IMG/VR virus record: IMGVR_UViG_3300042465_003568
Location: 27,161 to 91,160 of that record
DNA length: 64,000 nt
Strand: one strand, 5' to 3'
From: a virus
The notes under the pieces were generated by a model. The model saw nothing but the letters and a program-made list of their open reading frames with translations, had not been told where the DNA came from and made no database searches. Both the position numbers and the translations under genes were made by a program. Below, piece after piece: positions 1 through 64,000 of the stretch (positions are counted from its first letter, which is position 1; each line of letters opens with the position of its first letter).

Positions 1-375
1 TTGTTGTCTTATACGCATTTCAGCTTGATTAGGATGTGTAACATTCCATAGCTTAGAGAAGGTCCACATATTAAAAGGAAGAGAGTAAATCTCTCCGTTA
101 TAGTTAGCAACTGGTCTATAAGTAAAATTATTAAACTTTACAAACTGGTTAATCCACTTCCATACCTTTTCGTTAGAGGTATGAAATATATGTGGACCAT
201 AAACATGAACGTTAATTCCTTCTACATTTTTTGTATAGCAATTTCCGCCTATGTGATCTCTTTTCTCAATTACTAAGACTTTGTAGTCTTTTTTAGTTAA
301 TTCATGAGCACAAATAGCTCCAAAGAAACCAGCTCCAACTATTAGATAATCATATTTGTTTTCTGATCCACTCAT
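1..375 (-). CDS. glf: UDP-galactopyranose mutase, N-terminal part (cut by window edge)
   Basis: The first 125 codons of a gene that runs off the left edge. The start ATG overlaps the end of the upstream epimerase gene by 26 bases. The protein opens with a flavin-binding Rossmann motif (GAGFFGA), then an Ile-Glu-Lys-Arg segment followed by HIGGN, and later YGPHIFHT. This order is characteristic of UDP-galactopyranose mutase (flavoenzyme interconverting UDP-galactopyranose and UDP-galactofuranose). The catalytic C-terminal half is outside the window. It sits at the 3' end of a seven-gene sugar cluster, which suggests that galactofuranose is part of a phage-directed glycan. Family assignment is firm; which glycan it serves is inference. 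Confidence 0.88.
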   Translation of the reverse strand, partial: MSGSENKYDYLIVGAGFFGAICAHELTKKDYKVLVIEKRDHIGGNCYTKNVEGINVHVYGPHIFHTSNEKVWKWINQFVKFNNFTYRPVANYNGEIYSLPFNMWTFSKLWNVTHPNQAEMRIRQQ

Positions 376-1372
376 AAGTATGTATTAAACCTTCGTACAA
401 TGAGTAATTTGGTACCCAATCTAATTTCTCTTCAATTAATTTATTATCAGAATTCCTACCTCTAACTCCTGTAGGCCCTGGAATATTCTTAATAGTTATT
501 TTCTTACCGCTAATATCTATTGCATATTGAGCTAATTCATTAATAGTAACCATCTCTTCACTTCCAATGTTAACTGGTCCTTCGAAGTCTGATCTTATTA
601 ACTTTAGTACACCTTTAACACACTCATCTACGTATAAAAAGCTTCTAGTCTGCAAACCATCACCCCATACTTCAATCTCACCTCCCTCTAAAGTTTCTGC
701 AACTTTACGGCATATAGCAGCAGGTGCTTTTTCTTTGCCTCCTTTATATGTACCTTCTGGTCCAAATATATTATGGAATCTAGCTATACGAACTTCTAAG
801 CCGTAGTTTCTAGCAAATGCTAAGTACAACCTCTCACTAAATAATTTTTCCCATCCATACTCTGAATCTGGATTAGCTGGATAAGCTGAACTCTCTTCGC
901 AGTTTGGATTCTCAGGATTTAACTGATTATGTTCAGGATACATACAAGCAGATGAGCTATAGAATACACGCTTTACTTTGTGTCTTACAGCTGCTTCAAC
1001 AACATTTAAATTAATTGTAGCAGAGTTATGCATTACATTAGCATCATTCTCACCTGTAAAAATATATCCTGCACCACCCATATCGGCTGCTAATTGATAT
1101 ACTTCATCCCATTGCATATGCTGTATAAACGGACGAGGTGATTGAATAGAGTACTCTAAAGGATATTCTCCGTTATTCGATTCCAATAGCATAATATTAT
1201 TTACTACTCTAGGATCTCTTAAGTCGCCAATAACAAAGTCATCAGCTGCTGTTTTAGAAAACTCAGGATACTTTAAGTCTACACCGCGAACCCAAAATCC
1301 TTCCTCTTTTAATTTTCTTACTAAATGTGAGCCAATGAATCCACCAGCTCCTAATACTAATGCTGTTTTCAT
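350..1372 (-). CDS. GDP-mannose 3,5-epimerase-like NAD-dependent sugar epimerase
   Basis: Extended short-chain dehydrogenase of 340 residues, the usual family size. It has an N-terminal GAGGFIG nucleotide-binding motif, catalytic Tyr172-x3-Lys176, Cys143 in SSACMYPE, a KGGKEKAP segment near 210-217, a GDGLQTRSF segment and a GVRGRNSD segment. These blocks match plant and bacterial GDP-mannose 3,5-epimerase, including the Cys/Lys acid-base pair, better than generic UDP-glucose epimerases. The known reaction converts GDP-D-mannose to GDP-L-galactose (or GDP-L-gulose). The start directly abuts the end of the upstream glycosyltransferase. Exact product specificity is inferred. Confidence 0.85.
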   Translation of the reverse strand: MKTALVLGAGGFIGSHLVRKLKEEGFWVRGVDLKYPEFSKTAADDFVIGDLRDPRVVNNIMLLESNNGEYPLEYSIQSPRPFIQHMQWDEVYQLAADMGGAGYIFTGENDANVMHNSATINLNVVEAAVRHKVKRVFYSSSACMYPEHNQLNPENPNCEESSAYPANPDSEYGWEKLFSERLYLAFARNYGLEVRIARFHNIFGPEGTYKGGKEKAPAAICRKVAETLEGGEIEVWGDGLQTRSFLYVDECVKGVLKLIRSDFEGPVNIGSEEMVTINELAQYAIDISGKKITIKNIPGPTGVRGRNSDNKLIEEKLDWVPNYSLYEGLIHTYEWIRKQI

Positions 1373-2356
1373 TTATATAAAATTTAATATTTTAAACATT
1401 TTTCTTTTCCAAGAATCTAATGAATACTCCTTATTATAATAGTGTTTTGCATCTTCACTACATCTATGATAAAAGCTTTTATCTTCAACAAGTCTTTTAG
1501 CTAATTGTCTTGCTGACTCTACATCGGCTATGTCCACAGCTAAGTCTTTTTGACACCGCATTTGAGTATCAACTTCTATATTTCCTATGCATGGTATACC
1601 TAAGTAAGAACAGTTTAAAACGAAAGTACCTGCTGCTACTGTTGGCATTAAGTGTACTGCATATTTAAAGGTACTTAATTGCTGAATCCATTCTGTCCAC
1701 ATTACTCTAGGTAAGGGTAGTATTAATTGATCTTCCAGGATTTTCTTAGCATGAGAAGTTTGTCCCCAAATAGGTACTTGAAATTCTTGAGCTACTACGT
1801 AGCTTTCAAACCCTCCATACCATCTTGCAAAGTTACCTCCTATGATAGCTTTATCTTCAGGCTTCCATTCTACATTTAGAATAGTATCTTCTATCATTAA
1901 GCTAGGAATAGTTTTAATAGGAGTATTAGGAACTAAACCCGCGTAATACTTTACATCACTATTATTGTGAGCAAATATCATATCAACTGATGTAAGCATA
2001 TTATAGAAATGGATCTGGTCTGATATCTCTAGCTCAGTAAACATCCAATGAGGACCTTCCTGTACGTAATATACTTTTTTATTATTAGCTTTTAACTTAA
2101 GTAGCCAATCACTAGCAAGTAATTGAGAATGAGGATTAGGTATGTCACCTAACTTAACTCCTATAGTACTGTAATTAATTTGTCCTTTTGGAAAGATGAT
2201 GAAAACATGATCATATTCCTGAATCTCTGCATAATGGTAAAGATGTCTGTGATCTGCATCTAGTGCATACATCCAAGCAAACTCTGTCCTCATATTATAA
2301 TGATCTACAGGAATCTTTCCTTCAAAACCCATCTCAGTTAAAAAAGCTATTTTCAT
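1373..2356 (-). CDS. Phage glycosyltransferase (GT-B fold, GT4-like)
   Basis: A 327-residue protein with a GT-B layout: an N-terminal alpha/beta domain without clear sequence motifs and a C-terminal nucleotide-sugar-binding domain. The latter contains a run LMPTVAAGTFVLNCSYLGIPCIGN near residues 236-260, resembling the donor-binding loop of GT4 enzymes in which a Glu or Thr follows a Gly-rich turn. There is no signal peptide. Its start overlaps the stop of the upstream dehydratase by four bases (ATGA type), indicating coupling. Donor and acceptor cannot be told from sequence; acceptors could be the virion, phage DNA or the cell surface. Confidence 0.7.
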   Translation of the reverse strand: MKIAFLTEMGFEGKIPVDHYNMRTEFAWMYALDADHRHLYHYAEIQEYDHVFIIFPKGQINYSTIGVKLGDIPNPHSQLLASDWLLKLKANNKKVYYVQEGPHWMFTELEISDQIHFYNMLTSVDMIFAHNNSDVKYYAGLVPNTPIKTIPSLMIEDTILNVEWKPEDKAIIGGNFARWYGGFESYVVAQEFQVPIWGQTSHAKKILEDQLILPLPRVMWTEWIQQLSTFKYAVHLMPTVAAGTFVLNCSYLGIPCIGNIEVDTQMRCQKDLAVDIADVESARQLAKRLVEDKSFYHRCSEDAKHYYNKEYSLDSWKRKMFKILNFI

Positions 2357-3666
2357 AATCTGTTAATAAATCTATCTAGAATAATTTCTATATAATCAAT
2401 TTTATCTTTATCAATAACCGGAGATGTTCCTAAGAAGAATGTATCTGTTGTAACTTTTCTTGCAACCGGATACTTCGTAAGTACTTCTTGTGGATCCATA
2501 AGTCCTTCATAAGCGGGTTGAAGCATAATATTACCTGCGAAGTAAGGTCTAGTTTGTACTTTATTTGCTTCAAAGAATTGACAGATATCTGATCTTTTGA
2601 ATGGTGCTCCATCTCTAACTGTTATTGGAAAAGCAAACCAATCAACATCAGCTCCTGGTTGTGCTTCATGTAAATGAAAATATTGTTTATACTTACTAAA
2701 GGCAGCAAATAGATTTTTGTAATTCTCTCTACGCTTTTGTCCTATTTCTTCAAGCTTCTCCATTTGAACTAATGCGATTGATGCTTGGAGCTCAATAGGT
2801 TTCAAATTATAACCTATTTCTTCATAAACATATTTGTGATCAAACAAATCATTTGGCAGCGATGGTAGCCATGTATTGAAGCGACAACCGCAAGATCCTT
2901 TCTCTAATAGGTTTTGTTTGCCTATACAATAACAGCCTCTACCCCACTCTCTAAAGCTACGAATAATTCTTTCGGTATTCTCATCTTTACATGCAACAAA
3001 ACCACCTTCACCCATAGTCATATGATGTGCTGGATAGAATGAGCAACTTGCTAATTCGCCGAATGATCCTAAAGGTTTTCCTTCATAGTATGATCCTAAA
3101 GCATCACAACAATCTTCTAATAGGATTAGTTTATACTTCTCAACTATTTCCATCAATCTATTTATATTAGGAGGATTTCCTAATACGTGAGCAAATGTAA
3201 TTATTTTAACATCTGGATTGTCTATACAAGCTTTTTCTACTTGGTCTAGATCTAAGTTTAATGTTTCTAATTCGATGTCTACAAACACAGGAGTAAATCC
3301 TACTTGTAAAATAGGATTGATTGTTGTTGGAAAACCTGCGATAGGTGTAATTACTTTTGTGCCTTTAGGAAGATTTAAACCTCTCTTAGAAGTCAATGCT
3401 AACATCATAAGTAAGTTAGCGCTAGATCCTGAATTGGTCAACAGTCCATAATCTTTACCAAACTTCTTTGGGAATTTAGTTTCAAACTTATTTGCATCAG
3501 CACCTAATACAAGCCACTCACTAAGTAAGCTTTTAACTGCTGCTACATATTCTTTAGAATCAAAGTAAGGTCCTGCATACTGTACCCAATCTTCACCAGC
3601 TTTCCAAGTTTTTTCTTTATGTTTTTCATTAATGAACTTCTCTACTAATTCTAATAGTTCTTTCAT
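2353..3666 (-). CDS. CDP-4-keto-6-deoxyglucose 3-dehydratase (E1)-like PMP/[2Fe-2S] enzyme
   Basis: DegT/DnrJ/EryC1 aminotransferase-fold protein of 437 residues, the typical length of RfbH/DdhC (E1). In place of the PLP-binding lysine there is His214 in the motif YPAHHMTMGEGG, the known hallmark of the PMP-dependent C3-dehydratases. Cys187 and Cys245 are exactly 57 residues apart and Cys247 follows, matching the C-x57-C-x-C part of the E1 [2Fe-2S] ligand set; the fourth ligand would be Cys259 or Cys261 (spacing a little longer than in Yersinia E1). Known enzymes of this type remove the C3 hydroxyl on the way to 3,6-dideoxyhexoses. Its reductase partner (E3) is not in the window. Confidence 0.85.
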   Translation of the reverse strand: MKELLELVEKFINEKHKEKTWKAGEDWVQYAGPYFDSKEYVAAVKSLLSEWLVLGADANKFETKFPKKFGKDYGLLTNSGSSANLLMMLALTSKRGLNLPKGTKVITPIAGFPTTINPILQVGFTPVFVDIELETLNLDLDQVEKACIDNPDVKIITFAHVLGNPPNINRLMEIVEKYKLILLEDCCDALGSYYEGKPLGSFGELASCSFYPAHHMTMGEGGFVACKDENTERIIRSFREWGRGCYCIGKQNLLEKGSCGCRFNTWLPSLPNDLFDHKYVYEEIGYNLKPIELQASIALVQMEKLEEIGQKRRENYKNLFAAFSKYKQYFHLHEAQPGADVDWFAFPITVRDGAPFKRSDICQFFEANKVQTRPYFAGNIMLQPAYEGLMDPQEVLTKYPVARKVTTDTFFLGTSPVIDKDKIDYIEIILDRFINRL

Positions 3667-3729
3667 AACTATATTATTTGTGATCTTTATTAAATATAAA
3701 AAATTTTTTGTTTCATTTAAAATTAATCT

Positions 3730-4347
3730 TTATAGTATAGAGTATAATTCATTTTGGTACTCTTGCCTTTTTATAGTTTTATGATGAATGATGCAATATT
3801 CTTCATCGAAAGGAAAAAATGAATACTTTGTATGCCCGACTAAAACCTCATGAACCTTGTTAGCCCAATTGATCTTGGGTGAGTTCTGGAGAATTCTTGG
3901 TTGTAGGTCTGGAAAATTTACCCAACCTTTCTCATTTACATTCCACTTCCACTGATTTATATGCTCTTTAGTTATTCCTTCTACGGTATTTATTCTTGCT
4001 AGTAAAAAAACTTCTACAGTAGGATTCTCATTTAGTATCAAGTGTAGATTTTGTATGAACTCTTCTTTGAAGTATTCATCAGCATCAATTTGAAATATCC
4101 AATCTCCTAAGCAATTCTTTTTAAGATTGTTTTTGAATTGACCAAAGTTTCCTTTCAAAGGATATTCAATAAGCTTGATTTGATTTTTAAATTTATCAAT
4201 TACTTCATAGACTTCCTTGGTAGTATTTCCTAGATCAGCTTGAACTACGATCTCATCCTCAGGTCTTTTATTATTTGCTAATAGAGTCAATAATCTATTT
4301 AATTCCTCATGCTCATAGCATACAGGAATAGCGTATGAAATTTTCAT
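3730..4347 (-). CDS. Family 2 glycosyltransferase
   Basis: A 205-residue GT-A enzyme. It begins with ISYAIPVCYEHEELNRLL, the usual GT2 opening beta-strand and helix. It continues with GDWIFQIDADEY, giving the DxD-type metal/nucleotide-sugar site (D-A-D near residue 93), and then an acceptor region with WxNKVHE. It is short, as are SunS/WaaE-like GT2 enzymes that lack membrane helices. It belongs to the glycan cluster, with only a five-base gap to the next gene. Donor sugar is not predictable from sequence. Confidence 0.8.
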   Translation of the reverse strand: MKISYAIPVCYEHEELNRLLTLLANNKRPEDEIVVQADLGNTTKEVYEVIDKFKNQIKLIEYPLKGNFGQFKNNLKKNCLGDWIFQIDADEYFKEEFIQNLHLILNENPTVEVFLLARINTVEGITKEHINQWKWNVNEKGWVNFPDLQPRILQNSPKINWANKVHEVLVGHTKYSFFPFDEEYCIIHHKTIKRQEYQNELYSIL

Positions 4348-4352
4348 AACAT

Positions 4353-4805
4353 TTAGTTTAGTTGCACATCAAAGAATCCAATATAGTCACATGCTTCAAA
4401 ATAATCTTTACCAAAGTTTTGAAGTGTTTTAGAATCTGACTTGGATGTCTTTCCTTTAAACCTAGTGCTTTCTTTTTCCTCTTCTGTAAGTGAAACAGAT
4501 TTGATAGCACTCCACTGCCAATCATCTTTAGAAGATCCATTAGCAAACACCGTGCCTTTGCCTTCTAGATTAATGATATGAGGATACCAAACTCTTCCTT
4601 CTTCGTCTACGTGTTTAATGTCTTTATATAACTCTGGAAGTTCTTTCTCATACTCATTGAAGTCAAATTCACCTTGACGCATTAAGTCACTTGTTTGAAA
4701 ACCACAATTAAAACAAACATATGAATTGTGAAATTCATTTATAGGTATTACGTAGCAAGATTCTTGAACCCCACATTTAGGGCATGTTATTAAATTATCA
4801 GTCAT
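4353..4805 (-). CDS. Zinc-ribbon protein of unknown function
   Basis: About 150 residues starting MTDNLITCPKCG. I chose this ATG because it overlaps the stop of the upstream gene (ATGACTGA) and places the zinc ribbon at the N-terminus; a longer in-frame reading upstream has no sensible protein content. The ribbon ligands are CPKC near residues 8-11 and CFNC about 24 residues later. The rest is acidic and Trp/Lys-rich with no family I recognise. It lies inside the glycosyltransferase cluster and is probably cotranscribed with it. Function is unknown. Confidence 0.65.
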   Translation of the reverse strand: MTDNLITCPKCGVQESCYVIPINEFHNSYVCFNCGFQTSDLMRQGEFDFNEYEKELPELYKDIKHVDEEGRVWYPHIINLEGKGTVFANGSSKDDWQWSAIKSVSLTEEEKESTRFKGKTSKSDSKTLQNFGKDYFEACDYIGFFDVQLN

Positions 4806-5175
4806 TGAGTTGTTGTTTTTTATTTTTACTTTCTGCACTACTATTTGTATAATATCCAAAACCGTCTGGGTAATTAGTATAATGCCAAGCTGCCATTTTA
4901 TCATTCCAGACCATAGATGTATGAGTATTCGAGACTCCTAAAGATCCTGATGTATTTAAAGATCCTGATGTGTTCATAGATCCATTTAGTGGTATGTTGC
5001 TTATTGGATTAGGTGTATGATACCAATCATCCCAAGCCTCTTTATCTTCGTCATATGAATCTTCTACGCCACTTAGTGCATCTTTAATTCTATTCCATTG
5101 TTTAGGAGTTGCAGTTAAGCCTTCACAAGCTTCTGTAAAACCTTTTAGCCATAATACAAATTCTATACTATTCAT
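4798..5175 (-). CDS. Small acidic protein with tail-fibre-like SGSLNTSGS tract
   Basis: 125 residues. The N-terminal third (FVLWLKGFTEAC, then TPKQWNRIKDAL) resembles a short helical domain common in phage hypothetical proteins. The middle carries a tandem NTSGSLNTSGSLG tract that is also found, as protein and as near-identical DNA, in the tail-fibre-like gene at 41.6 kb. The C-terminus is Trp/Tyr-rich. Its stop overlaps the start of the next gene and its start touches the stop of the upstream glycosyltransferase. No catalytic motif is visible; it may be a small structural or adaptor protein. Confidence 0.6.
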   Translation of the reverse strand: MNSIEFVLWLKGFTEACEGLTATPKQWNRIKDALSGVEDSYDEDKEAWDDWYHTPNPISNIPLNGSMNTSGSLNTSGSLGVSNTHTSMVWNDKMAAWHYTNYPDGFGYYTNSSAESKNKKQQLND

Positions 5176-6497
5176 TACTTATTAAGTTTTGGAAGTTCTA
5201 TCTTATTAAGTTTTGGAAGTTCTATCTTCTTAAGTTGCGGAAGTTTTAAAGGCTCTTGTTTAGGAATAACATCTAAATAAGTTCCTAATAACTTTTTCAT
5301 TTCTGTAAAACTAAAGTTTGTTTTTGATAAATGAGATTGTCTTTTAGCTAACTCTTGATACTTTTCATATTTTTCGTAGACATCTTTTAAATAATGTACA
5401 GCTTGATTAATATCAGCGCTAAACCATTTAGACTCTGCTAAGATCATATTTGGTACTTGAGCTGATGGATGTACATTTGTTAGTTGTCCTTGTACTAAAC
5501 ATGTATATTCTTGATTTAAAAAATCAGTATGTCCTGACCAACCTGATACTATGATCGGTTTTTTAGCCATAGTAAATTCAAGTAGCGGTCTACCAAAGCC
5601 TTCACCTTTAGTTAGATTAAACATAGCTTTAACTTTTCCATGATTGTAAAGATCATTAATATCTTTATCATCTAATTCACCGTGTAATAAGTATATATTA
5701 GGAAGATTTCCTGATACTGTTGATTTTATAATGTCTAATTTTCTTAAGATTTCATCTCGATCCATAATACTTGAGCCTGCACCAGAAGTCTTTATAATAA
5801 GAGCTGGTTTATTCTTTTTATCTTTAAATGTTTCTAAGAATGTTTTGATCATAAGAGGGACATTTTTTCTATCCTCTCCCATATCTCCTTGTAACCAATG
5901 TCCTACAAACAAATAACAGAACTCTTCTTTTATTTCATCAAGAGCAGATACCAATTCAGTGGCTTCTATGTCTTCATCTTCTATATGAAAATACCGATCT
6001 AAATCTAATCCTTCAAATAATACTTCAACAGGTTTTTCTAGTTTAACTAACTGAGTTTGTCCTGTTGCGGTATCTTTCTTTTCAAATTTAGATGATTCGA
6101 ATACTGACTTTGCATGTTTTGATGATACTAAAGTAAGATTCATTCTATTTACTCCTTCTATCCAAGTAGCATCGCATATAGTAGTTTCAATACCTGCAGT
6201 TATTCCAATATTATGTTTTCCTAGTGGTTGAAATTCATTAGGTACTGTTATTTGAATCCAAATATCCGGTTGTTTAGGAAGTTGTGCGCCCGCAAATATC
6301 ATTGGGATCACCCATCCCCAATCAGCTTTATTATCTTTAATATATCCCCAAGGAGTTGATCCCCAACGTTGGCTTATGACAATAAATTCATATTCTTCTT
6401 TTTTCAATTCATGTAGAGCTTTAAAAAAATCTCTAGCTCTAGCACCATAACCTGAGTATGTGTCAATAGGACACGATATTACGCACAACTGTTTCAT
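5175..6497 (-). CDS. Glycosyltransferase (GT4-like) with C-terminal octapeptide repeats
   Basis: A 440-residue GT-B enzyme. The N-terminal domain has the flexible start CPIDTYSGYGARA. The C-terminal domain shows FVGHWLQGD, then a GEGFGRPLLEFTMAKKPII segment near residues 300-320, the classic GT4 donor-binding E-x7-E region. The last approximately 22 residues are tandem repeats of the type LPKLNKIE. This tail is absent from normal GT4 enzymes and coincides with a DNA repeat. The gene is packed between its neighbours with no gap. Sugar specificity is unknown. Confidence 0.8.
   Translation of the reverse strand: MKQLCVISCPIDTYSGYGARARDFFKALHELKKEEYEFIVISQRWGSTPWGYIKDNKADWGWVIPMIFAGAQLPKQPDIWIQITVPNEFQPLGKHNIGITAGIETTICDATWIEGVNRMNLTLVSSKHAKSVFESSKFEKKDTATGQTQLVKLEKPVEVLFEGLDLDRYFHIEDEDIEATELVSALDEIKEEFCYLFVGHWLQGDMGEDRKNVPLMIKTFLETFKDKKNKPALIIKTSGAGSSIMDRDEILRKLDIIKSTVSGNLPNIYLLHGELDDKDINDLYNHGKVKAMFNLTKGEGFGRPLLEFTMAKKPIIVSGWSGHTDFLNQEYTCLVQGQLTNVHPSAQVPNMILAESKWFSADINQAVHYLKDVYEKYEKYQELAKRQSHLSKTNFSFTEMKKLLGTYLDVIPKQEPLKLPQLKKIELPKLNKIELPKLNK
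5178..5240 (-). repeat. Short tandem repeat (about 24 bp, 2.5 copies) in the end of a glycosyltransferase gene
   Basis: The unit TTAAGTTTTGGAAGTTCTAT (plus strand, then CTTA) occurs twice nearly identically and once diverged (TTAAGTTGCGGAAGTTTTAA). The unit length is a multiple of three, so the repeat adds whole octapeptides to the C-terminus of the enzyme. Recent duplication or polymerase slippage is the likely origin. Confidence 0.8.
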
Positions 6498-6498
6498 A

Positions 6499-7941
6499 TT
6501 AGTAGATTAATTTATGTAGAATCTTTTTTCTAGGTAGTTTTTCTGTTTTAATTAATTCAAAGTTATTTCTAGGTTTCCATGTAGCAAAAGTCTCTTCAAA
6601 TGTGTCAATTACATTTTTACACATTATTCTAGCACTCATCATGGATTCATCTGAAGTTACCCATTCTCTAGCTTTCATCCCTCTTACATGTCTTTCTTCT
6701 GATCCTAGATTGTAAACTTCTTCTATAGCTTTAGCTACGTCTCTAAAATCGCAACGATCATCAAAGATATAAGGAGTCGGAATGGATCCTACAATACTTA
6801 AGTTAGTAGGAAATACTGGTACCGCCCATTCGCCATGTTGTTTATAAGTTCCGTAATGATTAGAACAGAAGTTATCGTTAAAATCAATCCACTTGCCATC
6901 CTCATCTACAAATCTCATTTGATCTTGCATTCCTCCAGTAACATTAGCTATGATCATCTTACCTGCCATCATTGCTTCAGTTAAAGAAAGTCCCCATCCT
7001 TCATTAGAAGATATTAATGCCGTTACATCTGATATATTATATAACCTATTAACCTCTTCTGTATTAAGTCTTGCTTCGGAGAAGTATACTTTTTGATATT
7101 CAGGATCACATAATAATTCTGAAACTGCTTTTAAGTCTGTACCGTTCTCATCCATAACTTGAGTATGTAAAAGAAGCGCACACTTGCTTGCTTTTTCTTT
7201 TCCTATTTTATCACAGAATACAGCATACGCTGCCACCAAGTCAGAGGTACATTTACGTCTAATGTTTCTTGCATTATAAAATACAATAAACTCAGGATCA
7301 AAGTTTCCAAATAATTGTTTTTTCTTTTCTTGAGTAAGCCTATTCTCTTCTACCATAAATTCATTGATAGGAAAGAAAGCTTTTTCATTAATACCATGCG
7401 GTACATACTTTAATATCTTATTTTTTGCAGTATCTCCAAGTACCATTCTATTGATATTGAATGTCTGCTTAGATATGGACATTAATGCATCGCAAGATTC
7501 ATAGTAGGATTTATTATATAAGGGAGCCGGTAGATCATCCCAAATATTCAAATAGACAATAGGAACTTTTTTTCTAATTTCATTTTCCATTTGAAATAAC
7601 CAAACCCAATAACGAGGATCTGTGAATATCATTATAGCATCAGGCTTCTCCATTTCTAATAGTTGCCTAACTAACTCTGGAGATCCATATCCATTTGTAG
7701 GGTATAAAAATATAGACGCGTCAGAAATACCTGCTATAGCATTTGTATCTTGAGAAATATCTAATCTCTTTCCTTGTTCTGGGTGATTTATTGCGCCACC
7801 TACATTGACCCAATTAAATCTATGCGCAGTACCTAAAACTATTTCTCTAGCCATTGTAGAAATTCCAGATGTCATTCTAATGTCATCACATAGGAGTAGA
7901 ATTTTTTTTCTTTCCTCTTTTTTGATATAACCATTTACCAT
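6499..7941 (-). CDS. Glycosyltransferase (GT4-like)
   Basis: 480 residues, GT-B fold. It opens with KKILLLCDDIRMTSGIST, a donor/acceptor N-terminal Rossmann start. A mid-protein VFYNARNIRRKC strand begins the second domain, followed by SSNEGWGLSLTEAMMAGKMIIA near residues 310-332, the conserved E-x7-E donor-binding loop of GT4. There is no signal peptide or membrane helix. The stop lies one base before the start of the next glycosyltransferase, so the two are very likely coexpressed. The acceptor is unknown. Confidence 0.8.
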   Translation of the reverse strand: MVNGYIKKEERKKILLLCDDIRMTSGISTMAREIVLGTAHRFNWVNVGGAINHPEQGKRLDISQDTNAIAGISDASIFLYPTNGYGSPELVRQLLEMEKPDAIMIFTDPRYWVWLFQMENEIRKKVPIVYLNIWDDLPAPLYNKSYYESCDALMSISKQTFNINRMVLGDTAKNKILKYVPHGINEKAFFPINEFMVEENRLTQEKKKQLFGNFDPEFIVFYNARNIRRKCTSDLVAAYAVFCDKIGKEKASKCALLLHTQVMDENGTDLKAVSELLCDPEYQKVYFSEARLNTEEVNRLYNISDVTALISSNEGWGLSLTEAMMAGKMIIANVTGGMQDQMRFVDEDGKWIDFNDNFCSNHYGTYKQHGEWAVPVFPTNLSIVGSIPTPYIFDDRCDFRDVAKAIEEVYNLGSEERHVRGMKAREWVTSDESMMSARIMCKNVIDTFEETFATWKPRNNFELIKTEKLPRKKILHKLIY

Positions 7942-7950
7942 ATTTGTAAC

Positions 7951-8169
7951 TTATTTTATTGCTTCAATAATACTAGATCCAGTATAATGCGTGTTGTATT
8001 GTTCGTGAATAGTCTGTCTAAATTTTGAATCTGTCAAATACATAAACATAGCTCTTTCAACTATATCCTGTAAATTCATTTTACTTCTTATAGAAGTCAT
8101 TTTAAAATCTTCGTATAGTGTCTGCGGTATTTTTACCGAGGTTATTACTCTTTTTGTTTTATTAATCAT
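7951..8169 (-). CDS. Ribbon-helix-helix-like small protein
   Basis: Read from the ATG giving MINKTKRVITSVKIPQ, 72 residues. The longer reading adds a purely AT-rich hydrophobic stretch that looks like translated leader. The pattern RVITSVKIPQTLYEDFK (a strand followed by a helix) and then NLQDIVERAMFMYL (second helix) is that of a ribbon-helix-helix DNA-binding protein of the MetJ/Arc/CopG type. It precedes the glycan cluster and could regulate it, but that is inference. A TATATTTATT element lies about ten bases upstream of the chosen start. Confidence 0.6.
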   Translation of the reverse strand: MINKTKRVITSVKIPQTLYEDFKMTSIRSKMNLQDIVERAMFMYLTDSKFRQTIHEQYNTHYTGSSIIEAIK

Positions 8170-8178
8170 ATATTTTAT

Positions 8179-8187
8179 AATAAATAT
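8179..8187 (-). promoter_or_regulatory. ATATTTATT element upstream of a ribbon-helix-helix gene
   Basis: One copy of the recurring minus-strand element (ATATTTATT) discussed in the findings. It resembles the Bacteroidota -7 element TAnnTTTG with A in place of G. No clear -33 TTTG was found at fixed spacing. Confidence 0.35.
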
Positions 8188-8224
8188 ATAGAAATACAAA
8201 ATAAATATGTAAATAAAAAATATT

Positions 8225-9130
8225 TTATTTATTTTTATCACATAGTTCTGGCTTATTGGTATAAGGACAGAATTTGCAACTATTTAAATTTTTAGGGTAT
8301 ACTCTGTCTATTCTATATTTTGCTTTATCTGTAAAACACTCTCTTATAAAACTAGACATATCTTTGACTGCATCTTCTACTTTCTTTTTACCATTAGCCG
8401 GTATAAACTCTTGAACTCTATATGTAGGAAAGTCTGGGCTATTAAATACTTTTCTTTTTACTATAAAGAATTTGACATCTATTTTGTCTTCAGGAATATT
8501 CATTCCTTTAGAATAGAATCTTTTATATAGTAATATCTGATTCAGTTTAGTTTGATCCTTCTTTTCATAATCGGACCAGCCTTTAGTACTCGTTTTAATA
8601 TCATAGATGGTATACCTGTCTACAGCTTTCTCATAAATGATAAAGTCAATAGATCCATTCATTAGAATGTTTGGCATGTCATCTAAAATAGGAAGCAGAA
8701 TTGGTATTTCTATCCCTACTAACTCAGATGTTTTTCTTGAGAAGTATTTAGCTCTATTCTTTTTAAACCAATCTAGAGTAGCTTGTCCGTCTGCTAAGAA
8801 TTCTTTAAGTTCTTCTTTAGTGCTGAAGTGTTCATTTTTATTCTCAGCTATAGACTCTTTATAATTAGCCACTAGTCTTTCTTCTAGCATCTTATTAAGA
8901 TCTAAATCATCAGCAGCTTTTCCTGATTTATCATACATTATTTGCAAATACGATTGTATAACTTCGTGCATACTAGTACCGTAAATTAAATATATAGACG
9001 GTTTAAAACTACTCTCTTTCTTTATATAAGTTAAGTACCATTGATGTTGGCATTGTTTATATATAGAATACTGAGAATAGCTTACTGCTTTTTGATAAGC
9101 ATAATTGATGTCTATTTTTGGTCTTGGCAT
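8225..9130 (-). CDS. PD-(D/E)XK nuclease, Cas4/RecB-like with four-cysteine cluster
   Basis: 301 residues. The nuclease core shows His55, Asp162 in GSIDFIIY and Asp177-Ile-Lys179 in YDIKTST, followed by a Q-x3-Y motif (Gln198, Tyr202), the signature of RecB/Cas4-type nucleases. Cys27 together with Cys285, Cys288 and Cys297 gives the split four-cysteine arrangement that binds an iron-sulfur cluster in Cas4, AddB and Dna2. The likely role is end processing in phage recombination or host DNA degradation. There are no cas genes or repeats nearby, so a CRISPR role is not supported. Confidence 0.85.
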   Translation of the reverse strand: MPRPKIDINYAYQKAVSYSQYSIYKQCQHQWYLTYIKKESSFKPSIYLIYGTSMHEVIQSYLQIMYDKSGKAADDLDLNKMLEERLVANYKESIAENKNEHFSTKEELKEFLADGQATLDWFKKNRAKYFSRKTSELVGIEIPILLPILDDMPNILMNGSIDFIIYEKAVDRYTIYDIKTSTKGWSDYEKKDQTKLNQILLYKRFYSKGMNIPEDKIDVKFFIVKRKVFNSPDFPTYRVQEFIPANGKKKVEDAVKDMSSFIRECFTDKAKYRIDRVYPKNLNSCKFCPYTNKPELCDKNK

Positions 9131-9396
9131 TAGTTCTTTTTACCGTCTATGATTCTTTTCAATTTCTCTATATAATTAACTGCATCCATCAACTCTTCTT
9201 GGAGGTGCGTAAGCCAATCTGATAAAGATAGATCTTCTCTATCTAGATCTGTATTATACTTTTTCTTTCCTACCCTTGAGCGACTAATAAACTTGTCTAG
9301 AACTGAATCTACTATTGAATCAGTTTTAAGAATTGTTCTACTGTTCTCAGGTTTATATTCGGTAATTGTTCCCCAGATTTCTTTATTCTTGCTCAT
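9130..9396 (-). CDS. MazG-like / phage nucleotide pyrophosphohydrolase-like protein
   Basis: 88 residues. The segment KKYNTDLDREDLSLSDWL followed by HLQEELMDAVNYIEKL is a well-conserved phage motif in the all-alpha NTP pyrophosphohydrolase (MazG-like) group; the E-E-x-x-D pattern would bind magnesium. Such enzymes hydrolyse (d)NTPs to monophosphates and clean nucleotide pools, which would fit a phage that modifies its DNA. The start overlaps the end of the upstream zinc-ribbon gene. Assignment is by motif only. Confidence 0.6.
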   Translation of the reverse strand: MSKNKEIWGTITEYKPENSRTILKTDSIVDSVLDKFISRSRVGKKKYNTDLDREDLSLSDWLTHLQEELMDAVNYIEKLKRIIDGKKN

Positions 9397-9622
9397 TCTT
9401 AGTTAATTCTTTAGGATAAAACTCTTTGTTAACATGCCCACATTTTACACAAGCAAATGTAGCAATAGGCATTACGCCGTCTTGTGCATCACCAGTTAAA
9501 AATCTACTTACTTTACGTAACATTAAAGCTTCTTGAAATGCGCTACTACCGCATTCTTCACATGTAACACCAGTAGTTTTATCTAGAGGTATTTTAACTT
9601 GTACAGGTTTTTGTTGTTGCAT
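9383..9622 (-). CDS. Small zinc-ribbon protein
   Basis: 79 residues with two CxxC knuckles: CEEC near residues 20-23 and CVKC near residues 58-61, forming a zinc ribbon. The region KVSRFLTGDAQDGVMPIATFAC is typical of a zinc-ribbon family found in T4-related phages whose function is not established. It overlaps the next gene by 14 bases, consistent with one operon. No enzymatic motif is visible. Confidence 0.7.
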   Translation of the reverse strand: MQQQKPVQVKIPLDKTTGVTCEECGSSAFQEALMLRKVSRFLTGDAQDGVMPIATFACVKCGHVNKEFYPKELTKNEQE

Positions 9623-9623
9623 T

Positions 9624-9881
9624 TTATTTATTTTTAGTGTTCCAATATAATTCTCTGACTTTAGATCCTAGCTCTTGATCATTAGGTGTATTATATACCA
9701 ATTCCTCGCTGATTGTGATTAGTCTTCTACTTTTTTCTTGACTACACATATGAGATTGATAACATCCTTGGCCTGAGCCTTCTACGTATCCTATTCTCAA
9801 ATCAATGTGATCATTAAATCTATATGGGGTATCTTTACCACATATTACGCATTTTTCTATGGGATTGTTGTCTGTATTCAT
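9624..9881 (-). CDS. Small cysteine-rich, probably zinc-binding protein
   Basis: 85 residues. A CVICGKDTPY knuckle near residue 11 and further His/Cys (GCYQSHMC near residue 39-46) could form a zinc site. The remainder (ITISEELVYNTPNDQELGSKVRELYW) is helical. It lies directly downstream of the RNA genes in the direction of transcription. Family is not recognised; the zinc site is inferred from cysteine spacing only. Confidence 0.6.
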   Translation of the reverse strand: MNTDNNPIEKCVICGKDTPYRFNDHIDLRIGYVEGSGQGCYQSHMCSQEKSRRLITISEELVYNTPNDQELGSKVRELYWNTKNK

Positions 9882-9896
9882 AACTGTTTATTTTAG

Positions 9897-9980
9897 TACC
9901 TAAGATGGGATTCGAACCCATACGGGCTTTCAGCCCATTTGATTTTAAGTCAAACGCGTATACCGTTCCGCCACTAAGGT
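9897..9980 (-). tRNA. tRNA-Leu (anticodon TAA)
   Basis: A complete class II cloverleaf: D-arm GCGG/CGC with the usual Leu-type loop, anticodon stem TTTGA/TCAAA around a seven-base loop CTTAAAA (anticodon TAA), a long variable arm with hairpin GGGCT-gaa-AGCCC, T-arm ATGGG-TTCGAAT-CCCAT, and a seven-pair acceptor stem. One oddity is a T-T mismatch at the fifth acceptor pair. No CCA is encoded. TTA is expected to be a very common Leu codon in this AT-rich genome. Confidence 0.93.
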
Positions 9981-9986
9981 ATAAAG

Positions 9987-10142
9987 CTATCAGAGAAGGA
10001 TTCGAACCTTCACGCAGTGATTCGGTAAGAGACAAAATAGCCGGCTTGTGGTCAACCCATATCCATTTACCTATTTCAAACTCTGCGCCCGCGAGACGGG
10101 CGGGTGTGTCTGCCATACTCTAGAGTGTTTCACCATCTGATA
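9987..10142 (-). ncRNA. tRNA-like RNA with very long variable region
   Basis: The ends form a perfect seven-base acceptor-like stem (TATCAGA with TCTGATA) and the 3' side has an intact T-arm GAAGG-TTCGAAT-CCTTC. The 5' side has a D-arm-like stem GGTG/CACC with a GG-containing loop and a strong anticodon-like stem-loop CGCCC-GTCTCGC-GGGCG (would read CTC). Between that and the T-arm there are over 70 bases instead of 4-20. AAATAG/CTATTT and GTAA/TTAC pairings within it would cross, as in a pseudoknot. It could be a decayed or insertion-bearing tRNA, or a dedicated tRNA-like RNA. Confidence 0.45.
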
Positions 10143-10220
10143 ATCTATTATCTAAATATAATACTAAATCTTCTAATTTATTAAATAGATCTTTTGAGTA
10201 TATTAATTAATTTGTAAGAG

Positions 10221-10291
10221 ATGTTCCTTTAGGATTCGAACCTAAACTAAGTGGACCAAAACCACTTGTGCTACCGTTACACCAAGAAACA
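10221..10291 (-). tRNA. tRNA-Gln (anticodon TTG)
   Basis: 71 bases with acceptor stem TGTTTCT/AGGAACA (one T-G wobble), D-arm GTG-TAACGGTAG-CAC, anticodon stem AGTGG/CCACT-type around loop TTTTGGT (anticodon TTG), and T-arm TTAGG-TTCGAAT-CCTAA. No CCA is encoded. It reads CAA and is one of the codons enriched in AT-rich phage genomes. Confidence 0.93.
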
Positions 10292-10294
10292 GTG

Positions 10295-10327
10295 TAAAAA
10301 AATGGGCAGTTCAATTAAGAACCGCCC
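10295..10327 (-). terminator. Rho-independent terminator between tmRNA and tRNA-Gln
   Basis: On the minus strand a hairpin GGGCGGTTC / GAACTGCCC with loop TTAATT (one internal mismatch) is followed by a run of seven T. It lies downstream of the tmRNA and just before tRNA-Gln, so it could end the tmRNA primary transcript, with the tRNAs made by read-through or processing. Confidence 0.7.
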
Positions 10328-10417
10328 TGTTAAAAGACTTAGCCTGGGGCAGAAAACGTAGGGATCTGTGCTAAATACTATTATCTATAATTATCTGTAA
10401 ATTCAGATAATTTTTTG

Positions 10418-10860
10418 TGGACCTGGAGAGATTCGAACTCTCGTCTCCGATAGAGACAATAATACTAACGTATCACATGCTTAGTACTGCTTGCGCTGCA
10501 CCGTACATCAGTTGTTTAATAGGTACAACTAATAAAACCTTGATAGCACGGCTTCGCCCCCTGTATACCGTGTCGTAGAATGCTTGAGGTACGCCTCAAC
10601 GTAGCTAGGGAGCCACTCATTCCCACAGTCCTTATTTAACGAGTTGATCGTGAATACTCGGAGTAGTTCTGTTCCTAGGTTACTCACCCGATGCGGACTA
10701 AGCTGCTACAGCTAGGTCGGCGCCTACGAAGTCCATAAGGTCTTCGAAGGTGAATGAAGATAATTCTTCAGCGTTTATTGTTTAGTATCTTCTAAGGCAG
10801 TATACTCAAATGCCTGCATGTAGTATTACCTCAACAACCGGATCAATTCCAGTCAGGCCC
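10418..10860 (-). ncRNA. ssrA: Transfer-messenger RNA (tmRNA)
   Basis: Both tRNA-like ends are present. The 5' GGGCCTG pairs with the 3' CAGGTCC to form a seven-pair acceptor stem (one G-T). It is followed by the 5' tmRNA signature GACTGGAATTGATCCGG, and the 3' side has the T-arm GAGAG-TTCGAAT-CTCTC. Internally there is an open frame from a GCT resume codon to TAG with a hydrophobic Ala-Ala end, and GC-rich segments able to form the pseudoknot chain. At about 443 bases it is slightly longer than most. tmRNA rescues stalled ribosomes and tags the products for degradation. SmpB is not in the window and would come from the host. Confidence 0.9.
10698..10772 (-). other. Proteolysis-tag reading frame of the tmRNA
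   Basis: Reading from the GCT resume codon after AATAAAC gives 24 residues and a TAG stop. The tag begins AEELSSFTFEDL and ends GADLAVAA. The end matches the hydrophobic Ala-Ala signal recognised by ClpXP-type proteases, while the body is longer than and unlike the short GENNYALAA-type tags of Bacteroidota hosts. Resume position is inferred from the upstream consensus and the open frame. Confidence 0.75.
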
Positions 10861-10873
10861 ATAAGTTAAAGAA

Positions 10874-11110
10874 CTACACACTATATTCAGGAGTTGGTTG
10901 TTGCGCCCAATAAGCTTCTTCAAGCTCTAGAGTCCATCCGTCTTCTGCTTCTGAAAGTACTGCAAATCTATCATGCGAGAAAGATGTATATCCTTCTGGT
11001 ACTTCTATTTCTTCTAGTAGATAATTACCGTTAGGAGTTAAAGCTGTAACTGTATACGTAGCTCCTTCTGTCAATAGACCTTCATGTCCTTTGATACACA
11101 TAACTTGCAT
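10874..11110 (-). CDS. Small protein of unknown function
   Basis: Read from the ATG giving MQVMCIKGHEGLL, 78 residues. A start 25 codons further upstream is possible but adds a basic, Cys-containing stretch unlike the rest. The protein (LTEGATYTVTALTPNGNYLLEEI) looks like a small beta-rich domain with an SH3-like pattern, as seen in several phage proteins that follow the same GATYTV/GNYLLEE layout. It lies between an exported lipoprotein gene and the tmRNA. Function is unknown. Confidence 0.6.
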   Translation of the reverse strand: MQVMCIKGHEGLLTEGATYTVTALTPNGNYLLEEIEVPEGYTSFSHDRFAVLSEAEDGWTLELEEAYWAQQPTPEYSV

Positions 11111-11190
11111 ATAATAAGTATTTGATTTATTTGTAAAAAGGAGTTTCAACGGTATCCTTTCCGAGCGGTGCCCTCGACATCCCATGTAAA

Positions 11191-11343
11191 TTACTTAGCA
11201 GAAGCCGTATCTACAGCTTGAGCCGTAGTATCCACAGCTACAGTAGAATCTACAGTTGTAGAGTCAGTAGCAATTTGTTCAGCAGGGGCTCCACAAGCAG
11301 CAAACATAAGTGCGGCTGCGATAACGATCATTACTTTTTTCAT
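11191..11343 (-). CDS. Small Thr/Asp-rich lipoprotein (50 residues)
   Basis: A short gene from ATG to TAA. The first 17 residues form a lipoprotein signal (MKKVMIVIAAALMFAAC) with the lipobox AAC and Gly after the cysteine. The mature part is only about 34 residues, repetitive in Thr, Asp, Ser, Val and Ala (DSTTVDST, VDTTAQ, VDTASAK), and predicted unstructured. Outer-membrane or periplasmic anchoring is expected. A TTATATTTACC element lies about 20 bases upstream. It is the first of a long series of exported products. Its role is unknown; it resembles small host-type lipoproteins rather than a spanin. Confidence 0.75.
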   Translation of the reverse strand: MKKVMIVIAAALMFAACGAPAEQIATDSTTVDSTVAVDTTAQAVDTASAK

Positions 11344-11416
11344 GTTCTATTTTGTTTTGTTATAAGGTAAATATAAGACAGATTTTTAAAACCATTATTA
11401 TTTATCTTTATAGTAC

Positions 11417-12655
11417 TTATAAATTTAACTTGCTTCCTATCATAAATGAATTAAGAATTGGCAATTCTTTATTTGTGCTGATTAATACTTTAAAGTTTAC
11501 GTTTACTTTAAATTTTCTAGTTAATTTAAAATCAGTAGCAAATCCAGTTAAAAACATGAGGCTCCTATCTCTAAGTTCTGTTTTGTTAGTAAAAGAATAG
11601 CTATATGGAGAACTGATCATAAATATATCCGGGATTATGATTTTTCTTTTAAACTGTATTGGACGCATAGCAAAACATATAATTGACGGGGCTAAGCTAT
11701 ATTGACCTGTATTTAATAGTGTGCTGTTAAAACTAATATTATATCCAGTGATTAATTTATCGATAGGTTGCACATAGGTATATGCAGCAAACATCATATG
11801 ATTTTTAAAATCTGTAAAGTATGTATTACTAAATGTGTGTACTGCTTCTAATTGACCTACGCTATTTGTTTCATTTTTACTATATCTAGCTCCAATTGCA
11901 ATTTTACTAAGGTCCATAAATATAGTTGATGATATACCCCAACTAGACATTCCAGTAAATGATGATTGAGAAATTCCTACATTCATAGTAGGTACTATAT
12001 TTTTTTGTGGAGGTTGTTCTGCAAAAGATAAATCAGCAGATACTATAACAGGATTTATTGATTGAAGTTTTTCTTTTTTGCTATCTTTCTTTTCTTCTTT
12101 CTTTTCTTCTTGTTTTTGCTCTTCTTTTTTTTCTTCACTTTTAGATTCACTCTTACTTTCACTCTTACTTTCAGTTTTAGATTCAGAAGATGTACTTTTA
12201 GATTCAGAAGATGTTGAACTAGAAGATCCGCTAGAAGATGAACTTGTAGATGGAGAAGCAGAAGGACTAGAAACAGAGGCTGATGCGCTAGATGATGCTG
12301 AACTAGAAGCGGCGCTTGAGGCGGCTGAACTTGCAGCCGATGATGCAGCCGATGATGCAGCTTGAACTGCAGATTGTGTAACTACTTGAGCAGTTTGTTG
12401 ATTAACAGGACATGGCTTAGAAAATATAGACTTTATCCATAAGTCTACTGAACCAGATCTAAAATCGTTTACTGTAAATATTTTGCTCTCACTTCTAATT
12501 ACAATTAGAACTCCAATATTTGTTAGTGGAAAAGATACTGTATAAATCTTATTATCACAAGGATCAACATAGACGTTTGTAATAGTTTGGCTTTTAGCAT
12601 TACCGGCTAATAATATTAAAACTAATATTGTTAAACTTGTAATCCATGTTTTCAC
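11417..12655 (-). CDS. Exported Ser/Lys/Glu-rich protein with putative outer-membrane beta-barrel
   Basis: 412 residues, GTG start. A signal peptide occupies residues 1-22, followed by a short globular domain to about residue 90. Then comes a low-complexity tract: Ala-Ser-Ser repeats, Ser/Thr, and a highly charged Lys/Glu/Gln stretch to about 195. The C-terminal half has alternating hydrophobic/polar strands (SSWGISSTIFMDLS, AFSNTYF-type, MFAAYTYVQPI) and ends in an aromatic/Leu strand, the look of a small outer-membrane barrel. It starts five bases after the CsgG-like gene ends, so it may be its partner. No known family is recognised. Confidence 0.6.
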   Translation of the reverse strand: MKTWITSLTILVLILLAGNAKSQTITNVYVDPCDNKIYTVSFPLTNIGVLIVIRSESKIFTVNDFRSGSVDLWIKSIFSKPCPVNQQTAQVVTQSAVQAASSAASSAASSAASSAASSSASSSASASVSSPSASPSTSSSSSGSSSSTSSESKSTSSESKTESKSESKSESKSEEKKEEQKQEEKKEEKKDSKKEKLQSINPVIVSADLSFAEQPPQKNIVPTMNVGISQSSFTGMSSWGISSTIFMDLSKIAIGARYSKNETNSVGQLEAVHTFSNTYFTDFKNHMMFAAYTYVQPIDKLITGYNISFNSTLLNTGQYSLAPSIICFAMRPIQFKRKIIIPDIFMISSPYSYSFTNKTELRDRSLMFLTGFATDFKLTRKFKVNVNFKVLISTNKELPILNSFMIGSKLNL

Positions 12656-12659
12656 TTAA

Positions 12660-13388
12660 CTAGTTTTTGAATATTGCTTTTTTAATCATTCTATCTAATA
12701 TATTTGCGCATGCTATGTCTAAAGCTTTTTTAGTAGCAATAGAAATGGTAGATTGATTAAACTTAATAGGATCTATAGAATCATCTGAAAGTAATGTTAA
12801 CTCTCTAGTAGTTTTTGCTTCGCCTAATCCTGATGCACCAAAGACTATCCCTGTTTCTGCATTAGTAAAACGTACTTGTAAACCAAGTCTAGTTACCATA
12901 TTATCTTTAATCCCATCTTTTAAATTAATAGTTTCGTCTTCTGATATAGAATAGTCATAAACTTCAATAGTTACGAAGTATTCAGCTAAGTTAATTTTAC
13001 CTCTGCCATCTAATTTATTCTCACTAATACCAGCTTGAGAAGCCTGGAATTGTTTTACCATTCTATTTTTAATCTCAGTTTTATCTTCTGTAAATTTAAA
13101 CCTATTTAAGTTTTCTAAATATTCCATAGAAATATTAGCAACTCCTAAACCAACTCTCTTTTCTTTAAGTTCAGGATACATTTCGTATATTTCGTCAGAA
13201 ATACCGCATTTTAATATTTGAATTGGAATCTGAGGTCCTTCGTAATCAAGGTAGGCAGATATATCTTTCTTTTTTTCAAAATCTGCTTTAAACTCTTCTG
13301 TTTTTGTAGATCCTATTACTTGACAGCGTGCTGTTTTATTTAGTAGAAATATGTTTAATAGACATAAAATCACTATAAAGTATTTCAT
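12660..13388 (-). CDS. CsgG-like exported protein
   Basis: 242 residues. A signal peptide spans residues 1-22 with Cys22 close to the cleavage site, followed by a domain with GVANISMEYLENLNRFKFTEDK, LAEYFVTIEVYDYS, LGLQVRFTNAETG and a C-terminal ALDIACANILDRMIKKAI helix. This order (an energetic/ageing-type strand, a polar domain, then an ATPase-free alpha/beta end) follows CsgG and CsgG-related outer-membrane secretion proteins. CsgG homologues are known from marine myophages. In bacteria CsgG forms the curli export pore. Nothing like a curli subunit is seen here, so the role is open. Confidence 0.6.
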   Translation of the reverse strand: MKYFIVILCLLNIFLLNKTARCQVIGSTKTEEFKADFEKKKDISAYLDYEGPQIPIQILKCGISDEIYEMYPELKEKRVGLGVANISMEYLENLNRFKFTEDKTEIKNRMVKQFQASQAGISENKLDGRGKINLAEYFVTIEVYDYSISEDETINLKDGIKDNMVTRLGLQVRFTNAETGIVFGASGLGEAKTTRELTLLSDDSIDPIKFNQSTISIATKKALDIACANILDRMIKKAIFKN

Positions 13389-13390
13389 AT

Positions 13391-13410
13391 TACGTAGTTT
13401 TATCTACGTA
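13391..13410 (-). promoter_or_regulatory. Perfect hairpin in the leader of the CsgG-like gene
   Basis: TACGTAG and CTACGTA form a seven-pair stem around a six-base loop, ending two bases before the start codon. It follows directly on an ATATTTATA element and the terminator of the upstream gene. The position could hide or expose the start region, so translational control is possible but unproven. Confidence 0.5.
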
Positions 13411-13417
13411 TAAATAT

Positions 13418-13441
13418 AAAAAAAGGGAGTATTTAGCTCCC
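13418..13441 (-). terminator. Rho-independent terminator after the T-receptor partner lipoprotein gene
   Basis: Minus-strand hairpin GGGAG-CTAAATA-CTCCC followed by seven T. It ends the transcript of the TonB-receptor operon. The T-run is part of the ATATTTATA element upstream of the next gene. Confidence 0.85.
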
Positions 13442-13450
13442 TAATATTTA

Positions 13451-14653
13451 TTAATGTCCCTTATTTGGGAATCTAGTCCATCCAACTGTCCAACCAGGTT
13501 TTGACAGTGTTTCCATTTCGTTTTTAGTATAAGACACTTCTTTATTTCCTTGACTCAATGCTTTTGTTTTCATTTCTGATGCAATTATTACAGCAGATGT
13601 AGATCTAAAATTTTGTAATGGATCAAATGCTTGTACTTCGTTATTTTCAAACTTGCTGACTCCATCTTTATAAGCTTGAGCAGTTTCATTTGACTCTATA
13701 CTAAAGCCGCCTTTCATGTAACCTAGTATCTTGGAGTTAGTTATTGTGAATTGGGTGGCTCTCCTCCACCTCAATCCTAAGTTATGATTGGTTATTGAGT
13801 TAGCATCAAAAGGGCCTACCAGAATCATCCCAATTAGCTTTGGGTGAGTAAATGGCTGCGCGCTTGATCCTGTTCCATCATTATCGCATTCTACACCATT
13901 ACCAGCATCTCCATTATCTACAAATTGAGGATCGCGTTTTGATACTCCGTTTGTTACAGTTCCAGTATATCCAAAGTCAAAGTCGAAGTCATCGTCTGCT
14001 GTAGCATACGCATATAAGTTCTTAGGTGATACTGTGCCTCCAAAAAATTCAAAGGCATCGTCGTTAGCGTAGATAGTTTGGACATTTTCGATTGTAGTAC
14101 CTGATCCTACTGCACCTAAAGTTAATCCATTGATTTCTGAGTTTGGTAGTGCAGCTATGCCTGCATATTCTATACGAATATACTTTAATATACCACTATT
14201 ATCATTATCATTCATACCACCATAAGGTCTACCAATACCACCTTCAATAGTTGGTTCAGCCGATCTATTTGTTTTAGCGCGGCCTAGTATTACAATACCT
14301 CCCCAATCTCCAGGAGTTTTTTCTCCTTCAGGTTTTCCTGATGTAAACACGATAGGTTTTGATACGGTTCCTTCTGCAATTATTTGTGCGCCTCTTTCAA
14401 TACATAGTGCACCTTTCTCAGCAATATCACTTATTATAGTAGTGCCAGGCTGAATGATTAATCTAGCACCATCAGTTACATACACGTATCCTTTGAGTGT
14501 CCATACTTTGTCTGATGTTAAAGTAGTTGTAGTATTAATGTTACCACTCAATGTAGTTACAGAAGGTACGTTGATAGGTTGCGCGTCGCCGCCTAGTTCT
14601 TTAGTGCAACTGAAGATACTGGTAGCAATTAGTAATAAGAAAAGCTTTTTCAT
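13451..14653 (-). CDS. Lipoprotein with right-handed beta-helix-like domain, partner of TonB receptor
   Basis: 400 residues. A lipoprotein signal (MKKLFLLLIATSIFSC) is followed by an Asn/Thr-rich linker and a domain from about residue 35 with repeated short strands: VWTLKGYVYVTDGARLIIQPG, then GGIVILGRA, GGIGRPYGG, LKYIRIEYAG. This family (beta-helix, DWGGIVILG and GGxYGG motifs) is common in Bacteroidota next to TonB-dependent receptors and is presumed to be a surface ligand-binding lipoprotein. Its start overlaps the receptor stop by four bases. The ligand is unknown. It is a full-length, undamaged host-type gene in a phage. Confidence 0.75.
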   Translation of the reverse strand: MKKLFLLLIATSIFSCTKELGGDAQPINVPSVTTLSGNINTTTTLTSDKVWTLKGYVYVTDGARLIIQPGTTIISDIAEKGALCIERGAQIIAEGTVSKPIVFTSGKPEGEKTPGDWGGIVILGRAKTNRSAEPTIEGGIGRPYGGMNDNDNSGILKYIRIEYAGIAALPNSEINGLTLGAVGSGTTIENVQTIYANDDAFEFFGGTVSPKNLYAYATADDDFDFDFGYTGTVTNGVSKRDPQFVDNGDAGNGVECDNDGTGSSAQPFTHPKLIGMILVGPFDANSITNHNLGLRWRRATQFTITNSKILGYMKGGFSIESNETAQAYKDGVSKFENNEVQAFDPLQNFRSTSAVIIASEMKTKALSQGNKEVSYTKNEMETLSKPGWTVGWTRFPNKGH

Positions 14654-16902
14654 AAGTTTACGTTTAGTGTTAATGAGACTGTTTGTTCATTGTTTATTTT
14701 TATTAAGTCGCCTCTATTCTTTTGATAATATCTAGAAGGCTGAGCTAATACATCTGATATGGCTAATTTTATTTCAGCTTTCTTTATCTTTCTAAGATAC
14801 ACAATATCTACTACGTCTCTAGAATTTTCAAATATATCTGAATAACCTTGAAAACCTACTGCAGATATTCTATCTCCGACTCTATTGTATGTTACATTTA
14901 ATGTGTTAGAGTTTTTGTGTAAATTTAATCCTCCATTGATAATATAATTAGACTGACCTTGTAGTTGTCTTTTAGATCCATTTACATTTACTTGTGATGT
15001 CATGATCGATGTATTAGCGTAGAAGTCCATCCAGCAAGTCATTTTCTTTCTTACTTCTATTTCTACACCATACAAATGTGCTTGATCTGGGTTCATATAA
15101 GTTAACAGTAAGTTTGAAGGAACAGATCCATCTGCTACGATTTGTTCGATAGGTTTTATGAATTGCTTACCAAATACTCCAATAGATATTGTTTCACCGG
15201 CTTTAGGATAGTATTCCCATTTTAGATCTATATTGTAAACATCAGACTTTTCTAATTTCGAGTTACCTAGTAGTTGTGCATTTCTAATAAAGTCATAGTA
15301 AGCAAAGTTAGCTACTTCTCTAAATTCTGGTCTTGCTAAGGTTTTGCTTATAGAAAACCTCTTCTTAATTCTGTCTACTGTTTTTGATATATTTAATGAA
15401 GGTAAAAAGTCTAAATACTTTCTGTCTACATTTACTTTTTGCCCACTAAAATCTGCTGTGTTAACTGTGAATACATTATACTCTGTTCTTAGGCCCGTGT
15501 TTAACTTCCAGTCTCCAAACTCTCTATCGTACATGATATAACCAGTCATCAAATCGAAATCAGCTTTATATCTGTCTGTGTTGTTTGTTATTTCGTTCAT
15601 CAAGTCAGAAGCTTCGTATCTAAATACTCTTGCTTGAAACTGTCTAATCTTTTTTAAATAATTAGAACCTATCTTAATATTGTTAAATTGTTTGTTAACG
15701 CTTGCATTGAAACTATTTTCATTCATTACACTCCAAAATCTGTAAGTATCTCTCCAAGCTATGGAATAGTTTTGATTTGTTCCTAATGATTTAGTAATAG
15801 GATTTACTCTATAATCAGGTTGATCTCTCAACATTAAGTTATAACCTATATTAAAATCAACAGTCTTGATCTTAGTATCGAATTGAGAATTAAGAACAGT
15901 CTTTACTATTTTATTACTCGATGTACTTCTAACGTCTTGAACGTTGTCGTAGTTCTCACCGAACCTGGTAAGATAGGATTGTTCTGTTTGATGATTGAAT
16001 AAAGTTTTTAGACTATATCTATACTTTCCTATGTAAGTAATATTCAAAAGAGAATTAACAGATTCTATTTGTGTGTAAGAAGTGTCTCTGTATTTGTACG
16101 CAAGCTCTGTAGAAGATTGATAGTCTAATCTATCGATGTAATTTAAAGTGTGAGATCTCCTTCCTGTAGAACTCAATAAAGCATTCCATTTATTTTTATT
16201 AATTCCAAATGAAAGTGATCCATTATAATTAGGGCTAGATGTAAAACTTTTTGGTTCATAAGATTGAAGCATCTTTGTGTATGCTCTTCTATCTCCTAAA
16301 CTACCGACTCTAAAGTTATACGTAGAAGGAAACGCGGAAGGGAATTTAGCTCCTTGTACTAACTTGAAGCCTTTCGAAGTTGAAACTAAACCCCAACCGG
16401 TTCCTAGAGAAATATTTAAAAAACTATTAGATACATCTTTAGTTGTTATTTGAATTAATCCGCCAGAAAAATCTCCGGGTAGATTTGCTGCAGCAGACTT
16501 TGCTACAACTATATTGTCTATTAAGTTAGAAGGAACTATATCAAAAGAGAAAGCTCTTCTATCTGGTTCTGTTGATGGAAGCAGGGTTTTATTTAGTAAG
16601 GCTGAATTGTATCTATCCGCTAGCCCTCTAACTAAAACGAATTTATCGTTTTGAATAGTAACTCCGTTAATTCTTTTTAAAGCATCACCTACAGTTCTAT
16701 CAGGAGTCTTTTTTATATACTCTATAGATATTCCGTCTGATACTACAGAACTATTTTTGATGGAGTTAATTACCGCTAAATTACTTTCTTTCTTGGCTAC
16801 TGACTTTACTGTTATCTCTCTTAAATTTTTATTGAAAACTGTATCTTGAGAGTATGCTAAAATAGGAAACAGCGAAACAAAAATAAAAAACGACTTAATC
16901 AT
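14650..16902 (-). CDS. TonB-dependent outer-membrane receptor
   Basis: 750 residues with signal peptide (cut after SQ near residue 19). The plug domain spans roughly residues 40-170 and includes TVGDALKRINGV, RGLADRYNS, then DIVPSNLIDNIVVAKSAAANLPGDFSGGLIQI, the classic plug end of Bacteroidota receptors. The barrel fills the rest and ends TVSLTLNVNL, a proper terminal beta-strand. There is no frameshift or truncation, so it should be functional. Such receptors import siderophores, vitamins, glycans or other nutrients using TonB energy. A complete receptor in a phage genome is unusual; possible roles are nutrient uptake for the infected cell or exclusion of competing phages. Confidence 0.9.
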   Translation of the reverse strand: MIKSFFIFVSLFPILAYSQDTVFNKNLREITVKSVAKKESNLAVINSIKNSSVVSDGISIEYIKKTPDRTVGDALKRINGVTIQNDKFVLVRGLADRYNSALLNKTLLPSTEPDRRAFSFDIVPSNLIDNIVVAKSAAANLPGDFSGGLIQITTKDVSNSFLNISLGTGWGLVSTSKGFKLVQGAKFPSAFPSTYNFRVGSLGDRRAYTKMLQSYEPKSFTSSPNYNGSLSFGINKNKWNALLSSTGRRSHTLNYIDRLDYQSSTELAYKYRDTSYTQIESVNSLLNITYIGKYRYSLKTLFNHQTEQSYLTRFGENYDNVQDVRSTSSNKIVKTVLNSQFDTKIKTVDFNIGYNLMLRDQPDYRVNPITKSLGTNQNYSIAWRDTYRFWSVMNENSFNASVNKQFNNIKIGSNYLKKIRQFQARVFRYEASDLMNEITNNTDRYKADFDLMTGYIMYDREFGDWKLNTGLRTEYNVFTVNTADFSGQKVNVDRKYLDFLPSLNISKTVDRIKKRFSISKTLARPEFREVANFAYYDFIRNAQLLGNSKLEKSDVYNIDLKWEYYPKAGETISIGVFGKQFIKPIEQIVADGSVPSNLLLTYMNPDQAHLYGVEIEVRKKMTCWMDFYANTSIMTSQVNVNGSKRQLQGQSNYIINGGLNLHKNSNTLNVTYNRVGDRISAVGFQGYSDIFENSRDVVDIVYLRKIKKAEIKLAISDVLAQPSRYYQKNRGDLIKINNEQTVSLTLNVNL

Positions 16903-17010
16903 TATTAAGGATTGTTAGTACCTTTATAATTATTAAGCCGCTTTTTAGGTGGGCTATTTATTGTGTTATTAAATTATTAACTAATTTTAAAATTTTTATT
17001 AATTAACTTT

Positions 17011-17250
17011 TTACTCTCCACTTTTTTTATTTATAAATTTATCAACAGAAGCTATACCAAAGCAAGCGATTGTTAATATTTTAAATGAATCAAAAATAAA
17101 CTCATTTATAAGTAGCGGTTTATTCATAGCTCCTGTTATGATGTCTGTAATAGCAAACATACACATCATTAAGAAAGCTGCGAATCCTATAACTGCTTTT
17201 TCATTGATAGAATTACTATCATTGAAAAGATCGTGAAAAAATTTTTTCAT
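17011..17250 (-). CDS. Holin-like small membrane protein
   Basis: 79 residues with two membrane segments: about 20-39 (AVIGFAAFLMMCMFAITDII) and 50-68 (FIFDSFKILTIACFGIASVD). The two are joined by a short loop with Asn/Lys, and the ends are charged (KKFFHDLF at the N-terminus, FINKKSGE at the C-terminus). This topology and location two genes from the endolysin fit a phage holin, which would release the endolysin through the inner membrane. Sequence families of holins are diverse, so the call rests on size, topology and context. Confidence 0.65.
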   Translation of the reverse strand: MKKFFHDLFNDSNSINEKAVIGFAAFLMMCMFAITDIITGAMNKPLLINEFIFDSFKILTIACFGIASVDKFINKKSGE

Positions 17251-17290
17251 TTCAATAATTTTAATTTATTTAATATCGATAACTTTATTC

Positions 17291-17713
17291 TTACTCTTTT
17301 ATTTTTCCGCATTTTAAACATTCCAAATCACCATCATTATCAAAATCTCCCCAAACGTGTTCACATTGTCTATGCGCGAAGTACTCATCAATTTTACCAT
17401 CGCCATCGAAATCTAATCCATCCATTACACCATCTCCATCTTCATCAATTTCAACGCACCCTCTTGCTTCGGCACTTACACCCACTTCTGCGGTTGCTGC
17501 AACAGATGTATCCGTTATCTCAACACCCACACTTGCGTGAGCCTCACCAGTAACCTCAACGGTTAATTCTACACCATCAACAGTAGTACTTACTGAAGAT
17601 GAATCTTCAACACTCGCACCATCTTGTGGGTCTGCAGTGATTTGGCCACCACCAGTTTCAAATCCAATTTTTAGACCGTTATCTTCCTGTGCTTTTTTTA
17701 CTTCTTCTGACAT
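17291..17713 (-). CDS. Acidic protein with EF-hand-like Ca-binding loops and a zinc knuckle
   Basis: 140 residues, strongly acidic. The first two thirds are Val/Thr/Glu-rich beta-like repeats (VELTVEVTGEAHASVGVEI). Near residues 90-112 there are back-to-back calcium loops DEDGDGVMDGLDFDGDGKID. The C-terminus has C-x2-H, DFDNDGD and C-x2-C, a possible combined calcium/zinc site. No signal peptide is seen. It lies between the holin-like gene and a small TM protein in the lysis region. The calcium loops resemble dockerin/thrombospondin-3 type loops of Bacteroidota surface proteins. Function is unknown. Confidence 0.6.
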   Translation of the reverse strand: MSEEVKKAQEDNGLKIGFETGGGQITADPQDGASVEDSSSVSTTVDGVELTVEVTGEAHASVGVEITDTSVAATAEVGVSAEARGCVEIDEDGDGVMDGLDFDGDGKIDEYFAHRQCEHVWGDFDNDGDLECLKCGKIKE

Positions 17714-17728
17714 ATTTTTAATATTATA

Positions 17729-18037
17729 TTACCACAGCGGTTCTTTTTCTTTAAATTCGTCTCCTTCTTTTTTCTTAGGTTTAGCTGTAGCTTCTTTTAC
17801 TGTTTCTTTTTCTTTAATAATAATAGTTTTCCCTCCAGCTGCTTGCTGCTGTTGTTGAGTATTGTTAATAATAATACTAGGTTGAGCTTGTACTGGTTGA
17901 GCGGTATCGTTTCCGCCACCAAACAATGTTGATCCTAACCAAGCCCCACCGGCTGTTACAACTGTAGCTAACGTACCTACAATAGTTTTTTTTAGCCCAG
18001 TCCAAGTTCCTTCTTGCTGATTTGTTTCTTCTGACAT
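17729..18037 (-). CDS. Small membrane protein in the lysis region
   Basis: 102 residues. A hydrophobic segment at about 16-36 (TIVGTLATVVTAGGAWLGSTLF) follows a polar N-terminus. The rest is a Gln/Lys/Glu-rich tail with IIINNTQQQQQ and IIIKEKETVKEA, likely flexible or coiled. It starts two bases before the endolysin gene ends. A spanin-like or anti-holin role is possible by position, but there is no lipobox and no family motif. Confidence 0.5.
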   Translation of the reverse strand: MSEETNQQEGTWTGLKKTIVGTLATVVTAGGAWLGSTLFGGGNDTAQPVQAQPSIIINNTQQQQQAAGGKTIIIKEKETVKEATAKPKKKEGDEFKEKEPLW

Positions 18038-18039
18038 AG

Positions 18040-18642
18040 TTAACTGTTTAAAAGGTTATAGTATTCTTTAAAATGTTTAATTCTATCTGGAAGTCCAATT
18101 GTACCTCCATTTACTCTTTTTGTTACTTTAGTAACTACTAAATCACTGGCTCCTTCATCTGCTATTTTATGTAAGCTATTTTTATAAAAGAACCACGCTG
18201 CAGAAGCTAAAGGATATTTTGTAGCTACTAAATCAGGATTTGCTACACAATCTTCTCCAATAGATTTTGAGAACGCAGTATAGTTATCTTTTCCTGTAAG
18301 TTGTATAAATCCTCTTCCTTTAAATTTAGATCCATCACCAGAAGTTTCAGAACCGTTACCCATTCTACTAGCGTATACTTTATTTGCTATTTTATCAGGC
18401 TGTCTTTGATATTGATTAGCCACTGCTTCTGTAGGAAAATACTTCTTAAATATTCCCATCAAACCTTTACTAGAATAATTTAAATTTTCTTTCAAGAATT
18501 TAAATCCTCCTGATTCATGTCCGCACTGTGCTAAAAAGTGAGCGAGTCTAATTGGAGTATTTAATTCAAATTTAGCTATTGTGTCTGGTATTTGGGCTAG
18601 TACTTGATCTGGGATATGCCCTTTTAATTTTTGTATATTCAT
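18040..18642 (-). CDS. GH19 family endolysin (chitinase/lysozyme type)
   Basis: 200 residues, a single catalytic domain of the GH19 lysozyme family. HFLAQCGHESGGF contains the catalytic Glu43 after His42; FKGRGFIQLTGKDNY and the C-terminal RIKHFKEYYNLL are typical of phage GH19 lysozymes. There is no signal peptide, so release through a holin is expected; the holin-like gene is close by. It cleaves the glycan strands of peptidoglycan. A second muramidase of another family is fused to the tail hub protein further along the window. Confidence 0.9.
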   Translation of the reverse strand: MNIQKLKGHIPDQVLAQIPDTIAKFELNTPIRLAHFLAQCGHESGGFKFLKENLNYSSKGLMGIFKKYFPTEAVANQYQRQPDKIANKVYASRMGNGSETSGDGSKFKGRGFIQLTGKDNYTAFSKSIGEDCVANPDLVATKYPLASAAWFFYKNSLHKIADEGASDLVVTKVTKRVNGGTIGLPDRIKHFKEYYNLLNS

Positions 18643-18648
18643 AAATTA

Positions 18649-19008
18649 TTACTTTTTGATTATTATATTTGTTTTATATTCAGTGCCTTGAATGTCTATA
18701 AGTATTAAATTATAGTCGCCATTTTTAAGATCAGAAAAATCTAACTTTTTTGTTACATTAGAACTTTCTGCAGTAAAACCTAATATTTTTAATTCTTTTC
18801 CAAGTAAATTTGTTACCTGGAGTGAATACTTGGCGTTTGTAGTTAACGTCATGTCAACTACTATATTTGAGCCATTTGAAACAATTGGAGAAACTTTGTT
18901 AATAACAGATGCTTTGGGAATAGCACCTAATTCTATTTTTAGAGGCTCAATTTGTATTTTTGTGCATCCAACAAATATAAATATCAAGATGTATAGTAGC
19001 TTTTTCAT
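18649..19008 (-). CDS. Lipoprotein consisting of a type IX-like C-terminal sorting domain
   Basis: 119 residues. A lipoprotein signal (MKKLLYILIFIFVGC) is followed by about 100 residues that read as a beta-sandwich. The end, YSLQVTNLLGKELKIL then LDFSDLKNGDYNLILID and TNIIIKK, resembles the type A sorting domain of type IX secretion cargo. It starts one base after the cohesin-like gene ends. A stand-alone, lipid-anchored sorting domain is odd because it is normally the C-terminus of a larger secreted protein. The domain call is by pattern, without alignment. Confidence 0.55.
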   Translation of the reverse strand: MKKLLYILIFIFVGCTKIQIEPLKIELGAIPKASVINKVSPIVSNGSNIVVDMTLTTNAKYSLQVTNLLGKELKILGFTAESSNVTKKLDFSDLKNGDYNLILIDIQGTEYKTNIIIKK

Positions 19009-19009
19009 A

Positions 19010-20779
19010 TTAATTAAAGTTATTGTATCCGGTTAATTTTATGGACTGAGTATTTAAATTGATTCCTAACTGATTGCCATTATTGTCTGAAGCATCCAGG
19101 TTCGAGGTTATTTGTATTTTAGTATTCAGATCTAACCCGTTTTCGAGTGCCGAGAATTTTAGTTTAAATGGTAGTGATGCGCCTATTATAGAATTTTTAA
19201 GATCTTTGTCTATAGCTCCAAATTTTATTTTACCTTCTTTAGAATTAGCAAATACATACCATGAATTAGGTACTTCAGATTTAATATCCTCAAATTTTAC
19301 TTTAGTATTATCATAGACAAATTCAAATTGTATTGCAGATACATTATTTCCTTTAGTGTCTAAATTTATAGGAATTTCTATATTGTTTGATGTGATAACT
19401 ATATTTTTTAAATTAACATCTATATAAGAAACATTTTTAATATCATTAAAACCATATGCAGCATTTGAAAGCCCAGATAATAACAAACTATTTTTTGCGG
19501 TTGTTATAGTTTGTCCATTTAATACAACTTGAGAAGAGTGAGACCTATTTATATCTCCTGGTACTATATATTTTAAATCAACTGTATCAGCCACACTTTT
19601 AGTTTTGAACTTAACTTTAAAAGAGTTCATATCTGTAAGTGTTAGTTGCAAAGCTTCATCTACACCAACATTGTCAAAATAGTTTTTTGTGAATATAGGC
19701 AAATTAGTAATATTAGAATTAGCTTGGCTATTAAATATAGTGTCCGCTCCTACTGCTTGAGCAAAAAGTAAGGCTAAATCTCCTCCGTCAAACTTTTGAT
19801 TTCTATTAACATCTGCTGCAAAAAAACTCATTCCTGATGTCATTGAAATTTTATTAAATGTTCCATCAAGGTTTTGTTTAATAAATTCATTTTGTGCTGC
19901 TGTGTAATCTGATACTGTTACAGCTCTAGATAGTATGCTCCCTAAACTATCTGAAGGGATCCATGCGGATGCATAATAAGTTGTATTAGGCAAAATCTCA
20001 CTAGATAAATTATAAGATCCATTAGTACCAACTGATCTACTTGCTCTTAGTATATTATTAGTAGAATCTGTAAAAGCTAGTGTAGGCTTTAAATTACCAA
20101 ATAAATTTCCGTTGACTTGAAAAGTTCCGCGAATTAGTGCATTTAAATTGGGATCTAGATTAATCCAAGCAGAATTAGGTTTGGGCATTGTAATTGTCAT
20201 TTCTTGACCTGAGTTACTCCATCCGTATGCAAAGTTATAATAAATAGAATCATAAGCAAAACCTGCTTGGATATTAACTACTTTAAAACGAAGATAACAA
20301 AGAACACCATTGTTCAGTTGTGTCATATTACCATTAGGAGTGGCAGTATTAATGTTAATACGATTAATAGCTTTAGTTTGTCCTTGTGCATATTGATACT
20401 GCGCATTTTGTGAATTTTGCAAACCATTCTCGGTATTATTGTTTGCATTATTAAACCAATTATATCCTGGATAGTAATTATTAGAAAACGAAGTTTGAGT
20501 TCCAATAGGAATAGCTTCTGTTCCTGATTGTGGAAACACAATTCCTATCATACTGATAGCCGATATTTGATGTTGGAAGTCAAGATAAAAGTTTCTTATA
20601 TTAGAGTTATTATTCTTTAATACAAGAGCGACTTCAACTGTATCATCTTTTTCAATGGCTCCGCCATTAATATCTGTAGTTATTAAGTTAGGCCAGATTT
20701 TAAGTTCTGGTGGTGTATTCTGGCTATAGGATGAAAAAGCAACTATAAAAGTAGCTAAAAGCAAAATTATTTTTTTCAT
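19010..20779 (-). CDS. Secreted cohesin/dockerin-like protein
   Basis: 589 residues with signal peptide (cut after SYSQ, residue 20). An N-terminal beta-domain with repeated Asn/Gln tracts reaches about residue 215, followed by a carboxypeptidase-regulatory-like segment. A dockerin-like calcium loop ADVNRNQKFDGGDLALLFA lies near residues 320-340. The C-terminal domain (about 440-589) has the cohesin-like pattern VSAIQFEFVYDNTKVKFEDIK. This is the composition of Bacteroidota secreted proteins, usually followed by a sorting domain; here that domain is on the next gene. Role is unknown. Confidence 0.65.
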   Translation of the reverse strand: MKKIILLLATFIVAFSSYSQNTPPELKIWPNLITTDINGGAIEKDDTVEVALVLKNNNSNIRNFYLDFQHQISAISMIGIVFPQSGTEAIPIGTQTSFSNNYYPGYNWFNNANNNTENGLQNSQNAQYQYAQGQTKAINRININTATPNGNMTQLNNGVLCYLRFKVVNIQAGFAYDSIYYNFAYGWSNSGQEMTITMPKPNSAWINLDPNLNALIRGTFQVNGNLFGNLKPTLAFTDSTNNILRASRSVGTNGSYNLSSEILPNTTYYASAWIPSDSLGSILSRAVTVSDYTAAQNEFIKQNLDGTFNKISMTSGMSFFAADVNRNQKFDGGDLALLFAQAVGADTIFNSQANSNITNLPIFTKNYFDNVGVDEALQLTLTDMNSFKVKFKTKSVADTVDLKYIVPGDINRSHSSQVVLNGQTITTAKNSLLLSGLSNAAYGFNDIKNVSYIDVNLKNIVITSNNIEIPINLDTKGNNVSAIQFEFVYDNTKVKFEDIKSEVPNSWYVFANSKEGKIKFGAIDKDLKNSIIGASLPFKLKFSALENGLDLNTKIQITSNLDASDNNGNQLGINLNTQSIKLTGYNNFN

Positions 20780-20783
20780 ATTT

Positions 20784-21449
20784 TTAATCTAGTAATTTAG
20801 TAATCAACGCAACACAGGTTTTCTTAACTGCATTTCTCATGACCGTTGAATTAAATTGACCAGATTCAGAAATCAATAATGTTGAGGTGGAGATTTCTGA
20901 AGACTCATCTGTGACAGTTTGTCTTTTGATGATCTTACCTTTATTGTCTAATAGTACTCCTTCCATTCTAATGATGACAGCGTTTTCATCTTTGTGGAAT
21001 ATAGACACATTGGTATTAGTTTGTTTTTGATCCATATAAACTATATTTGCACTGATCAAAAACTCGGCGTCTTCTTTGTTTGTTAAATTATAACCTTTAT
21101 CTTGAGCAACTTCTTCTATAATATTTTTAACTCCAAAAGCTAGATTTTTGTTACCTGTCATCGGACCTATTTTCACACTATTTACAACAGTATTAATGTA
21201 GATCGTTTTATATTGCGCAGAGAATGCGCTAGATTTACTAAAAGTTCCGTCAAATTTATGTATATACCAAGTATTAATTGACGTAGCTATATTTTTAAAC
21301 CCAGAAAAATCTAAAACTATTAAGCTAATTTGTAAAAATAGTCCTAGAAGGACAAAAGATATAATTAACTTTAGAAATAATTGTTCTAAAAGAATATATA
21401 TATACTTATTCACTCTATAATTGGTTATATAAATAAATATCAAAACCAA
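20784..21449 (-). CDS. Membrane-anchored protein, possibly CsgG/LptE-like fold
   Basis: 221 residues, TTG start if the longest frame is used; the true start is uncertain. One hydrophobic stretch at about 26-48 (LKLIISFVLLGLFLQISLIV) would anchor it in the inner membrane. The remainder is periplasmic-like: FGVKNIIEEVAQDKG, DAEFLISANIVYMDQ, IRMEGVLLDNKGKII, MRNAVKKTCVALI. The strand order loosely resembles CsgG-related lipoproteins, but I do not assign a family. It lies in the exported-protein block. Confidence 0.5.
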   Translation of the reverse strand: MVLIFIYITNYRVNKYIYILLEQLFLKLIISFVLLGLFLQISLIVLDFSGFKNIATSINTWYIHKFDGTFSKSSAFSAQYKTIYINTVVNSVKIGPMTGNKNLAFGVKNIIEEVAQDKGYNLTNKEDAEFLISANIVYMDQKQTNTNVSIFHKDENAVIIRMEGVLLDNKGKIIKRQTVTDESSEISTSTLLISESGQFNSTVMRNAVKKTCVALITKLLD

Positions 21450-21468
21450 TTATTAATTTATAAAGTAT

Positions 21469-21726
21469 CTATTTAAATTTAGCCAAAGTTGATTTAAGTT
21501 GATCTTTAGACATAACTCCAGAACTTCTGAACAGGGTATTTCCTGCATGATCTACAACTACAATAGTTGGAACTGCGCTAATTTCATACTTTTGAGAAAA
21601 AGTAGTATCATAATCAACGTTAATATCGTTTATAGAAATACCTAAATCTCTTGAAACTTCTTGAACAATAGGCTTAAAAACTTTACACGGTCCACACCAT
21701 GGAGCTGAGAAATACAAAACTTGCAT
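21469..21726 (-). CDS. Thioredoxin-like protein
   Basis: 85 residues, short for thioredoxin but with the core fold: strand VLYFSAPW, active site CGPC (Cys11 and Cys14), strand INDINVDYD, then the cis-proline motif SAVPTIVV and a terminal helix. There is no signal peptide, so it is probably cytoplasmic. Phage thioredoxins usually reduce ribonucleotide reductase; the class II reductase in this window needs such a reductant. It sits beside an exported nuclease with disulfides, so another client is possible. Confidence 0.88.
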   Translation of the reverse strand: MQVLYFSAPWCGPCKVFKPIVQEVSRDLGISINDINVDYDTTFSQKYEISAVPTIVVVDHAGNTLFRSSGVMSKDQLKSTLAKFK

Positions 21727-21727
21727 A

Positions 21728-22372
21728 TTACTTTATTTTAAATTTTAAATTCGTTAACTTTTCTACTTCTTCTATTGTTACTTTGTTATCTTCTATACCG
21801 TTAGGTTTAGATTGATCATTTTGAAAGATATAAGCTAGCCAACTATTAGAACTCTTTATGTATAAAACTTTCCAACACTTTTCAGGAATAGATAGTCTTC
21901 CTACCTTCTTGGCCTCTCCTACTGATCCTGTCCATATTTTTATAGAGTCTTGAGCTTTTGCCCACTCTCTAGTTTTCATCTCTAGTATCTTCCAGTCTCC
22001 TCTATTCAATGATCCGTATTGTGGAGTCATATTTGAAAAGTAGAAAGACTCTTTCATAGCATCAGGCCCAGAACATTGATTATCGGCTGCTGGGGCCATG
22101 TGGCCGCGATCAAAGCCAGATCCAATATAATCTTTAGCTATGTTTGTTTCAGCCTCTAGAAGTGGATCAGGTACAAACTGGTCTTTTCTTGGTATTGGAT
22201 TTGTACACGATACTTTTTGCTTGGTTAACCACCACTCCACAAGTACTGGATACTTTAAAGATTTAGAAAATACTGTAGTATACTCTTTATGATTTAACCT
22301 TACTGTATCTTGTGCCTTTAATGACACACTAAAAAAAAGAACTATTGCAATTGAGTATAATAATTTAAACAT
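21728..22372 (-). CDS. Exported DNA/RNA non-specific endonuclease (NUC family)
   Basis: 214 residues with signal peptide (MFKLLYSIAIVLFFSVSLKAQ). The catalytic motif DRGHMAPAADN (Asp88-Arg-Gly-His91) and a downstream SNMTPQ with the metal-binding Asn mark the beta-beta-alpha-metal NUC/EndA family. The enzyme would be exported to the periplasm or medium and degrade any nucleic acid. Its stop is one base before the thioredoxin start, and it overlaps the upstream small gene. It could scavenge nucleotides or phosphate, or block competitors' DNA entry; both are inference. Confidence 0.88.
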   Translation of the reverse strand: MFKLLYSIAIVLFFSVSLKAQDTVRLNHKEYTTVFSKSLKYPVLVEWWLTKQKVSCTNPIPRKDQFVPDPLLEAETNIAKDYIGSGFDRGHMAPAADNQCSGPDAMKESFYFSNMTPQYGSLNRGDWKILEMKTREWAKAQDSIKIWTGSVGEAKKVGRLSIPEKCWKVLYIKSSNSWLAYIFQNDQSKPNGIEDNKVTIEEVEKLTNLKFKIK

Positions 22373-22542
22373 TCTTTATTATAAATATCGATTGTTCTAA
22401 TTGTTCTTTTAGGATTAAAGGTATAGGAGTTTTTAGGTTTATTTTTCTTTTGCCACTCTTCGTATTTATCTTCTTGAAGCCAATGGTCTGTTTGCTTCTT
22501 CATTATTTTTAGAAGCTGGTCTCGTCTTTGTTCGTAACTCAT
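22342..22542 (-). CDS. Small basic protein of unknown function
   Basis: 66 residues, Lys/Gln-rich helical N-terminus (RRDQLLKIMKKQTDHWL) and a Thr/Arg-rich C-terminus. It overlaps the nuclease gene start by 31 bases. The start ATG lies only four bases after a perfect TATATTTG element, which suggests a leaderless or nearly leaderless transcript. No family is recognised. Confidence 0.55.
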   Translation of the reverse strand: MSYEQRRDQLLKIMKKQTDHWLQEDKYEEWQKKNKPKNSYTFNPKRTIRTIDIYNKECLNYYTQLQ

Positions 22543-22546
22543 ATAT

Positions 22547-22554
22547 CAAATATA
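22547..22554 (-). promoter_or_regulatory. Perfect TAnnTTTG (-7-like) element after a terminator
   Basis: TATATTTG on the minus strand equals the Bacteroidota primary sigma factor -7 consensus. It starts in the T-run of the upstream terminator and ends four bases before a start codon. No convincing TTTG -33 box was found because that position is inside the terminator hairpin. Confidence 0.5.
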
Positions 22555-22578
22555 AAAAAAACCTCTTATTTAGAGGTT
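22554..22578 (-). terminator. Rho-independent terminator after the DUF1501 gene
   Basis: Minus-strand hairpin AACCTCT-AAATA-AGAGGTT followed by a long T-run. It separates the DUF1501 transcript from the nuclease/thioredoxin transcript. Confidence 0.85.
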
Positions 22579-22606
22579 ATCTTTATTTATAGTGATTCAC
22601 TATTTT

Positions 22607-24061
22607 TTAAACTATGATTCCGTTAACTACTTTACCAGCTACATCGGTAAGTCTATATCTTCTTCCTAAGTGTTTATATGTAAGCGTTTCGTGATCTATT
22701 CCCATCAAGTGTAATATTGTTGCGTGGAAGTCATGAACATCTACAGGATCTTTTATAATATTGTATCCAAATTCATCTGTTTCTCCATAAACAATACCGG
22801 GCTTAATTCCTCCACCTGCCATCCAGATGCTGAAACACTTTGGATGATGATCTCTGCCATAATTTATAGGATCAATTCTTCCTTGACAAAAGTTTGTTCT
22901 TCCAAATTCACCACCCCAGATTACGAGTGTTTCGTCAAGGAGTCCACGTTGCTTCAAGTCTTTTATAAGTGCTGCTGAAGCGCGGTCTACGTCTTCTGCC
23001 TGCATTTTCATATCGTTAACAAGATTGCCATGGGTATCCCATCCTTGGTGATAGAGTTGAACAAAACGAACGCCTGATTCAGTTAACTTTCTTGCTAGCA
23101 AACAATTCGCAGCATATGTTCCAGGAATTAAACAATCTGCTCCATACATTTTAATGACATGGTCAGGTTCTTTATTTAAGTCTGTTAATTCAGGAACTGC
23201 TGTTTGCATACGATAAGACATTTCGTATTGTTGAATTCTGGTATTTATCTCAGGATCTCCAAAATTTTGAAATGCTTCGGTGTTAAACTTTGCTAGTTGA
23301 TCTAGCATATCTCTTCTATTTTGCTTATTGTGTCCTTCTGGATTTTTAAGATATAATACTGGATCTTCGCCGCTGCTAAACACAACTCCTTGGTGCATAC
23401 TATCTAAAAAACCATTGCTCCAAAGTTTTGAATATACACCCTGACCATTGCCGCGTCCACGGGAAAGCAAAACCGTATAAGCAGGAAGATTAGAATTTTC
23501 ACTTCCAAGTCCATAACTCATCCATGCACCCATACTAGGTCTATTGCCTTGTTGTGCACCTGTTTGGAAAAATGTTAGTGCAGGATCGTGGTTAATTGCT
23601 TCTGTATTCATACTTCTGATGATACAGATATCGTCTGCTATTGATCCTATATGTGGAAATAAACTTGATATAGAAGCACCTGATTGTCCGTACTGATTGA
23701 AACCAAATGCAGAGCCTACCAATGGGAACTTATCTTGGTTTGCAGTCATGCCAGTTAACCTTTGCCCATTTCGTATTGAGGCAGGTAGATCTTGACCATG
23801 CATTGTATTCAATAGAGGTTTGTGATCAAAGGTTTCAAGTTGAGACGGTGCTCCATTTTGAAACAAGTATATAACTCGTTTTGCTTTTGGTGCAAATTGT
23901 GCAATACCAAGTGGTAAAGATTTAACTTCTCCACTAGATCCAAACAATTGATCTTTGAATAGCATGGTTCCTAAAGCAGCGCTTCCGATACCTAGACCTG
24001 CCTTTGTTAGAAAATGCCTTCTAGTAATGTTTAGTCTAAACTGTTTTTCTTGGTTTTCCAT
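22607..24061 (-). CDS. Tat-exported DUF1501 (sulfatase/phosphatase superfamily) protein
   Basis: 484 residues, the full length of the family. A twin-arginine signal (ITRRHFLTKAGLGIGSAALG, Arg14-Arg15) is followed by the DUF1501 domain. This has FQNGAPSQLETFDHKP near residue 68, WDTHGN, GGEFGRTNF, GRDHHPKCFSIWMAGGG and the C-terminal DFHATILHLMGID. These Asp/His motifs are the metal sites of the alkaline phosphatase/sulfatase superfamily. The substrate is unknown; the family is abundant in Planctomycetes and Bacteroidota. The copy is intact and has its own terminator and upstream ATATTTATT element. I know of no established phage role. Confidence 0.88.
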   Translation of the reverse strand: MENQEKQFRLNITRRHFLTKAGLGIGSAALGTMLFKDQLFGSSGEVKSLPLGIAQFAPKAKRVIYLFQNGAPSQLETFDHKPLLNTMHGQDLPASIRNGQRLTGMTANQDKFPLVGSAFGFNQYGQSGASISSLFPHIGSIADDICIIRSMNTEAINHDPALTFFQTGAQQGNRPSMGAWMSYGLGSENSNLPAYTVLLSRGRGNGQGVYSKLWSNGFLDSMHQGVVFSSGEDPVLYLKNPEGHNKQNRRDMLDQLAKFNTEAFQNFGDPEINTRIQQYEMSYRMQTAVPELTDLNKEPDHVIKMYGADCLIPGTYAANCLLARKLTESGVRFVQLYHQGWDTHGNLVNDMKMQAEDVDRASAALIKDLKQRGLLDETLVIWGGEFGRTNFCQGRIDPINYGRDHHPKCFSIWMAGGGIKPGIVYGETDEFGYNIIKDPVDVHDFHATILHLMGIDHETLTYKHLGRRYRLTDVAGKVVNGIIV

Positions 24062-24064
24062 ACT

Positions 24065-24073
24065 AATAAATAT
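24065..24073 (-). promoter_or_regulatory. ATATTTATT element upstream of the DUF1501 gene
   Basis: The minus-strand element ends about three bases before the DUF1501 start codon, in a roughly 115-base stretch without genes. It is one of the recurring copies described in the findings. Confidence 0.4.
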
Positions 24074-24176
24074 TTAATTAGATAGTGGAGCTTTGATTGC
24101 CGTGTGTGATTGATAGTTCTAACTTTATTATTCTTGTAATTCTAGGATCAGAATAATTTTGCATGCTTATATTTTA

Positions 24177-24527
24177 TTACAATTCATTTGCATATTTTTT
24201 ACCGTCTTCTGTAAGAGAATAAAGTATATCTCCATTTTCTCCTACTGAAACTTTTGCTAATCCTTTATCTACTAATCCATCTAGTAGCTCTTGAGTGTGT
24301 TTTAATGATGCTTTTTCGTAACACTTTTTTACATCCTCATCTGTTATTAGATAAGTCTCTTTATTTCCTTTTAGATACTCTACATAGCTATCTAGTGCTA
24401 GATTATAAACACCGTTGCACCAGTCGTCTAAAAGCTCTGAATCCATGTTTCCTTCTCCTAATTTAGAAATTTCATAAGAGATATCCATCGCGTATTCTTC
24501 AGGTAAAGTATACTTTTTATTCTGCAT
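24177..24527 (-). CDS. Conserved-looking hypothetical, possible winged-helix C-terminus
   Basis: 116 residues from the ATG giving MQNKKYTLPEEYAMD, chosen because it overlaps the upstream stop by 11 bases; a longer frame is possible. The C-terminal half (LKHTQELLDGLVDKGLAKVSVGENGDILYSLTEDGKKYANEL) has the layout of a small winged helix: helix, recognition helix, then a beta-hairpin wing. A regulatory role is possible. No family is recognised. Confidence 0.55.
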   Translation of the reverse strand: MQNKKYTLPEEYAMDISYEISKLGEGNMDSELLDDWCNGVYNLALDSYVEYLKGNKETYLITDEDVKKCYEKASLKHTQELLDGLVDKGLAKVSVGENGDILYSLTEDGKKYANEL

Positions 24528-24825
24528 ATTCTGGGTGATTTTGTAACCAATCTGATATTGTAAGTCCATAACAAAGATCGAACCATGCCATTTCCGTCTG
24601 AGCTGATTTTAGATTAGTTCTAAGTTTAGTTTTTATGAACTTAGTACCCCACTCTTTCCATTCTTTATTCTGAGCTTCTGTCATGGTCCATTGTTGATAC
24701 CAGTTGTCAGTTCTACCTTCAACATCTTTGTATCTAATATCGTGGCCTGCAAACTCAAACATTTTATCAATAAGAGTTATTGCCATCTGTTCTTTTGTTT
24801 GACGTTTTTTTTCTGGTCTTGTCAT
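24517..24825 (-). CDS. Hypothetical phage protein
   Basis: 102 residues, start ATG giving MTRPEKKRQTKEQMAI. It is helical and Trp-rich (NWYQQWTMTEAQNKEWKEW), with a conserved-looking end MAWFDLCYGLTISDW. Such short Trp-rich proteins recur in Bacteroidota phages near nucleotide genes, but I cannot assign a function. It is part of the compact run of small genes between the modification block and the envelope block. Confidence 0.55.
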   Translation of the reverse strand: MTRPEKKRQTKEQMAITLIDKMFEFAGHDIRYKDVEGRTDNWYQQWTMTEAQNKEWKEWGTKFIKTKLRTNLKSAQTEMAWFDLCYGLTISDWLQNHPEYAE

Positions 24826-24832
24826 GTAACTT

Positions 24833-25102
24833 TTATTTTAGCATGTATAAAATATCTTCAAACTTTTTAGCTGCTATGGAATCTTCTTGTTTTAGATTTT
24901 CTAGAGTTACTTCGTATCTTTCTAGGTCTATTCTTAAAATATTAATAGAGTCAAGTAACTCTGCTTTATAGATATCCCCGCCTCCTTCAAGTCCTATTTC
25001 AGAACAACTGTAATTTTTTATAATCATATTTTGATAACCTACTAGAATTACTAAAATTGCAACTATAGCAAAGTAAACTAGATATCGTAACTTATTTTTC
25101 AT
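24833..25102 (-). CDS. Small single-pass membrane protein with coiled-coil tail
   Basis: 89 residues from the ATG giving MKNKLRYLVYFAI, which lies immediately after the stop of the upstream gene; earlier in-frame ATGs overlap that gene and are unlikely. One membrane helix (YLVYFAIVAILVILVGY) is followed by a Cys-containing linker and a helical tail (SINILRIDLERYEVTLENLKQ). The architecture (inner-membrane anchor plus periplasmic helix) resembles i-spanins, but it is far from the endolysin. Confidence 0.5.
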   Translation of the reverse strand: MKNKLRYLVYFAIVAILVILVGYQNMIIKNYSCSEIGLEGGGDIYKAELLDSINILRIDLERYEVTLENLKQEDSIAAKKFEDILYMLK

Positions 25103-25103
25103 A

Positions 25104-25295
25104 TTAAAATATTTCATCATGTAAATTTTCATCCCATCCGTCGCGACCAGCTTTATTGTGGATATCTTTATCCCAATTAAAGAAATCTTTTCCTTTCTGT
25201 TTTGAAGTTTGCCTTTTGATGTAATCAATACCACCTGATAAAAGCCAAGTAAGAGATGCTGAGATTGCGACGATAAATAAAACTAAGCCTAACAT
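25104..25295 (-). CDS. Small N-terminally anchored membrane protein
   Basis: 63 residues. A membrane helix at 3-22 (GLVLFIVAISASLTWLLSGG) is followed by a polar, Lys/Asp-rich tail (YIKRQTSKQKGKDFFNWDKD). It is followed after one base by another small membrane protein gene, so they may act together. No known family. Confidence 0.5.
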   Translation of the reverse strand: MLGLVLFIVAISASLTWLLSGGIDYIKRQTSKQKGKDFFNWDKDIHNKAGRDGWDENLHDEIF

Positions 25296-25335
25296 ATTAT
25301 ATTTTTTAAATTGGTTACATCGCTAATGCCGCTAA

Positions 25336-25917
25336 TCAATCCCACCAGCCTCTTAAATCTGATCCGTCATAATCTTTATACTCCTTATATTTTTTCCCTT
25401 CTATTATCTGCCATAATTCTTTCCACTCTTTTGCTTCTAGTTGATGTGCTTTACTGAAGATCATTTTGTTATGTAACTTCTGTTCTTCTGTCTCTTCATC
25501 GACTAACATATAATTTCCATTATCAGTCTTTTCAAAACCAAAATCTGATAGGTACAATTCTCCAAACTCTTTTTCAATCCTCTCTAGATAGCTGTCTTGT
25601 ATCTTATTTTCCAATAACTCTATAGCCCTTCTCATTTTAGCTAGCTTCTTGTTTAGACTCGTAGATTCTTCATTTCCACCTACTATCATTCCAGCTTCTT
25701 GAATCTCAAGAGATTTTTTTAACACTTCTAAAGTAAACCGATAATCCCACCAGCGGTGAGACCACAATTCACGGCGAAAACTCCAAACGTTCCTAATGAA
25801 CCCAGGGAGTCCGTATCGTACGGCATCATAAGCCTTATAAATAGGGCTTTCATGCCATCTTAATTTCCTCAAACTCTTGAAAAAAGAATCTTCTGCGATA
25901 ATATTCATAACCTCCAT
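25336..25917 (-). CDS. Phage protein of unknown function, Trp/Arg-rich
   Basis: 193 residues. The N-terminal half is rich in Trp and Arg (KLRWHESPIYKAYDAVRYG, then FIRNVWSFRRELWSHRWWDYRFTLEVLK). This pattern recurs in a widespread but uncharacterised phage family. The C-terminal half is Lys/Glu helical with a final WKELWQIIEGKK. An unusually clear Shine-Dalgarno GGAGG precedes the internal ATG at codon 4, so initiation may be there. A TATATTTG element lies a few bases further upstream. Confidence 0.6.
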   Translation of the reverse strand: MEVMNIIAEDSFFKSLRKLRWHESPIYKAYDAVRYGLPGFIRNVWSFRRELWSHRWWDYRFTLEVLKKSLEIQEAGMIVGGNEESTSLNKKLAKMRRAIELLENKIQDSYLERIEKEFGELYLSDFGFEKTDNGNYMLVDEETEEQKLHNKMIFSKAHQLEAKEWKELWQIIEGKKYKEYKDYDGSDLRGWWD

Positions 25918-25923
25918 TTATAA

Positions 25924-25931
25924 CAAATATA
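25924..25931 (-). promoter_or_regulatory. Perfect TATATTTG (-7-like) element
   Basis: It matches the Bacteroidota -7 consensus TAnnTTTG and lies 7 bases upstream of the longest start of the Trp/Arg-rich gene, with a GGAGG sequence between it and the internal ATG. Confidence 0.45.
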
Positions 25932-25969
25932 TGAAAAAAATAAAAAAGAATAAAAACTATGTCTATAGT

Positions 25970-26488
25970 TTAATAAAAATTTTCAGATGCTAATACTTTA
26001 GACATTTTCATGCTATTTGCAAATCTGCCATTTTTTAGCTGTACACAATGAGCATATAGATCCATCACGGTTCCATCAAAATCTTCCATCATATTTTCAA
26101 GATCTTCCTTAGGCATGCCGAATTCCTTACAAAAGTCTTTTTTCATATTCTTTGTAGTCTCTGCTTCATCTTTTAGGAAGTCTTCATGAAGCTTTTTGTA
26201 TCTGGCTCTAAATAAGCTAATCTTATCTAGCTTATCATCATAGTGCTTCATGTCTTTTATAGCATCTTCAAGAAGATAGTTCTCGTGTTCTGCTTGATAG
26301 TAGTAGTCTGAGGGTTCATAATCGCCATTAGCTATTTTATCATGTAAACTACTTTTATCTGGTAAGATCTGCCTTTGTTGATAGCGTCTCCACCAAATAA
26401 ATTGATTGTAGTTTTTTTTCTGTAGCTTAGAGAGTTTTACCTCTAAGACTTCTCTTGACATTTTTGTTGGAAAAATCATAACCTTCAT
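25970..26488 (-). CDS. Hypothetical helical protein
   Basis: 172 residues, mostly charged helix (KLSKLQKKNYNQFIWWRRYQQRQ, then EDAIKDMKHYDDKLDKISLFRARYKKLHEDFLKDEAETTKNMKKDF), with a small C-terminal segment MDLYAHCVQLKNGRF. Its 5' end overlaps the 3' end of the upstream gene by 62 bases, which is long for this genome; an internal ATG may be the true start. No family is recognised. Confidence 0.55.
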   Translation of the reverse strand: MKVMIFPTKMSREVLEVKLSKLQKKNYNQFIWWRRYQQRQILPDKSSLHDKIANGDYEPSDYYYQAEHENYLLEDAIKDMKHYDDKLDKISLFRARYKKLHEDFLKDEAETTKNMKKDFCKEFGMPKEDLENMMEDFDGTVMDLYAHCVQLKNGRFANSMKMSKVLASENFY

Positions 26489-26678
26489 TTATTTTTTTAC
26501 AATAATCTTTAGCAAATTTAATCTTCCATTCTCCTGTATGCCCGTCTTCATCTAGAGTGTACATAATAGCTTTTATTAGCTGCTGCTCTTCTTCCATTTT
26601 AAACCACTCTTTCATCTCTGCTAGATCTGATATTTTGCCATCAGAAAGCAGGTTGTATATTTTGTCTACTACTGTCAT
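26427..26678 (-). CDS. Small acidic hypothetical protein
   Basis: 83 residues: a helical start (VVDKIYNLLSDGKISDLAEMKEWF) and a HTGEWKIKFAKDYCKK segment. The 3' end reads 62 bases into the next gene in another frame. It follows the thymidylate-synthase-fold gene in the other direction by five bases, so it is likely cotranscribed with the nucleotide genes. No function can be assigned. Confidence 0.5.
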   Translation of the reverse strand: MTVVDKIYNLLSDGKISDLAEMKEWFKMEEEQQLIKAIMYTLDEDGHTGEWKIKFAKDYCKKINEGYDFSNKNVKRSLRGKTL

Positions 26679-26683
26679 AGATA

Positions 26684-27331
26684 TTAATTAAACATGTCGT
26701 AATGTCTTGGATAGATATGTAAGTTTGTTATAAAGAAATGCATTTGACCTACAGGATATCCGGTTCTGTAAGATACGTGTTCCATAAGTTTAGCAAATGT
26801 GTATTGATCATTACAGAAGCCAAAGACAAGATCGATAGATCTAGCAAATATAGTTAATTCTAGCTTACCGTCTTTAATATAAAAATTAAGTACATCATTA
26901 CACGGTGTATCATATTTGTATCTGTCTAACTCATGCAAAATGTAGTGAACTATAATAGCTCGTCTAGTTTCTTTATTTAGCTTTAGATCATTGACAACGC
27001 GATTAAGTTGATCGTTGTAATTCCAAAAGTATCCATAATTAGAATTAACTTCTGTAGTACCTGGTACCATCATTTGATTCCAGATCTTGGCACGTTCACC
27101 TATTTCTTTTGCATCACGATCTCCTTTACGATACCATTCCCATTCGTATTCTGCATAGTCTTGATTAAACTTACGCTTTGGTGAAGTAATTACTTTTTGT
27201 GTAGGATCTTGTATAGTGAATGATGAATTAAATATTGCTTTGGTACCTGCAAAGTCTTCACCTTTGTCAATGATGTAGTGAAACAGATTCTCGAATGCAC
27301 TGGTTGGTGTAATGTATTTTTTAGTCTCCAT
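26684..27331 (-). CDS. Thymidylate synthase-fold enzyme with dCMP hydroxymethylase signature
   Basis: 215 residues, TS superfamily. Motifs in order: KIWNQM then EVNSNYG (residues 83-100), RRAIIV (123-128), catalytic Cys144 in TPCND, RSIDLVFGFCND (165-175), and LHIYPRHY (204-211). In thymidylate synthase the position after the Gly-rich turn is Asn, which reads the uracil ring. Here it is Asp175, as in T4 gp42, whose GFRND motif aligns directly. This predicts dCMP as substrate and hydroxymethylation instead of methylation, so 5-hydroxymethyl-dCMP. It is shorter than gp42 (246) at the C-terminus. It overlaps the dCMP deaminase gene by 11 bases. Confidence 0.72.
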   Translation of the reverse strand: METKKYITPTSAFENLFHYIIDKGEDFAGTKAIFNSSFTIQDPTQKVITSPKRKFNQDYAEYEWEWYRKGDRDAKEIGERAKIWNQMMVPGTTEVNSNYGYFWNYNDQLNRVVNDLKLNKETRRAIIVHYILHELDRYKYDTPCNDVLNFYIKDGKLELTIFARSIDLVFGFCNDQYTFAKLMEHVSYRTGYPVGQMHFFITNLHIYPRHYDMFN

Positions 27332-27722
27332 ATTGTTCTACTTCTATAAACTGTTTAAGAAAGTTAACGCCTTCTAAATTACGATACTGATTCAAATATA
27401 CAACTCTTTTTATTCCTGATTGCAAAATAACTTTGGAGCAGTCTAAACAAGGACTAAGTGTTAAGTACAAAGTGGAACCATCTACAGAGTTGCCTGTCTT
27501 GGCTGCTTTAATAATTACATTTATTTCAGCATGGATAACATGAGGTAGAGTGACATTATCTCTCTCGCAACAATTGTCCATACCAGAAGGAGTCCCATTA
27601 TATCCAAAACTTATCAAGTTGCCGTCTTTAACTAAAACTGCGCCTACCTTAGATCGAACGCAGTGTGACAGAGTAGATGTTTCTTTTGCTATGTTTATAA
27701 ATACTTTGTCTAGTTTATTCAT
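27321..27722 (-). CDS. dCMP deaminase
   Basis: 133 residues from the ATG giving MNKLDKVFINIAKE, which lies one base after the dUTPase stop; the longer frame reads back into that gene. The zinc site is complete: HAEIN (His and catalytic Glu) and PCLDC (two Cys). CVRSKVGAVLVKDG and a GYNGTPSGM loop are typical of deoxycytidylate deaminase. The reaction turns dCMP into dUMP. With the dUTPase it feeds dUMP to a TS-type enzyme. Having it next to an enzyme that seems to need dCMP is a point of tension. Confidence 0.9.
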   Translation of the reverse strand: MNKLDKVFINIAKETSTLSHCVRSKVGAVLVKDGNLISFGYNGTPSGMDNCCERDNVTLPHVIHAEINVIIKAAKTGNSVDGSTLYLTLSPCLDCSKVILQSGIKRVVYLNQYRNLEGVNFLKQFIEVEQYGD

Positions 27723-27723
27723 A

Positions 27724-28152
27724 TTATAATCCAGTTGAACCGAACCCTCCTGAACCTCTTTCTGTATTTCTAGATTGTAATTCTTCAACTTCCTCTACAT
27801 CAAAATAAGCAACAGGAATTAATACAAACTGAACTAATTTTTGTCCTGTGGCAATTATTTGAGGCATATCTGAAGTATTAATCATGTGTAAATGAACTTC
27901 TCCTTCATAATCTTCATCAACAACACAAGCGCCAACAGAGAGACCTTGTTTTACTGCTACTCCTGATTTATTAAATGCAATCAATGCATAACCTCTAGGA
28001 ACTTGAACTTTAATTCCTGATGGAATTAATACTGACTCTCCTGGTTTTAGTGACACTGTTTCAAAATCTTCTGGCACATAGAAGTCTATTCCTGCTGATG
28101 AAGATGTTCCTCTATTTGGTGTTTTTACGTTTCGTAACTTTTGTAGTTTCAT
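27724..28152 (-). CDS. dut: dUTP diphosphatase (trimeric dUTPase)
   Basis: 142 residues from the ATG giving MKLQKLRNVKTPNRG. All five motifs are present: SAGIDFY, NKSGVAVKQG, VVDEDYEGEV, the GQKLVQFVL region and the C-terminal RNTERGSGGFGSTG arm. The enzyme hydrolyses dUTP to dUMP and pyrophosphate, keeping uracil out of DNA. The start overlaps the upstream DUF6378-like gene by 41 bases, suggesting translational coupling. It forms one transcription unit with dCMP deaminase. Confidence 0.93.
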   Translation of the reverse strand: MKLQKLRNVKTPNRGTSSSAGIDFYVPEDFETVSLKPGESVLIPSGIKVQVPRGYALIAFNKSGVAVKQGLSVGACVVDEDYEGEVHLHMINTSDMPQIIATGQKLVQFVLIPVAYFDVEEVEELQSRNTERGSGGFGSTGL

Positions 28153-28417
28153 TTTGTAAATCATTTTGGTAATCATTTAGTGAAGCCATATATGCAACAC
28201 AATCTAGGAGATTGTCCTGTTTATGGTTATAAGCCTGTCTCGACAACTTAAGTGCAATCATACAGTTGTACATATCAACTGCAGTTAACTCTTTACGGCT
28301 TAATAACGATGCAATCTTGGCAGCTTCTTGCATACCGTCTTGCATTGGCCCATATTGACGGGCCTTTTCTTCAGATCTCTTGTAGATGATCTCGTTTGCT
28401 TGTTCAAGTATATTCAT
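28112..28417 (-). CDS. DUF6378-like small phage protein
   Basis: 101 residues. The pattern EKARQYGPMQDGMQEAAKIASLL, then AVDMYNCMIALKLSRQAYNHKQDNLLDCVAYMASL is that of the phage DUF6378 helical family, often found beside nucleotide enzymes and related in layout to all-alpha pyrophosphohydrolases. The function is not established. A TATATTTATCC element lies three bases before the start codon. Its 3' end overlaps the dUTPase start. Confidence 0.65.
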   Translation of the reverse strand: MNILEQANEIIYKRSEEKARQYGPMQDGMQEAAKIASLLSRKELTAVDMYNCMIALKLSRQAYNHKQDNLLDCVAYMASLNDYQNDLQNETTKVTKRKNTK

Positions 28418-28420
28418 AGG

Positions 28421-28429
28421 ATAAATATA
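28421..28429 (-). promoter_or_regulatory. TATATTTAT element directly before the dUTPase operon
   Basis: A minus-strand element preceded by a T-rich run and ending three bases before the start codon of the DUF6378-like gene. It is one of the recurring copies described in the findings. Confidence 0.4.
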
Positions 28430-28453
28430 AAAAATAATATCGAAATGGTAAAA

Positions 28454-29341
28454 CTAAAGTCCTAAGTACCTAGTAATATCAGATTTATCGCCCCACTCTC
28501 TTTGAGAATCAACATCACTTGCTTTAATTGTAGGCTTGGGCATATTTCTAGCCACATTCCAGAACCAATCTCCTAAGTGGCCGTATTTTTTCATGAGTTC
28601 CCAACCTTTAGCGTCATAAGTTTGTATGCAATCAAATGGCGGAATTATTCTAGACTCTTTTAAAAATGCTCTATCATGAGTATAAAACTTAGCTCTGCCT
28701 AATTCACCAGGTTGTACATTTCTTGCAACTGCTACTGCATTAAACTTTGTGTTAGGTAAAGCAATCTGAAGTGTTCTAGATAGCACTCCTGTGGAAAATA
28801 CTGACCACATATTTGGAATTCTTTTATCTTTAAATGCTTCATGAAATATTCTAACTCCTCCGGCTACAACTTGCTCATGCTTAAGGCCGAATGGTAGATA
28901 TTTTGCGCCAATCTTTTCTGCAAAGTTTTTTGCCCAGGCATTAATAGTCGGCATAGCAGGAGTCTTTAAAAATATTGGCGTTGCCCCATCTTCAATAACT
29001 CTTAACTGATGTTCAGATGCTTCTTTAGACGCGGGCATAAATAGTATAAGCTTCTTGTTATATTTTTTTGCAAGATACGTAAGTGAATAAGGAGCATATC
29101 CTGTTCTTGGTGCTACGTAAACTAAAGTGTCTTCTTTTACTTGGCTGATCATGAAGTCTCCCATCTTGGCTTTACTACCATATTGAAATTCTCCATCATC
29201 GACTATTGTAAAACCTTCTGCTTGTTTTAGCATGAATTCAAAATCAGGCTTATAGTCTTTTGTCATTTCTAGATAGTAGTTTAGATCTCTACCACCTGAC
29301 ATGTCTAAGTTCGATTGATCTGTCGCTTTGTTTAAAAACAT
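28454..29341 (-). CDS. PLP-dependent fold type II (cysteine synthase-like) protein
   Basis: 295 residues. The core resembles the tryptophan synthase beta/cysteine synthase fold: YGSKAKMGDF with candidate PLP lysines 57 and 59, APRTGYAPYSLTYLAKKY, LILFMPASKEASEHQLRVIEDGA (the usual substrate-domain helix), and STGVLSRTLQIAL where the phosphate-binding Gly/Ser loop should lie. It belongs to a phage clade that I cannot tie to a known reaction. Because it lies between nucleotide genes and a putative DNA transferase, it may make or use an amino acid for base hypermodification; this is inference. Confidence 0.6.
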   Translation of the reverse strand: MFLNKATDQSNLDMSGGRDLNYYLEMTKDYKPDFEFMLKQAEGFTIVDDGEFQYGSKAKMGDFMISQVKEDTLVYVAPRTGYAPYSLTYLAKKYNKKLILFMPASKEASEHQLRVIEDGATPIFLKTPAMPTINAWAKNFAEKIGAKYLPFGLKHEQVVAGGVRIFHEAFKDKRIPNMWSVFSTGVLSRTLQIALPNTKFNAVAVARNVQPGELGRAKFYTHDRAFLKESRIIPPFDCIQTYDAKGWELMKKYGHLGDWFWNVARNMPKPTIKASDVDSQREWGDKSDITRYLGL

Positions 29342-29349
29342 CAGTTTTT

Positions 29350-30033
29350 TTATTTATTTTTTTCTTCTTTTTGAAGTTCTTTGCTTAATTCAATAATAGG
29401 CACAGGAGTTCCTACAGGATATGGAAAACTATCTTTAGCCGCAGTAATAGATTTCATTCCAGATGTAACAGGAACAGCTTTACGAAGTGGAACTGCTGCT
29501 TCATTAAGTGGTCCGTATACTCTTGCTAATATAATACCTGTAGATGTTGTATCAAAGATAATACCTGGCATAGCAAACATATTACTTTCGCTTGTGCTTG
29601 GATGATCAAGATTTACAATAAATGCACGATTTACTGGTGGTAATAATTCCCACTCCTTAGATGCTGGATTAAATTGAGGTACTGTAGTTGCTGAATCATA
29701 GTACCAAAATAAAGACCAGACAGTAGTGTCAGTTCCGTCAGGAGTTTGGAAGTTTTCGTTTACATTAAACTTTCCGTAAGTTCCGCTAATACCTTCCATT
29801 GCTAAATTAGAAATAGATGGTCCTGTTAATACAGGGCATATTGCGCATCCTTCATCATATTCTACTCCTTGAACAACAATCTTTTTTCCGGTAGGAATTG
29901 CGGCTGATGCACCACAGAAAGCAAAAGATCCTTGGTGAATCTTTACAGCTTTATCAGATTTAATATCTTCATTTGTCTTACAACTAACTAATACTGTTAG
30001 TAGACTAACTACTATGAGTGCGATTTTTTTCAT
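29350..30033 (-). CDS. Lipoprotein of unknown function
   Basis: 227 residues with a lipoprotein signal (MKKIALIVVSLLTVLVSC, Cys18). The mature part has a Cys-x12-containing segment FAFCGASAAIPTGKKIVVQGVEYDEGCAICP reminiscent of a small disulfide or metal-bound loop, then a compact beta-rich domain with a WSLFWYYDS strand. No family is recognised. An outer-membrane lipoprotein is out of place between a PLP enzyme and the putative DNA-modification gene. It could be an immunity or exclusion factor, but nothing in the sequence proves it. Confidence 0.65.
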   Translation of the reverse strand: MKKIALIVVSLLTVLVSCKTNEDIKSDKAVKIHQGSFAFCGASAAIPTGKKIVVQGVEYDEGCAICPVLTGPSISNLAMEGISGTYGKFNVNENFQTPDGTDTTVWSLFWYYDSATTVPQFNPASKEWELLPPVNRAFIVNLDHPSTSESNMFAMPGIIFDTTSTGIILARVYGPLNEAAVPLRKAVPVTSGMKSITAAKDSFPYPVGTPVPIIELSKELQKEEKNK

Positions 30034-30043
30034 TTTTTTTGTT

Positions 30044-31087
30044 TTATTTTAATTTGCGAGCGAAGTCATAATATTTGTCATGACCCCACGTTTGTTTAAG
30101 AATTGTGTTATTGCTCATCCTACGACCGTTGTTTTTTATAATGTGATCGTCTGATTGATATTCTTGAAAATAGCGTACTACGTCACATGCTCTGCTATCT
30201 TCACAATCAATAGGATTTAAGTTATATCTATTAGATAAGAATTGAAGTACTTCGTTAATGTATTCAAACTCTTTTACTTTAGGACTAACTTTAGGAAATA
30301 TAGCTTTAATACAACGAACCGCGTTAGTGCCTGCATAAACCCAGCCTTTAGGATTAACATACTGTGGAAAATACTCTGCTAGATCTGCTGCAAATGCTGT
30401 TACAACAAAGTTTTGTCTTTTGAATCCTATATTATTTAAGTACTCATTACCTAAGTCTGTTACTTGGTAGATGTCAAGCTTCTTTTTAGTAACTGCATCA
30501 TAAAGATGTCTAACTAAACCTTCTGCATGTTCAAGAATAAAACGTCTCAAGTGACCTCTTGTTTCTCCTTCAAAAGTAAATTGAGGAAGTAAGTACCCTT
30601 TGTTGTCTGTAAATGGCGTGATCCTATTATAAAGGTCCTGCTTCCATTCTGGCCATGTGTAATGTTCTTTCAATATAGAATCCACAATCCAGAAATTACC
30701 GAAGCCATGCGTACCCAGGATGTCCTTGATATGATCTGTCTTATATCTAGGCACATAATTGATACCAGAACCACAGAGTCTGAATAAGTAAAATAACATG
30801 AACCAATCGAAGTCATCTTTAATGTTATGATGTGTAAAGTGATTACCCATTCCTCTTAAGTCTTTCTCTTTATACCATACAGCTTCAGTGAATGCACAGA
30901 ATGCAGCAAATCTACGGTGCGCCGTATCATAAATAGGCACATGATAAATCAAGTCGTCATTTACATCTTTGTATAGGTCTCCATCATAAGGAAGCTTTAG
31001 GCTTCCATGCTGTTGCATTAAGAGGCTACGTTTATCGTATTCATCTAAGGCCTCAAGTAACTTTTCATTAATTATAAATTTCTGCAT
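30044..31087 (-). CDS. Putative amino acid:DNA transferase-like (hypermodification) protein
   Basis: 347 residues. A helical core contains HRRFAAFCAFTEAVW (57-71), DWFMLFYLFRLCGSGINY (94-111), HGFGNFW (127-133), QNFVVTAFAADLAEYFPQY and GTNAVRCIKAIF. The F-R-x-x-GSG-I-N-Y and HGFGN blocks recall, from memory, the helical glycosylase-like proteins in thymine hypermodification systems of phages ViI and M6 (amino acid:DNA transferases). I could not align them here. If right, it would attach an amine or amino acid to a hydroxymethylated base in DNA. Stop and start are separated from the next gene by one base. Confidence 0.45.
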   Translation of the reverse strand: MQKFIINEKLLEALDEYDKRSLLMQQHGSLKLPYDGDLYKDVNDDLIYHVPIYDTAHRRFAAFCAFTEAVWYKEKDLRGMGNHFTHHNIKDDFDWFMLFYLFRLCGSGINYVPRYKTDHIKDILGTHGFGNFWIVDSILKEHYTWPEWKQDLYNRITPFTDNKGYLLPQFTFEGETRGHLRRFILEHAEGLVRHLYDAVTKKKLDIYQVTDLGNEYLNNIGFKRQNFVVTAFAADLAEYFPQYVNPKGWVYAGTNAVRCIKAIFPKVSPKVKEFEYINEVLQFLSNRYNLNPIDCEDSRACDVVRYFQEYQSDDHIIKNNGRRMSNNTILKQTWGHDKYYDFARKLK

Positions 31088-31088
31088 A

Positions 31089-32024
31089 TTATTTTATAAA
31101 TTCGTTTGCGAACATATAGTATTTAGGTTTCAAATGCACTGACTGTTTAGGCTCCATATACTCAAACATCTTCATGCCATCTTCATCAATCCATTCGTCT
31201 GGCCATTGAATTGTTTTAAGGCCTGAGTTATTCATTATCCTATTTGCCGCGTCTCTTAAATCCATTCTTTCTTGTCTAGTACCAAAGTATGGTTGTTTGA
31301 GATATAAACCTGTACCTGGTAATTTACGACTTTCGTGCTCAATAGGTAATAAATTAACTAGAGTTGCATTATTTAATTTCTTAGCAAACTCTATATATCT
31401 TCTAAATAGATCTCCTACTGCTGCTCTTGGATTTTCTTGTCTCATTAAGTGAAAGCGAAGATCAATATTACCAAAGTATAAAATGACTTCGTCATACTTT
31501 TCATTCCAAACATCAACTAAAGAGTCTGCGTCTTTTAAGAAGCCGAATAGAGTTTTACCGTCGGTTCTATCAAGACCAAAACCAGGCTTCCAAACACTAA
31601 GTGAGTGAGAGTCACCTCTTACTAGCTTTCTAGTATCTTCTCCATATAGTCTAGCATATGGTATAGTATTGATAGCCGAGAATTGATGATCAACCCCAAA
31701 CCTCTTATTGAAAACATTCATATCAATAGGAGTGTTGACTGCTATAGGAAGCCCAGTATATTTTGCCATGGCTTCTAGCTTTTCTTTGTGTTCAGGTTGA
31801 GGCCCTCCAATAAAGTTAAAGATGTTCTCTTGATAGTTGACTCCTTCTAAAATATAGAGTCTTTCATATTCATTCCAAGTAGAAGGTTCAGGATTAACAG
31901 TCAATCCTTCAGGATGATAACTTCTTAGTATACTTAACATAACGTGGTAGTAGCCTCCACCATGGTGAGAAGTAGAGTTACCAACATTGTTGAGCATTCC
32001 TATAACAGCTGCTTTCATAACCAT
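31089..32024 (-). CDS. SGNH/GDSL-like hydrolase of a phage clade
   Basis: 311 residues. Gly137-Asp138-Ser139-His140 is the GDS(H)S block I; DEVILYFGNIDLRFHLM holds the block III Asn, and QSVHLKP near the end gives the block V His. There is no signal peptide, so the protein is cytoplasmic. The second in-frame ATG (codon 3) is an alternative start. One base separates it from the putative DNA transferase gene. Known SGNH enzymes are esterases or acyltransferases; in this context it could act on a modified nucleotide or on the phage glycan. Substrate is unknown. Confidence 0.6.
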   Translation of the reverse strand: MVMKAAVIGMLNNVGNSTSHHGGGYYHVMLSILRSYHPEGLTVNPEPSTWNEYERLYILEGVNYQENIFNFIGGPQPEHKEKLEAMAKYTGLPIAVNTPIDMNVFNKRFGVDHQFSAINTIPYARLYGEDTRKLVRGDSHSLSVWKPGFGLDRTDGKTLFGFLKDADSLVDVWNEKYDEVILYFGNIDLRFHLMRQENPRAAVGDLFRRYIEFAKKLNNATLVNLLPIEHESRKLPGTGLYLKQPYFGTRQERMDLRDAANRIMNNSGLKTIQWPDEWIDEDGMKMFEYMEPKQSVHLKPKYYMFANEFIK

Positions 32025-32083
32025 ATTTTCTATAAATTTAAGCTATTCTATAGGATCTAGGAAATCTATCTAGCAAGTAGAAT

Positions 32084-32106
32084 AAAAAAGCCCTCCGAAG
32101 AGGGCT
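32084..32106 (-). terminator. Rho-independent terminator (AGCCCTC-CGAA-GAGGGCT type)
   Basis: Seven-pair GC-rich stem with a TTCG loop on the minus strand, followed by a T-run. It ends the small 75-residue gene transcript. The stem-loop is identical to two others in the window. Confidence 0.92.
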
Positions 32107-32116
32107 ATTTTACTTT

Positions 32117-32344
32117 TTATTTTGAGTGTTTAGCTGCCAAAACTAAATCTTCTATTGCATTTATTAATTTAGCGTTAGATTCTAATTTTACGCCAGATTT
32201 TCTCAATTCTTTTTCTAATTTTTCACCAGCATCTACTACAGCATCTGGTAAAAAATTTAGAATCCTAGAAAGAACATTTATTTGTTTATCATCTATGCCA
32301 GCTCTTTTACGTAGTACTTCTATTTCTAATAATTCTTTTTTCAT
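32117..32344 (-). CDS. Small helical protein of unknown function
   Basis: 75 residues, all helical and charged. The start (KKELLEIEVLRKRAGI) loosely resembles the N-terminus of the neighbouring 257-residue protein (KRLQQLAGIL), a short R/K-L-x-x-x-AGI motif seen at the N-terminus of several phage proteins. It is a single-gene transcription unit with its own terminator and an ATATTTATT element four bases upstream of ATG. Its function is unknown. Confidence 0.6.
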   Translation of the reverse strand: MKKELLEIEVLRKRAGIDDKQINVLSRILNFLPDAVVDAGEKLEKELRKSGVKLESNAKLINAIEDLVLAAKHSK

Positions 32345-32347
32345 ATG

Positions 32348-32356
32348 AATAAATAT
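32348..32356 (-). promoter_or_regulatory. ATATTTATT element between terminator and start codon
   Basis: It lies directly after the T-run of the upstream terminator and ends three bases before the ATG of the 75-residue gene, so any transcript beginning here would be almost leaderless. Confidence 0.45.
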
Positions 32357-32358
32357 TA

Positions 32359-32380
32359 TAAAAACCCCACTTTAGTGGGG
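32359..32380 (-). terminator. Rho-independent terminator
   Basis: Hairpin CCCCAC-TAAA-GTGGGG on the minus strand followed by five or more T. It ends the transcript of the 257-residue gene. Confidence 0.92.
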
Positions 32381-32406
32381 CTTTATTTTGAAATTTTTAT
32401 TTAGGA

Positions 32407-33180
32407 TTAATAGTATTTTATACCTAATTTACGTAATTCTTCACCAGCATTCTCATCATCACCAGCAAATGCAACACGTAAATAATTTTTTCCGTTACTT
32501 GCACTTACTCTAAATTTGGCATCTATACCCCTTTTTTGTAATCTTTTAATTACTTTGTCTTTTAATTTATCGTCAATTTTACTTTTTATTTCTATATCAA
32601 CACCTTGATCCCAATCATTAGCATCAGAAGATCCTGGACTATACGAAGGTGTGCCTTGATATCCTTCATTTTGTGTATCTATTTTTTCAAAAGATATACC
32701 TTCTTCAAATTGCGGATATGCTAAAGTACCAATTTTTTGTGTCATATTTGGATCTTTATAGCATTGAATCCACCAGCCAGGAATTTTATTTGGCTTAATG
32801 TCTCCTTCGAATCCATGACTTCCTTTCATTACTATATCCTTAACAATTTTTCCAAAAACTTGTTTATTTACAGATTTAGCATAAACTTTAACTGAGTCTC
32901 CTACTTTTACAGTTGGACCAGTAGACTCTACTTTATTAAACCAATCTTCAGCATCTTTAAGATACTCTTGATGATCTTCGTAATCTCCTGACACATCTAT
33001 ATCACCCCAATCATCTTGTTTTTCATATTCGTCTTCAAAATCAGCTAAAACAGATTCTTTACTATATCCTGGATTTAGTTTTTCCATTTTTGATAGGAAT
33101 GTCTCTTCATTTAATTGACTTTCTTTCAATATGCCAGCTAATTGCTGCAATCTTTTACTTTCGTTTAGTTGCTGTTTCAT
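32407..33180 (-). CDS. Acidic phage protein of unknown function
   Basis: 257 residues. The N-terminal helix ESKRLQQLAGILKESQLNEE is a motif shared by several proteins of large T4-related phages. An acidic stretch follows (ADFEDEYEKQDDWGDIDVSGDYED), then an SH3-like middle domain (VKVGDSVKVYAKSVNKQVFGKIV). The C-terminal alpha/beta segment KLKDKVIKRLQKRGIDAKFRV looks like a ferredoxin-like fold. It is a single-gene unit between terminators. It could be a virion-associated or nucleoid protein; this is not established. Confidence 0.6.
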   Translation of the reverse strand: MKQQLNESKRLQQLAGILKESQLNEETFLSKMEKLNPGYSKESVLADFEDEYEKQDDWGDIDVSGDYEDHQEYLKDAEDWFNKVESTGPTVKVGDSVKVYAKSVNKQVFGKIVKDIVMKGSHGFEGDIKPNKIPGWWIQCYKDPNMTQKIGTLAYPQFEEGISFEKIDTQNEGYQGTPSYSPGSSDANDWDQGVDIEIKSKIDDKLKDKVIKRLQKRGIDAKFRVSASNGKNYLRVAFAGDDENAGEELRKLGIKYY

Positions 33181-33183
33181 GCT

Positions 33184-33193
33184 AATAAATATA
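33184..33193 (-). promoter_or_regulatory. TATATTTATT element between terminator and start codon
   Basis: It follows the GroEL-operon terminator T-run by two bases and ends three bases before the ATG of the 257-residue gene. Confidence 0.45.
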
Positions 33194-33194
33194 G

Positions 33195-33218
33195 TAAAAA
33201 AGCCCTCCGAAGAGGGCT
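33195..33218 (-). terminator. Rho-independent terminator of the chaperonin operon
   Basis: The same AGCCCTC/GAGGGCT seven-pair stem and TTCG loop as at 32.1 and 41.5 kb, with a T-run on the minus strand, placed ten bases after the groEL stop. Confidence 0.92.
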
Positions 33219-33227
33219 CTTTATTTT

Positions 33228-34844
33228 TTACATTCCCATACCCATCATAGGGTCGGCTTTTTCATCTTTGTCTTTTTTTTCAAATACAACTGATTCTGTA
33301 GTTAGAATTGTTCCGGCAACGGATGCAGCATTCTTGAGGGCGGTAATAACCACCTTTGCTGGATCAATGATACCTGCTTCAAGAGCATTCACTATTTTGT
33401 GACTCTTTGCATCGTATACTTGGCCTTCGCCTGGGATATTCTCGAACCAGTTTTCTACTCCGGCATTACTCAAGATCTTCTTGAATGGTGATTGAAGTGC
33501 GGTTCTTACAATGTCTCTAGCAATAGCAACATTTGAATTGCTCTCTGCTCTATGGTTTAATGATACTCTGTAAAGAGTTGCACCACCACCTGGAACAATG
33601 CCGTCTGCAAGTGCAGCTTTAGTTGCGAACAAGGCGTCTTCTACACGATCTTTCTTTTCTTTGATCTCAATATCACTATTTCCACCAACAGAAATGATCG
33701 CAACACCACCGACTAGTTTACCTAATCTCTCTTGTAGCTTTTCTCTCTCATAGAAAGAGGTTGCCTTTTCTATTTGCTCTTTAATTTCTATCGCTCTATT
33801 AGCCAAAGCTGTTTCATCACCTTTACCATCAATGATAGTAGTCTCTTCTTTAGAAACCGTGATAAGTCTAGTTGATCCAAGATACTGAGCTAGTTGTTGC
33901 GTAGATAGTTTATCAAGCTTTAAACCTTTGTCTTTAGAGATAACTTGGCCGCCGGTCAAGATAGCAATGTCTTCAAGGATCAAAGTCTTACGCTCACCAA
34001 AGTCTGGTGCTTTAACTGCGCAAACTTGTACGATGCCACGCATCTTATTAACAATGAGTGTAGCAAGTGCTTCATCTCCAATGTCTTCAGCGATGATCAA
34101 CAAAGGTCTATTCTCAGAGTTAGCTTTAGTTAGTACTTGTAGTAGCTCTTGAGCTGTAGAAATACGACCATCATAAAGTAGTACATAAGGATTGTCAAGC
34201 ACGGCTTGCATCGTTGTGTTATTAGTCACAAAATAAGGTGACTTATAACCACGATCAAACTGCATACCTTCTACGATCTCGAGTGTTGTTTCACCAGACT
34301 TAGACTCTTCAATAGTAACCACACCTTCACGACCTACTTTATCAATAGCTTCGCTGATAAGGTTACCTACTTCTGAATCGTTATTACCTGATATAGTTGC
34401 AACTTGTTTGATTTGCTCTTCTGAAGATATTTCGATTGCCATATCTTTTATTTCTTGCACGATTTCATTTACAATCTTATCGATCTCATTCTTGATCTCT
34501 ACTGCATTAGATCCTTGACGAATCTCTTTCAAGCCTGCTTTAACAAGCTCTGTAGCGATCAATGTAGATGTTGTTGTACCATCACCTGCTTCATTTGCAC
34601 TTTTAATACTAACTTGTTTAACTAGCTGCGCTCCAAGGTCTTCGATATCATCTTCTAACTTGTGGAATGCTTTTGCAACTGTTACTCCGTCCTTAGTAAC
34701 TTTAACTTCACCAGATTGTTCTCTGATTAAAACAGTTCTACCACCTGGACCTAATGTAGATGTAACTGACGCATTTAGCTTTTCTATGCCTGACAGAAGC
34801 TTTTCTTTAAGCTCTGTTCCGAAAACATTTTTTGTTGTACTCAT
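33228..34844 (-). CDS. groEL: Chaperonin GroEL (60 kDa)
   Basis: 538 residues, the full bacterial length. It has the nucleotide-binding motifs TLGPGGRTVLI and GDGTTTSTLIA, the intermediate domain, an apical domain with RGYKSPYF, and the C-terminal GGATLYR region. The protein ends in a Gly-Met tail (MMGMGM) like cellular GroEL. It is therefore a complete chaperonin, not a relic. It lies 11 bases after groES and forms a folding operon with the Hsp20 gene. It may fold phage capsid or tail proteins in an AT-rich host under stress. Confidence 0.97.
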   Translation of the reverse strand: MSTTKNVFGTELKEKLLSGIEKLNASVTSTLGPGGRTVLIREQSGEVKVTKDGVTVAKAFHKLEDDIEDLGAQLVKQVSIKSANEAGDGTTTSTLIATELVKAGLKEIRQGSNAVEIKNEIDKIVNEIVQEIKDMAIEISSEEQIKQVATISGNNDSEVGNLISEAIDKVGREGVVTIEESKSGETTLEIVEGMQFDRGYKSPYFVTNNTTMQAVLDNPYVLLYDGRISTAQELLQVLTKANSENRPLLIIAEDIGDEALATLIVNKMRGIVQVCAVKAPDFGERKTLILEDIAILTGGQVISKDKGLKLDKLSTQQLAQYLGSTRLITVSKEETTIIDGKGDETALANRAIEIKEQIEKATSFYEREKLQERLGKLVGGVAIISVGGNSDIEIKEKKDRVEDALFATKAALADGIVPGGGATLYRVSLNHRAESNSNVAIARDIVRTALQSPFKKILSNAGVENWFENIPGEGQVYDAKSHKIVNALEAGIIDPAKVVITALKNAASVAGTILTTESVVFEKKDKDEKADPMMGMGM

Positions 34845-34855
34845 AATGATTTTGT

Positions 34856-35149
34856 TTATTCGATAACTGCAAATATATCTGATTCTTTACAAATGAAATA
34901 GTCTTGTCCATCAAGTACTACTCTTTGTGATCCTAGTTTAGGAATCAACACGACATCTCCAACTTGTAGAGTTGAAATAACTAGCTTGTCTGTGTTATAG
35001 TTGTAGACATCAGATGTTCCAACTACTTCTCCCATTTCAGGTCTTTCTTTACCAAGGTCTGGAATAATTATATTACCAAACGTTTCTTCTTCTGTTTCTA
35101 TAGGCTTCAATAATATAAAGCCATTTAGAGGGGTTATTTTTTTATCCAT
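34856..35149 (-). CDS. groES: Co-chaperonin GroES
   Basis: 97 residues. It starts ITPLNGFILLKPIETEEETFGNIIIPD, which contains the mobile loop (FGNIIIP) that binds GroEL, followed by EMGEVVG and GDVVLIPKLGSQRVVLDGQDYFICKESDIFAVIE, the GroES barrel. It partners the GroEL encoded 11 bases downstream. Confidence 0.93.
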   Translation of the reverse strand: MDKKITPLNGFILLKPIETEEETFGNIIIPDLGKERPEMGEVVGTSDVYNYNTDKLVISTLQVGDVVLIPKLGSQRVVLDGQDYFICKESDIFAVIE

Positions 35150-35153
35150 AATG

Positions 35154-35348
35154 TTAATTTACAATTTCTAATTCATTTATTTTAACACAAAAATAGAGTA
35201 GGCCATCTTTTTTGAAGACACCTTCTACTCCATACCAAATTTTAAAGTCGTCTAGGTTTTTGCCGTTTACGAACTCTTCTCTTAGGATTTTTTTGACTTC
35301 AAATAAGTCACCATTGATGTCAATAAAATTTCTGTGCAGTTGAAACAT
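35154..35348 (-). CDS. Small protein in the chaperone operon
   Basis: 64 residues: MFQLHRNFIDINGDLFEVKKILREEF with a beta-strand-rich end LLYFCVKINELEIVN. No family is recognised. It lies four bases upstream of groES and downstream of hsp20, so it is probably cotranscribed with the chaperones. Its leader contains one arm of the 15-base inverted repeat that surrounds hsp20. Confidence 0.55.
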   Translation of the reverse strand: MFQLHRNFIDINGDLFEVKKILREEFVNGKNLDDFKIWYGVEGVFKKDGLLYFCVKINELEIVN

Positions 35349-35357
35349 AACTAAGGT

Positions 35358-35372
35358 TGTGAGTAGGCCTTT
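35358..35372 (-). repeat. Right arm (in transcription) of a 15-base inverted repeat around hsp20
   Basis: TGTGAGTAGGCCTTT on the plus strand, the exact reverse complement of the copy on the far side of the hsp20 gene. It lies ten bases before the start codon of the 64-residue gene, followed on the plus strand by a run of T. Confidence 0.8.
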
Positions 35373-35376
35373 TTTT

Positions 35377-35784
35377 TTACTTAATTTTTATTTGCTTTAC
35401 AGCCGTACCTTCTGCTGTAGGAACTGTTATAATTAGCAGTCCTCTATCTAAGGAAGCTTCTAGTTTGTTTAGATCAAACTTAGTTGAAATTTTCCAAGTA
35501 AGATTAAAAGATGATCTCTTAATACCTCTGTATATTGGAGACTCTTCAGGCTTATTTGGTTTCTCGTATGTAATTCGTAATTGATCACCGTCGACAATGA
35601 TATCTATATCGTTCTTGTCTAGGCCTACTGCGGCTACTTCAAATCGAATGCCGTCTTCTGTTTCAAAAATGTCTACTGGATGTGATATCTTCTGCGTAAT
35701 TGCAGAAAAGTGTGGTGCTGATTCAAAGAGATCTTTCCAGAGCAAGTCAAATGGATCGAGCTCGAATGGTCTTAATATTCCCAT
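35377..35784 (-). CDS. Small heat-shock protein Hsp20 (alpha-crystallin)
   Basis: 135 residues. An N-terminal PFELDPFDLLWKDLF helix is followed by the alpha-crystallin domain from about residue 45 (HPVDIFETEDGIRFEVAAVGLDKNDIDI) with LEASLDRGLLIITVP, the conserved A-x-x-x-n-G-v-L motif, and a C-terminal IKIK tail. It holds unfolding proteins in a refoldable state. The 5' leader contains a stem-loop with GTAA loop (GTTC-A-CC-GTAA-GG-GAAC) that could be temperature-sensitive. Confidence 0.92.
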   Translation of the reverse strand: MGILRPFELDPFDLLWKDLFESAPHFSAITQKISHPVDIFETEDGIRFEVAAVGLDKNDIDIIVDGDQLRITYEKPNKPEESPIYRGIKRSSFNLTWKISTKFDLNKLEASLDRGLLIITVPTAEGTAVKQIKIK

Positions 35785-35842
35785 ATTGTTTTGTTTTGTG
35801 TTCCCTTACGGTGAACGGTTTATAAATGTTTATTTCATAACT

Positions 35843-35857
35843 AAAGGCCTACTCACA
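35843..35857 (-). repeat. Left arm (in transcription) of a 15-base inverted repeat around hsp20
   Basis: AAAGGCCTACTCACA on the plus strand, perfectly complementary to the copy 470 bases away. Both copies follow a CATAACTAA sequence. It lies about 60 bases upstream of the hsp20 start codon. Confidence 0.8.
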
Positions 35858-35909
35858 GTACCTTTTATATAAATATATACAATTATTGAAGAGAGATAAA
35901 ATTAATCTT

Positions 35910-36512
35910 TTAAGTAGCATAAGACCACTTATAACCTCCGGTTTGGTTTCTAATACCTTTACATACTTTGCTAATATGCTGATGAATTACTCCTAGAGAT
36001 CTTTCGGCCTCTATTATAGAATCCCACCTTTTTATAAACTCACCGTCTAATGTATATTGATTAACTTTAACTGCGGATGAACTAAGTGATCCTAAATGCT
36101 TGCCTTTTTGTACTTCTTTCATTTTATTAATAGTCTGTTCACTAAAAGGTTTATTATATCTAGGATTACCTGATCCCGTCATTCTTTTACTATGATCAGG
36201 CTTTTTTATGCCTTTTAAATGGCCCTTATCTGTTCCACCATCTCCTATCTCTTTTTTCATATTTGCCCATTTATTACTTTTAGCGACATTAAAAAGATCT
36301 GAGTATATTCTACATATTAACTCTAAGTTTTGCCTGTCTATTGTTTTATGCAATATGTATGTTTTAATTTGATCTGAGCTTATGTTATTCTCTATCAGAT
36401 GCTGTTTCCATTCTTTACCTGATCCTTTGTACTTAAAAGGATCTTGCTCAGTTTTACCTAAATATAATAGTCCTAATGGACTTTGTTTAACATATATGTA
36501 TATTAATTTCAT
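35910..36512 (-). CDS. GIY-YIG-type endonuclease with NUMOD domains (homing endonuclease-like)
   Basis: 200 residues from the ATG giving MKLIYIYVKQSPLG; the longer frame reads through the structured leader. The N-terminus LIYIYVKQ and LLYLGKT is a variant GIY-YIG core with KYKGSGKEW. The middle has NUMOD3-type repeats (GHLKGIKKPDHSKRM, GNPRYNKPFSEQTINKM), and the C-terminus is a NUMOD1/helix-turn-helix (VNQYTLDGEFIKRWDS). These domains mark free-standing homing endonucleases of phages (Seg/I-Tev type). It lies beside the DNA polymerase gene, a common target site. Confidence 0.8.
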   Translation of the reverse strand: MKLIYIYVKQSPLGLLYLGKTEQDPFKYKGSGKEWKQHLIENNISSDQIKTYILHKTIDRQNLELICRIYSDLFNVAKSNKWANMKKEIGDGGTDKGHLKGIKKPDHSKRMTGSGNPRYNKPFSEQTINKMKEVQKGKHLGSLSSSAVKVNQYTLDGEFIKRWDSIIEAERSLGVIHQHISKVCKGIRNQTGGYKWSYAT

Positions 36513-36522
36513 AAAATAAAAA

Positions 36523-36618
36523 TGGACCCAGAGGAAGTAAAGGTCCCGGAATGACCGATACTCCATGAGTCCAATAAGTTATTATAGATAGCTGATTCCG
36601 GCAACTTTCTATCTATAA
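36523..36618 (-). ncRNA. Structured RNA with kissing loop between polymerase and endonuclease genes
   Basis: Four elements are exact. A ten-pair stem TTATAGATAG/CTATCTATAA (36582-36591 with 36609-36618) encloses a 17-base loop. A second hairpin GGTC/GACC (36542-36545 with 36553-36556) has the seven-base loop ATTCCGG on the transcript. That loop is fully complementary to CCGGAAT in the first loop (36595-36601). An outer stem TGGAC/GTCCA (36523-36527 with 36569-36573) closes the domain. It lies between polA and the endonuclease start. It could be a cis-regulator, an intron remnant or an independent RNA. Confidence 0.6.
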
Positions 36619-36639
36619 TAAATATTACGCATTTATTAA

Positions 36640-38946
36640 TTAGGCATGACCGTCTCTAAGATTCTTTGCTATCTGAGGAATAGCGTACAAAGGTACATTT
36701 AGTTTAGTCGTATTTTCCATGCAATCCTGGACGATACTGGCCGCTTCTTTTGCTTTTGCGTGTTCTACCTCAATTACTAGCTGATCATGGATCTGGGCGC
36801 ATACCCAGCCATTTATGCCTGATTGCTTAAATCTCCTATTAATAGCAAGCGCAGCTCTATTAACTATTGATGCTGCTAGACCTTGTATTTGTACGTTGCA
36901 TCCATTATTTAGACCATTAATATAGTCTCTTGATAAGCTCTTTATTTGATCTACGCCGTATTGTCTTTCCATTTCTTTCTTGATATTCCAGTCAAGTAAG
37001 TCATCACCAATTTTATCATAGATGGCTTTTACTTTAGGAAGGTGCCTTATCCTACCAACCTGTGTTTTAATATAGCCGTTCTTTTTAACAAACTCTTTTG
37101 ATTTAAGCATCCACTTTTTAAGCTCAGGAAACCCATTAAGATATCCATCTATTAGTACCTTAGCTTCTTTTGTTGAAACTCCTAGATTCATACCTAGTGC
37201 ATAAGCTCCCATACCATAAGGAATACCTAGGGCATATGCCTTTGCCTTATTACGAACTTTAGGCAGATGCTTTCTCAAAAAGTTAGGAGCATTTTTATCA
37301 GGAGAGTAATCGCTATATCCTTCAGTTTTAATTGCGATAGTAGAATAGAAGTCCCAGTTATTACGGAATATATCCATAAGACCTTCATCACCAGATACGT
37401 GAGCAAACGCACTCGGTTCTAGAGAAGAGTAATCATCATCTATAAACACATTATGTTCTTCATGAATAAAGAACGCTCTAATCAAGTTATTATACTCGAT
37501 AACTATCGGATCATCGTCGCCTTCTTCTTTAGGTCTAGGAAGCTGTTGTGCATCAGAACCATAACGGCCTGATACTGTGCCATGTTGTTTATAATAGAAG
37601 TAATATCTACCGTCTTCTTGAGCATCTAAGAAACGATCCATGTACGTACTCTTGATCTTAAGTAGCCTATTGTAAATACGTAGGCTTTTTGCCCAGTCAT
37701 ATTTGCCGGCAATTGATTGCACAGTGTCATCATCAAACTGAGGTTTGCCGGTCTTAGTGGTAGACAGAGGTTTAATACCTAGAACACCGAAAGCGATTTC
37801 ACCCATTTGATCTTTAGATTGAATGTTAAAATAGTCTCCGTCATTATCTTCTTTCCACAATCTCATACTAATTTTCATTGACACATCTTTATCAAGTACT
37901 GAGGGATCTCCGTGTATTAAGAAGTGTTTAGTAGAACATTCAGGAAGTCTCATTAAAGATGACTTAGTAATACTATATTTGCCAGTCTTTTCAGACTGCT
38001 CTAGATCAAACTTCATTTCTTTTACAAGCTCTTGAGCAAATGTGCCTTTGTTATTAGGAGGGTAAGCTTCAGTTGCTTTCATAACAACCCAAGCTCTTAC
38101 ATCAGGCTTTTGTAACAACTCTTTTGTAACGAGAGTTTCATATTCTCGTAGCTTTTCTATAATTTTGGCACGACTAGATTTTATAATTTCCATGTCAAGC
38201 TTTATGCCAACTTGTTCCATAGGAATAGTAACCTCTTTATACAAAGGCATCACCTCATCTTCAAAGAAGAATTGTTCTAGATTCTCTTCTTTCAATATAG
38301 CCATGAAGTGGTGATACACTCTGAGTGTTAAATCGGTATCTGCTGATGCGTATTCTGATAATAATTCAAGATCTGCTTTCCAGATCTCGTAGTTCTCTCT
38401 TGTAATTGTGCCACCATTATTTTTGATAGACTCTTTCATTTTGATTTGCTCTTCATTTGCAGCCATTTCAACATCTAGACCAATATGTTTTTGAATCATT
38501 TTGGCAATGTCTTTAAGACCGAATGCAGAACCTCCCATAAAGCCGGCGCCTTCCTCTTTTACTGTATGAACGAGTAACATTGTATCTACATGGAGTGAAG
38601 GAAGTAAATCTATATCATAGAAACATTTGACAAATCTAACGTCAAAGGATGCGTTGTGCATCACAAGCTTTTTTCCAATAAGTAGTAAGATTGTTTTCTT
38701 AGCAAGATCATGAGCAAGCTGCCCTTCGATATGAGCGTCTTGAAGTAGCTCATCTTTGAATATCATTGTAGGCATGTAATAGCCTTTGCCAACTTCTCCA
38801 GATACGGAGAAGCCAATGATTTTACCCTTTCTAGGATTAAGACTATTAGTCTCTGTATCGAATGCGATTATCTCATTGTCTTTGATATGCTGGACCATGT
38901 CTTTCAGCTTATCAATAGTGTCTACTGTAACATAACTTTTATTCAT
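36640..38946 (-). CDS. DNA polymerase I-family (family A) replicative polymerase with 3'-5' exonuclease
   Basis: 768 residues. The exonuclease domain has FDTETNSLNPRKGKI at residue 34 (Exo I, DxE) and HNASFDVRFV (Exo II, N-x3-D). The polymerase domain has motif A DYSSLEPSAFAHVSGD, O-helix RNKAKAYALGIPYGMG and motif C QIHDQLVIEV. There is no 5'-3' exonuclease domain; that activity is on a separate gene. The O-helix position equal to E. coli Phe762 is Leu. It ends near the normal C-terminus of the family, so it is complete. It is probably the main replicase. Confidence 0.95.
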   Translation of the reverse strand: MNKSYVTVDTIDKLKDMVQHIKDNEIIAFDTETNSLNPRKGKIIGFSVSGEVGKGYYMPTMIFKDELLQDAHIEGQLAHDLAKKTILLLIGKKLVMHNASFDVRFVKCFYDIDLLPSLHVDTMLLVHTVKEEGAGFMGGSAFGLKDIAKMIQKHIGLDVEMAANEEQIKMKESIKNNGGTITRENYEIWKADLELLSEYASADTDLTLRVYHHFMAILKEENLEQFFFEDEVMPLYKEVTIPMEQVGIKLDMEIIKSSRAKIIEKLREYETLVTKELLQKPDVRAWVVMKATEAYPPNNKGTFAQELVKEMKFDLEQSEKTGKYSITKSSLMRLPECSTKHFLIHGDPSVLDKDVSMKISMRLWKEDNDGDYFNIQSKDQMGEIAFGVLGIKPLSTTKTGKPQFDDDTVQSIAGKYDWAKSLRIYNRLLKIKSTYMDRFLDAQEDGRYYFYYKQHGTVSGRYGSDAQQLPRPKEEGDDDPIVIEYNNLIRAFFIHEEHNVFIDDDYSSLEPSAFAHVSGDEGLMDIFRNNWDFYSTIAIKTEGYSDYSPDKNAPNFLRKHLPKVRNKAKAYALGIPYGMGAYALGMNLGVSTKEAKVLIDGYLNGFPELKKWMLKSKEFVKKNGYIKTQVGRIRHLPKVKAIYDKIGDDLLDWNIKKEMERQYGVDQIKSLSRDYINGLNNGCNVQIQGLAASIVNRAALAINRRFKQSGINGWVCAQIHDQLVIEVEHAKAKEAASIVQDCMENTTKLNVPLYAIPQIAKNLRDGHA

Positions 38947-38989
38947 ACTACTAATTTACAATAAGAAAATGAAAGGAAAAAATAAAATT

Positions 38990-40009
38990 CTACAGTAATT
39001 CGTCTTTGAGCATTAATTTCTTAGCTTCTTCGTAGTCTACTTGATACTCTTTTCTTCTAGACCTTACTTCTTTTATAATACCTAGCTCAGAACACAATAC
39101 TATAAAGTTTCTTACTTCGGACTGAGTGCATCCTAACTTTTGATTTTTTACTACAGAAATTAATTTACTAGCAGATATGGTTTGATCTCCCTTTAATTTT
39201 TTCCCTGCTTGAAAATATAGTTTTAGGAATTTTAAGTTTAGTTCTAGTTGCTTGTATTTAGGAGTTGATAACAGTTGTTTAGTTTCATTATAAGAGCCTA
39301 ATAAATAGAATGAATTAAAGCCTACGCCTAAAATGATAATGAACTCTAGAAAGAAAGTCATGAATACAAATGCAGTGCCGTTCTCTTCATTCTTATCTAT
39401 AACTAATTTAGATTTATCTTCTGTTTTAACTTCTATCTTACTTAACTTTTGATCTTTAGTAATTTGTAAGGCAGCTACAATAGAATCTCTATATTTTCTA
39501 TCTTGTCTGGTTTTTGCAGGCTGTATTCTATAATACTGTATTTCTTGATCGTAGTATCTAGCTATCGAGTCTGCTTTTATTGATACACTCTGATCTATTG
39601 TTTGTTGAATTTGTTCTGTTGAATCAACTAGTCTATGAGCACCGTTCAAAGAAAGATAAAATGATCCCGCTACAAGACCTATAGATGCTATTAAACCGAA
39701 AAGTAATCCATAGGTGAACTTTCTAATCTGTAGAGCAGAGATAGTAAATTGCTGTACTACAAATCTTTTAGTTAGTTCATACCCTGTAAGGAATAACCCT
39801 ATAAAGATTGCTAAGAAAATATCTTGATATGGAAATAAATCAGGGAGTGTATCTGTAATAGATTTAATAAAGAAGTATCCAAAGTAAATCAAAAAGATAT
39901 TACCTAGAAAAGAGAAATAGTATAAGACTCTATCTAGCGTAAAAAAGTTTTTCTCTAACTTAAGGACTTCAAATTTAACTTTAAGCTTTTCAAATTGTTC
40001 TATTTTCAT
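38990..40009 (-). CDS. Four-helix membrane protein with coiled-coil and winged-helix-like end
   Basis: 339 residues. Membrane helices at about 29-48, 62-77, 99-120 and 212-237; between the third and fourth is an approximately 90-residue charged, helical segment (DSTEQIQQTIDQSVSIKADSIARYYD) on one side of the membrane. The C-terminus (about 265-339) has ISASKLISVVKNQKLGCTQSEVRNFIVLCSELGIIKEVRSRRKEYQV, the layout of a winged helix. No known family. A membrane sensor or exclusion protein is conceivable; it is the first of three genes forming a membrane-protein group beside the polymerase. Confidence 0.6.
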   Translation of the reverse strand: MKIEQFEKLKVKFEVLKLEKNFFTLDRVLYYFSFLGNIFLIYFGYFFIKSITDTLPDLFPYQDIFLAIFIGLFLTGYELTKRFVVQQFTISALQIRKFTYGLLFGLIASIGLVAGSFYLSLNGAHRLVDSTEQIQQTIDQSVSIKADSIARYYDQEIQYYRIQPAKTRQDRKYRDSIVAALQITKDQKLSKIEVKTEDKSKLVIDKNEENGTAFVFMTFFLEFIIILGVGFNSFYLLGSYNETKQLLSTPKYKQLELNLKFLKLYFQAGKKLKGDQTISASKLISVVKNQKLGCTQSEVRNFIVLCSELGIIKEVRSRRKEYQVDYEEAKKLMLKDELL

Positions 40010-40011
40010 AA

Positions 40012-40194
40012 CTATTTTTTATTTTTATCATAGGGAACCATCTTATTTAGTTTTGTTCGCCTTCTATCGCAACCGCAATCTTCTTTACCTAATAATTTAG
40101 CTATTTTATCTGCTAGAATATCTAAGCCTGTAAAATGTGTAAATTTTGCTATGGTATCACCTAAACCCTCAGATTTTTTTATCTTCTTTTGCAT
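40012..40194 (-). CDS. Small conserved phage protein with GCDRRR motif
   Basis: 60 residues: GLGDTIAKFTHFTGLDILADKIAKLLGKEDCGCDRRRTKLNKMVPY. The short helix followed by C-G-C-D-R-R-x-K-L-N-K-M-x-P-Y is a pattern seen in many phages of Bacteroidota and cyanobacteria, function unknown. Stop and next start are two bases apart, and its start overlaps the end of the upstream gene by 26 bases, so all three are cotranscribed. Confidence 0.65.
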   Translation of the reverse strand: MQKKIKKSEGLGDTIAKFTHFTGLDILADKIAKLLGKEDCGCDRRRTKLNKMVPYDKNKK

Positions 40195-40378
40195 CTATCT
40201 TTTTTTCCATTTTTTCTAATATAGTGCCAGATGAAACAGCAATTATGCTTACTTGAGTCCACATGCTAGATATCTCTTTTTTAAGTTTAGATATAGATAT
40301 CCATTGAAAAACCTGAATTAGCATAAGAATTAAAACTACGCCTAGATACACATATTCAGGATTAATTGTTATTGTCAT
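40169..40378 (-). CDS. Small single-pass membrane protein
   Basis: 69 residues: N-terminal membrane helix (EYVYLGVVLILMLIQVFQWISI) and a charged helical tail (KKEISSMWTQVSIIAVSSGTILEKMEKKIDAKE) with Lys/Asp-rich end. It overlaps the next gene. Function is unknown; the next two downstream genes also encode phage-specific small or membrane proteins. Confidence 0.55.
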   Translation of the reverse strand: MTITINPEYVYLGVVLILMLIQVFQWISISKLKKEISSMWTQVSIIAVSSGTILEKMEKKIDAKEDKKI

Positions 40379-40401
40379 AATATTATTTTATTAAATATAA
40401 A

Positions 40402-40581
40402 CTATTCTTCTGATTCTTTTTCATTTATTTTTGTAGTACCTTTTATATACTTTGGATAAAAAGGACAATGGCGACATTTATTTCCACAGCAAAATCCTCT
40501 ATCTAAATGAAATTGTTGAGTAAATATTACTTTGCCTTTCTCTAGATAGTAATGAATACCATCTATTAACTCTTTTTTCAA
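40402..40581 (-). CDS. DUF5522-like small cysteine protein (TTG start)
   Basis: 59 residues starting from TTG; a stop codon lies a few codons upstream, and there is no ATG, so TTG is the only good start. The segment FTQQFHLDRGFCCGNKCRHCPF is typical of DUF5522, a small family of Bacteroidota with F-T-x-x-Y/F-H-L-x-R-G-x-C-C-G-x-x-C-x-H-C-P-Y/F. Four Cys and one His should bind a metal. It is an intact host-type gene of unknown function. Confidence 0.7.
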   Translation of the reverse strand: MKKELIDGIHYYLEKGKVIFTQQFHLDRGFCCGNKCRHCPFYPKYIKGTTKINEKESEE

Positions 40582-40608
40582 CTTGATAAAATTTGATTAA
40601 AAAATAAG

Positions 40609-41493
40609 TTAGTAGTTTAAAACTTGCTTTACTAAAGAAACATAGTTATCTACTACAGTTTTAATATCACTATCTGGAATTGCTAATGACGATGTTCTAC
40701 TTAATAAAGTAACCATAGCTAGTATTTCACTAGAGGATCCTGTAGCATATAAAGCAGCTCCTTGCAATTGAGTTCCGACTAGAGAGCTAGATACTACTGT
40801 ACCGAATACAGATCCCCAATTAGGATGTCCTAGTAAAACATACACATCACATATTGATGGGTCTGCTGATTGTCCATGTGTCTGGCGGTAGGTTGCGTAA
40901 GTTGTAAACCCATTAACTACTGAGCCAGAATATATGCTTCCTGATATTAGAAATCCAAGGCCGTCAGCTCCAATATTCCCTGCTTTTTGAAATCCTATCG
41001 GTCCTGATCCACTTCTAGCCCCTATTAATGTTAATGGGTGAAATCTTCCATTTTGGTTTCCGCTTGGGAACGAACCAGTTGATTGACTGTATCCTAAAGA
41101 CGCATAATAAAAATTTGTATCAGTTAAAGTAGCAGATTGAGAACTATAGTTTAATGCAGGGCTTGGTATAGGTATAGTACTACCATTTGTATAGTTTGTG
41201 TTATTACGTAACCATGGCGCTGTATAATTGCCATTATCAAACATGTCATTACCTCCATCACTTATTTGGTAAGCATTTCCGTCTAAGAAATATGTAAAGA
41301 AATTTGGGTTTCTTAAGCTACCACTATTAGCTCTTAAATAAGGTATGATAGTATCTATTTGAGTATAAACAGATCCTGTAACAGAAGGAAGACTCGACGT
41401 TATACTTGCATACAAAGCAAAACTTCCTCCTATGCCTAGATTTTGAAGTGATATCTGTCCTTGGTTATTATTATTTATAAAGCTTATAGGCAT
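40609..41493 (-). CDS. Ser/Asn/Gly-rich virion-associated protein (tail-fibre region)
   Basis: 294 residues, no signal peptide. It is rich in Ser, Asn, Gly, Thr and Tyr (NNTNYTNGSTIPIPSP, SGSIYSGSVV), with a C-terminal helical end IPDSDIKTVVDNYVSLVKQVL. The composition and its place next to the fibre gene suggest a fibre or receptor-binding component. It ends 20 bases from a small metal-binding gene. No catalytic motif is visible; no family is recognised. Confidence 0.55.
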   Translation of the reverse strand: MPISFINNNNQGQISLQNLGIGGSFALYASITSSLPSVTGSVYTQIDTIIPYLRANSGSLRNPNFFTYFLDGNAYQISDGGNDMFDNGNYTAPWLRNNTNYTNGSTIPIPSPALNYSSQSATLTDTNFYYASLGYSQSTGSFPSGNQNGRFHPLTLIGARSGSGPIGFQKAGNIGADGLGFLISGSIYSGSVVNGFTTYATYRQTHGQSADPSICDVYVLLGHPNWGSVFGTVVSSSLVGTQLQGAALYATGSSSEILAMVTLLSRTSSLAIPDSDIKTVVDNYVSLVKQVLNY

Positions 41494-41498
41494 GTAAG

Positions 41499-41507
41499 AA
41501 TAAATAT
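41499..41507 (-). promoter_or_regulatory. ATATTTATT element between terminator and start codon
   Basis: The minus-strand copy follows the T-run of the 41.5 kb terminator and ends five bases before the start codon of the Ser/Asn/Gly-rich gene. Confidence 0.45.
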
Positions 41508-41508
41508 T

Positions 41509-41531
41509 AAAAAAGCCCTCCGAAGAGGGCT
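41509..41531 (-). terminator. Rho-independent terminator after the tail-fibre gene
   Basis: Identical AGCCCTC/GAGGGCT stem and TTCG loop as at 32.1 and 33.2 kb, followed by six T on the minus strand. Confidence 0.92.
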
Positions 41532-41552
41532 CTTATTCTTTTTTTATATTAA

Positions 41553-42737
41553 TTATACTAATCTTATCTGTATGGCATTTCCATTTCTATATAGACCTCC
41601 TAATGGAACTCCGCCGGATGCTGCTGCTGCATCGTCCAAAAAGTTTAAACTAGATGATACGTTAGTTAAAATAGTATATCCTCCTGTATGTGTGAAAGAT
41701 CCTGATGTGTTCAAAGAACCCGTTATATTAGCAGATCCAGTTATGCGTAGGTTTCCTGTTATTCTAGTATAATTATTTATATTTGTACCTAGATTTGTAT
41801 TATCTCTAGATAAGAAACTGCCTGTTACTGTTAAAGCGTGGTAAGTTCCAAACTGGAAAGACCAATCTGTAGCAGCTTCAAGGTTACTCAAATTACGATT
41901 ATTAGTAACAATCGTAGAATATCCTGCTTCGTATATATTTGTGCTTGAATTAAATTCAGATATACTAGAATTAAAGGCTATTTTTATTGCTGGAGAAGCT
42001 TTTGCAGGAGATTGAAAATTATTATACTCCAGTCCTATGCCAAGATCGCTTGTTACGTACTTGGTATTTTGAAATATTCCCGATCCAACTACTGCATAAG
42101 ATACAGTCCAATCTGTTGAAATAACTGGTTGAATACTACCTGTAGTGAACCCCGGATTAAAAATACCTCTATATGTAGGAGTGCCCGCTAAATATCTACC
42201 TGATATATAATCGGCTCCATAAAGACTTGTATTTAAAGAATCTACAAAACCAATACTACCAGAAATATCAAGATTTCCAGATACTATAGAATTTCCTAAC
42301 TGTAATCCGCCTGATACCGAAGACAGAGTACCTTGAACAATACCTGCTCCATTTATAAAATTTATAGTTCCATCAGAAACGTAGATATCTTTCCACGCAT
42401 TAGTTGCAGAACCTAAATTAAATGAAGACGTAGAAGATACTCCACTTACCGCTGGTATAATAGATCCACTTATTAAAAGAGATCCTGATATAGATTGGGT
42501 AGACGACGCACTACCTGTGGTAATAAATGAAGACGTATTAATAGTGTTTCCACCGCCTAAAACATAGCTAGCTGTTATTGCAAAAGATGCGCTTATAGAT
42601 GAACTTACTTGAGTTAGTGAATCTGCTAAATTTTTTGTAGTTATTTTTGATGTAGTTGATCCTGCTACAGTAGGAAATATGTCTGATGAAACTACTGAAG
42701 TTACTGCTGGTAATGCACTAATTTTTATGTCTGCCAT
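41553..42737 (-). CDS. Tail fibre protein with SGS-type repeats
   Basis: 394 residues. The N-terminus MADIKISALPAVTSVVSSDIFPTVAG is a common phage fibre beginning. It is followed by collagen-like/beta-spiral segments with repeated Ser-Gly-Ser (SISGSLLISGSII, ITGSANITGSLNTSGSF) spaced by parallel-beta-helix strands (SATNAWKDIYVSDGTINF). The C-terminus ends in a small Gly-rich cap (ASGGVPLGGLYRNGNAIQIRLV). It likely trimerises and contacts the host surface. The DNA of the SGSLNTSGS tract reappears in the small gene at 4.8-5.2 kb. Confidence 0.8.
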   Translation of the reverse strand: MADIKISALPAVTSVVSSDIFPTVAGSTTSKITTKNLADSLTQVSSSISASFAITASYVLGGGNTINTSSFITTGSASSTQSISGSLLISGSIIPAVSGVSSTSSFNLGSATNAWKDIYVSDGTINFINGAGIVQGTLSSVSGGLQLGNSIVSGNLDISGSIGFVDSLNTSLYGADYISGRYLAGTPTYRGIFNPGFTTGSIQPVISTDWTVSYAVVGSGIFQNTKYVTSDLGIGLEYNNFQSPAKASPAIKIAFNSSISEFNSSTNIYEAGYSTIVTNNRNLSNLEAATDWSFQFGTYHALTVTGSFLSRDNTNLGTNINNYTRITGNLRITGSANITGSLNTSGSFTHTGGYTILTNVSSSLNFLDDAAAASGGVPLGGLYRNGNAIQIRLV

Positions 42738-43000
42738 TATTCTATTATTAATTTATTATCGTTCTCTGCAGTCAGAACATCATTAGATTCTGTATTAAGA
42801 TACGTAGATATTACCGGAGTCGGAGGAGCACTTTCATTTGTTCCAGGAAGTATATTATTTACCTGTTGGTTTGCAAATGAAAAATTAGATGTTATACTAG
42901 GGGCATCTTCTCTTTTGCCTCTAATATAATACTGAGTTTGAGAACCGACTGGTTTTGCTAATCTGGTTTTCTTAAGTAGATCTATTAAAAAGTCTGTCAC
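42737..43000 (-). CDS. Short protein with MxxFLIDLxKK start and NNILPG motif (paralogue A)
   Basis: 87 residues, GTG start. It shares two blocks with the protein encoded upstream of the reductase: N-terminal F-L-I-D-L-(L/F)-K-K and N-N-I-L-P-G near the end, with a Thr/Ser/Asn-rich disordered middle. It starts in front of the tail fibre gene with no gap. Two such short relatives flank the ribonucleotide reductase. Function is unknown; the shared N-terminal motif suggests a common binding partner. Confidence 0.55.
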   Translation of the reverse strand: MTDFLIDLLKKTRLAKPVGSQTQYYIRGKREDAPSITSNFSFANQQVNNILPGTNESAPPTPVISTYLNTESNDVLTAENDNKLIIE

Positions 43001-43012
43001 TACAAGATTTAT

Positions 43013-43021
43013 AATAAATAT
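43013..43021 (-). promoter_or_regulatory. ATATTTATT element upstream of paralogue A
   Basis: A minus-strand copy in the short gap after the reductase gene, about 12 bases before the GTG start of the 87-residue gene. Confidence 0.35.
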
Positions 43022-43026
43022 CTAAC

Positions 43027-44883
43027 TTAGACTATTTCACATGCCCCGCCAGCACAGGCTAATTCTCCTTTTTGGTCTGTATTGTCTACAAATTCAATAA
43101 CTTTAGATAGATCTACTGAATGTAATGTACTTATCATTTCATTAAACTTCTCTTCGGTTATAGTCTCAAAAGGTGCTTGAACATAAGATCCGTTGTCGTG
43201 AGGAAGACAAGACAGGGCAGTATAGTTGTTTCTATTTGCCCAGGCCCATTCTCCTACCTCTGGCCACTCTTCTGGCTTTAAGCTAATGGTAACTGATACA
43301 TTGTGGGTATTGCGGCCGGTTCTATGCCCAGGTTTAATCCATTCTTTGTGAAGCTTTTCTACTCTACGAAGTAGATCCATTGCAGATTCAGATCTAGTGA
43401 TTGCCTCTTCTGGTGCCTTTTGTGGTACGGATACTACTGCTTGTGATTGTGGCTTGAAGTATTCATCTTCAACTAACTCTGGATGGTTTACTATTAGATG
43501 CGTATATAATGCTTCATTTTTACCTAGTCTCATTCTACGAACATAGAAGTTATCATGCCAGGCGTGAACACCGGATGATGTGCCTAAAACCATAGATGTA
43601 GTTCCAGAAGGTTTTACTGTTGTACAACGAGCAGCTTTATTAATGCCTAAAATTTTAGCGACTCTTTCATTTTCTTCTTTAACAATAGTCGCTGCTTCTT
43701 TCATGTTTAATTTAAGCACTGCTCCTGAAGCAATACCTGTCATACCGACTCCAATCAATGCATCTTTTTCAGTTGTTTTTTTCCATATATCACGAAGATA
43801 GTGGAAGTCTGTATAAGAGGCTTGTAAAGTTCCGATGAATGCAGCTGTTTTAACTCTATAATTTAAATCTTCTTGAGATTCAAGATTTGATACATTAACT
43901 TCACACAAGTTACAAAATTGAAATGGCTTAAGTGCAATTTCAGCGCATGGATTAGTTCCCCAATCTTTGTCATTGGTTAAGAAGAAGCCAGGTTCACCAG
44001 CATTAGATAATTCAATCTTTTTCCAAAGATCCATAAACTCTTCTTTTTGAATACGATCACGAAGTATTACGGCTGAATTATTAGCTCTGCCTCTTTGTGG
44101 ATTTGCTTCCCACCAACTTCCAAACTTAGATGTAAGCATCTCGTCATCGTTGAAAGAAAATAGGCTAATCAAAGCTGCACGACGAATACCTCCAGACAAT
44201 ACCGCATCTGCAATATAGCAAATGATGTCATGGCATTCAATAGGAGTTAGTTTATCTCCGGTATCTTTACGGTCGAGTATCTTTTGTATTTGAAACAAAC
44301 ACTCTTTTAATGGCTCAGGCCCAGGGGCTTTACCTCCGGCTGTGATCAACATAGATCCTTTTGGTCTAACATCACGAAAATCAAATTTAGGTTTGGCTCC
44401 ACCTACTAAGTAAGACTTCATCAACAGTTTTACTGCATCAGCCCAACCTTCAATAGAGTCTCCGACCAAGAAGCGCTTTTCTTTAATTGGCTTGATAACT
44501 TCAGGAAGTTTATCTACATGGTGTTTTTGTACAGAGTAGCCAACGCCGCAGCCTCCTAAAAGAAGAAACATTACTTCTGAAAATATACGCCAATCATCAA
44601 CAGGAGCAAAAGAACAATTAAATATACGAGCATTATTAATTTCAATGGGCTTGCCTGCAAATTGCATGGAGCGCATAGACGGTAAAATCTTTTTATCATA
44701 GACTAATTTATAAGCTTCTTGAATTTCGTTAAACAGAAGAGGAAACTTGTTTTGATGCATCTCTTTATTTCTTGTAACAATTTCATCCCACGTTTCACGC
44801 CTTTTGGATTCCGGTAAATATTTGGCGTATTTATTGTACACCGTAATTTCCGATAGAATTTGCTGCGTGATGTCCATTTTCAT
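43027..44883 (-). CDS. Ribonucleoside-triphosphate reductase, adenosylcobalamin-dependent (class II, monomeric)
   Basis: 618 residues, shorter than Lactobacillus enzyme (about 739). Cys90 (INNARIFNCSF) and Cys324 (FCNLCEVN region) fit the active-site pair; Asn311-Pro-Cys313-Ala-Glu315 carries the thiyl-radical Cys and catalytic Asn/Glu. GVHAWHD, then a C-terminal CAGGAC pair (Cys610, Cys615) for external reduction, complete the class II pattern. It makes dNTPs without oxygen dependence but needs vitamin B12, so the host must supply cobalamin. The phage thioredoxin could be its reductant. Confidence 0.93.
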   Translation of the reverse strand: MKMDITQQILSEITVYNKYAKYLPESKRRETWDEIVTRNKEMHQNKFPLLFNEIQEAYKLVYDKKILPSMRSMQFAGKPIEINNARIFNCSFAPVDDWRIFSEVMFLLLGGCGVGYSVQKHHVDKLPEVIKPIKEKRFLVGDSIEGWADAVKLLMKSYLVGGAKPKFDFRDVRPKGSMLITAGGKAPGPEPLKECLFQIQKILDRKDTGDKLTPIECHDIICYIADAVLSGGIRRAALISLFSFNDDEMLTSKFGSWWEANPQRGRANNSAVILRDRIQKEEFMDLWKKIELSNAGEPGFFLTNDKDWGTNPCAEIALKPFQFCNLCEVNVSNLESQEDLNYRVKTAAFIGTLQASYTDFHYLRDIWKKTTEKDALIGVGMTGIASGAVLKLNMKEAATIVKEENERVAKILGINKAARCTTVKPSGTTSMVLGTSSGVHAWHDNFYVRRMRLGKNEALYTHLIVNHPELVEDEYFKPQSQAVVSVPQKAPEEAITRSESAMDLLRRVEKLHKEWIKPGHRTGRNTHNVSVTISLKPEEWPEVGEWAWANRNNYTALSCLPHDNGSYVQAPFETITEEKFNEMISTLHSVDLSKVIEFVDNTDQKGELACAGGACEIV

Positions 44884-44988
44884 TTTAATTTTAAAAAGTT
44901 AAAAAAATAGTTTAGCACTTAGACGGCACTCTGGCCTTCTAGCGTAGTTCAAAACCTATTATAGTAAGATCTGTGTTGTTGCCCCTAA
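44884..44988 (-). other. Leader region of the ribonucleotide reductase gene
   Basis: About 105 bases without a gene. The minus strand has short GC-rich segments (AGAAGGCCAGAGTGCCGTC, then AAGTGC) in AT-rich surroundings, compatible with a small folded leader. I see no cobalamin riboswitch (no B12-box), so it is only an unexplained leader. Confidence 0.35.
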
Positions 44989-45213
44989 TTACTTAGATCC
45001 GGGAAGGATGTTATTAGTAGAGCTGTTTTGAGTTAAAACAGAATTTCCAGTCTTCTGGATCTTAGAGATCGTAGAAGTATTGATCTTATTGTACTGATTA
45101 GGAGCTTGAGTATTAAGCTGCGCAATTTTATCATTGTACTTAATAGGAGTTGGTGCTGTTCTAAAGTTGTCTCCTTTAAATGCTTTCTTAAATAGATCAA
45201 TCAAAAAGTTCAT
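44989..45213 (-). CDS. Short protein with FLIDLFKK start and NNILPG end (paralogue B)
   Basis: 74 residues. It begins M-N-F-L-I-D-L-F-K-K-A-F, has an Asn/Gln/Thr-rich middle and ends STNNILPGSK. The start and NNILPG are shared with the 87-residue protein on the other side of the reductase. An ATATTTATT element is about 17 bases upstream. Function is unknown. Confidence 0.55.
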   Translation of the reverse strand: MNFLIDLFKKAFKGDNFRTAPTPIKYNDKIAQLNTQAPNQYNKINTSTISKIQKTGNSVLTQNSSTNNILPGSK

Positions 45214-45230
45214 ATCGTCTGTTTTACTGT

Positions 45231-45240
45231 AATAAATATA
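45231..45240 (-). promoter_or_regulatory. TATATTTATT element upstream of paralogue B
   Basis: A minus-strand copy in the gap after the helicase gene, 17 bases before the start codon. Confidence 0.4.
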
Positions 45241-45255
45241 GGCTTTTTAGTTAAT

Positions 45256-46641
45256 TTAAAGACCTAATTCAAAAAATTTACTTGCCAGATAAGCTTTCTC
45301 GTCTTTATCCAATCCAGAATTAAAAGGTTTATTAGATCCAGTTGCAGGTGTGCCGGTATCAAATGTCAGTTCGTCATCATCTAGACTGTCTGGATTGATT
45401 TCTATACTACCATTGTTTGTACTTATCTTGGCTGCATATGTCATTCCGTCCATACCGTATCTATTTTTCATGATATGCATACGACCTGTTCCATTTACCT
45501 TGTCTTGTCTTTTTCTTGATAGAGACATAGCAAAGTCTGCAATCATCATCTTATTATAAGATCCGGCAGCCTTGTCTCCTTCAATTACATCATCCTTTGC
45601 ACCTGCCCTATTTACCTGAGATACTGTCCAGACAGGAACTTTAAGTTCTCTTGCCATACCTTTAGTTGCAGTATAAACATCATCAATTGCGTCTTTAGGA
45701 TCTATTGATTTAGTTTTACTTTTTAACAAGTCAACATAGTCGATAATAACTAAGTCAGGAGGATATCCTAGATCTCTACATTTCTGAATATGTGATTCTA
45801 TAGTATGGATTGTTGTTTTTCCCATAGGGAATTCTTTAATGATCAACTTACCTTTAACTTTAGATATTGCCTCTTCAATTGCGCCTCTATGTTTTTGTAC
45901 ACTCTGTACGTCAATTCCTGTAAATAGTGCGTCATAACGTTTACCAATATAATACTCAGATAGTTCTAATGTGTAGTGACAAACAGTATATCCTCTTTGA
46001 ACGGCCATGGCTCCTATATTAACTAGGATCCATGATTTACCGCCGCCAGGATTTCCGAATATAATACCAAGGTCTCCACAACCAAGGCCGCCCATGAGTA
46101 GCTCATTGATATGTGGCCATGCTGTAGGTATGGCAGATCTTTCTTCTTCACGATATCTTGTTTCAATATCCTTTTCATATTCGTGTCCAATAGATTTATC
46201 TTGACCTGCTTTTAAAGCCTGATCCATCATATACTTGATGTCATCATATTGGCCTTTCTCTAATAAAGATACTGAATTAAGGATTGCTTTCTTAATTTGT
46301 TGATTTTTACAGAAGCTACTAAACTCTTGCTCAACATAATCACGATCTTCGTTAGAGCTCTTTAATGCTTCTTTTAATTGCTCTACGACACTTACCTTCA
46401 ATACTTCATTTTCGATCTTTCTTACCTCGACTTGTAAAGCATCAGTAGACTGCGTAGTATTGTACTTATAATAGTACCTTAATATCTCACCAACAATCCA
46501 CTTGTGTGCAGGATTGTCAAACATTTCAGTATCAAGAATATCATTGATGTTTTGTAGAAACTCTTTGTGCTTTAACAAACTAGATAATACTTTAATCTGA
46601 AATGATATTCCGTATTGTTGTAACTGATTTAATGACGACAT
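45256..46641 (-). CDS. DnaB-like replicative helicase
   Basis: 461 residues. An N-terminal domain (about 1-150) is followed by the RecA-like helicase core: Walker A GNPGGGKS at 196-203, LVIIDYVDLL Walker B, a VPVWTVSQVNRAG motif (sensor) and NRYGMDG region with the Arg finger. The length fits DnaB/gp41. It lies immediately downstream of the 5'-3' exonuclease gene with three bases between. No separate primase is recognised in the window. Confidence 0.93.
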   Translation of the reverse strand: MSSLNQLQQYGISFQIKVLSSLLKHKEFLQNINDILDTEMFDNPAHKWIVGEILRYYYKYNTTQSTDALQVEVRKIENEVLKVSVVEQLKEALKSSNEDRDYVEQEFSSFCKNQQIKKAILNSVSLLEKGQYDDIKYMMDQALKAGQDKSIGHEYEKDIETRYREEERSAIPTAWPHINELLMGGLGCGDLGIIFGNPGGGKSWILVNIGAMAVQRGYTVCHYTLELSEYYIGKRYDALFTGIDVQSVQKHRGAIEEAISKVKGKLIIKEFPMGKTTIHTIESHIQKCRDLGYPPDLVIIDYVDLLKSKTKSIDPKDAIDDVYTATKGMARELKVPVWTVSQVNRAGAKDDVIEGDKAAGSYNKMMIADFAMSLSRKRQDKVNGTGRMHIMKNRYGMDGMTYAAKISTNNGSIEINPDSLDDDELTFDTGTPATGSNKPFNSGLDKDEKAYLASKFFELGL

Positions 46642-46643
46642 AA

Positions 46644-47657
46644 CTATTTATATTTTTGTAACTGATTGAAATTATTAAATAACCACATGCTGACGTTAGA
46701 AATAGAATTTCCTAACTCATCCTCATGATATAAATCTAAGAATTCCTGTGAATTAAATGTCTTTTTTGGATCTAGTAGAACACTATTTATTTCTTCTATG
46801 GCTTCTTCAGGAATATTAGGATTCTTTAGATCCATCAACTTTTGATTTATTCTAAGTTGAAACTCATAGTTAGAAATAGATTGGAGTATCTTCTTATTTC
46901 CATCTTTACATTTTTCAAGAATATTATCTAGAGTAATTTCTGCCTCTGAACCTAGTTCAGGAAACTCTTTAATCATAGTCTTTTCACCAAGGCCTTTTAC
47001 TCCAGGCACATTATCTCCAGAGTCTCCTAACAAGATTTTTTGCGTTAAAAAGTTTTTTGCTGTTACTTTATATTCATTCAATACTAAATCTCTGTCATAG
47101 AACTTCTTTTTAGTAGGAGAGTATACTGTTATTTTATCTGAAACTAATTGTAGATAATCTCTATCTGAAGACATGATAGTCATTTCACCATCTAATTGCC
47201 CTGCAATATATCCAATCACATCGTCTGCTTCTATTTTATCGATCGATATAAGATCTACAGGAAGAGTTTTTAGATAGAAGATTAATCTTACAAGTTGAGA
47301 TGTAATTGCTTCAGACTCGTCTTGTTGTGATTCGAATGAATCCCAGTTAGTAACTCTACTAATTCCTCTATTTGCTTTATAATCTGGATAGATATATCTT
47401 TTATTAGTTGATGAACCTTGGCCATCAAACATAATAATCACTCTAGTCGGTCTAACAAGCTTAATAATGTATCCTAAGGATCTTAAAAAGCCTGTTAAAC
47501 CTCCTACGTGAGATAAATCTTTGTTAACCCAGCCTATAGCAGTAAATGCTCTTAGAAATGTGTTCAGTCCGTCTATCAATAATACTCGACTATTAATAGA
47601 CTCTTCGATTTTCTCTTCTTTGAGTGAATCGAATATTTTTTTATATTCTTCGTTCAT
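46644..47657 (-). CDS. 5'-3' exonuclease / flap endonuclease (RNase H-like role)
   Basis: 337 residues. LLIDGLNTFLRAF, VIIMFDGQG, RYIYPDYKANR, EADDVIGYIA, MSSDRDYLQL and the H3TH segment LLGDSGDNVPGVKGLGEKT are the acidic and DNA-binding motifs of the FEN family (Pol I 5' nuclease, T4 RNase H). It would remove Okazaki-fragment primers, complementing the main polymerase that lacks this domain. Start and stop join the recombinase gene without a gap. Confidence 0.92.
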   Translation of the reverse strand: MNEEYKKIFDSLKEEKIEESINSRVLLIDGLNTFLRAFTAIGWVNKDLSHVGGLTGFLRSLGYIIKLVRPTRVIIMFDGQGSSTNKRYIYPDYKANRGISRVTNWDSFESQQDESEAITSQLVRLIFYLKTLPVDLISIDKIEADDVIGYIAGQLDGEMTIMSSDRDYLQLVSDKITVYSPTKKKFYDRDLVLNEYKVTAKNFLTQKILLGDSGDNVPGVKGLGEKTMIKEFPELGSEAEITLDNILEKCKDGNKKILQSISNYEFQLRINQKLMDLKNPNIPEEAIEEINSVLLDPKKTFNSQEFLDLYHEDELGNSISNVSMWLFNNFNQLQKYK

Positions 47658-48718
47658 TAATCTTCGGTATCAAATATATCTGGTGATAAGGCCGTTTCTT
47701 CTTCTACGATATCGAATGTATTAGATCCAAGAACTTTTGTCCATTGATCAGAATACTTCTTTTTGTAATCGTCTAACTCTTTCTTATCATCATTTATGAA
47801 ACCGTGTACTGTCATAATAACTTTGTTGACAGCAGTAACTCCTGTTACGTGATTTTTATCACAACTAATTCTTGTTCTCTTAGCAAACTCAACTTCTTTA
47901 CCATTTTTAGTTGCTTTGATTTTATTTGTACCAGCTCTAGCAATGTTACCAAATGTAACAACTAATGAAGAGTCAAAGTACATCGTGTTACCACCTTTAT
48001 TATTTAAGGTTGGTTGACCCATAGGTGAATCAGGTTTTGCAACCCACACTTTATTTACAGCAACTAATGAATTAGTATAAGGCTGAGATGCTTTTCTTGA
48101 CAGTACAACTCTTTGATTAATAAAATTACCAAACTGTTGAGACATTGCTCCTGCGTTCCACTCATTATTGTTAGTTGATTTTTCAATCGACATTCTACAA
48201 GGAATAGATCCTACAGAATCCCAGAAAAAACAAACATCATGAGGAAGAGTTCCTCTCTTTTGCTCATCTAGAATATCAGCGATAAAGCCTGCAACGTCTT
48301 CAATACAATCAAGTCTTTCACGATCGATATATAAGAAAAAGCCTTTATAATCTATAACTTCACCACTATTTGGATCTGCTACTTCTTCAAATTCAAAACC
48401 CATTTCTCGAGCGTGTTTCCAATCCCATTTCATTTCTGTAATAATAAACACAGGAAGAACTCCCATTTTTTGTGCGCTTACTGCAGCTTCAAGAAGTGCT
48501 GTAGTTTTACCTGTATCAGAGTGTCCTCTTAACAATGTAATATGGCCAATAGGAATACCTGGGATTTGAAGCGTATCTTGAAATGCTTGAGAAAGTGGTA
48601 TCCACCTTTGCTCTTTAAAAACTACTCCAGAAGAAAGGTTTTTACCCTTCTTAAATTTTTCTAAATCTACTGTGCCTTTTATTGCGCTAGACACGGCGCT
48701 ATTAAGTGATTTTGCCAT
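47657..48718 (-). CDS. RecA/UvsX-like recombinase
   Basis: 353 residues. Walker A GHSDTGKT at 65-72; the protein opens with a short N-terminal segment (SSAIKGTVDLEKFKKG). Walker B-like DVCFFWDSVGSIP has the Asp-Ser pair, and SQQFGNFINQRVVLSRKASQPYTNSLVAVN looks like the L1/L2 DNA-binding region. The C-terminus is acidic (DIVEEETALSPDIFDTED). This is close to phage UvsX in length. It lies at the end of a transcription unit started after the 48.7 kb terminator. Confidence 0.9.
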   Translation of the reverse strand: MAKSLNSAVSSAIKGTVDLEKFKKGKNLSSGVVFKEQRWIPLSQAFQDTLQIPGIPIGHITLLRGHSDTGKTTALLEAAVSAQKMGVLPVFIITEMKWDWKHAREMGFEFEEVADPNSGEVIDYKGFFLYIDRERLDCIEDVAGFIADILDEQKRGTLPHDVCFFWDSVGSIPCRMSIEKSTNNNEWNAGAMSQQFGNFINQRVVLSRKASQPYTNSLVAVNKVWVAKPDSPMGQPTLNNKGGNTMYFDSSLVVTFGNIARAGTNKIKATKNGKEVEFAKRTRISCDKNHVTGVTAVNKVIMTVHGFINDDKKELDDYKKKYSDQWTKVLGSNTFDIVEEETALSPDIFDTED

Positions 48719-48734
48719 ACAAAACTATTAGGTT

Positions 48735-48758
48735 AAAAAACCCCAACCGAAGTTGGGG
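48735..48758 (-). terminator. Rho-independent terminator after the ssDNA-binding protein gene
   Basis: Hairpin CCCCAAC-TTCG-GTTGGGG on the minus strand followed by six T, seven bases after the gene stop. Confidence 0.93.
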
Positions 48759-48766
48759 AATTTATG

Positions 48767-49570
48767 TTAGATATCAAATAAGCTGTCAATTTCTGAGTCT
48801 ACACTTGCTTTTGTAGTATTCAGACTGTATCCTTGTTTAGGGGCAGATTGTTCCCAAGGAAGATCAGATTTTGTTTGCACTACATCTGCTTGTTCTTTAA
48901 TGTCCTCTTCAGGATTTAGATGCTTGAGAAGTGCCTCTTTCATTTCATCGTAAGAATACCTCTTGAATTGAGTTAGAGGATCTGGCTGGGTTTCAAGCCA
49001 TAATTTAACTTTTGTAGCATCTTCTGATAAAGGAGTAGCCTTTGTTCTAACTCTTACGGTAGATGTATTATACATCAAACCTGTGGTTTCTTTACCAGCA
49101 GTTTCGACTGTAATGTCACGACCAGTAATAGGATCAGTGTAATCTCCTACGTCCTCATCTTCAGCAATGCTTAACAAGTCCATGTAAACTTGCTTACCAA
49201 ATTCCCAAAGGCGAACACCTTTGTCTTCTTCTCCACGAACAATGACTGGAGCGAAAACTCTCATCTTTGGTTCAAGCTTCTTAGCTAACTGCCAATTGTC
49301 TTTTTCACTTGACTTTCTCAAGCCTTGTGCAAATTCAACAATAGGATCTTTTTCGTTAAAATTAGTCAAGCCCATCATGGTTCTGTTGTTGATACCATAA
49401 TGCATGTAGACTTCTTTAAACGGGTTTGATTTGTTAAACACAGAAGGTACAATACGTACTGAGTGTTTACCCACGGTTGGCCTCCAAATAGTTTGGCTTA
49501 GGTCTTTCTTCTGTCCTCCACGTGGATTTTGTAGAGCCGACAGTCTCGATTTTAAAACAGATATATCCAT
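48767..49570 (-). CDS. gp32-like single-stranded DNA-binding protein
   Basis: 267 residues, similar to T4 gp32 in size and layout. A basic start (MDISVLKSRLSALQNPRGGQKKD) resembles the LAST/self-interaction segment. A core OB-fold has KHSVRIVPSVFNKSNPFKEVYMHYGI and further aromatic strands, and an acidic C-terminal tail (SEIDSLFDI) would contact replication proteins. No Cys/His zinc finger is seen, unlike T4 gp32. It precedes the recombinase and helicase genes in one orientation. Confidence 0.85.
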   Translation of the reverse strand: MDISVLKSRLSALQNPRGGQKKDLSQTIWRPTVGKHSVRIVPSVFNKSNPFKEVYMHYGINNRTMMGLTNFNEKDPIVEFAQGLRKSSEKDNWQLAKKLEPKMRVFAPVIVRGEEDKGVRLWEFGKQVYMDLLSIAEDEDVGDYTDPITGRDITVETAGKETTGLMYNTSTVRVRTKATPLSEDATKVKLWLETQPDPLTQFKRYSYDEMKEALLKHLNPEEDIKEQADVVQTKSDLPWEQSAPKQGYSLNTTKASVDSEIDSLFDI

Positions 49571-49632
49571 AATGTAACTAATTTGAATAAATGTAAGACA
49601 AACAAAAGATAGAGAAAAATCGTTCTCTAAAG

Positions 49633-50067
49633 TTACACGGCGACTATCTTATGGATAGTTGTGTTTAATCTTCTTAAGTCGTCTCCTTGAGTCAATAGAA
49701 CACTATTCTTATAGTCGTTCCAATTGATAATGTAAGAAGTATCTAGGACTCCTCCATTTAGACTCTTGATCAAAGTATTGAGAGCATTGATTGTATACAG
49801 GGTATTTGACTCCTTTTTTCTGTGGAGTAGGATCGTATTTGGAAGGATCTTAGTAGGGCCTCCCTCAATCTCTATATTATATGTACAAAGGAACTCTTCA
49901 GAATCTTTAGACTCCAAAACAAATATCTTTTTATATAAAATTGTATACTCTCTATTTATTTCCCTAAGGGTATCATCTAATCTATCCTTAGGCGAGAACG
50001 TACAGAATAATTTATTCATAATCAACTCTGCTGTTATTTCTGTTATTTTTTCACTCAACATAACCAT
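49633..50067 (-). CDS. Conserved phage protein next to gp32 (unknown function)
   Basis: 144 residues. TLYTINALNTLIKSLNGGVLDTSYIINWNDYKNSVLLTQGDDLRRLNT is a stretch that recurs in T4-related phages of marine hosts, function unknown. An N-terminal helical part (ITAELIMNKLFCTFS) precedes it. Its position between the second DNA polymerase and the ssDNA-binding protein suggests a replication or regulatory role, but no catalytic residues are obvious. Confidence 0.6.
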   Translation of the reverse strand: MVMLSEKITEITAELIMNKLFCTFSPKDRLDDTLREINREYTILYKKIFVLESKDSEEFLCTYNIEIEGGPTKILPNTILLHRKKESNTLYTINALNTLIKSLNGGVLDTSYIINWNDYKNSVLLTQGDDLRRLNTTIHKIVAV

Positions 50068-50097
50068 TTTTTACTATTTATAAATATTGTCATAATA

Positions 50098-51393
50098 CTA
50101 GAAAGCATAATTAATGCCGTATTTGTGTTTTACTACCATATTATCGCCTTCTAGAATGTCTTTTATCTTTTTTAAAAGTGTTTTACCATCCTCTTGAGAA
50201 AAGTCAAATAAGAAGGAGTCGTAGGTAATTAGGATTAGCTTAGTCTTCTTCTTACTAAGAAGTTTATTAACCTCTATGATCTTGTATATATTTTCTTTGG
50301 TCTCTAGGTTCTGGATTATATAGTTAAACAACTTTAGCTTATTCATGCCTGGAAGCTTCTTCAAGATCCTACCGGTCGGAAGTATCAAGGCTTTGTGAGC
50401 ATTATACTTCTTCCACTCTTGTTCTATGAACTGGTTTAGTGACTTAAAGAACTCTATATCCTCGTATTTCTTTTCTATCCCGCCGTAGAGCTGCTTAAAG
50501 GTAATGGCCTTTGATTCTTTATACTGCTCAGGTGTAAGCTCGTCTACGTGGAAGTACGCGCGTCCTAGATAGTTGTGCATTGACTCTTTTGGCGGATCAA
50601 AACCTATCAACCTAGATATTAGTCTTAGGTGGTAAGCATCGAAGTCAAATTCTACTAAGAAGTCATTTTTAGGGATGAAACACTTCCTAAAGTCTTGATC
50701 TTTAGGTATTGCTAAAAAGTTAACTCCATTAAAAGAGTTAGTAGGCCTTCCAGTCAAATTATAAAGATTGTAGTATGAATAAATAGTGTCTCCTAATAGA
50801 GAGTATTCTTTATTATGAAATTGGAATTTATCTCCAAAACATTTGAGATCTATCTTTATCCCGGCCTCTTCTACTTTCTTATATGCTTCTACTAACTTTT
50901 CTTGGAGTTCTATATCCATCTCAAGTTCAAAGTAGTCTTTGACTAGTTGATACAAGCACTCACATCTTTCATAGTGTTTTGAGATAGGTATTATCTCATT
51001 AACAGTAGGAAGCACATTATACTTGATATAAAAGTCTTTATGGACTGGTGTGTTACATTCGAAAGAACTATACTCGTTATTTTTATCTAGACAGATGAAC
51101 TGTACATCAATAGAGTTAGGCAAATCTATAAAATAAGAATGAAGCTTTTTATCCAAGAGATAAATCTTATCGTGCTTTTGTAAGAAGGCTTCAATTAATT
51201 TAAGATCTAGACTAAATCCTTCAGAGTGGTTAACTACAAAGACATAACCCTTTTTAGAGTTATTATAGTAGATCAAACTTACTCTAGCTAACTTAGGATG
51301 GTAATAATCGTTAGAAGTGACTATTTGTATAAAAGCCTGGTCAGAGACTTCTAAACGATCTAATTGCTCTTTATCTTCAATAATGAAATACAT
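50098..51393 (-). CDS. Second, divergent family A DNA polymerase
   Basis: 431 residues. The C-terminal half keeps the polymerase landmarks: LTGRPTNSFNGVNF, motif A FDFDAYHLRLISRLIG (Asp), a motif B/O-helix KAITFKQLYGG with Phe at the Phe762 position, and motif C LITYDSFLFDF (Asp). The N-terminal third (KGYVFVVNHSEG, KIYLLDKKLHSYF) looks like a degenerate exonuclease fold lacking the DxE motif. It is far shorter than the main polymerase. It could be a lesion-bypass or gap-filling enzyme. Both catalytic Asp residues are kept, so it is probably active. Confidence 0.8.
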   Translation of the reverse strand: MYFIIEDKEQLDRLEVSDQAFIQIVTSNDYYHPKLARVSLIYYNNSKKGYVFVVNHSEGFSLDLKLIEAFLQKHDKIYLLDKKLHSYFIDLPNSIDVQFICLDKNNEYSSFECNTPVHKDFYIKYNVLPTVNEIIPISKHYERCECLYQLVKDYFELEMDIELQEKLVEAYKKVEEAGIKIDLKCFGDKFQFHNKEYSLLGDTIYSYYNLYNLTGRPTNSFNGVNFLAIPKDQDFRKCFIPKNDFLVEFDFDAYHLRLISRLIGFDPPKESMHNYLGRAYFHVDELTPEQYKESKAITFKQLYGGIEKKYEDIEFFKSLNQFIEQEWKKYNAHKALILPTGRILKKLPGMNKLKLFNYIIQNLETKENIYKIIEVNKLLSKKKTKLILITYDSFLFDFSQEDGKTLLKKIKDILEGDNMVVKHKYGINYAF

Positions 51394-51447
51394 AACCTTT
51401 TATTAGTATGTAATATAACAAATAAATTGTTATAAAATGAAGTTATT

Positions 51448-52074
51448 CTACATAGTAGGTCTTGCGAACTTTGAATATTCGCCATTAATAAAATCAACTA
51501 TGCCTAAAAAAGTTTTATTAGCAGACTCTGTCAATCTTTTATTTGTGTCTATAATACCTGGAATGACATTATATTGTGACATTCTAGTACTATTCAAAGG
51601 GCCTGTTAACTTCCAAAGTATAGTAGTGGTTTGGTATATTGTTATATCATAGTCTGCAGTACCATTTATTATGGTATTATATTCGTCTTGGCTGATTTCT
51701 GTTATAAAACCTTTCTCATTTTCTTTTTTAGTGAAGTATCTTATTACATATCCTTTTTTATAATCTTGATCAGTTGGTTGAGGATAGTATGCGTTAGGTT
51801 TTCCAGAAACTCTATTAATTACATTTGTTTTATTTGTTAATTCTTTTTTACTAGCGTTAGAAAGATTTAGTGCGTCTAAGCCAGGTGCAGATTCAATTGC
51901 AGTAATTTTAGTTAGAAGATTACTAGGTCCAACTTCAGGACTAGGTCCAGAAAATGCACGGCCATCATAAGTTAAATAGTATTTTCCTACATAGGGTTTA
52001 TCATTAAGCAAGAACTCTTGCCCAATACTATTTAGATTATTTATTATTTTAAATGATGGATAGTATCTTAACAT
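51448..52074 (-). CDS. Virion protein next to the tail lysozyme-hub gene
   Basis: 208 residues, no signal. It starts MLRYYPSFKIINNLNSIGQEF and includes PYVGKYYLTYDGRAFSGPSPEVGPSNLLTKI, then YPQPTDQDYKKGYVIRYFTKKE. The position after the giant hub protein and the Pro/Tyr-rich, beta-like composition suggest a small baseplate or tail component. The family is not recognised. Confidence 0.55.
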   Translation of the reverse strand: MLRYYPSFKIINNLNSIGQEFLLNDKPYVGKYYLTYDGRAFSGPSPEVGPSNLLTKITAIESAPGLDALNLSNASKKELTNKTNVINRVSGKPNAYYPQPTDQDYKKGYVIRYFTKKENEKGFITEISQDEYNTIINGTADYDITIYQTTTILWKLTGPLNSTRMSQYNVIPGIIDTNKRLTESANKTFLGIVDFINGEYSKFARPTM

Positions 52075-52078
52075 AGTT

Positions 52079-55000
52079 CTAAGATAAATATAGTGTTGCT
52101 TCTTCTTTTCTTCTTGTTTCCAATGCTTTTATATAACCGCTTACTTTTCCTGTTTTAGGTCCTAGAGTTATGGCAGATGCGACAGCGGTAGATCCTGTAT
52201 TTGATTTTATTGCAGTTACTACTGATTCAGTCAGGCTTCCTGCATTATATGTAAAGCTTACTAGCGATGCTTTTTGTTTATCATTTAAACTGTTCCAGTT
52301 TTGTTGTCCTATTTGAAAAATAACTCTTGGTGCAAAAGTTGTTTTTATTTGATATACTAAAGTTCTTTTAGCATCTTCTCTACTAAATACAGTGTCAGAT
52401 CCTACATTTTTAATTGTTCCGTCTGCTAATACAATCTTGTCTGTACCATAACCAGCTCTTAATGTACCTTCATCTGGTCTTGGTCTCTCTAAAAATCCTT
52501 CTTTTTTAGATATGAAATCAAAAGCTATTTGTTCCCAAATCTCATTAATATTGAGATTGGCTATAGACGTTTGACCTGCAGGAGTTGATGGATTATTTTG
52601 ATTTTCTGTAAATACACCAGCTCTATTATCTGTTTGAACTACACTTCCTGAAAACTCTGTTTTATCTTTCAAGAAAATCATATTAGCTCTTACATTAGTA
52701 GTCCACTGATTATTCTCTAATGTATGTCCTAATCCTACAACAACAAATCCAACTTTATTAATATGATCTTGTTGTAAGCCTTTCTCTCCTGGAACTACTC
52801 TTGCATTATAAGTATAAGGAAGCAGTTCATCAGGAATAGTAAAAGCTTGGCCCATTAAAAATCCAGAAATACCATCGGTACTAAAATTAACTGATACTGG
52901 TATCATAGCAGACGCTCTAGTAGGATACTCGTCATTTTTAATTTTAGTCATTTTATCTATAAAATAATTTGTTGCATGATCAACACTTGTTTCTGATGGA
53001 TTTATCTTACTATAAAAATCAGAAATAGTTTGATTAAATTGAACAGCTGAATTTATAATAGAATCAAGATTAACATCTGCTTTACTTCCGGTATTTGTAT
53101 TTTGAACTTCTAATCTATTAACAATGTATCTATCTTGATAACTTGTATTAATATATCCATAATTGTCTCCATTTTTAGATAGAGATGCTTTTGATCCAAC
53201 GTCTGCATTAGCAGATATAGCTAGTGTATTTGATAATTTACTAGATATGTCTGATTTTATATCTAGAGTCTTAGCTATAGAATATTTACCAATTAAAGGA
53301 AGTTCTGTAGTATTAGATCTAGATAAAATAGTTCCTGTCGTTTTAACATCGTTAGGTCCAATTTGATCTTCTTCATCTTTAACAGGAATAAATTGATCAT
53401 CTATAATTTGAAGAGTATTTCCTTTATCATTATAAGAAAGTCTAAATACATTTATTTTTCCAAGATATTTGTTAACATCAGTTAATATTTGCTCTATAAA
53501 TTCTTTTAGATAAATACTATTAGTGCCATCTTTATAGCTAAAGTCTTTTATTATTTTTATTAAATAATCTACATTAAGTAAAATATTCATCATTTTACCT
53601 CTATAGATATTATTATCAGTTCCATCAAATTTTATCCGAGGAATTTGTCCAGTCAAAACATCTTGAGTTGCTGGATTAAATAAAGGTATGACTTCTTGAC
53701 TTCCACTAGGAGGCTTTATATTATCTCCATTTAAAATACTAGGATCAAATAATTTTTTATAATCATTAAAACTTCCTTCAAAACGAATTAATGTAACCCA
53801 AGGATTGGTGCTAAGTTGTTTTGTATTACTTAAAAAATAATTATGAGCTGTGTTGAAATCTATGTATACTAAAGGAGTTTGAGTTTTGTCTGCCTCTTTA
53901 GAATCATATATAGTACAACAGTGATTTAATACCATCAGCAATAATCCTAGAGGGATATATACAGGGTGATTAGTAGACGTTCCTTTAATTATTTCCTGAT
54001 TAATTTGATAAGGTACAACAAATGCTTTTAATAGAGAATCAAAATCACAAGCTTGTAGTGTATTAATATCTGCAGAATTACCCATTAAACTACTCGCAAA
54101 TCCATACTTAGATTGTATTTTTAATCTTTGTAAACGATTTAATGCTTTTATATTATCATTATATCCAGTATTTTCAATTTGTTCTGGTACTATCAATTCA
54201 TTTATAAAATCACTAAATATGCCATTAGAAAATATTTGATTTAAAAATATTTTTTCATTGGCATCTGTCATTTTTAAAGCAAAAACAGATTTTCCTATGT
54301 CTAAGTTTCCTGTTAAAGTTATAGCTCTATTAAGAGCATGGAGTTGTATAGCCCTTAAAGTGAGTTCTAGAGCTGATTGGGAATTTAAAGCTTCTGATAT
54401 TTGTGTTTCAAGAGCTTTTTGTTGTATTGCTTGATCTTCTTTAGAAGTTGTTTGTGTTTGGTTTTGATCTACTATTCTTTTTTGAGTTGCTAAATAATCT
54501 GGTGAATTGTTTCCTTTAGCTATAGCAGATATCAGATCTGTGTCTGTTAATTTAATTTGTACGGTTACAGGAATTGATACTGTACCTTGTTGTGTAACAG
54601 TTATAGTTCTTTCTGTAGTAAAGTTTTCTACTAAAACAGTTCCAGGAACAACTACATCTATAGTAGTTGCTAAAGTTACAACAGGATAAAAATTTATGCC
54701 GTTTAAATTTGTAGAATTTGTATCTGAGGAAACTGTTGAAAACGGTTTTGATGTTACTGCAAATTCTGTAGTTTCATTTACATTTCTTGCTTCAAATGCT
54801 ATTTCTGTAAATTCTATATTGTCAGATGATTTTAACTGTTTAATAGCTGTTTCATAAACAAGTTGTTGATTTATTATTTCTTTTTTATAATTAGGATTAT
54901 TCCTACCAAATTCAGTTATTATAGAAGCATAATATGTTTTTTTATTTTGCCCTAAATAATTTATATTAACTTTTATTTGTTGTGTATTACTAGGATTAGT

Positions 55001-56368
55001 CCTATCAAAAAACATCTTAGTTTCTAAATCAAGAGAAGCTAAAGAACTTTGTATTTGTTGTTGAACATTACCTATTTGATTTTGCGTATTTTGATTAACT
55101 GGCGATGTTATAGCCGCTTGATTAGAATTTGCAGGTCTATAATACTCTGTTAATTTTTCAAATAAGTGTTTTGTATCTATAGTTATAGAAGATACTAATT
55201 GATTTATATTTTTAGTAGGTATAACGGCTCCTAAAGTAGGAAAAAATAAAGACTTTCCTCTATCGAATTTTATATCATATAAAAAATCATATTCATTAAT
55301 ATTAGTAGTTTTTGAACCAATATATGCAGCCTGATTTACTATGTTTTGTAATTCTGATTGGTTAGGATCTTTATCTTTTCCGTTAATTTGTTTATTAAGA
55401 TCTCTTAATATAGAAACTCTTTTAGAATCTTCTAATTCTTGTTTTGCTAATTCTTCTTGTCTTTGTTTTTGTAAAAGAGCCGCTTGTTCTGCATTAGAAA
55501 TTTCAATTAGCGTGTTACTTAAAATTCTAATCTCTTCTTGCACGATACCAGGTAAAGTTCCTACGTTATTAATCTTTAATGAGTCTGCTAAAACACCTAG
55601 CGCCATCAATCTTAATTGACAATCAAAGCCACCATCTTGAGTATATGTAAATGAAAAATTAGTAACTATGCCAAGCATTCCATCATAATTGCCTTCAGAC
55701 TGTCTAGAGTTTTTAGCTACTTGTATGTATATCTCTTCTTTAGATAAATCTGCTTGAAATGGGTCTACGCTATATAATTCACTAGATTGTATTCTATTTG
55801 GATCTTCAGAACTATAAAATGCCGTATTTCCCCATTCTAAAAACATTGTGAAGCCTAATTTAAAATACAGCGCATCCATAATATCAAGCTGCGCTTTATC
55901 CCAACATTTAAAATTAATTGTAGCAGATCTAACAGAACCTAAGCGGCCTTGTGTTTCAATAGCTACATTTGTGATACCTGGCATTGGCTTATAGCCATAT
56001 CTTTGTATTTCATCTTTTCCTAATGTGCCATAAGCACCGCCTGCACCAATACCAGATCTTAATTGATAAGAATTTTTGTCTAGGTATTTTGATGTTCCTC
56101 CAAAGAGTACAAACTGTTTTGCTAAATCAGATTTGCTAGTTATAGAATCTCCAACTATCCTGTTAAAATAATTTAAGTCAGATTGATTAACTAAATCTAT
56201 AGAAGATACTAATCTTACCCATGCTGATTTATTTGTAAGGTATAAGATGTTACTATTATCTCTTGAATCTCTTGCCCCATTTATAGATCTAGTTTGAATT
56301 TGGCTTAATAGCCATTGAGGAAGCTTAGTTCCTATAATATTAGATATTTTGTTGTCTAGACCTGCCAT
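52079..56368 (-). CDS. Giant baseplate/tail hub protein with C-terminal GH24 lysozyme
   Basis: 1429 residues. The N-terminal two thirds are a large, mostly beta/coiled-coil structural region (Gln/Asn-rich with helical segments such as EEIRILSNTLIEISNAEQAALLQKQ). From about residue 1275 there is a T4-lysozyme-type GH24 domain: FISKKEGFLERPRPDEGTLRAGYGT gives Glu1290, Asp1299 and the Thr, the Glu-Asp-Thr triad of GH24. It ends in the family's helical lobe. The lysozyme likely digests peptidoglycan during DNA injection. It is distinct from the GH19 endolysin. Confidence 0.85.
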   Translation of the reverse strand: MAGLDNKISNIIGTKLPQWLLSQIQTRSINGARDSRDNSNILYLTNKSAWVRLVSSIDLVNQSDLNYFNRIVGDSITSKSDLAKQFVLFGGTSKYLDKNSYQLRSGIGAGGAYGTLGKDEIQRYGYKPMPGITNVAIETQGRLGSVRSATINFKCWDKAQLDIMDALYFKLGFTMFLEWGNTAFYSSEDPNRIQSSELYSVDPFQADLSKEEIYIQVAKNSRQSEGNYDGMLGIVTNFSFTYTQDGGFDCQLRLMALGVLADSLKINNVGTLPGIVQEEIRILSNTLIEISNAEQAALLQKQRQEELAKQELEDSKRVSILRDLNKQINGKDKDPNQSELQNIVNQAAYIGSKTTNINEYDFLYDIKFDRGKSLFFPTLGAVIPTKNINQLVSSITIDTKHLFEKLTEYYRPANSNQAAITSPVNQNTQNQIGNVQQQIQSSLASLDLETKMFFDRTNPSNTQQIKVNINYLGQNKKTYYASIITEFGRNNPNYKKEIINQQLVYETAIKQLKSSDNIEFTEIAFEARNVNETTEFAVTSKPFSTVSSDTNSTNLNGINFYPVVTLATTIDVVVPGTVLVENFTTERTITVTQQGTVSIPVTVQIKLTDTDLISAIAKGNNSPDYLATQKRIVDQNQTQTTSKEDQAIQQKALETQISEALNSQSALELTLRAIQLHALNRAITLTGNLDIGKSVFALKMTDANEKIFLNQIFSNGIFSDFINELIVPEQIENTGYNDNIKALNRLQRLKIQSKYGFASSLMGNSADINTLQACDFDSLLKAFVVPYQINQEIIKGTSTNHPVYIPLGLLLMVLNHCCTIYDSKEADKTQTPLVYIDFNTAHNYFLSNTKQLSTNPWVTLIRFEGSFNDYKKLFDPSILNGDNIKPPSGSQEVIPLFNPATQDVLTGQIPRIKFDGTDNNIYRGKMMNILLNVDYLIKIIKDFSYKDGTNSIYLKEFIEQILTDVNKYLGKINVFRLSYNDKGNTLQIIDDQFIPVKDEEDQIGPNDVKTTGTILSRSNTTELPLIGKYSIAKTLDIKSDISSKLSNTLAISANADVGSKASLSKNGDNYGYINTSYQDRYIVNRLEVQNTNTGSKADVNLDSIINSAVQFNQTISDFYSKINPSETSVDHATNYFIDKMTKIKNDEYPTRASAMIPVSVNFSTDGISGFLMGQAFTIPDELLPYTYNARVVPGEKGLQQDHINKVGFVVVGLGHTLENNQWTTNVRANMIFLKDKTEFSGSVVQTDNRAGVFTENQNNPSTPAGQTSIANLNINEIWEQIAFDFISKKEGFLERPRPDEGTLRAGYGTDKIVLADGTIKNVGSDTVFSREDAKRTLVYQIKTTFAPRVIFQIGQQNWNSLNDKQKASLVSFTYNAGSLTESVVTAIKSNTGSTAVASAITLGPKTGKVSGYIKALETRRKEEATLYLS

Positions 56369-56370
56369 AA

Positions 56371-56679
56371 CTATCTTGTTGCGTTTACTAGTTTGTATTC
56401 ATTGATTATTGCTGAAAGATCTACTGGGATTCTTAGTTGCATTCCTGGTTCTGTATATAGAGAATCTCCTGGTAATGAATTAGCTGACGCTATTACCCAC
56501 CAAAAGCTTGTGTCACCATAAAAATCAAAAGCTAATAGATCTAATCTGTCTCCTAATACTGTTATAACATAATTATCCTCATTAGACAATGGAATATCAG
56601 GATAGATATTATTTAAATAGTATTGGCTACCTGTTGCTTGAAGCTTTGTGACTTGTATATTTTGATATCTATAGTTCAT
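56371..56679 (-). CDS. Baseplate wedge protein (gp53-like, LysM-type)
   Basis: 102 residues. YVITVLGDRLDLLAFDFYGDTSFWWVIASANSLPG is the LysM-like/gp53 core: a short strand, GDRLDLLA, then WWVI-x-x-x-N with the Asn-Pro-like turn, and GMQLRIP at the end. The family is small, about this length. It lies between the giant hub and a 614-residue structural protein, the expected baseplate position. Confidence 0.8.
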   Translation of the reverse strand: MNYRYQNIQVTKLQATGSQYYLNNIYPDIPLSNEDNYVITVLGDRLDLLAFDFYGDTSFWWVIASANSLPGDSLYTEPGMQLRIPVDLSAIINEYKLVNATR

Positions 56680-56680
56680 T

Positions 56681-58525
56681 TTATATTCTTATTCCAGGTG
56701 TTGTAGTTGTAAACGACTGTAAATCTTGCCTCTGCCTCTCTTCTAAAATTGCCTCTTCATTTGCCTGTTCTACAGCTCTTCTTTCAGATACACTATTTTC
56801 AGTTACGCTAAATGCAGTTCTATTTGCATCTACTCTCCTTATAAAGTCTTGAGGAATATTTGCTATTAAAGCTGTCGAGTTTGATTGCGCTATTTCTTCA
56901 TTTGTAGTTATCTCAGTATCTGCAACTACAGGGTCTCTAAAAGTTGAAGTAGTTGATCTTATATCTCCTACTGAACTTCTCTTAGGTAGTATGTCAAATA
57001 CAGGTTTAAATGAAATAGAAATGTCTATTACTTGAGGAAGTTGCGCAATATCTCCTGTTTGACTCTTTTCTAAATTAATTTCCCAAGGATAGTTATTATC
57101 GACTGTTATATTAACGCTTTCTAAAAATCCAGGAACTCTATAGAAATAGTCACCTATAGTTAATCTTACTATAGGAGCTCTCATAATTCCTTGATTAGGG
57201 CTATAATCAGGATATACTTGACTAACTAAATTATTAACCCTATTATACATAGGTTTTAATTCTTCTTTAGATCCTGCATAAACTCTGAACGAAAAAGATA
57301 CACTTCTATCAAATCCTTGGTATACATAAAAATTCTCACCTCTACCCATATATTTGAAAGCATTCCATTGAGCAGAATTATTATCAGTTATTCCTGCTGT
57401 TAAAAAAGCTCTAAAGAATATGGCCGTTGAATAACTTGGATCATCATTTGAAATAGCTTCAAATACAAACTTAATTAAATCGTCTGTTTTACCATCGTTA
57501 ATTTCCCATGGAGCTACATCATTTTTAAATACAAAAGGATATAGTTGATTAAGTTTATCTTTTTTATTAACAAAAAATCTATAATCTGTAGATTGCTCTT
57601 TATTCCATGCATTAGGAAAAATGACTGAGTTTGCTGATTGATTAATTTTTGCTCTAAAATCTTGGATATTTGTAGTAGCTACTCCGTCTGTAATATTATT
57701 TACATTTTGAGACAATAATAGATTATATGTCATTGCATTTCTAGAACTTAATCTAGTCGTGTCAACTGATCTTCTAATAGTTGTAGTTCCTATACCATAA
57801 ACAGAACCAGGACCTCCTAGATATTGAAATATCAAGTTTCTATTTAATGATATTCCTAAAGTATTAACTAAGTTTATATCTGGGATATTTTCTGTGTTTA
57901 CAATAGGACTTGTTCCTGTGGACATCTTAAGAGAATTCAGCAAGAGAAGCCTATTAGTAGCTTTCTCATTATCTACATTCTGCTTATTAACTATGTCGTA
58001 ATATGTTTTTTGAAAAGGATTAAAAGGAACTAGACCATGCCTAATAGCGTGAGTCCCTGTTCCAGAAGCACCTACTTGAGCTAATGTATTTATTCCTCTA
58101 TTATAAACTCTTGTATTTTCTAATAGGCCGGGTATAGAAAAACCTTGAGGAATTCCTGATAAGGTATTTCCTGTTTCTATTTTTGGGTTACTTAATTGAA
58201 GGCCAATTTGTTTTTGTATAAATGCTGTGCCTCTAGGCTTATCTTCAAAAAATTTCTTAATTCTAGTTCTATCTACTTTTCCTGATAGAGTAAAAGTTTG
58301 AGTTCCTATATCAAATGTAAGTTCACCTCCTCTAATAGGATAGTCAACATTTCCAGTAGAACCAGGTCTGAATATAGGATTAGTATTGCCAGTTAACGAG
58401 CCTATAGAGTTGCCCGTATTAGGCATAATAGTTTGGATATAAGGAAGACCTGATGAACCATAACCTAGTTGATCTCCTTGATATCTTAAACTCTTAAGGC
58501 TTGTTTTTAAATTTATTAATGGCAT
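56681..58525 (-). CDS. Baseplate/tail structural protein
   Basis: 614 residues, no signal. Repeated Asn/Gly/Thr-rich strands and two compact beta-domains (SFSFRVYAGSKEELKPMYNRVNNLVSQVYPDYSPNQGIMRAPIVRLTIGDYFYRVPGFLESVNI) suggest a tail or baseplate protein, the latter stretch having the look of the T4-related hub/tail-end domain. It lies between the tape-measure gene and gp53-like gene, in the order of a baseplate operon. The exact T4 counterpart is not identified. Confidence 0.65.
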   Translation of the reverse strand: MPLINLKTSLKSLRYQGDQLGYGSSGLPYIQTIMPNTGNSIGSLTGNTNPIFRPGSTGNVDYPIRGGELTFDIGTQTFTLSGKVDRTRIKKFFEDKPRGTAFIQKQIGLQLSNPKIETGNTLSGIPQGFSIPGLLENTRVYNRGINTLAQVGASGTGTHAIRHGLVPFNPFQKTYYDIVNKQNVDNEKATNRLLLLNSLKMSTGTSPIVNTENIPDINLVNTLGISLNRNLIFQYLGGPGSVYGIGTTTIRRSVDTTRLSSRNAMTYNLLLSQNVNNITDGVATTNIQDFRAKINQSANSVIFPNAWNKEQSTDYRFFVNKKDKLNQLYPFVFKNDVAPWEINDGKTDDLIKFVFEAISNDDPSYSTAIFFRAFLTAGITDNNSAQWNAFKYMGRGENFYVYQGFDRSVSFSFRVYAGSKEELKPMYNRVNNLVSQVYPDYSPNQGIMRAPIVRLTIGDYFYRVPGFLESVNITVDNNYPWEINLEKSQTGDIAQLPQVIDISISFKPVFDILPKRSSVGDIRSTTSTFRDPVVADTEITTNEEIAQSNSTALIANIPQDFIRRVDANRTAFSVTENSVSERRAVEQANEEAILEERQRQDLQSFTTTTPGIRI

Positions 58526-58538
58526 TTAGATTAATTTA

Positions 58539-60791
58539 TTACTTCGTTTGTTTTTCAGCGAATCCACCCATGCTATAGTGACTTTCCGCGTCAGCACTTG
58601 ACTGCACAATATTTGCTTTAACACTTATATTTAAAGATTGTGGACCTTTCATCATATTATTATCAGATGCTGCTGGGGCTGGTTGTGGCGTTCCATTAGA
58701 TTTTACTGCAGAATTAACCGCATTATCTTTTACAGATACTGTTTCCATATTACCACCTAAGCCTCTTATTTTTTGAGGTGCTGATTTTGCAAAGGCCTCA
58801 AATTTACGTTCAAGATTTTCATCAATTGCACCAAAAGTTACAAAATCTAAAACATCAATTATTCCATTAGTAATAGTAAGAGCTATTTCAGCTATACTAG
58901 CAAATACATCTCTGATCTTTACAATAACTGAGCTAATATTTTCAGGTTTAGATATATACTCAATAAAACTTTCTATCTTATCTATAATACCACTGCTCTC
59001 TACAAAATCTGCTATTGACTGCTTTATTTTTTCTATAAATGCCGCTATTTTTTCTTGAGCAGATGCATTAATTAAGTTTTGATATGCTTCTTCGCCAATT
59101 GCCGCTGTTAATTCTTTTTGATTTTTATACCTTGCTAGACCTAGTTGTAATTGTTGTTTTGCGCTGTCTCCTTGTTTAGCACCTAAAGTAGAAAGTAGTT
59201 CTTGCTGTTTAAGCATCTCTCCCATTTGGTCTCTAGACATGCCAAATGCTGAGGCTAGGGATTCTGCTTGTATACGATTTAATTTCAAAAAGTCATTAGC
59301 AGATCCTACTTGGCTTGTTATTTCTTGTGCGGCTGTTGCTAAATCATTATTTAAGAAAGCTTCACGAGCTTTATTTAAATTAATTTCTTTTCCTGTTAAT
59401 AATTGTGCTTCAAATTCTTTTGATATAGAAGACTCAAAATCTAAGAATGAATCTGCAATTGAATCTAATTGCTTTAATTCCATTCCCATCGCTTTAACAG
59501 TAACAAGCGATTTAGTTAACTGAGCAGGATATTTTGCAAATGATAAACCTAGATAGCCTCCTAAATTAGAAGCTTCTTTTAATATTTTTTGATATTGAAA
59601 ACTAACACCTGTTGCTTGTTTTAATCCAACTACTTGAGCCAATACTGATTTAGTTACGATATCAGAGTTTTGCCCTGTTATAGTTGCCGTTTCTGCTATA
59701 CTTTTTCTTGTTTCTAAATCAAGACCTGCTATATCTTTTAGCTTAATATTAGTTGCTAATTGTTCGTTAGTTAATCTATTTGTAACTCCTAAAGCATCAA
59801 CTAATTCCATCTGAGATTCAACCATTTTCTGGCTGTTGATAAATAAATCTCCTGAGGATACACTCAAGCTTGCAAAGTCCATTTTAATTGCTCTAGCTTC
59901 ACCTGTTGAAAGGTTCATAGCTCTAGCAAACTTCACTGTTTGATCTTGAATACCTAATATGTAATCAAACGCAGCTTTTAATCCATTAATTAAAGCCCCT
60001 CCCATTCCTAATAAAGCCACGGGATCTGTTAATGAAGAGAACGCAGATTTCATAATAGAACCTAAACCTGTAAAAGCAACCTGTAATCCTCCGGTTAGTT
60101 TAGAGAACGTCCTTCCTAAGAAGTTCATCTTCTCTTGTTCTTTAACTAAATTTCTAGCTCTAAATGCCATTGCTTCATATGCCTGTTCACCAACTCCTAA
60201 TTTATCAGCAAAAATCTTTGCAAGATTTCCTGTGATTCCCATTTGCTTAGAAACCTTCTTTTCATTTTCTAGTATACTAACACCTGTTTTAGTTTCCTCT
60301 TTTGCAATGTCCGCAGATACCTTTGCGTATTCTAGATTTTGAAGTTCTATATTAGCCTCTCTTATAAGAGCATTTTCTTGTAATTTTTTATTTACTAAAT
60401 TTATCTGAGATTGTGTGGTAGCTTTTGATAATAATTTATTTAATTTATCCTGCTCTTTTAATAAGTCTCTACTTTCTGCTGAAAGTCCTTCTTGTAAATC
60501 TAATACTTTTTGTTTACTTATATACTCTTTTTGAGTTAGTCTAGCTAATTCTTGTTGTACTTGTTTAACATTTATTGATCCTTTATTAAGAGATTCTATT
60601 TTAGCAGATATTCTAGTATATGCCTTTTGCATACTATCTAGATCTCTCAAAGAAGACTTAAGTAAATTATTATAATCTCCTTGATCATCTATAAGTTCTC
60701 TTAATGCTTGTTTTGCATCTAGAATACTTTTTTTAGATTCTTGAGGATTTCCTGATAATCCAGGTCCTGTATTTTGATTTTCGTTGGCCAT
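58539..60791 (-). CDS. Tail tape measure protein
   Basis: 750 residues, mostly helix. An N-terminal coiled coil (about 20-190, e.g. RISAKIESLNKG, VKQVQQELARLTQKEY) precedes a hydrophobic section (about 245-310: GLQVAFTGLGSIMKS, VALLGMGGALINGLKAAF). Further helices and a hydrophobic region near 640-680 follow, with a disordered Asn/Ser-rich C-terminus. The position right after the tail-assembly chaperone pair and the composition define the tape measure, which sets tail length and leaves with the DNA. Confidence 0.8.
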   Translation of the reverse strand: MANENQNTGPGLSGNPQESKKSILDAKQALRELIDDQGDYNNLLKSSLRDLDSMQKAYTRISAKIESLNKGSINVKQVQQELARLTQKEYISKQKVLDLQEGLSAESRDLLKEQDKLNKLLSKATTQSQINLVNKKLQENALIREANIELQNLEYAKVSADIAKEETKTGVSILENEKKVSKQMGITGNLAKIFADKLGVGEQAYEAMAFRARNLVKEQEKMNFLGRTFSKLTGGLQVAFTGLGSIMKSAFSSLTDPVALLGMGGALINGLKAAFDYILGIQDQTVKFARAMNLSTGEARAIKMDFASLSVSSGDLFINSQKMVESQMELVDALGVTNRLTNEQLATNIKLKDIAGLDLETRKSIAETATITGQNSDIVTKSVLAQVVGLKQATGVSFQYQKILKEASNLGGYLGLSFAKYPAQLTKSLVTVKAMGMELKQLDSIADSFLDFESSISKEFEAQLLTGKEINLNKAREAFLNNDLATAAQEITSQVGSANDFLKLNRIQAESLASAFGMSRDQMGEMLKQQELLSTLGAKQGDSAKQQLQLGLARYKNQKELTAAIGEEAYQNLINASAQEKIAAFIEKIKQSIADFVESSGIIDKIESFIEYISKPENISSVIVKIRDVFASIAEIALTITNGIIDVLDFVTFGAIDENLERKFEAFAKSAPQKIRGLGGNMETVSVKDNAVNSAVKSNGTPQPAPAASDNNMMKGPQSLNISVKANIVQSSADAESHYSMGGFAEKQTK

Positions 60792-60809
60792 TATTTAGTA
60801 TTACCTACG

Positions 60810-60818
60810 AATAAATAT
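60810..60818 (-). promoter_or_regulatory. ATATTTATT element upstream of the tape measure gene
   Basis: A minus-strand copy right after the stop of the frameshift-product reading frame and 18 bases before the tape measure start. Confidence 0.4.
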
Positions 60819-61073
60819 TTACTTTTTCGTTTTTACTTTAGAAACGAAGGTCGATTCTTCTTTAGGCTTGGCAAAGTCAGGAATTTTAATTTTACTAGGA
60901 TCTGTCTTCTCTGTTATTTTTTGACTATTTTGATTTCTAACCTCTTCTACTTTTTCAAGATACTGATTAATCTTTCTTAGATTAAATCTCCTAGTAGTAA
61001 CTGGCATGTTCCATACCTCGGACCAACTAAAGCCACCTCCGCCGTGATAAGTAAGCTCAAAGCACTCTGTCAT
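60819..61073 (-). CDS. Tail-assembly chaperone, frameshift-extension frame
   Basis: 84 codons if read from its own ATG (MTECFELTYHGGGGFSWSEVWNMP). The same frame is open further upstream to the stop region of the upstream gene, giving NADYRSAF before the ATG. The sequence FELTYHGGGGFSWSEVWNMPVTTRRFNLRKIN is the type of C-terminal extension that tail-assembly chaperones receive by frameshifting. I therefore list it as the second half of the chaperone, joined by a +1 shift at the CCC-TAA of the 61.1 kb gene; see findings. Internal initiation at this ATG is an alternative. Confidence 0.65.
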   Translation of the reverse strand: MTECFELTYHGGGGFSWSEVWNMPVTTRRFNLRKINQYLEKVEEVRNQNSQKITEKTDPSKIKIPDFAKPKEESTFVSKVKTKK

Positions 61074-61095
61074 GAATGCCGACCTGTAGTCGGCG

Positions 61096-61851
61096 TTAGG
61101 GAAAAAAGAACTCTGCGGTCATAGGTAATACTGTATTTACCTCTGTGCCATCTTTCATAGAAAATGAAATATTCATATCGATATCCGGCGTTGTTCTTTC
61201 GATCTCTTTACGGAGTTCAATAGAATCTCTAGACAGTAGTGCCCCGGATTCAATAAAGTCTCTAATGGTTTTTGTAGAATATTCACCATTTATAGATGTT
61301 ATCTGATGTTTAAGTCTTGTGGAAATTCCTCCGGCATCTTGATTTAAATTCTTTTTTACGCCTTTTATTTCCTCGTCTATCTTTTTATCATCTGATACAC
61401 TTAATACTTTGAATGTAACTACATTCTTAGTATATGGGAATGTAAACTCAAACTCGTTTTTATTGTTGAACTTAGACCAGTCTAATTCTTTATATTTTAA
61501 AGTTTGAAGATCGATATCTACCCGCTCTTTTTCTCCTGTTGTTGGATTAGGATATTCGAAAGAATAGTCTTTACCATAAGCTAGAATCCTAGCCGCGATC
61601 AGTAAGCCATTCCTGTCACCTAAGGTTAGGTCTTCGTAATTGATTGGTGATTTTATTAGGCTCTTCAACATCTTCTCGATGGCGATACCCTGGCGCAGCA
61701 GGTTAACGTTTGTGAGGATGTCTTCCTCTCTGGCTGTCATATACTTCATTTCAACTTGTCCTGAAGATAATGCGTTTTCTTTTGGGTAGATAAGGCCTTT
61801 ACTTGGCAGGTCTATTAACTCTGTTGGTACTGTAAACTTTTGTTCTGACAT
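61096..61851 (-). CDS. Tail-assembly chaperone / baseplate hub-assembly protein (T4 gp26/gp51-like)
   Basis: 251 residues. It begins FTVPTELIDLPSKGLIYP, then KYMTAREEDILTNVNLLRQGIAIEKMLKSLI. This pattern (an LPSKG.xYP start, then a helical stretch ending in L-x-x-x-I) is that of T4 gp26/gp51-like tail-assembly proteins of myophages. It ends MTAEFFFP with CCC-TAA. A +1 shift at that CCC joins it to the downstream frame. In other phages this position carries the G/GT chaperone pair. Gene order (tube, this gene, tape measure) agrees. Confidence 0.7.
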   Translation of the reverse strand: MSEQKFTVPTELIDLPSKGLIYPKENALSSGQVEMKYMTAREEDILTNVNLLRQGIAIEKMLKSLIKSPINYEDLTLGDRNGLLIAARILAYGKDYSFEYPNPTTGEKERVDIDLQTLKYKELDWSKFNNKNEFEFTFPYTKNVVTFKVLSVSDDKKIDEEIKGVKKNLNQDAGGISTRLKHQITSINGEYSTKTIRDFIESGALLSRDSIELRKEIERTTPDIDMNISFSMKDGTEVNTVLPMTAEFFFP

Positions 61852-61922
61852 AAACTATTGTATTTTATATATAAATATAAGAATAAGTAATTTTATAAAA
61901 TAATTAAAAACTAGAGTAATAG

Positions 61923-61951
61923 AAAAAGGCCCCAAGAATGAGGCCCTTTTT
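61923..61951 (-). terminator. Bidirectional-looking rho-independent terminator after the tail tube gene
   Basis: Minus-strand hairpin AAAAAGGGCC...GGGGCCTTTTTC. The GGCC/GGCC core is flanked by A- and T-runs, with a T-G pair inside, so it could act on both strands. It lies between the tail tube and tail-assembly chaperone genes. Confidence 0.8.
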
Positions 61952-62008
61952 AACTCCTATATTTACTTCTAAATATTGTATAAATTGATAATTAAGTACT
62001 CAATACTA

Positions 62009-62494
62009 CTAGTAGTTGAGCACGCAATAATCCATTCCGATTGACAAAGTCAATTCAGTAGGATCAGATGTAGACCAGTCATATGTTCCGAAAGTTGCTT
62101 CTTTAATGAAAGCGCCTTTGATAATCCACTCACTTACGATGTCACCTACAGGGCCTAAGATAGATAGGTTAAGATCTTTCTTATAAAAATCAGAGTATCC
62201 ATCACGACCTGTTACAGACTCATGGTGAAGACGAACCCACTCAATCACAGCTTGTTGGCCAGAAGGAGATACTGGGTTGTAAAGGCTTAAGCTCATGTCT
62301 CTCCATTCTGCTTTACCTTTGATCTTACGATAAACGTTGATGTGATCTAATTTGATTTCATTTAAAGTAACGCCAGGAGCGTCTGCTTTTTTAATCATAT
62401 AAGATGGAATACCATCAATGTACATCACGAAGCGGTTTGATACTGTAGGTTCAAACGCCGTAAACATTATCTCATTCGGATCTAATACTGGCAT
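62009..62494 (-). CDS. Tail tube protein (T4 gp19-like)
   Basis: 161 residues, the gp19 family length. Key parts are MPVLDPNEIMFTAFEP, RFVMYIDGIPSYMIKKADAP, EIKLDHINVYRKIKGKAEWRDMSLSLYNPVSPSGQQAV and a C-terminal strand LTLSIGMDYCVLNY. This is the beta-sandwich of hexameric tail tubes of contractile phages (also related to Hcp). A TTCGTTATCG palindrome-like sequence and a TATATTTAT-like element lie upstream. Confidence 0.92.
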   Translation of the reverse strand: MPVLDPNEIMFTAFEPTVSNRFVMYIDGIPSYMIKKADAPGVTLNEIKLDHINVYRKIKGKAEWRDMSLSLYNPVSPSGQQAVIEWVRLHHESVTGRDGYSDFYKKDLNLSILGPVGDIVSEWIIKGAFIKEATFGTYDWSTSDPTELTLSIGMDYCVLNY

Positions 62495-62520
62495 TGTATT
62501 TCTAGTTTAATTTCTTACTT

Positions 62521-62529
62521 ATAAATATT
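62521..62529 (-). promoter_or_regulatory. AATATTTAT element upstream of the tail tube gene
   Basis: A minus-strand copy in the 49-base gap before the tail tube start codon (about 26 bases away). Confidence 0.4.
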
Positions 62530-62543
62530 CGATAACGAATTTA

Positions 62544-63038
62544 TTATTTACCCATTGCAGTTTCAATAGAATCCGATGCTTTAGCAAATACCGCTTTCTT
62601 CTCTTCTGGAGATTTAGCTTTTTTCAAATCTTTAACTAGTGCAGTAACTAAAGTACCGCCTACTCCAAGAAGTGTAGCAAGGCCTGCGATAAAATTAGGA
62701 TCCATAAAAGAGCCAATTTCGGCTTCTTCCATTTTGTTTGCTTCATCTTTACCTTGCATTTCTTGAATTTTCTTTTCAAGCTTATCTTTAGCTGCTTTTA
62801 ATTCGTCTAATGTACGAGTTTTCATTTCCATTTTATTATCTGTTTCTTCTATATTGTTTATTTCTTCTACTTTTTTAATCCCGTCTTTTGGGGCTTTCAT
62901 TTTCTTTTCTTTAACAAGCTCCATTCCGGCTCCAAGATTATGGCCAGCTTTTTTAGCTTCTGTTAAAGTCAATTGCTCTTTTACACTCTCGTATAAGTTA
63001 GCAGGTACTTTGATTCTTAGGATTGTATTATCGTTCAT
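62544..63038 (-). CDS. Helical protein between tail tube and sheath, unknown function
   Basis: 164 residues. The N-terminus RIKVPANLYESVKEQLTLTEAKK is a helix with a virion-type prefix. A charged coiled-coil-like centre (KMEMKTRTLDELKAAKDKLEKKIQEMQG) and a hydrophobic segment near 115-135 (FIAGLATLLGVGGTLVTALV), followed by a Lys-rich tail, complete it. The single membrane-like segment is odd for a tail-region protein. It may be an internal virion or membrane-associated factor. A TATAAATA-like sequence lies about 12 bases upstream. Confidence 0.5.
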   Translation of the reverse strand: MNDNTILRIKVPANLYESVKEQLTLTEAKKAGHNLGAGMELVKEKKMKAPKDGIKKVEEINNIEETDNKMEMKTRTLDELKAAKDKLEKKIQEMQGKDEANKMEEAEIGSFMDPNFIAGLATLLGVGGTLVTALVKDLKKAKSPEEKKAVFAKASDSIETAMGK

Positions 63039-63055
63039 CTTAAATTTTATTTATA

Positions 63056-64000
63056 TTATTGACCAAATGATGTACCAGTTGGAAGAATGTTGAAGTCAAG
63101 TTGAATGAATTCCGCAGTCTTGGTTGGTTGTAGATATATTGAACCAACTAATTGGTTACGATCTACTACATCTGGTGTATTGTTAGTTTCGTCCATTACA
63201 ACTTGGAAAGCATAAAGACCTTGTCTTTGTTGTACTGATTCCAAATAAGGATTAACTTGATTTAAGAACTTGTTACGAGTTACTTGAGTATTTGGCTCGA
63301 ATACGATTGTTTCACCAATTTGACCAATATAGTCTTTGAGTGCAATCAATAGTCTTCTTACGTTTACTCTATCAAGAGCAGAAGGCTTTTGTTGAAGTGT
63401 CTTCTGACCGTAGATCACCGTACCAACTCCAGGGAAGGTAGCGATAGGGTTAACTTTACCTTGATAAAGCAAGTTACGATCATTTACACCAATCTTTCTT
63501 TCTGGTTGAAGTACTGTTGAAAGAGCTCCTCTATTAAGACCTGCTGGTGCAAACCATTCTGCAGATACTTTATCGTTGTATTCATATACTGCTGGTACTA
63601 GTGTAGATGCAGGAACAAAGTTAACTTTACCAGTCTCACGTGATCTTACTTGTATCCATGGCCAGTATGTTGCACCATATGAGTTGTCATAAGATACTGC
63701 TTCGTTTATTACGGTGTTGATTTGTTGACCATAACCAACCATATCAATTACTGCGATATTATCACCTCGTCCTTGAGCTACGAGTAGCAGTCCTGATATT
63801 TGAGATATGGCATTTTGGCTAGTTAATCCTGGTGCATATACTACATTGAAGTCATACGCGTCGGTATTTTCTAGAAGACTTAAGGCTATATCATAGTTTG
63901 TAGGATGAACACCTTGAATATTAGTTGTTGGTGTAGCTGCTACAGACGAAACTGTAGGAATACTTTCAAACATATTCAAAGCTGCTTTTTGAAAGCATCC
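63056..64000 (-). CDS. Tail sheath protein, C-terminal part (cut by window edge)
   Basis: The frame stays open to the right edge, so the gene is incomplete; a TTG near 63979 is internal. The visible about 315 residues contain VGYGQQINTVINEAVSYDNSYGATYWPWIQV, SRETGKVNFVPASTLVPAVYEYND, NPIATFPGVGTVIYGQKTLQQKPSALDRVNVRRLLI and ETIVFEPNTQVTRNKFLNQVNPYLESVQQ. These are the conserved C-terminal blocks of contractile tail sheath proteins (T4 gp18 family). It proves myovirus-like morphology. Confidence 0.93.
   Translation of the reverse strand, partial: GCFQKAALNMFESIPTVSSVAATPTTNIQGVHPTNYDIALSLLENTDAYDFNVVYAPGLTSQNAISQISGLLLVAQGRGDNIAVIDMVGYGQQINTVINEAVSYDNSYGATYWPWIQVRSRETGKVNFVPASTLVPAVYEYNDKVSAEWFAPAGLNRGALSTVLQPERKIGVNDRNLLYQGKVNPIATFPGVGTVIYGQKTLQQKPSALDRVNVRRLLIALKDYIGQIGETIVFEPNTQVTRNKFLNQVNPYLESVQQRQGLYAFQVVMDETNNTPDVVDRNQLVGSIYLQPTKTAEFIQLDFNILPTGTSFGQ

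Follow-up and report, generated by a model that had tools for sequence, protein, structure and literature searches.

A phage-borne TonB-dependent receptor and beta-helix lipoprotein pair as a candidate outer-membrane phosphorus-acquisition cassette

In this article, I will discuss two adjacent phage genes, encoding a TonB-dependent receptor and a beta-helix lipoprotein, that are found on the genomes of large viruses, probably of freshwater Bacteroidota, are of host-type descent and are under selection. Judged by sequence comparison, and with a probability of roughly three in four, the pair is a cassette for acquiring phosphorus at the outer membrane, controlled by the PhoB of the host, one that probably pulls phosphorus compounds into the infected cell and is apparently switched on by the phosphate-starvation signal of the host. 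The cassette is an insertion in a conserved phage framework, whose genes are for exported products or linked to lysis; upon infection, the receptor and the surface beta-helix lipoprotein would be made, the pair would raise the uptake of scarce phosphorus, either as phosphate or as organic phosphorus, and the phosphorus gained would serve viral DNA synthesis. Since its promoter carries 11-bp repeats like host PhoB sites, to which PhoB may bind, the cassette would fire in a phosphate-starved host.

A block of three layers

The window, meaning the whole 64,000-nucleotide stretch analysed (positions 27,161 to 91,160 of IMG/VR record IMGVR_UViG_3300042465_003568), contains the pair within a block at 11191-24061 that is real, intact and phage-borne (Table 1). 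The sequence-only reading had described intact genes on the phage strand next to a tmRNA, and this is what was found: each named gene is intact and lies on the minus strand, and the tmRNA is genuine by its Rfam match. A 162,469-bp IMG/VR contig, possibly not an independent sample, has the same stretch at 99.99-100% identity and also bears terminase and T4-type portal matches, which makes misassembly very unlikely. The phage does encode many envelope proteins in this block, as seen in ten exported-looking products (the small lipoprotein at 11191-11343 and A, B, C, D, H, I, J, L and M), with signal peptides, lipoboxes and the Tat motif assigned by eye, but to call the block almost entirely exported was an overstatement, as the block also contains the GH19 endolysin, thioredoxin, E, F, a 66-aa protein and one of 79 aa with two hydrophobic stretches. 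Similarly, the genes that had been named are there, but the sorting domain of H and the TraT assignment of J fall below Pfam cut-offs and Pfam gives no CsgG match for B.

Table 1. Features of the block and its border (window coordinates)
Feature	Position	Strand	Basis
tmRNA	10415..10860	-	RF00023, 56.1 bits; borders block; not reported by ARAGORN
Small lipoprotein, 50 aa	11191..11343	-	read from sequence
A: Ser-rich exported protein, probable outer-membrane barrel (by eye), framework	11417..12655	-	immuto gp018 27% over 173 aa
B: CsgG-fold (by model) exported protein, framework	12660..13388	-	fold match to CsgG; immuto gp017 52%
C: beta-helix lipoprotein, 400 aa, 4-bp overlap with D	13451..14653	-	adjoins D in 71/71; right-handed beta-helix model
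D: TonB-dependent receptor, 750 aa, without CarboxypepD-like N-terminal domain	14650..16902	-	PF07715, PF14905
11-bp direct-repeat (Pho-box-like) element, 78 bp upstream of receptor start	16964..16980	-	single exact match in window
d79: 79 aa, two hydrophobic stretches, holin-like by eye	17011..17250	-	framework-locus and immuto comparisons; no match in Pfam or PHROG
E: 140 aa	17291..17713	-	relatives in other phages ~200 aa, two hydrophobic stretches
F: 102 aa, one hydrophobic stretch, framework	17729..18037	-	35/35 loci; immuto gp016
G: GH19 endolysin	18040..18642	-	PF00182, phrog_181
H: lipoprotein, weak sorting-domain match	18649..19008	-	E 4e-4, below Pfam cut-off
I: cohesin-domain exported protein, framework	19010..20779	-	PF00963
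J: weakly TraT-like protein, framework	20784..21449	-	PF05818 E 4.5e-4, below cut-off; 35/35 loci
K: thioredoxin, no signal peptide seen	21469..21726	-	PF00085
L: exported non-specific nuclease	21728..22372	-	PF01223; Serratia nuclease/EXOG relatives
M: DUF1501 protein, Tat-like signal	22607..24061	-	PF07394

The block is not a single new module of the breadth that had been proposed, but rather three layers: a framework found in hundreds of viral contigs, an inserted two-gene cassette, and the DUF1501 gene. Parts of this gene order recur, at lower identity, in other phages. The framework comprises TraT-like, cohesin, CsgG-fold and Ser-rich outer-membrane proteins, an endolysin, small membrane proteins, a nuclease and a thioredoxin. 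Relatives of B are encoded at 472 viral loci at least, both F and J are present in all 35 framework loci compared for gene order, and the isolated Flavobacterium phage vB_FspM_immuto_2-6A (NC_055915; immuto) shares relatives of seven genes (A, B, F, I, K, L and, weakly, J) and is absent from the records matching the receptor, the beta-helix protein or DUF1501. Cohesin protein I matched no 'phages' record at 1e-5, and direct comparison aligned it with immuto gp015 over 86 aa; among PHROGs, none matched the framework proteins convincingly (best E 0.0027). The receptor is in the fetched stretch of only one of the 35 framework loci, that of the window's own phage, which rules out the pair as a fixed framework part, and framework locus L281 shares a contig with receptor locus L183. 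The pair is an inserted cassette, separate from the framework and with its own upstream element.

The structural model of B (pLDDT 79) matches CsgG by Foldseek (E 9.4e-7) and by structural alignment (Z 11.6, rmsd 4.1, 170 aligned), giving B a CsgG fold as modelled. A phage-encoded CsgG fold is also described for Melnitz and pelagimyophages, with a proposed role in lysis (excerpts of PMC9004378); going by that description, B is set apart by its gene context, by its lack of a Pfam CsgG match and by the lipobox, none being seen by eye in the window's B or the 13 relatives printed.

The third layer, M, appears in no other viral record searched: tblastn in 'phages' gave no match, and a pattern scan, which finds close relatives only, returned the window's phage alone. 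A phmmer search of M against the PDB found nothing. M is a possible phosphatase, with a match to PF01663 (E 0.0098) that is below cut-off and a presumed place of DUF1501 in the alkaline-phosphatase superfamily.

The pair in viruses and in Bacteroidota

The receptor has Plug and outer-membrane barrel domains above the Pfam cut-offs and scores below that of TIGR01782. Its neighbour C, whose lipobox was assigned by eye, is predicted to be a right-handed beta-helix of the pectin-lyase fold, as the model aligns best with AlgG (Z 24.1, rmsd 3.0, 266 aligned); Foldseek alone gave no match for this model at E 0.001 or better, phmmer against the PDB found nothing for either protein, and no PHROG family was a convincing match to the pair (best E 0.026). 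Relatives of the receptor were confirmed at no fewer than 113 IMG/VR loci, of which 80 were kept, and the lipoprotein directly follows the receptor in every one of the 71 that had >600 nt downstream and could be checked for adjacency. A T4-type portal was found on 22 of the 70 carrier records searched (G000 and L005 being one phage) and terminase matches on 4 of 20, two of which contain in-frame stops. The dN/dS of the pair is 0.035-0.138 and 0.042-0.089 where unsaturated (saturation affected 10 comparisons, namely all 9 with Aquirufa and L006-L022), and the pair is under strong purifying selection.

The bacterial relatives of the pair lie with phosphorus genes or phoBR. In Aquirufa (receptor 65%, lipoprotein 72%), a phosphodiesterase-like gene and a PHO4 transporter come after the pair and an alkaline-phosphatase operon is nearby. 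Among 20 Bacteroidota neighbourhoods, hand-picked from beta-helix matches (19) or for the receptor (L077), 19 contain a receptor and 8 contain a PhoB-like regulator cluster, compared with 0/20 for both in control stretches ~40-50 kb away; the members of this cluster score under curated PhoB cut-offs, which counts against the phosphorus reading. A cluster of 234-aa proteins was also seen, in 3 of the 20 far control stretches and in none of the near ones. In Flavobacterium johnsoniae, according to the excerpted text of PMC8115612, the receptor Fjoh_0545 (Plug, OMP_b-brl_3 and CarboxypepD domains) and Fjoh_0546, a lipoprotein of the pectin-lyase fold, belong to the PhoBR operon and rise strongly upon Pi depletion; the transported substrate is not proven in that text.

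In a receptor tree made by a quick method, the Aquirufa copies fall inside the phage diversity (the branches that hold them there, below the 100 clade, have values of 93, 85 and 94, while the branches of LR745206 and of several bacterial rows are long), so that Aquirufa may have acquired the pair from phages. Whether an old and large T4-type lineage of freshwater-Bacteroidota phages is even the main reservoir of energised, PhoB-controlled phosphorus uptake at the outer membrane is a more tentative proposal, to which I would give slightly less than an even chance.

TonB receptors serve many substrates and beta-helix folds are common in sugar-acting enzymes, so the pair could instead import a different nutrient (oligosaccharides, iron chelates or a vitamin, for instance), with its phosphorus neighbourhood being incidental. 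Carbohydrate uptake has indeed been proposed for a megaphage SusC-like gene (excerpts of PMC9723777). However, the neighbours in Aquirufa are phosphorus genes, with no SusD-like or sugar gene seen beside the pair, and the upstream repeat is common to phosphorus operons, making import of another nutrient unlikely.

The repeat upstream of the receptor

The motif learned from 20 bacterial upstreams only (two of them near-identical Aquirufa copies) is TTAACA every 11 bp. Scored with this bacterial matrix, the upstream of the phage receptor outscores every other gene upstream in 22 of 52 loci, with 3.1 expected (79 loci tried, 68 usable, 52 after dereplication; starts were set at the first ATG, so that TTG starts, as in L140, are misplaced), and TAA[CT] words 11 bp apart number 57 versus 3.8 in shuffles (z 26.6, 53 loci). 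The site is the best of the whole fetched stretch in 13 of 79 loci. Against Pho control, 21 of the 52 loci rank outside the top two, and the matrix finds no repeat in three carriers (L008, L015 and L022). In one Aquirufa genome, 6 of 7 matches to a three-unit pattern precede four phosphorus operons; match numbers are similar to those in the reversed control (7 vs 8, 7 vs 5), so that only location is telling. The 11-bp direct repeats are common to the phage set as a whole and to Aquirufa phosphorus operons, and they are a candidate for the Pho box of Bacteroidota.

The window's own repeat is degenerate and does not reach significance by itself against the bacterial matrix (an equally good score is seen in 15 of 200 shuffles); among the 44,448 positions of the near-identical L005, it comes 50th. 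Its exact element occurs once in the window and before no other phage gene, which rules out a general phage promoter as its source and contradicts, for the receptor, the earlier statement that these operons have the same elements as core phage genes, and it is kept in 9/9 window-like sequences (7 distinct), unique in the group. This degeneracy, together with the carriers that have no repeat, would fit repeats that bind a phage regulator or sigma-factor partner, the pair then being a timed phage gene rather than a PhoB target, but a motif learned from bacterial copies finds the phage ones and the exact element is confined to the receptor, hence I consider a phage regulator improbable, and host PhoB, if the window's repeat still works, the likelier partner.

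TraT is a surface-exclusion protein, and the weakly TraT-like J and the many exported neighbours could suggest, in line with the sequence-only reading, that the role of these surface proteins is to alter the envelope such that superinfection is prevented or receptors are concealed; yet many phages have the pair with no exported framework nearby, and it keeps its bacterial-type partners and upstream repeat, which leaves this explanation with little probability. Close bacterial relatives do exist, but a functionless passenger copy of host genes is hardly credible given the purifying selection, the number of viral loci and the unbroken adjacency.

Known phosphorus systems and phage-borne receptors

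Phosphorus limits lakes and virus production, and the phage phosphorus genes known so far, pstS among them, function inside the outer membrane. If the phosphorus reading is true, infected Bacteroidota cells would alter their uptake from the water through a phage outer-membrane system read from host-type Pho boxes, and researchers would gain a candidate Pho box for this phylum.

One close description is that of the PUS IV/FII-type pair of F. johnsoniae, which likewise places a Plug/OMP_b-brl_3 receptor beside a lipoprotein of the pectin-lyase fold in a phosphorus context (excerpts of PMC8115612); likened by described domains, the window's pair differs in being phage-borne and, in window-like phages, in lacking the CarboxypepD-like N-terminal domain. 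The same excerpts state that FI/FII/FIII are homologous to the ElpS system, and ElpS of Caulobacter, likened by description and from another phylum, is a surface lipoprotein of low-phosphate conditions; as here, its gene is found together with that of a TonB receptor, Cc0171 (excerpts of PMC2996285). Cyanophage pstS is similarly a phage phosphorus gene, and phage genes under host PhoBR are described (excerpts of PMC10976474), but PstS is a phosphate-binding protein of the inner-membrane uptake system, whereas the window encodes an outer-membrane receptor and surface lipoprotein, in phages of Bacteroidota type. Finally, the megaphages Mar_Mega_1 and LR745206 have a TonB-dependent receptor in a phage genome, described as SusC-like genes, with no mention of a lipoprotein partner or upstream element in the excerpts of PMC9723777. 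A beta-helix gene does lie beside the receptor in LR745206, as in the window, although the megaphage proteins are 26% and 38-39% identical to those of the window and the gene order is opposite. The phosphorus-acquisition cassette proposed here would provide a testable role for these TonB receptors already noticed in megaphages.

Phage origin of the block and its recurrent framework

The window is made up of bases 27161-91160 of a 91,160-bp IMG/VR virus record, and the stretch with the block is found at 99.99-100% identity on a 162,469-bp IMG/VR contig that has matches to terminase and a T4-type portal. Genes nearby encode DNA polymerase, a DnaB-like helicase, ribonucleotide reductase, thymidylate synthase and GroEL. 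The block itself is of phage origin; assembly error joining host DNA to phage, named in the sequence-only reading as what would refute it, is very unlikely in view of this second contig, and the genes listed in that reading were all found intact on the minus strand.

A scan of viral records with protein B, which structure prediction and fold comparison assign to the CsgG fold and in which inspection by eye revealed no lipobox, confirmed at least 472 loci, of which 80 were kept. In the 35 of these that were at least 18 kb long, gene order was counted: the weakly TraT-like J, the 102-aa F and B itself were each present in all 35, E in 30, the cohesin-domain protein I in 27 and the Ser-rich exported protein A in 24, in a nearly constant order, J-I-F-E-B-A. 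This order (window 11417-21449; loci L211-L290) is seen again in many large phage contigs of Bacteroidota type. Relatives also occur in the isolated Flavobacterium phage vB_FspM_immuto_2-6A: of A at 27% over 173 aa, of B at 52%, of F at 67% over 40 aa, of I at 33% over 86 aa, of the thioredoxin K at 37%, of the nuclease L at 28% and, weakly, of J at 26%. In that phage the relatives of F and B are contiguous, while in the window E, a 79-aa protein and the receptor pair lie between them. An endolysin and small holin-like membrane proteins, the latter without a holin match in Pfam and PHROG searches, are interspersed in the framework, and a lysis role has been proposed for CsgG of other phages (PMC9004378). 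Our guess is that the framework is lysis-linked, possibly serving outer-membrane lysis.

The block has three layers and does not make up a single module. They are the framework; the receptor pair, which lies upstream of B in 4 and downstream in 12 of the 16 loci showing both; and the DUF1501 protein M, for which no other viral record searched gave a match. M has weak Phosphodiest similarity.

Coordinates of features in the window and in Aquirufa loci
Feature	Location	Strand	Remark
tmRNA	10415-10860		real, borders block
11-bp repeat element	16964-16980	-	78 bp before receptor
M, DUF1501 protein	22607-24061		Tat-like signal
GroEL chaperonin	33228-34844		phage-encoded
Pho-box candidate for Bacteroidota (TTAACA at 11-bp spacing)	L209 4872-4897, 9727-9752; L030 9574-9599, 21374-21399		ahead of four Aquirufa phosphorus operons

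The receptor and beta-helix cassette

Two genes sharing 4 bp encode the TonB-dependent receptor D and the beta-helix lipoprotein C. Scanning with an alignment of D confirmed at least 113 viral loci (80 kept), and C directly follows D in all 71 loci whose downstream sequence exceeds 600 nt. The pair is carried by phages of quite different gene surroundings. Searches for a T4-type portal on carrier records, many of which are fragments, succeeded in 5 of 20 and 17 of 50. On one carrier record (that of L022), the terminase match (G507:C1:33499-34980) contains five in-frame stops. Unsaturated dN/dS values lie between 0.035 and 0.138 in D and between 0.042 and 0.089 in C. The model of C (pLDDT 78) is a right-handed parallel beta-helix with Z 24.1 to AlgG; by itself, Foldseek returned nothing for it at E 0.001. 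An N-terminal extension of about 70-100 aa, which probably corresponds to the CarboxypepD-like domain seen in bacteria, is kept by 43 of 79 phage receptors (loci L117-L194) and is lacking in the window-like phages. A distant beta-helix and receptor pair, in reversed gene order, is also carried by the 634-kb phage LR745206 (L004 13713-17238).

A tree of the receptors unites 73 phage rows with 2 Aquirufa rows in a single clade (100). Inside it, nine phages are the sister group of Aquirufa (100), with intervening branches at 93, 85 and 94. The main reservoir of this receptor subfamily may lie in phages. Among 200 genomes of the family, 3 contained a receptor at E 1e-80 or better, two of them Aquirufa-like and one having it on a 4.2-kb contig.

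The repeat upstream of the receptor

A randomly started motif search of 20 receptor upstreams from bacteria returned TTAACA every 11 bp, and the resulting matrix was then run on the phages, where the receptor upstream ranked top of all gene upstreams in 22 of 52 dereplicated loci (3.1 expected), first or second in 31 (6.3 expected) and lower in 21; it held the best site of the whole fetched stretch in 13 of 79 loci. TAA[CT] spacings peak at 11 bp (57 vs 3.8, z 26.6) and 22 bp (19 vs 3.7); a smaller peak stands at 8 bp (31 vs 4.0). The matrix found no repeat in L008, L015 and L022, where the pair may be transcribed from a gene further upstream.

The window's own copy is not significant under the bacterial matrix. 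A pattern derived from the very nine window-like sequences (seven distinct) in which it was counted matches each of them exactly once, 59-78 bp ahead of the receptor, and is the longest block to stay invariant throughout the seven-row upstream alignment; closer to the receptor start, another stretch is shared mainly by the four closest rows. With up to two mismatches it matches the window five times against 1.6 expected, only the copy before the receptor being exact.

Two Aquirufa genomes were scanned with a three-unit pattern (at most one mismatch), and the 7 matches in each were so close to the 8 and 5 of the reversed control that the number is uninformative. As for placement, six of the seven in the first genome lie immediately 5' of four operons, encoding the receptor pair; HAD, oxidoreductase and alkaline phosphatase; a PHO4 transporter with a phosphate-selective porin; and a metallophosphoesterase with a glycosyltransferase. 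Such placement, judged from sequence, is the behaviour that should be expected of a Pho box, and the element is a candidate for one.

Phosphorus and the bacterial relatives

In the nearest named bacterial relative, Aquirufa antheringensis, a phosphodiesterase-like gene and then a gene for a PHO4-family transporter come after the pair, and an alkaline-phosphatase operon lies close by. Of 20 chosen bacterial neighbourhoods, 19 contain a receptor and 8 a cluster of PhoB-like regulators, each against 0 of 20 stretches about 40-50 kb off; both cluster members scanned had PhoB as best NCBIfam match, under the curated cut-off.

Among the papers listed by a literature search, with preprints and most subscription journals outside its scope, one discusses such a receptor in phages and proposes carbohydrate uptake for a SusC-like gene of two megaphages (PMC9723777), and no phage report of the pair, the phosphorus link or the upstream element was seen; 'TonB' is absent from the main text of a study of soil-phage phosphorus genes (PMC10987575).

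A close described system is in F. johnsoniae, where, according to PMC8115612, the PhoBR operon contains a matching arrangement: the receptor Fjoh_0545, which has Plug, OMP_b-brl_3 and CarboxypepD domains, stands with Fjoh_0546, a lipoprotein with the pectin-lyase fold, and both are strongly induced by phosphate depletion. The same source ties lipoproteins of this kind to Caulobacter ElpS (PMC2996285). Going by these descriptions, Fjoh_0545 and Fjoh_0546 resemble the phage pair in arrangement.
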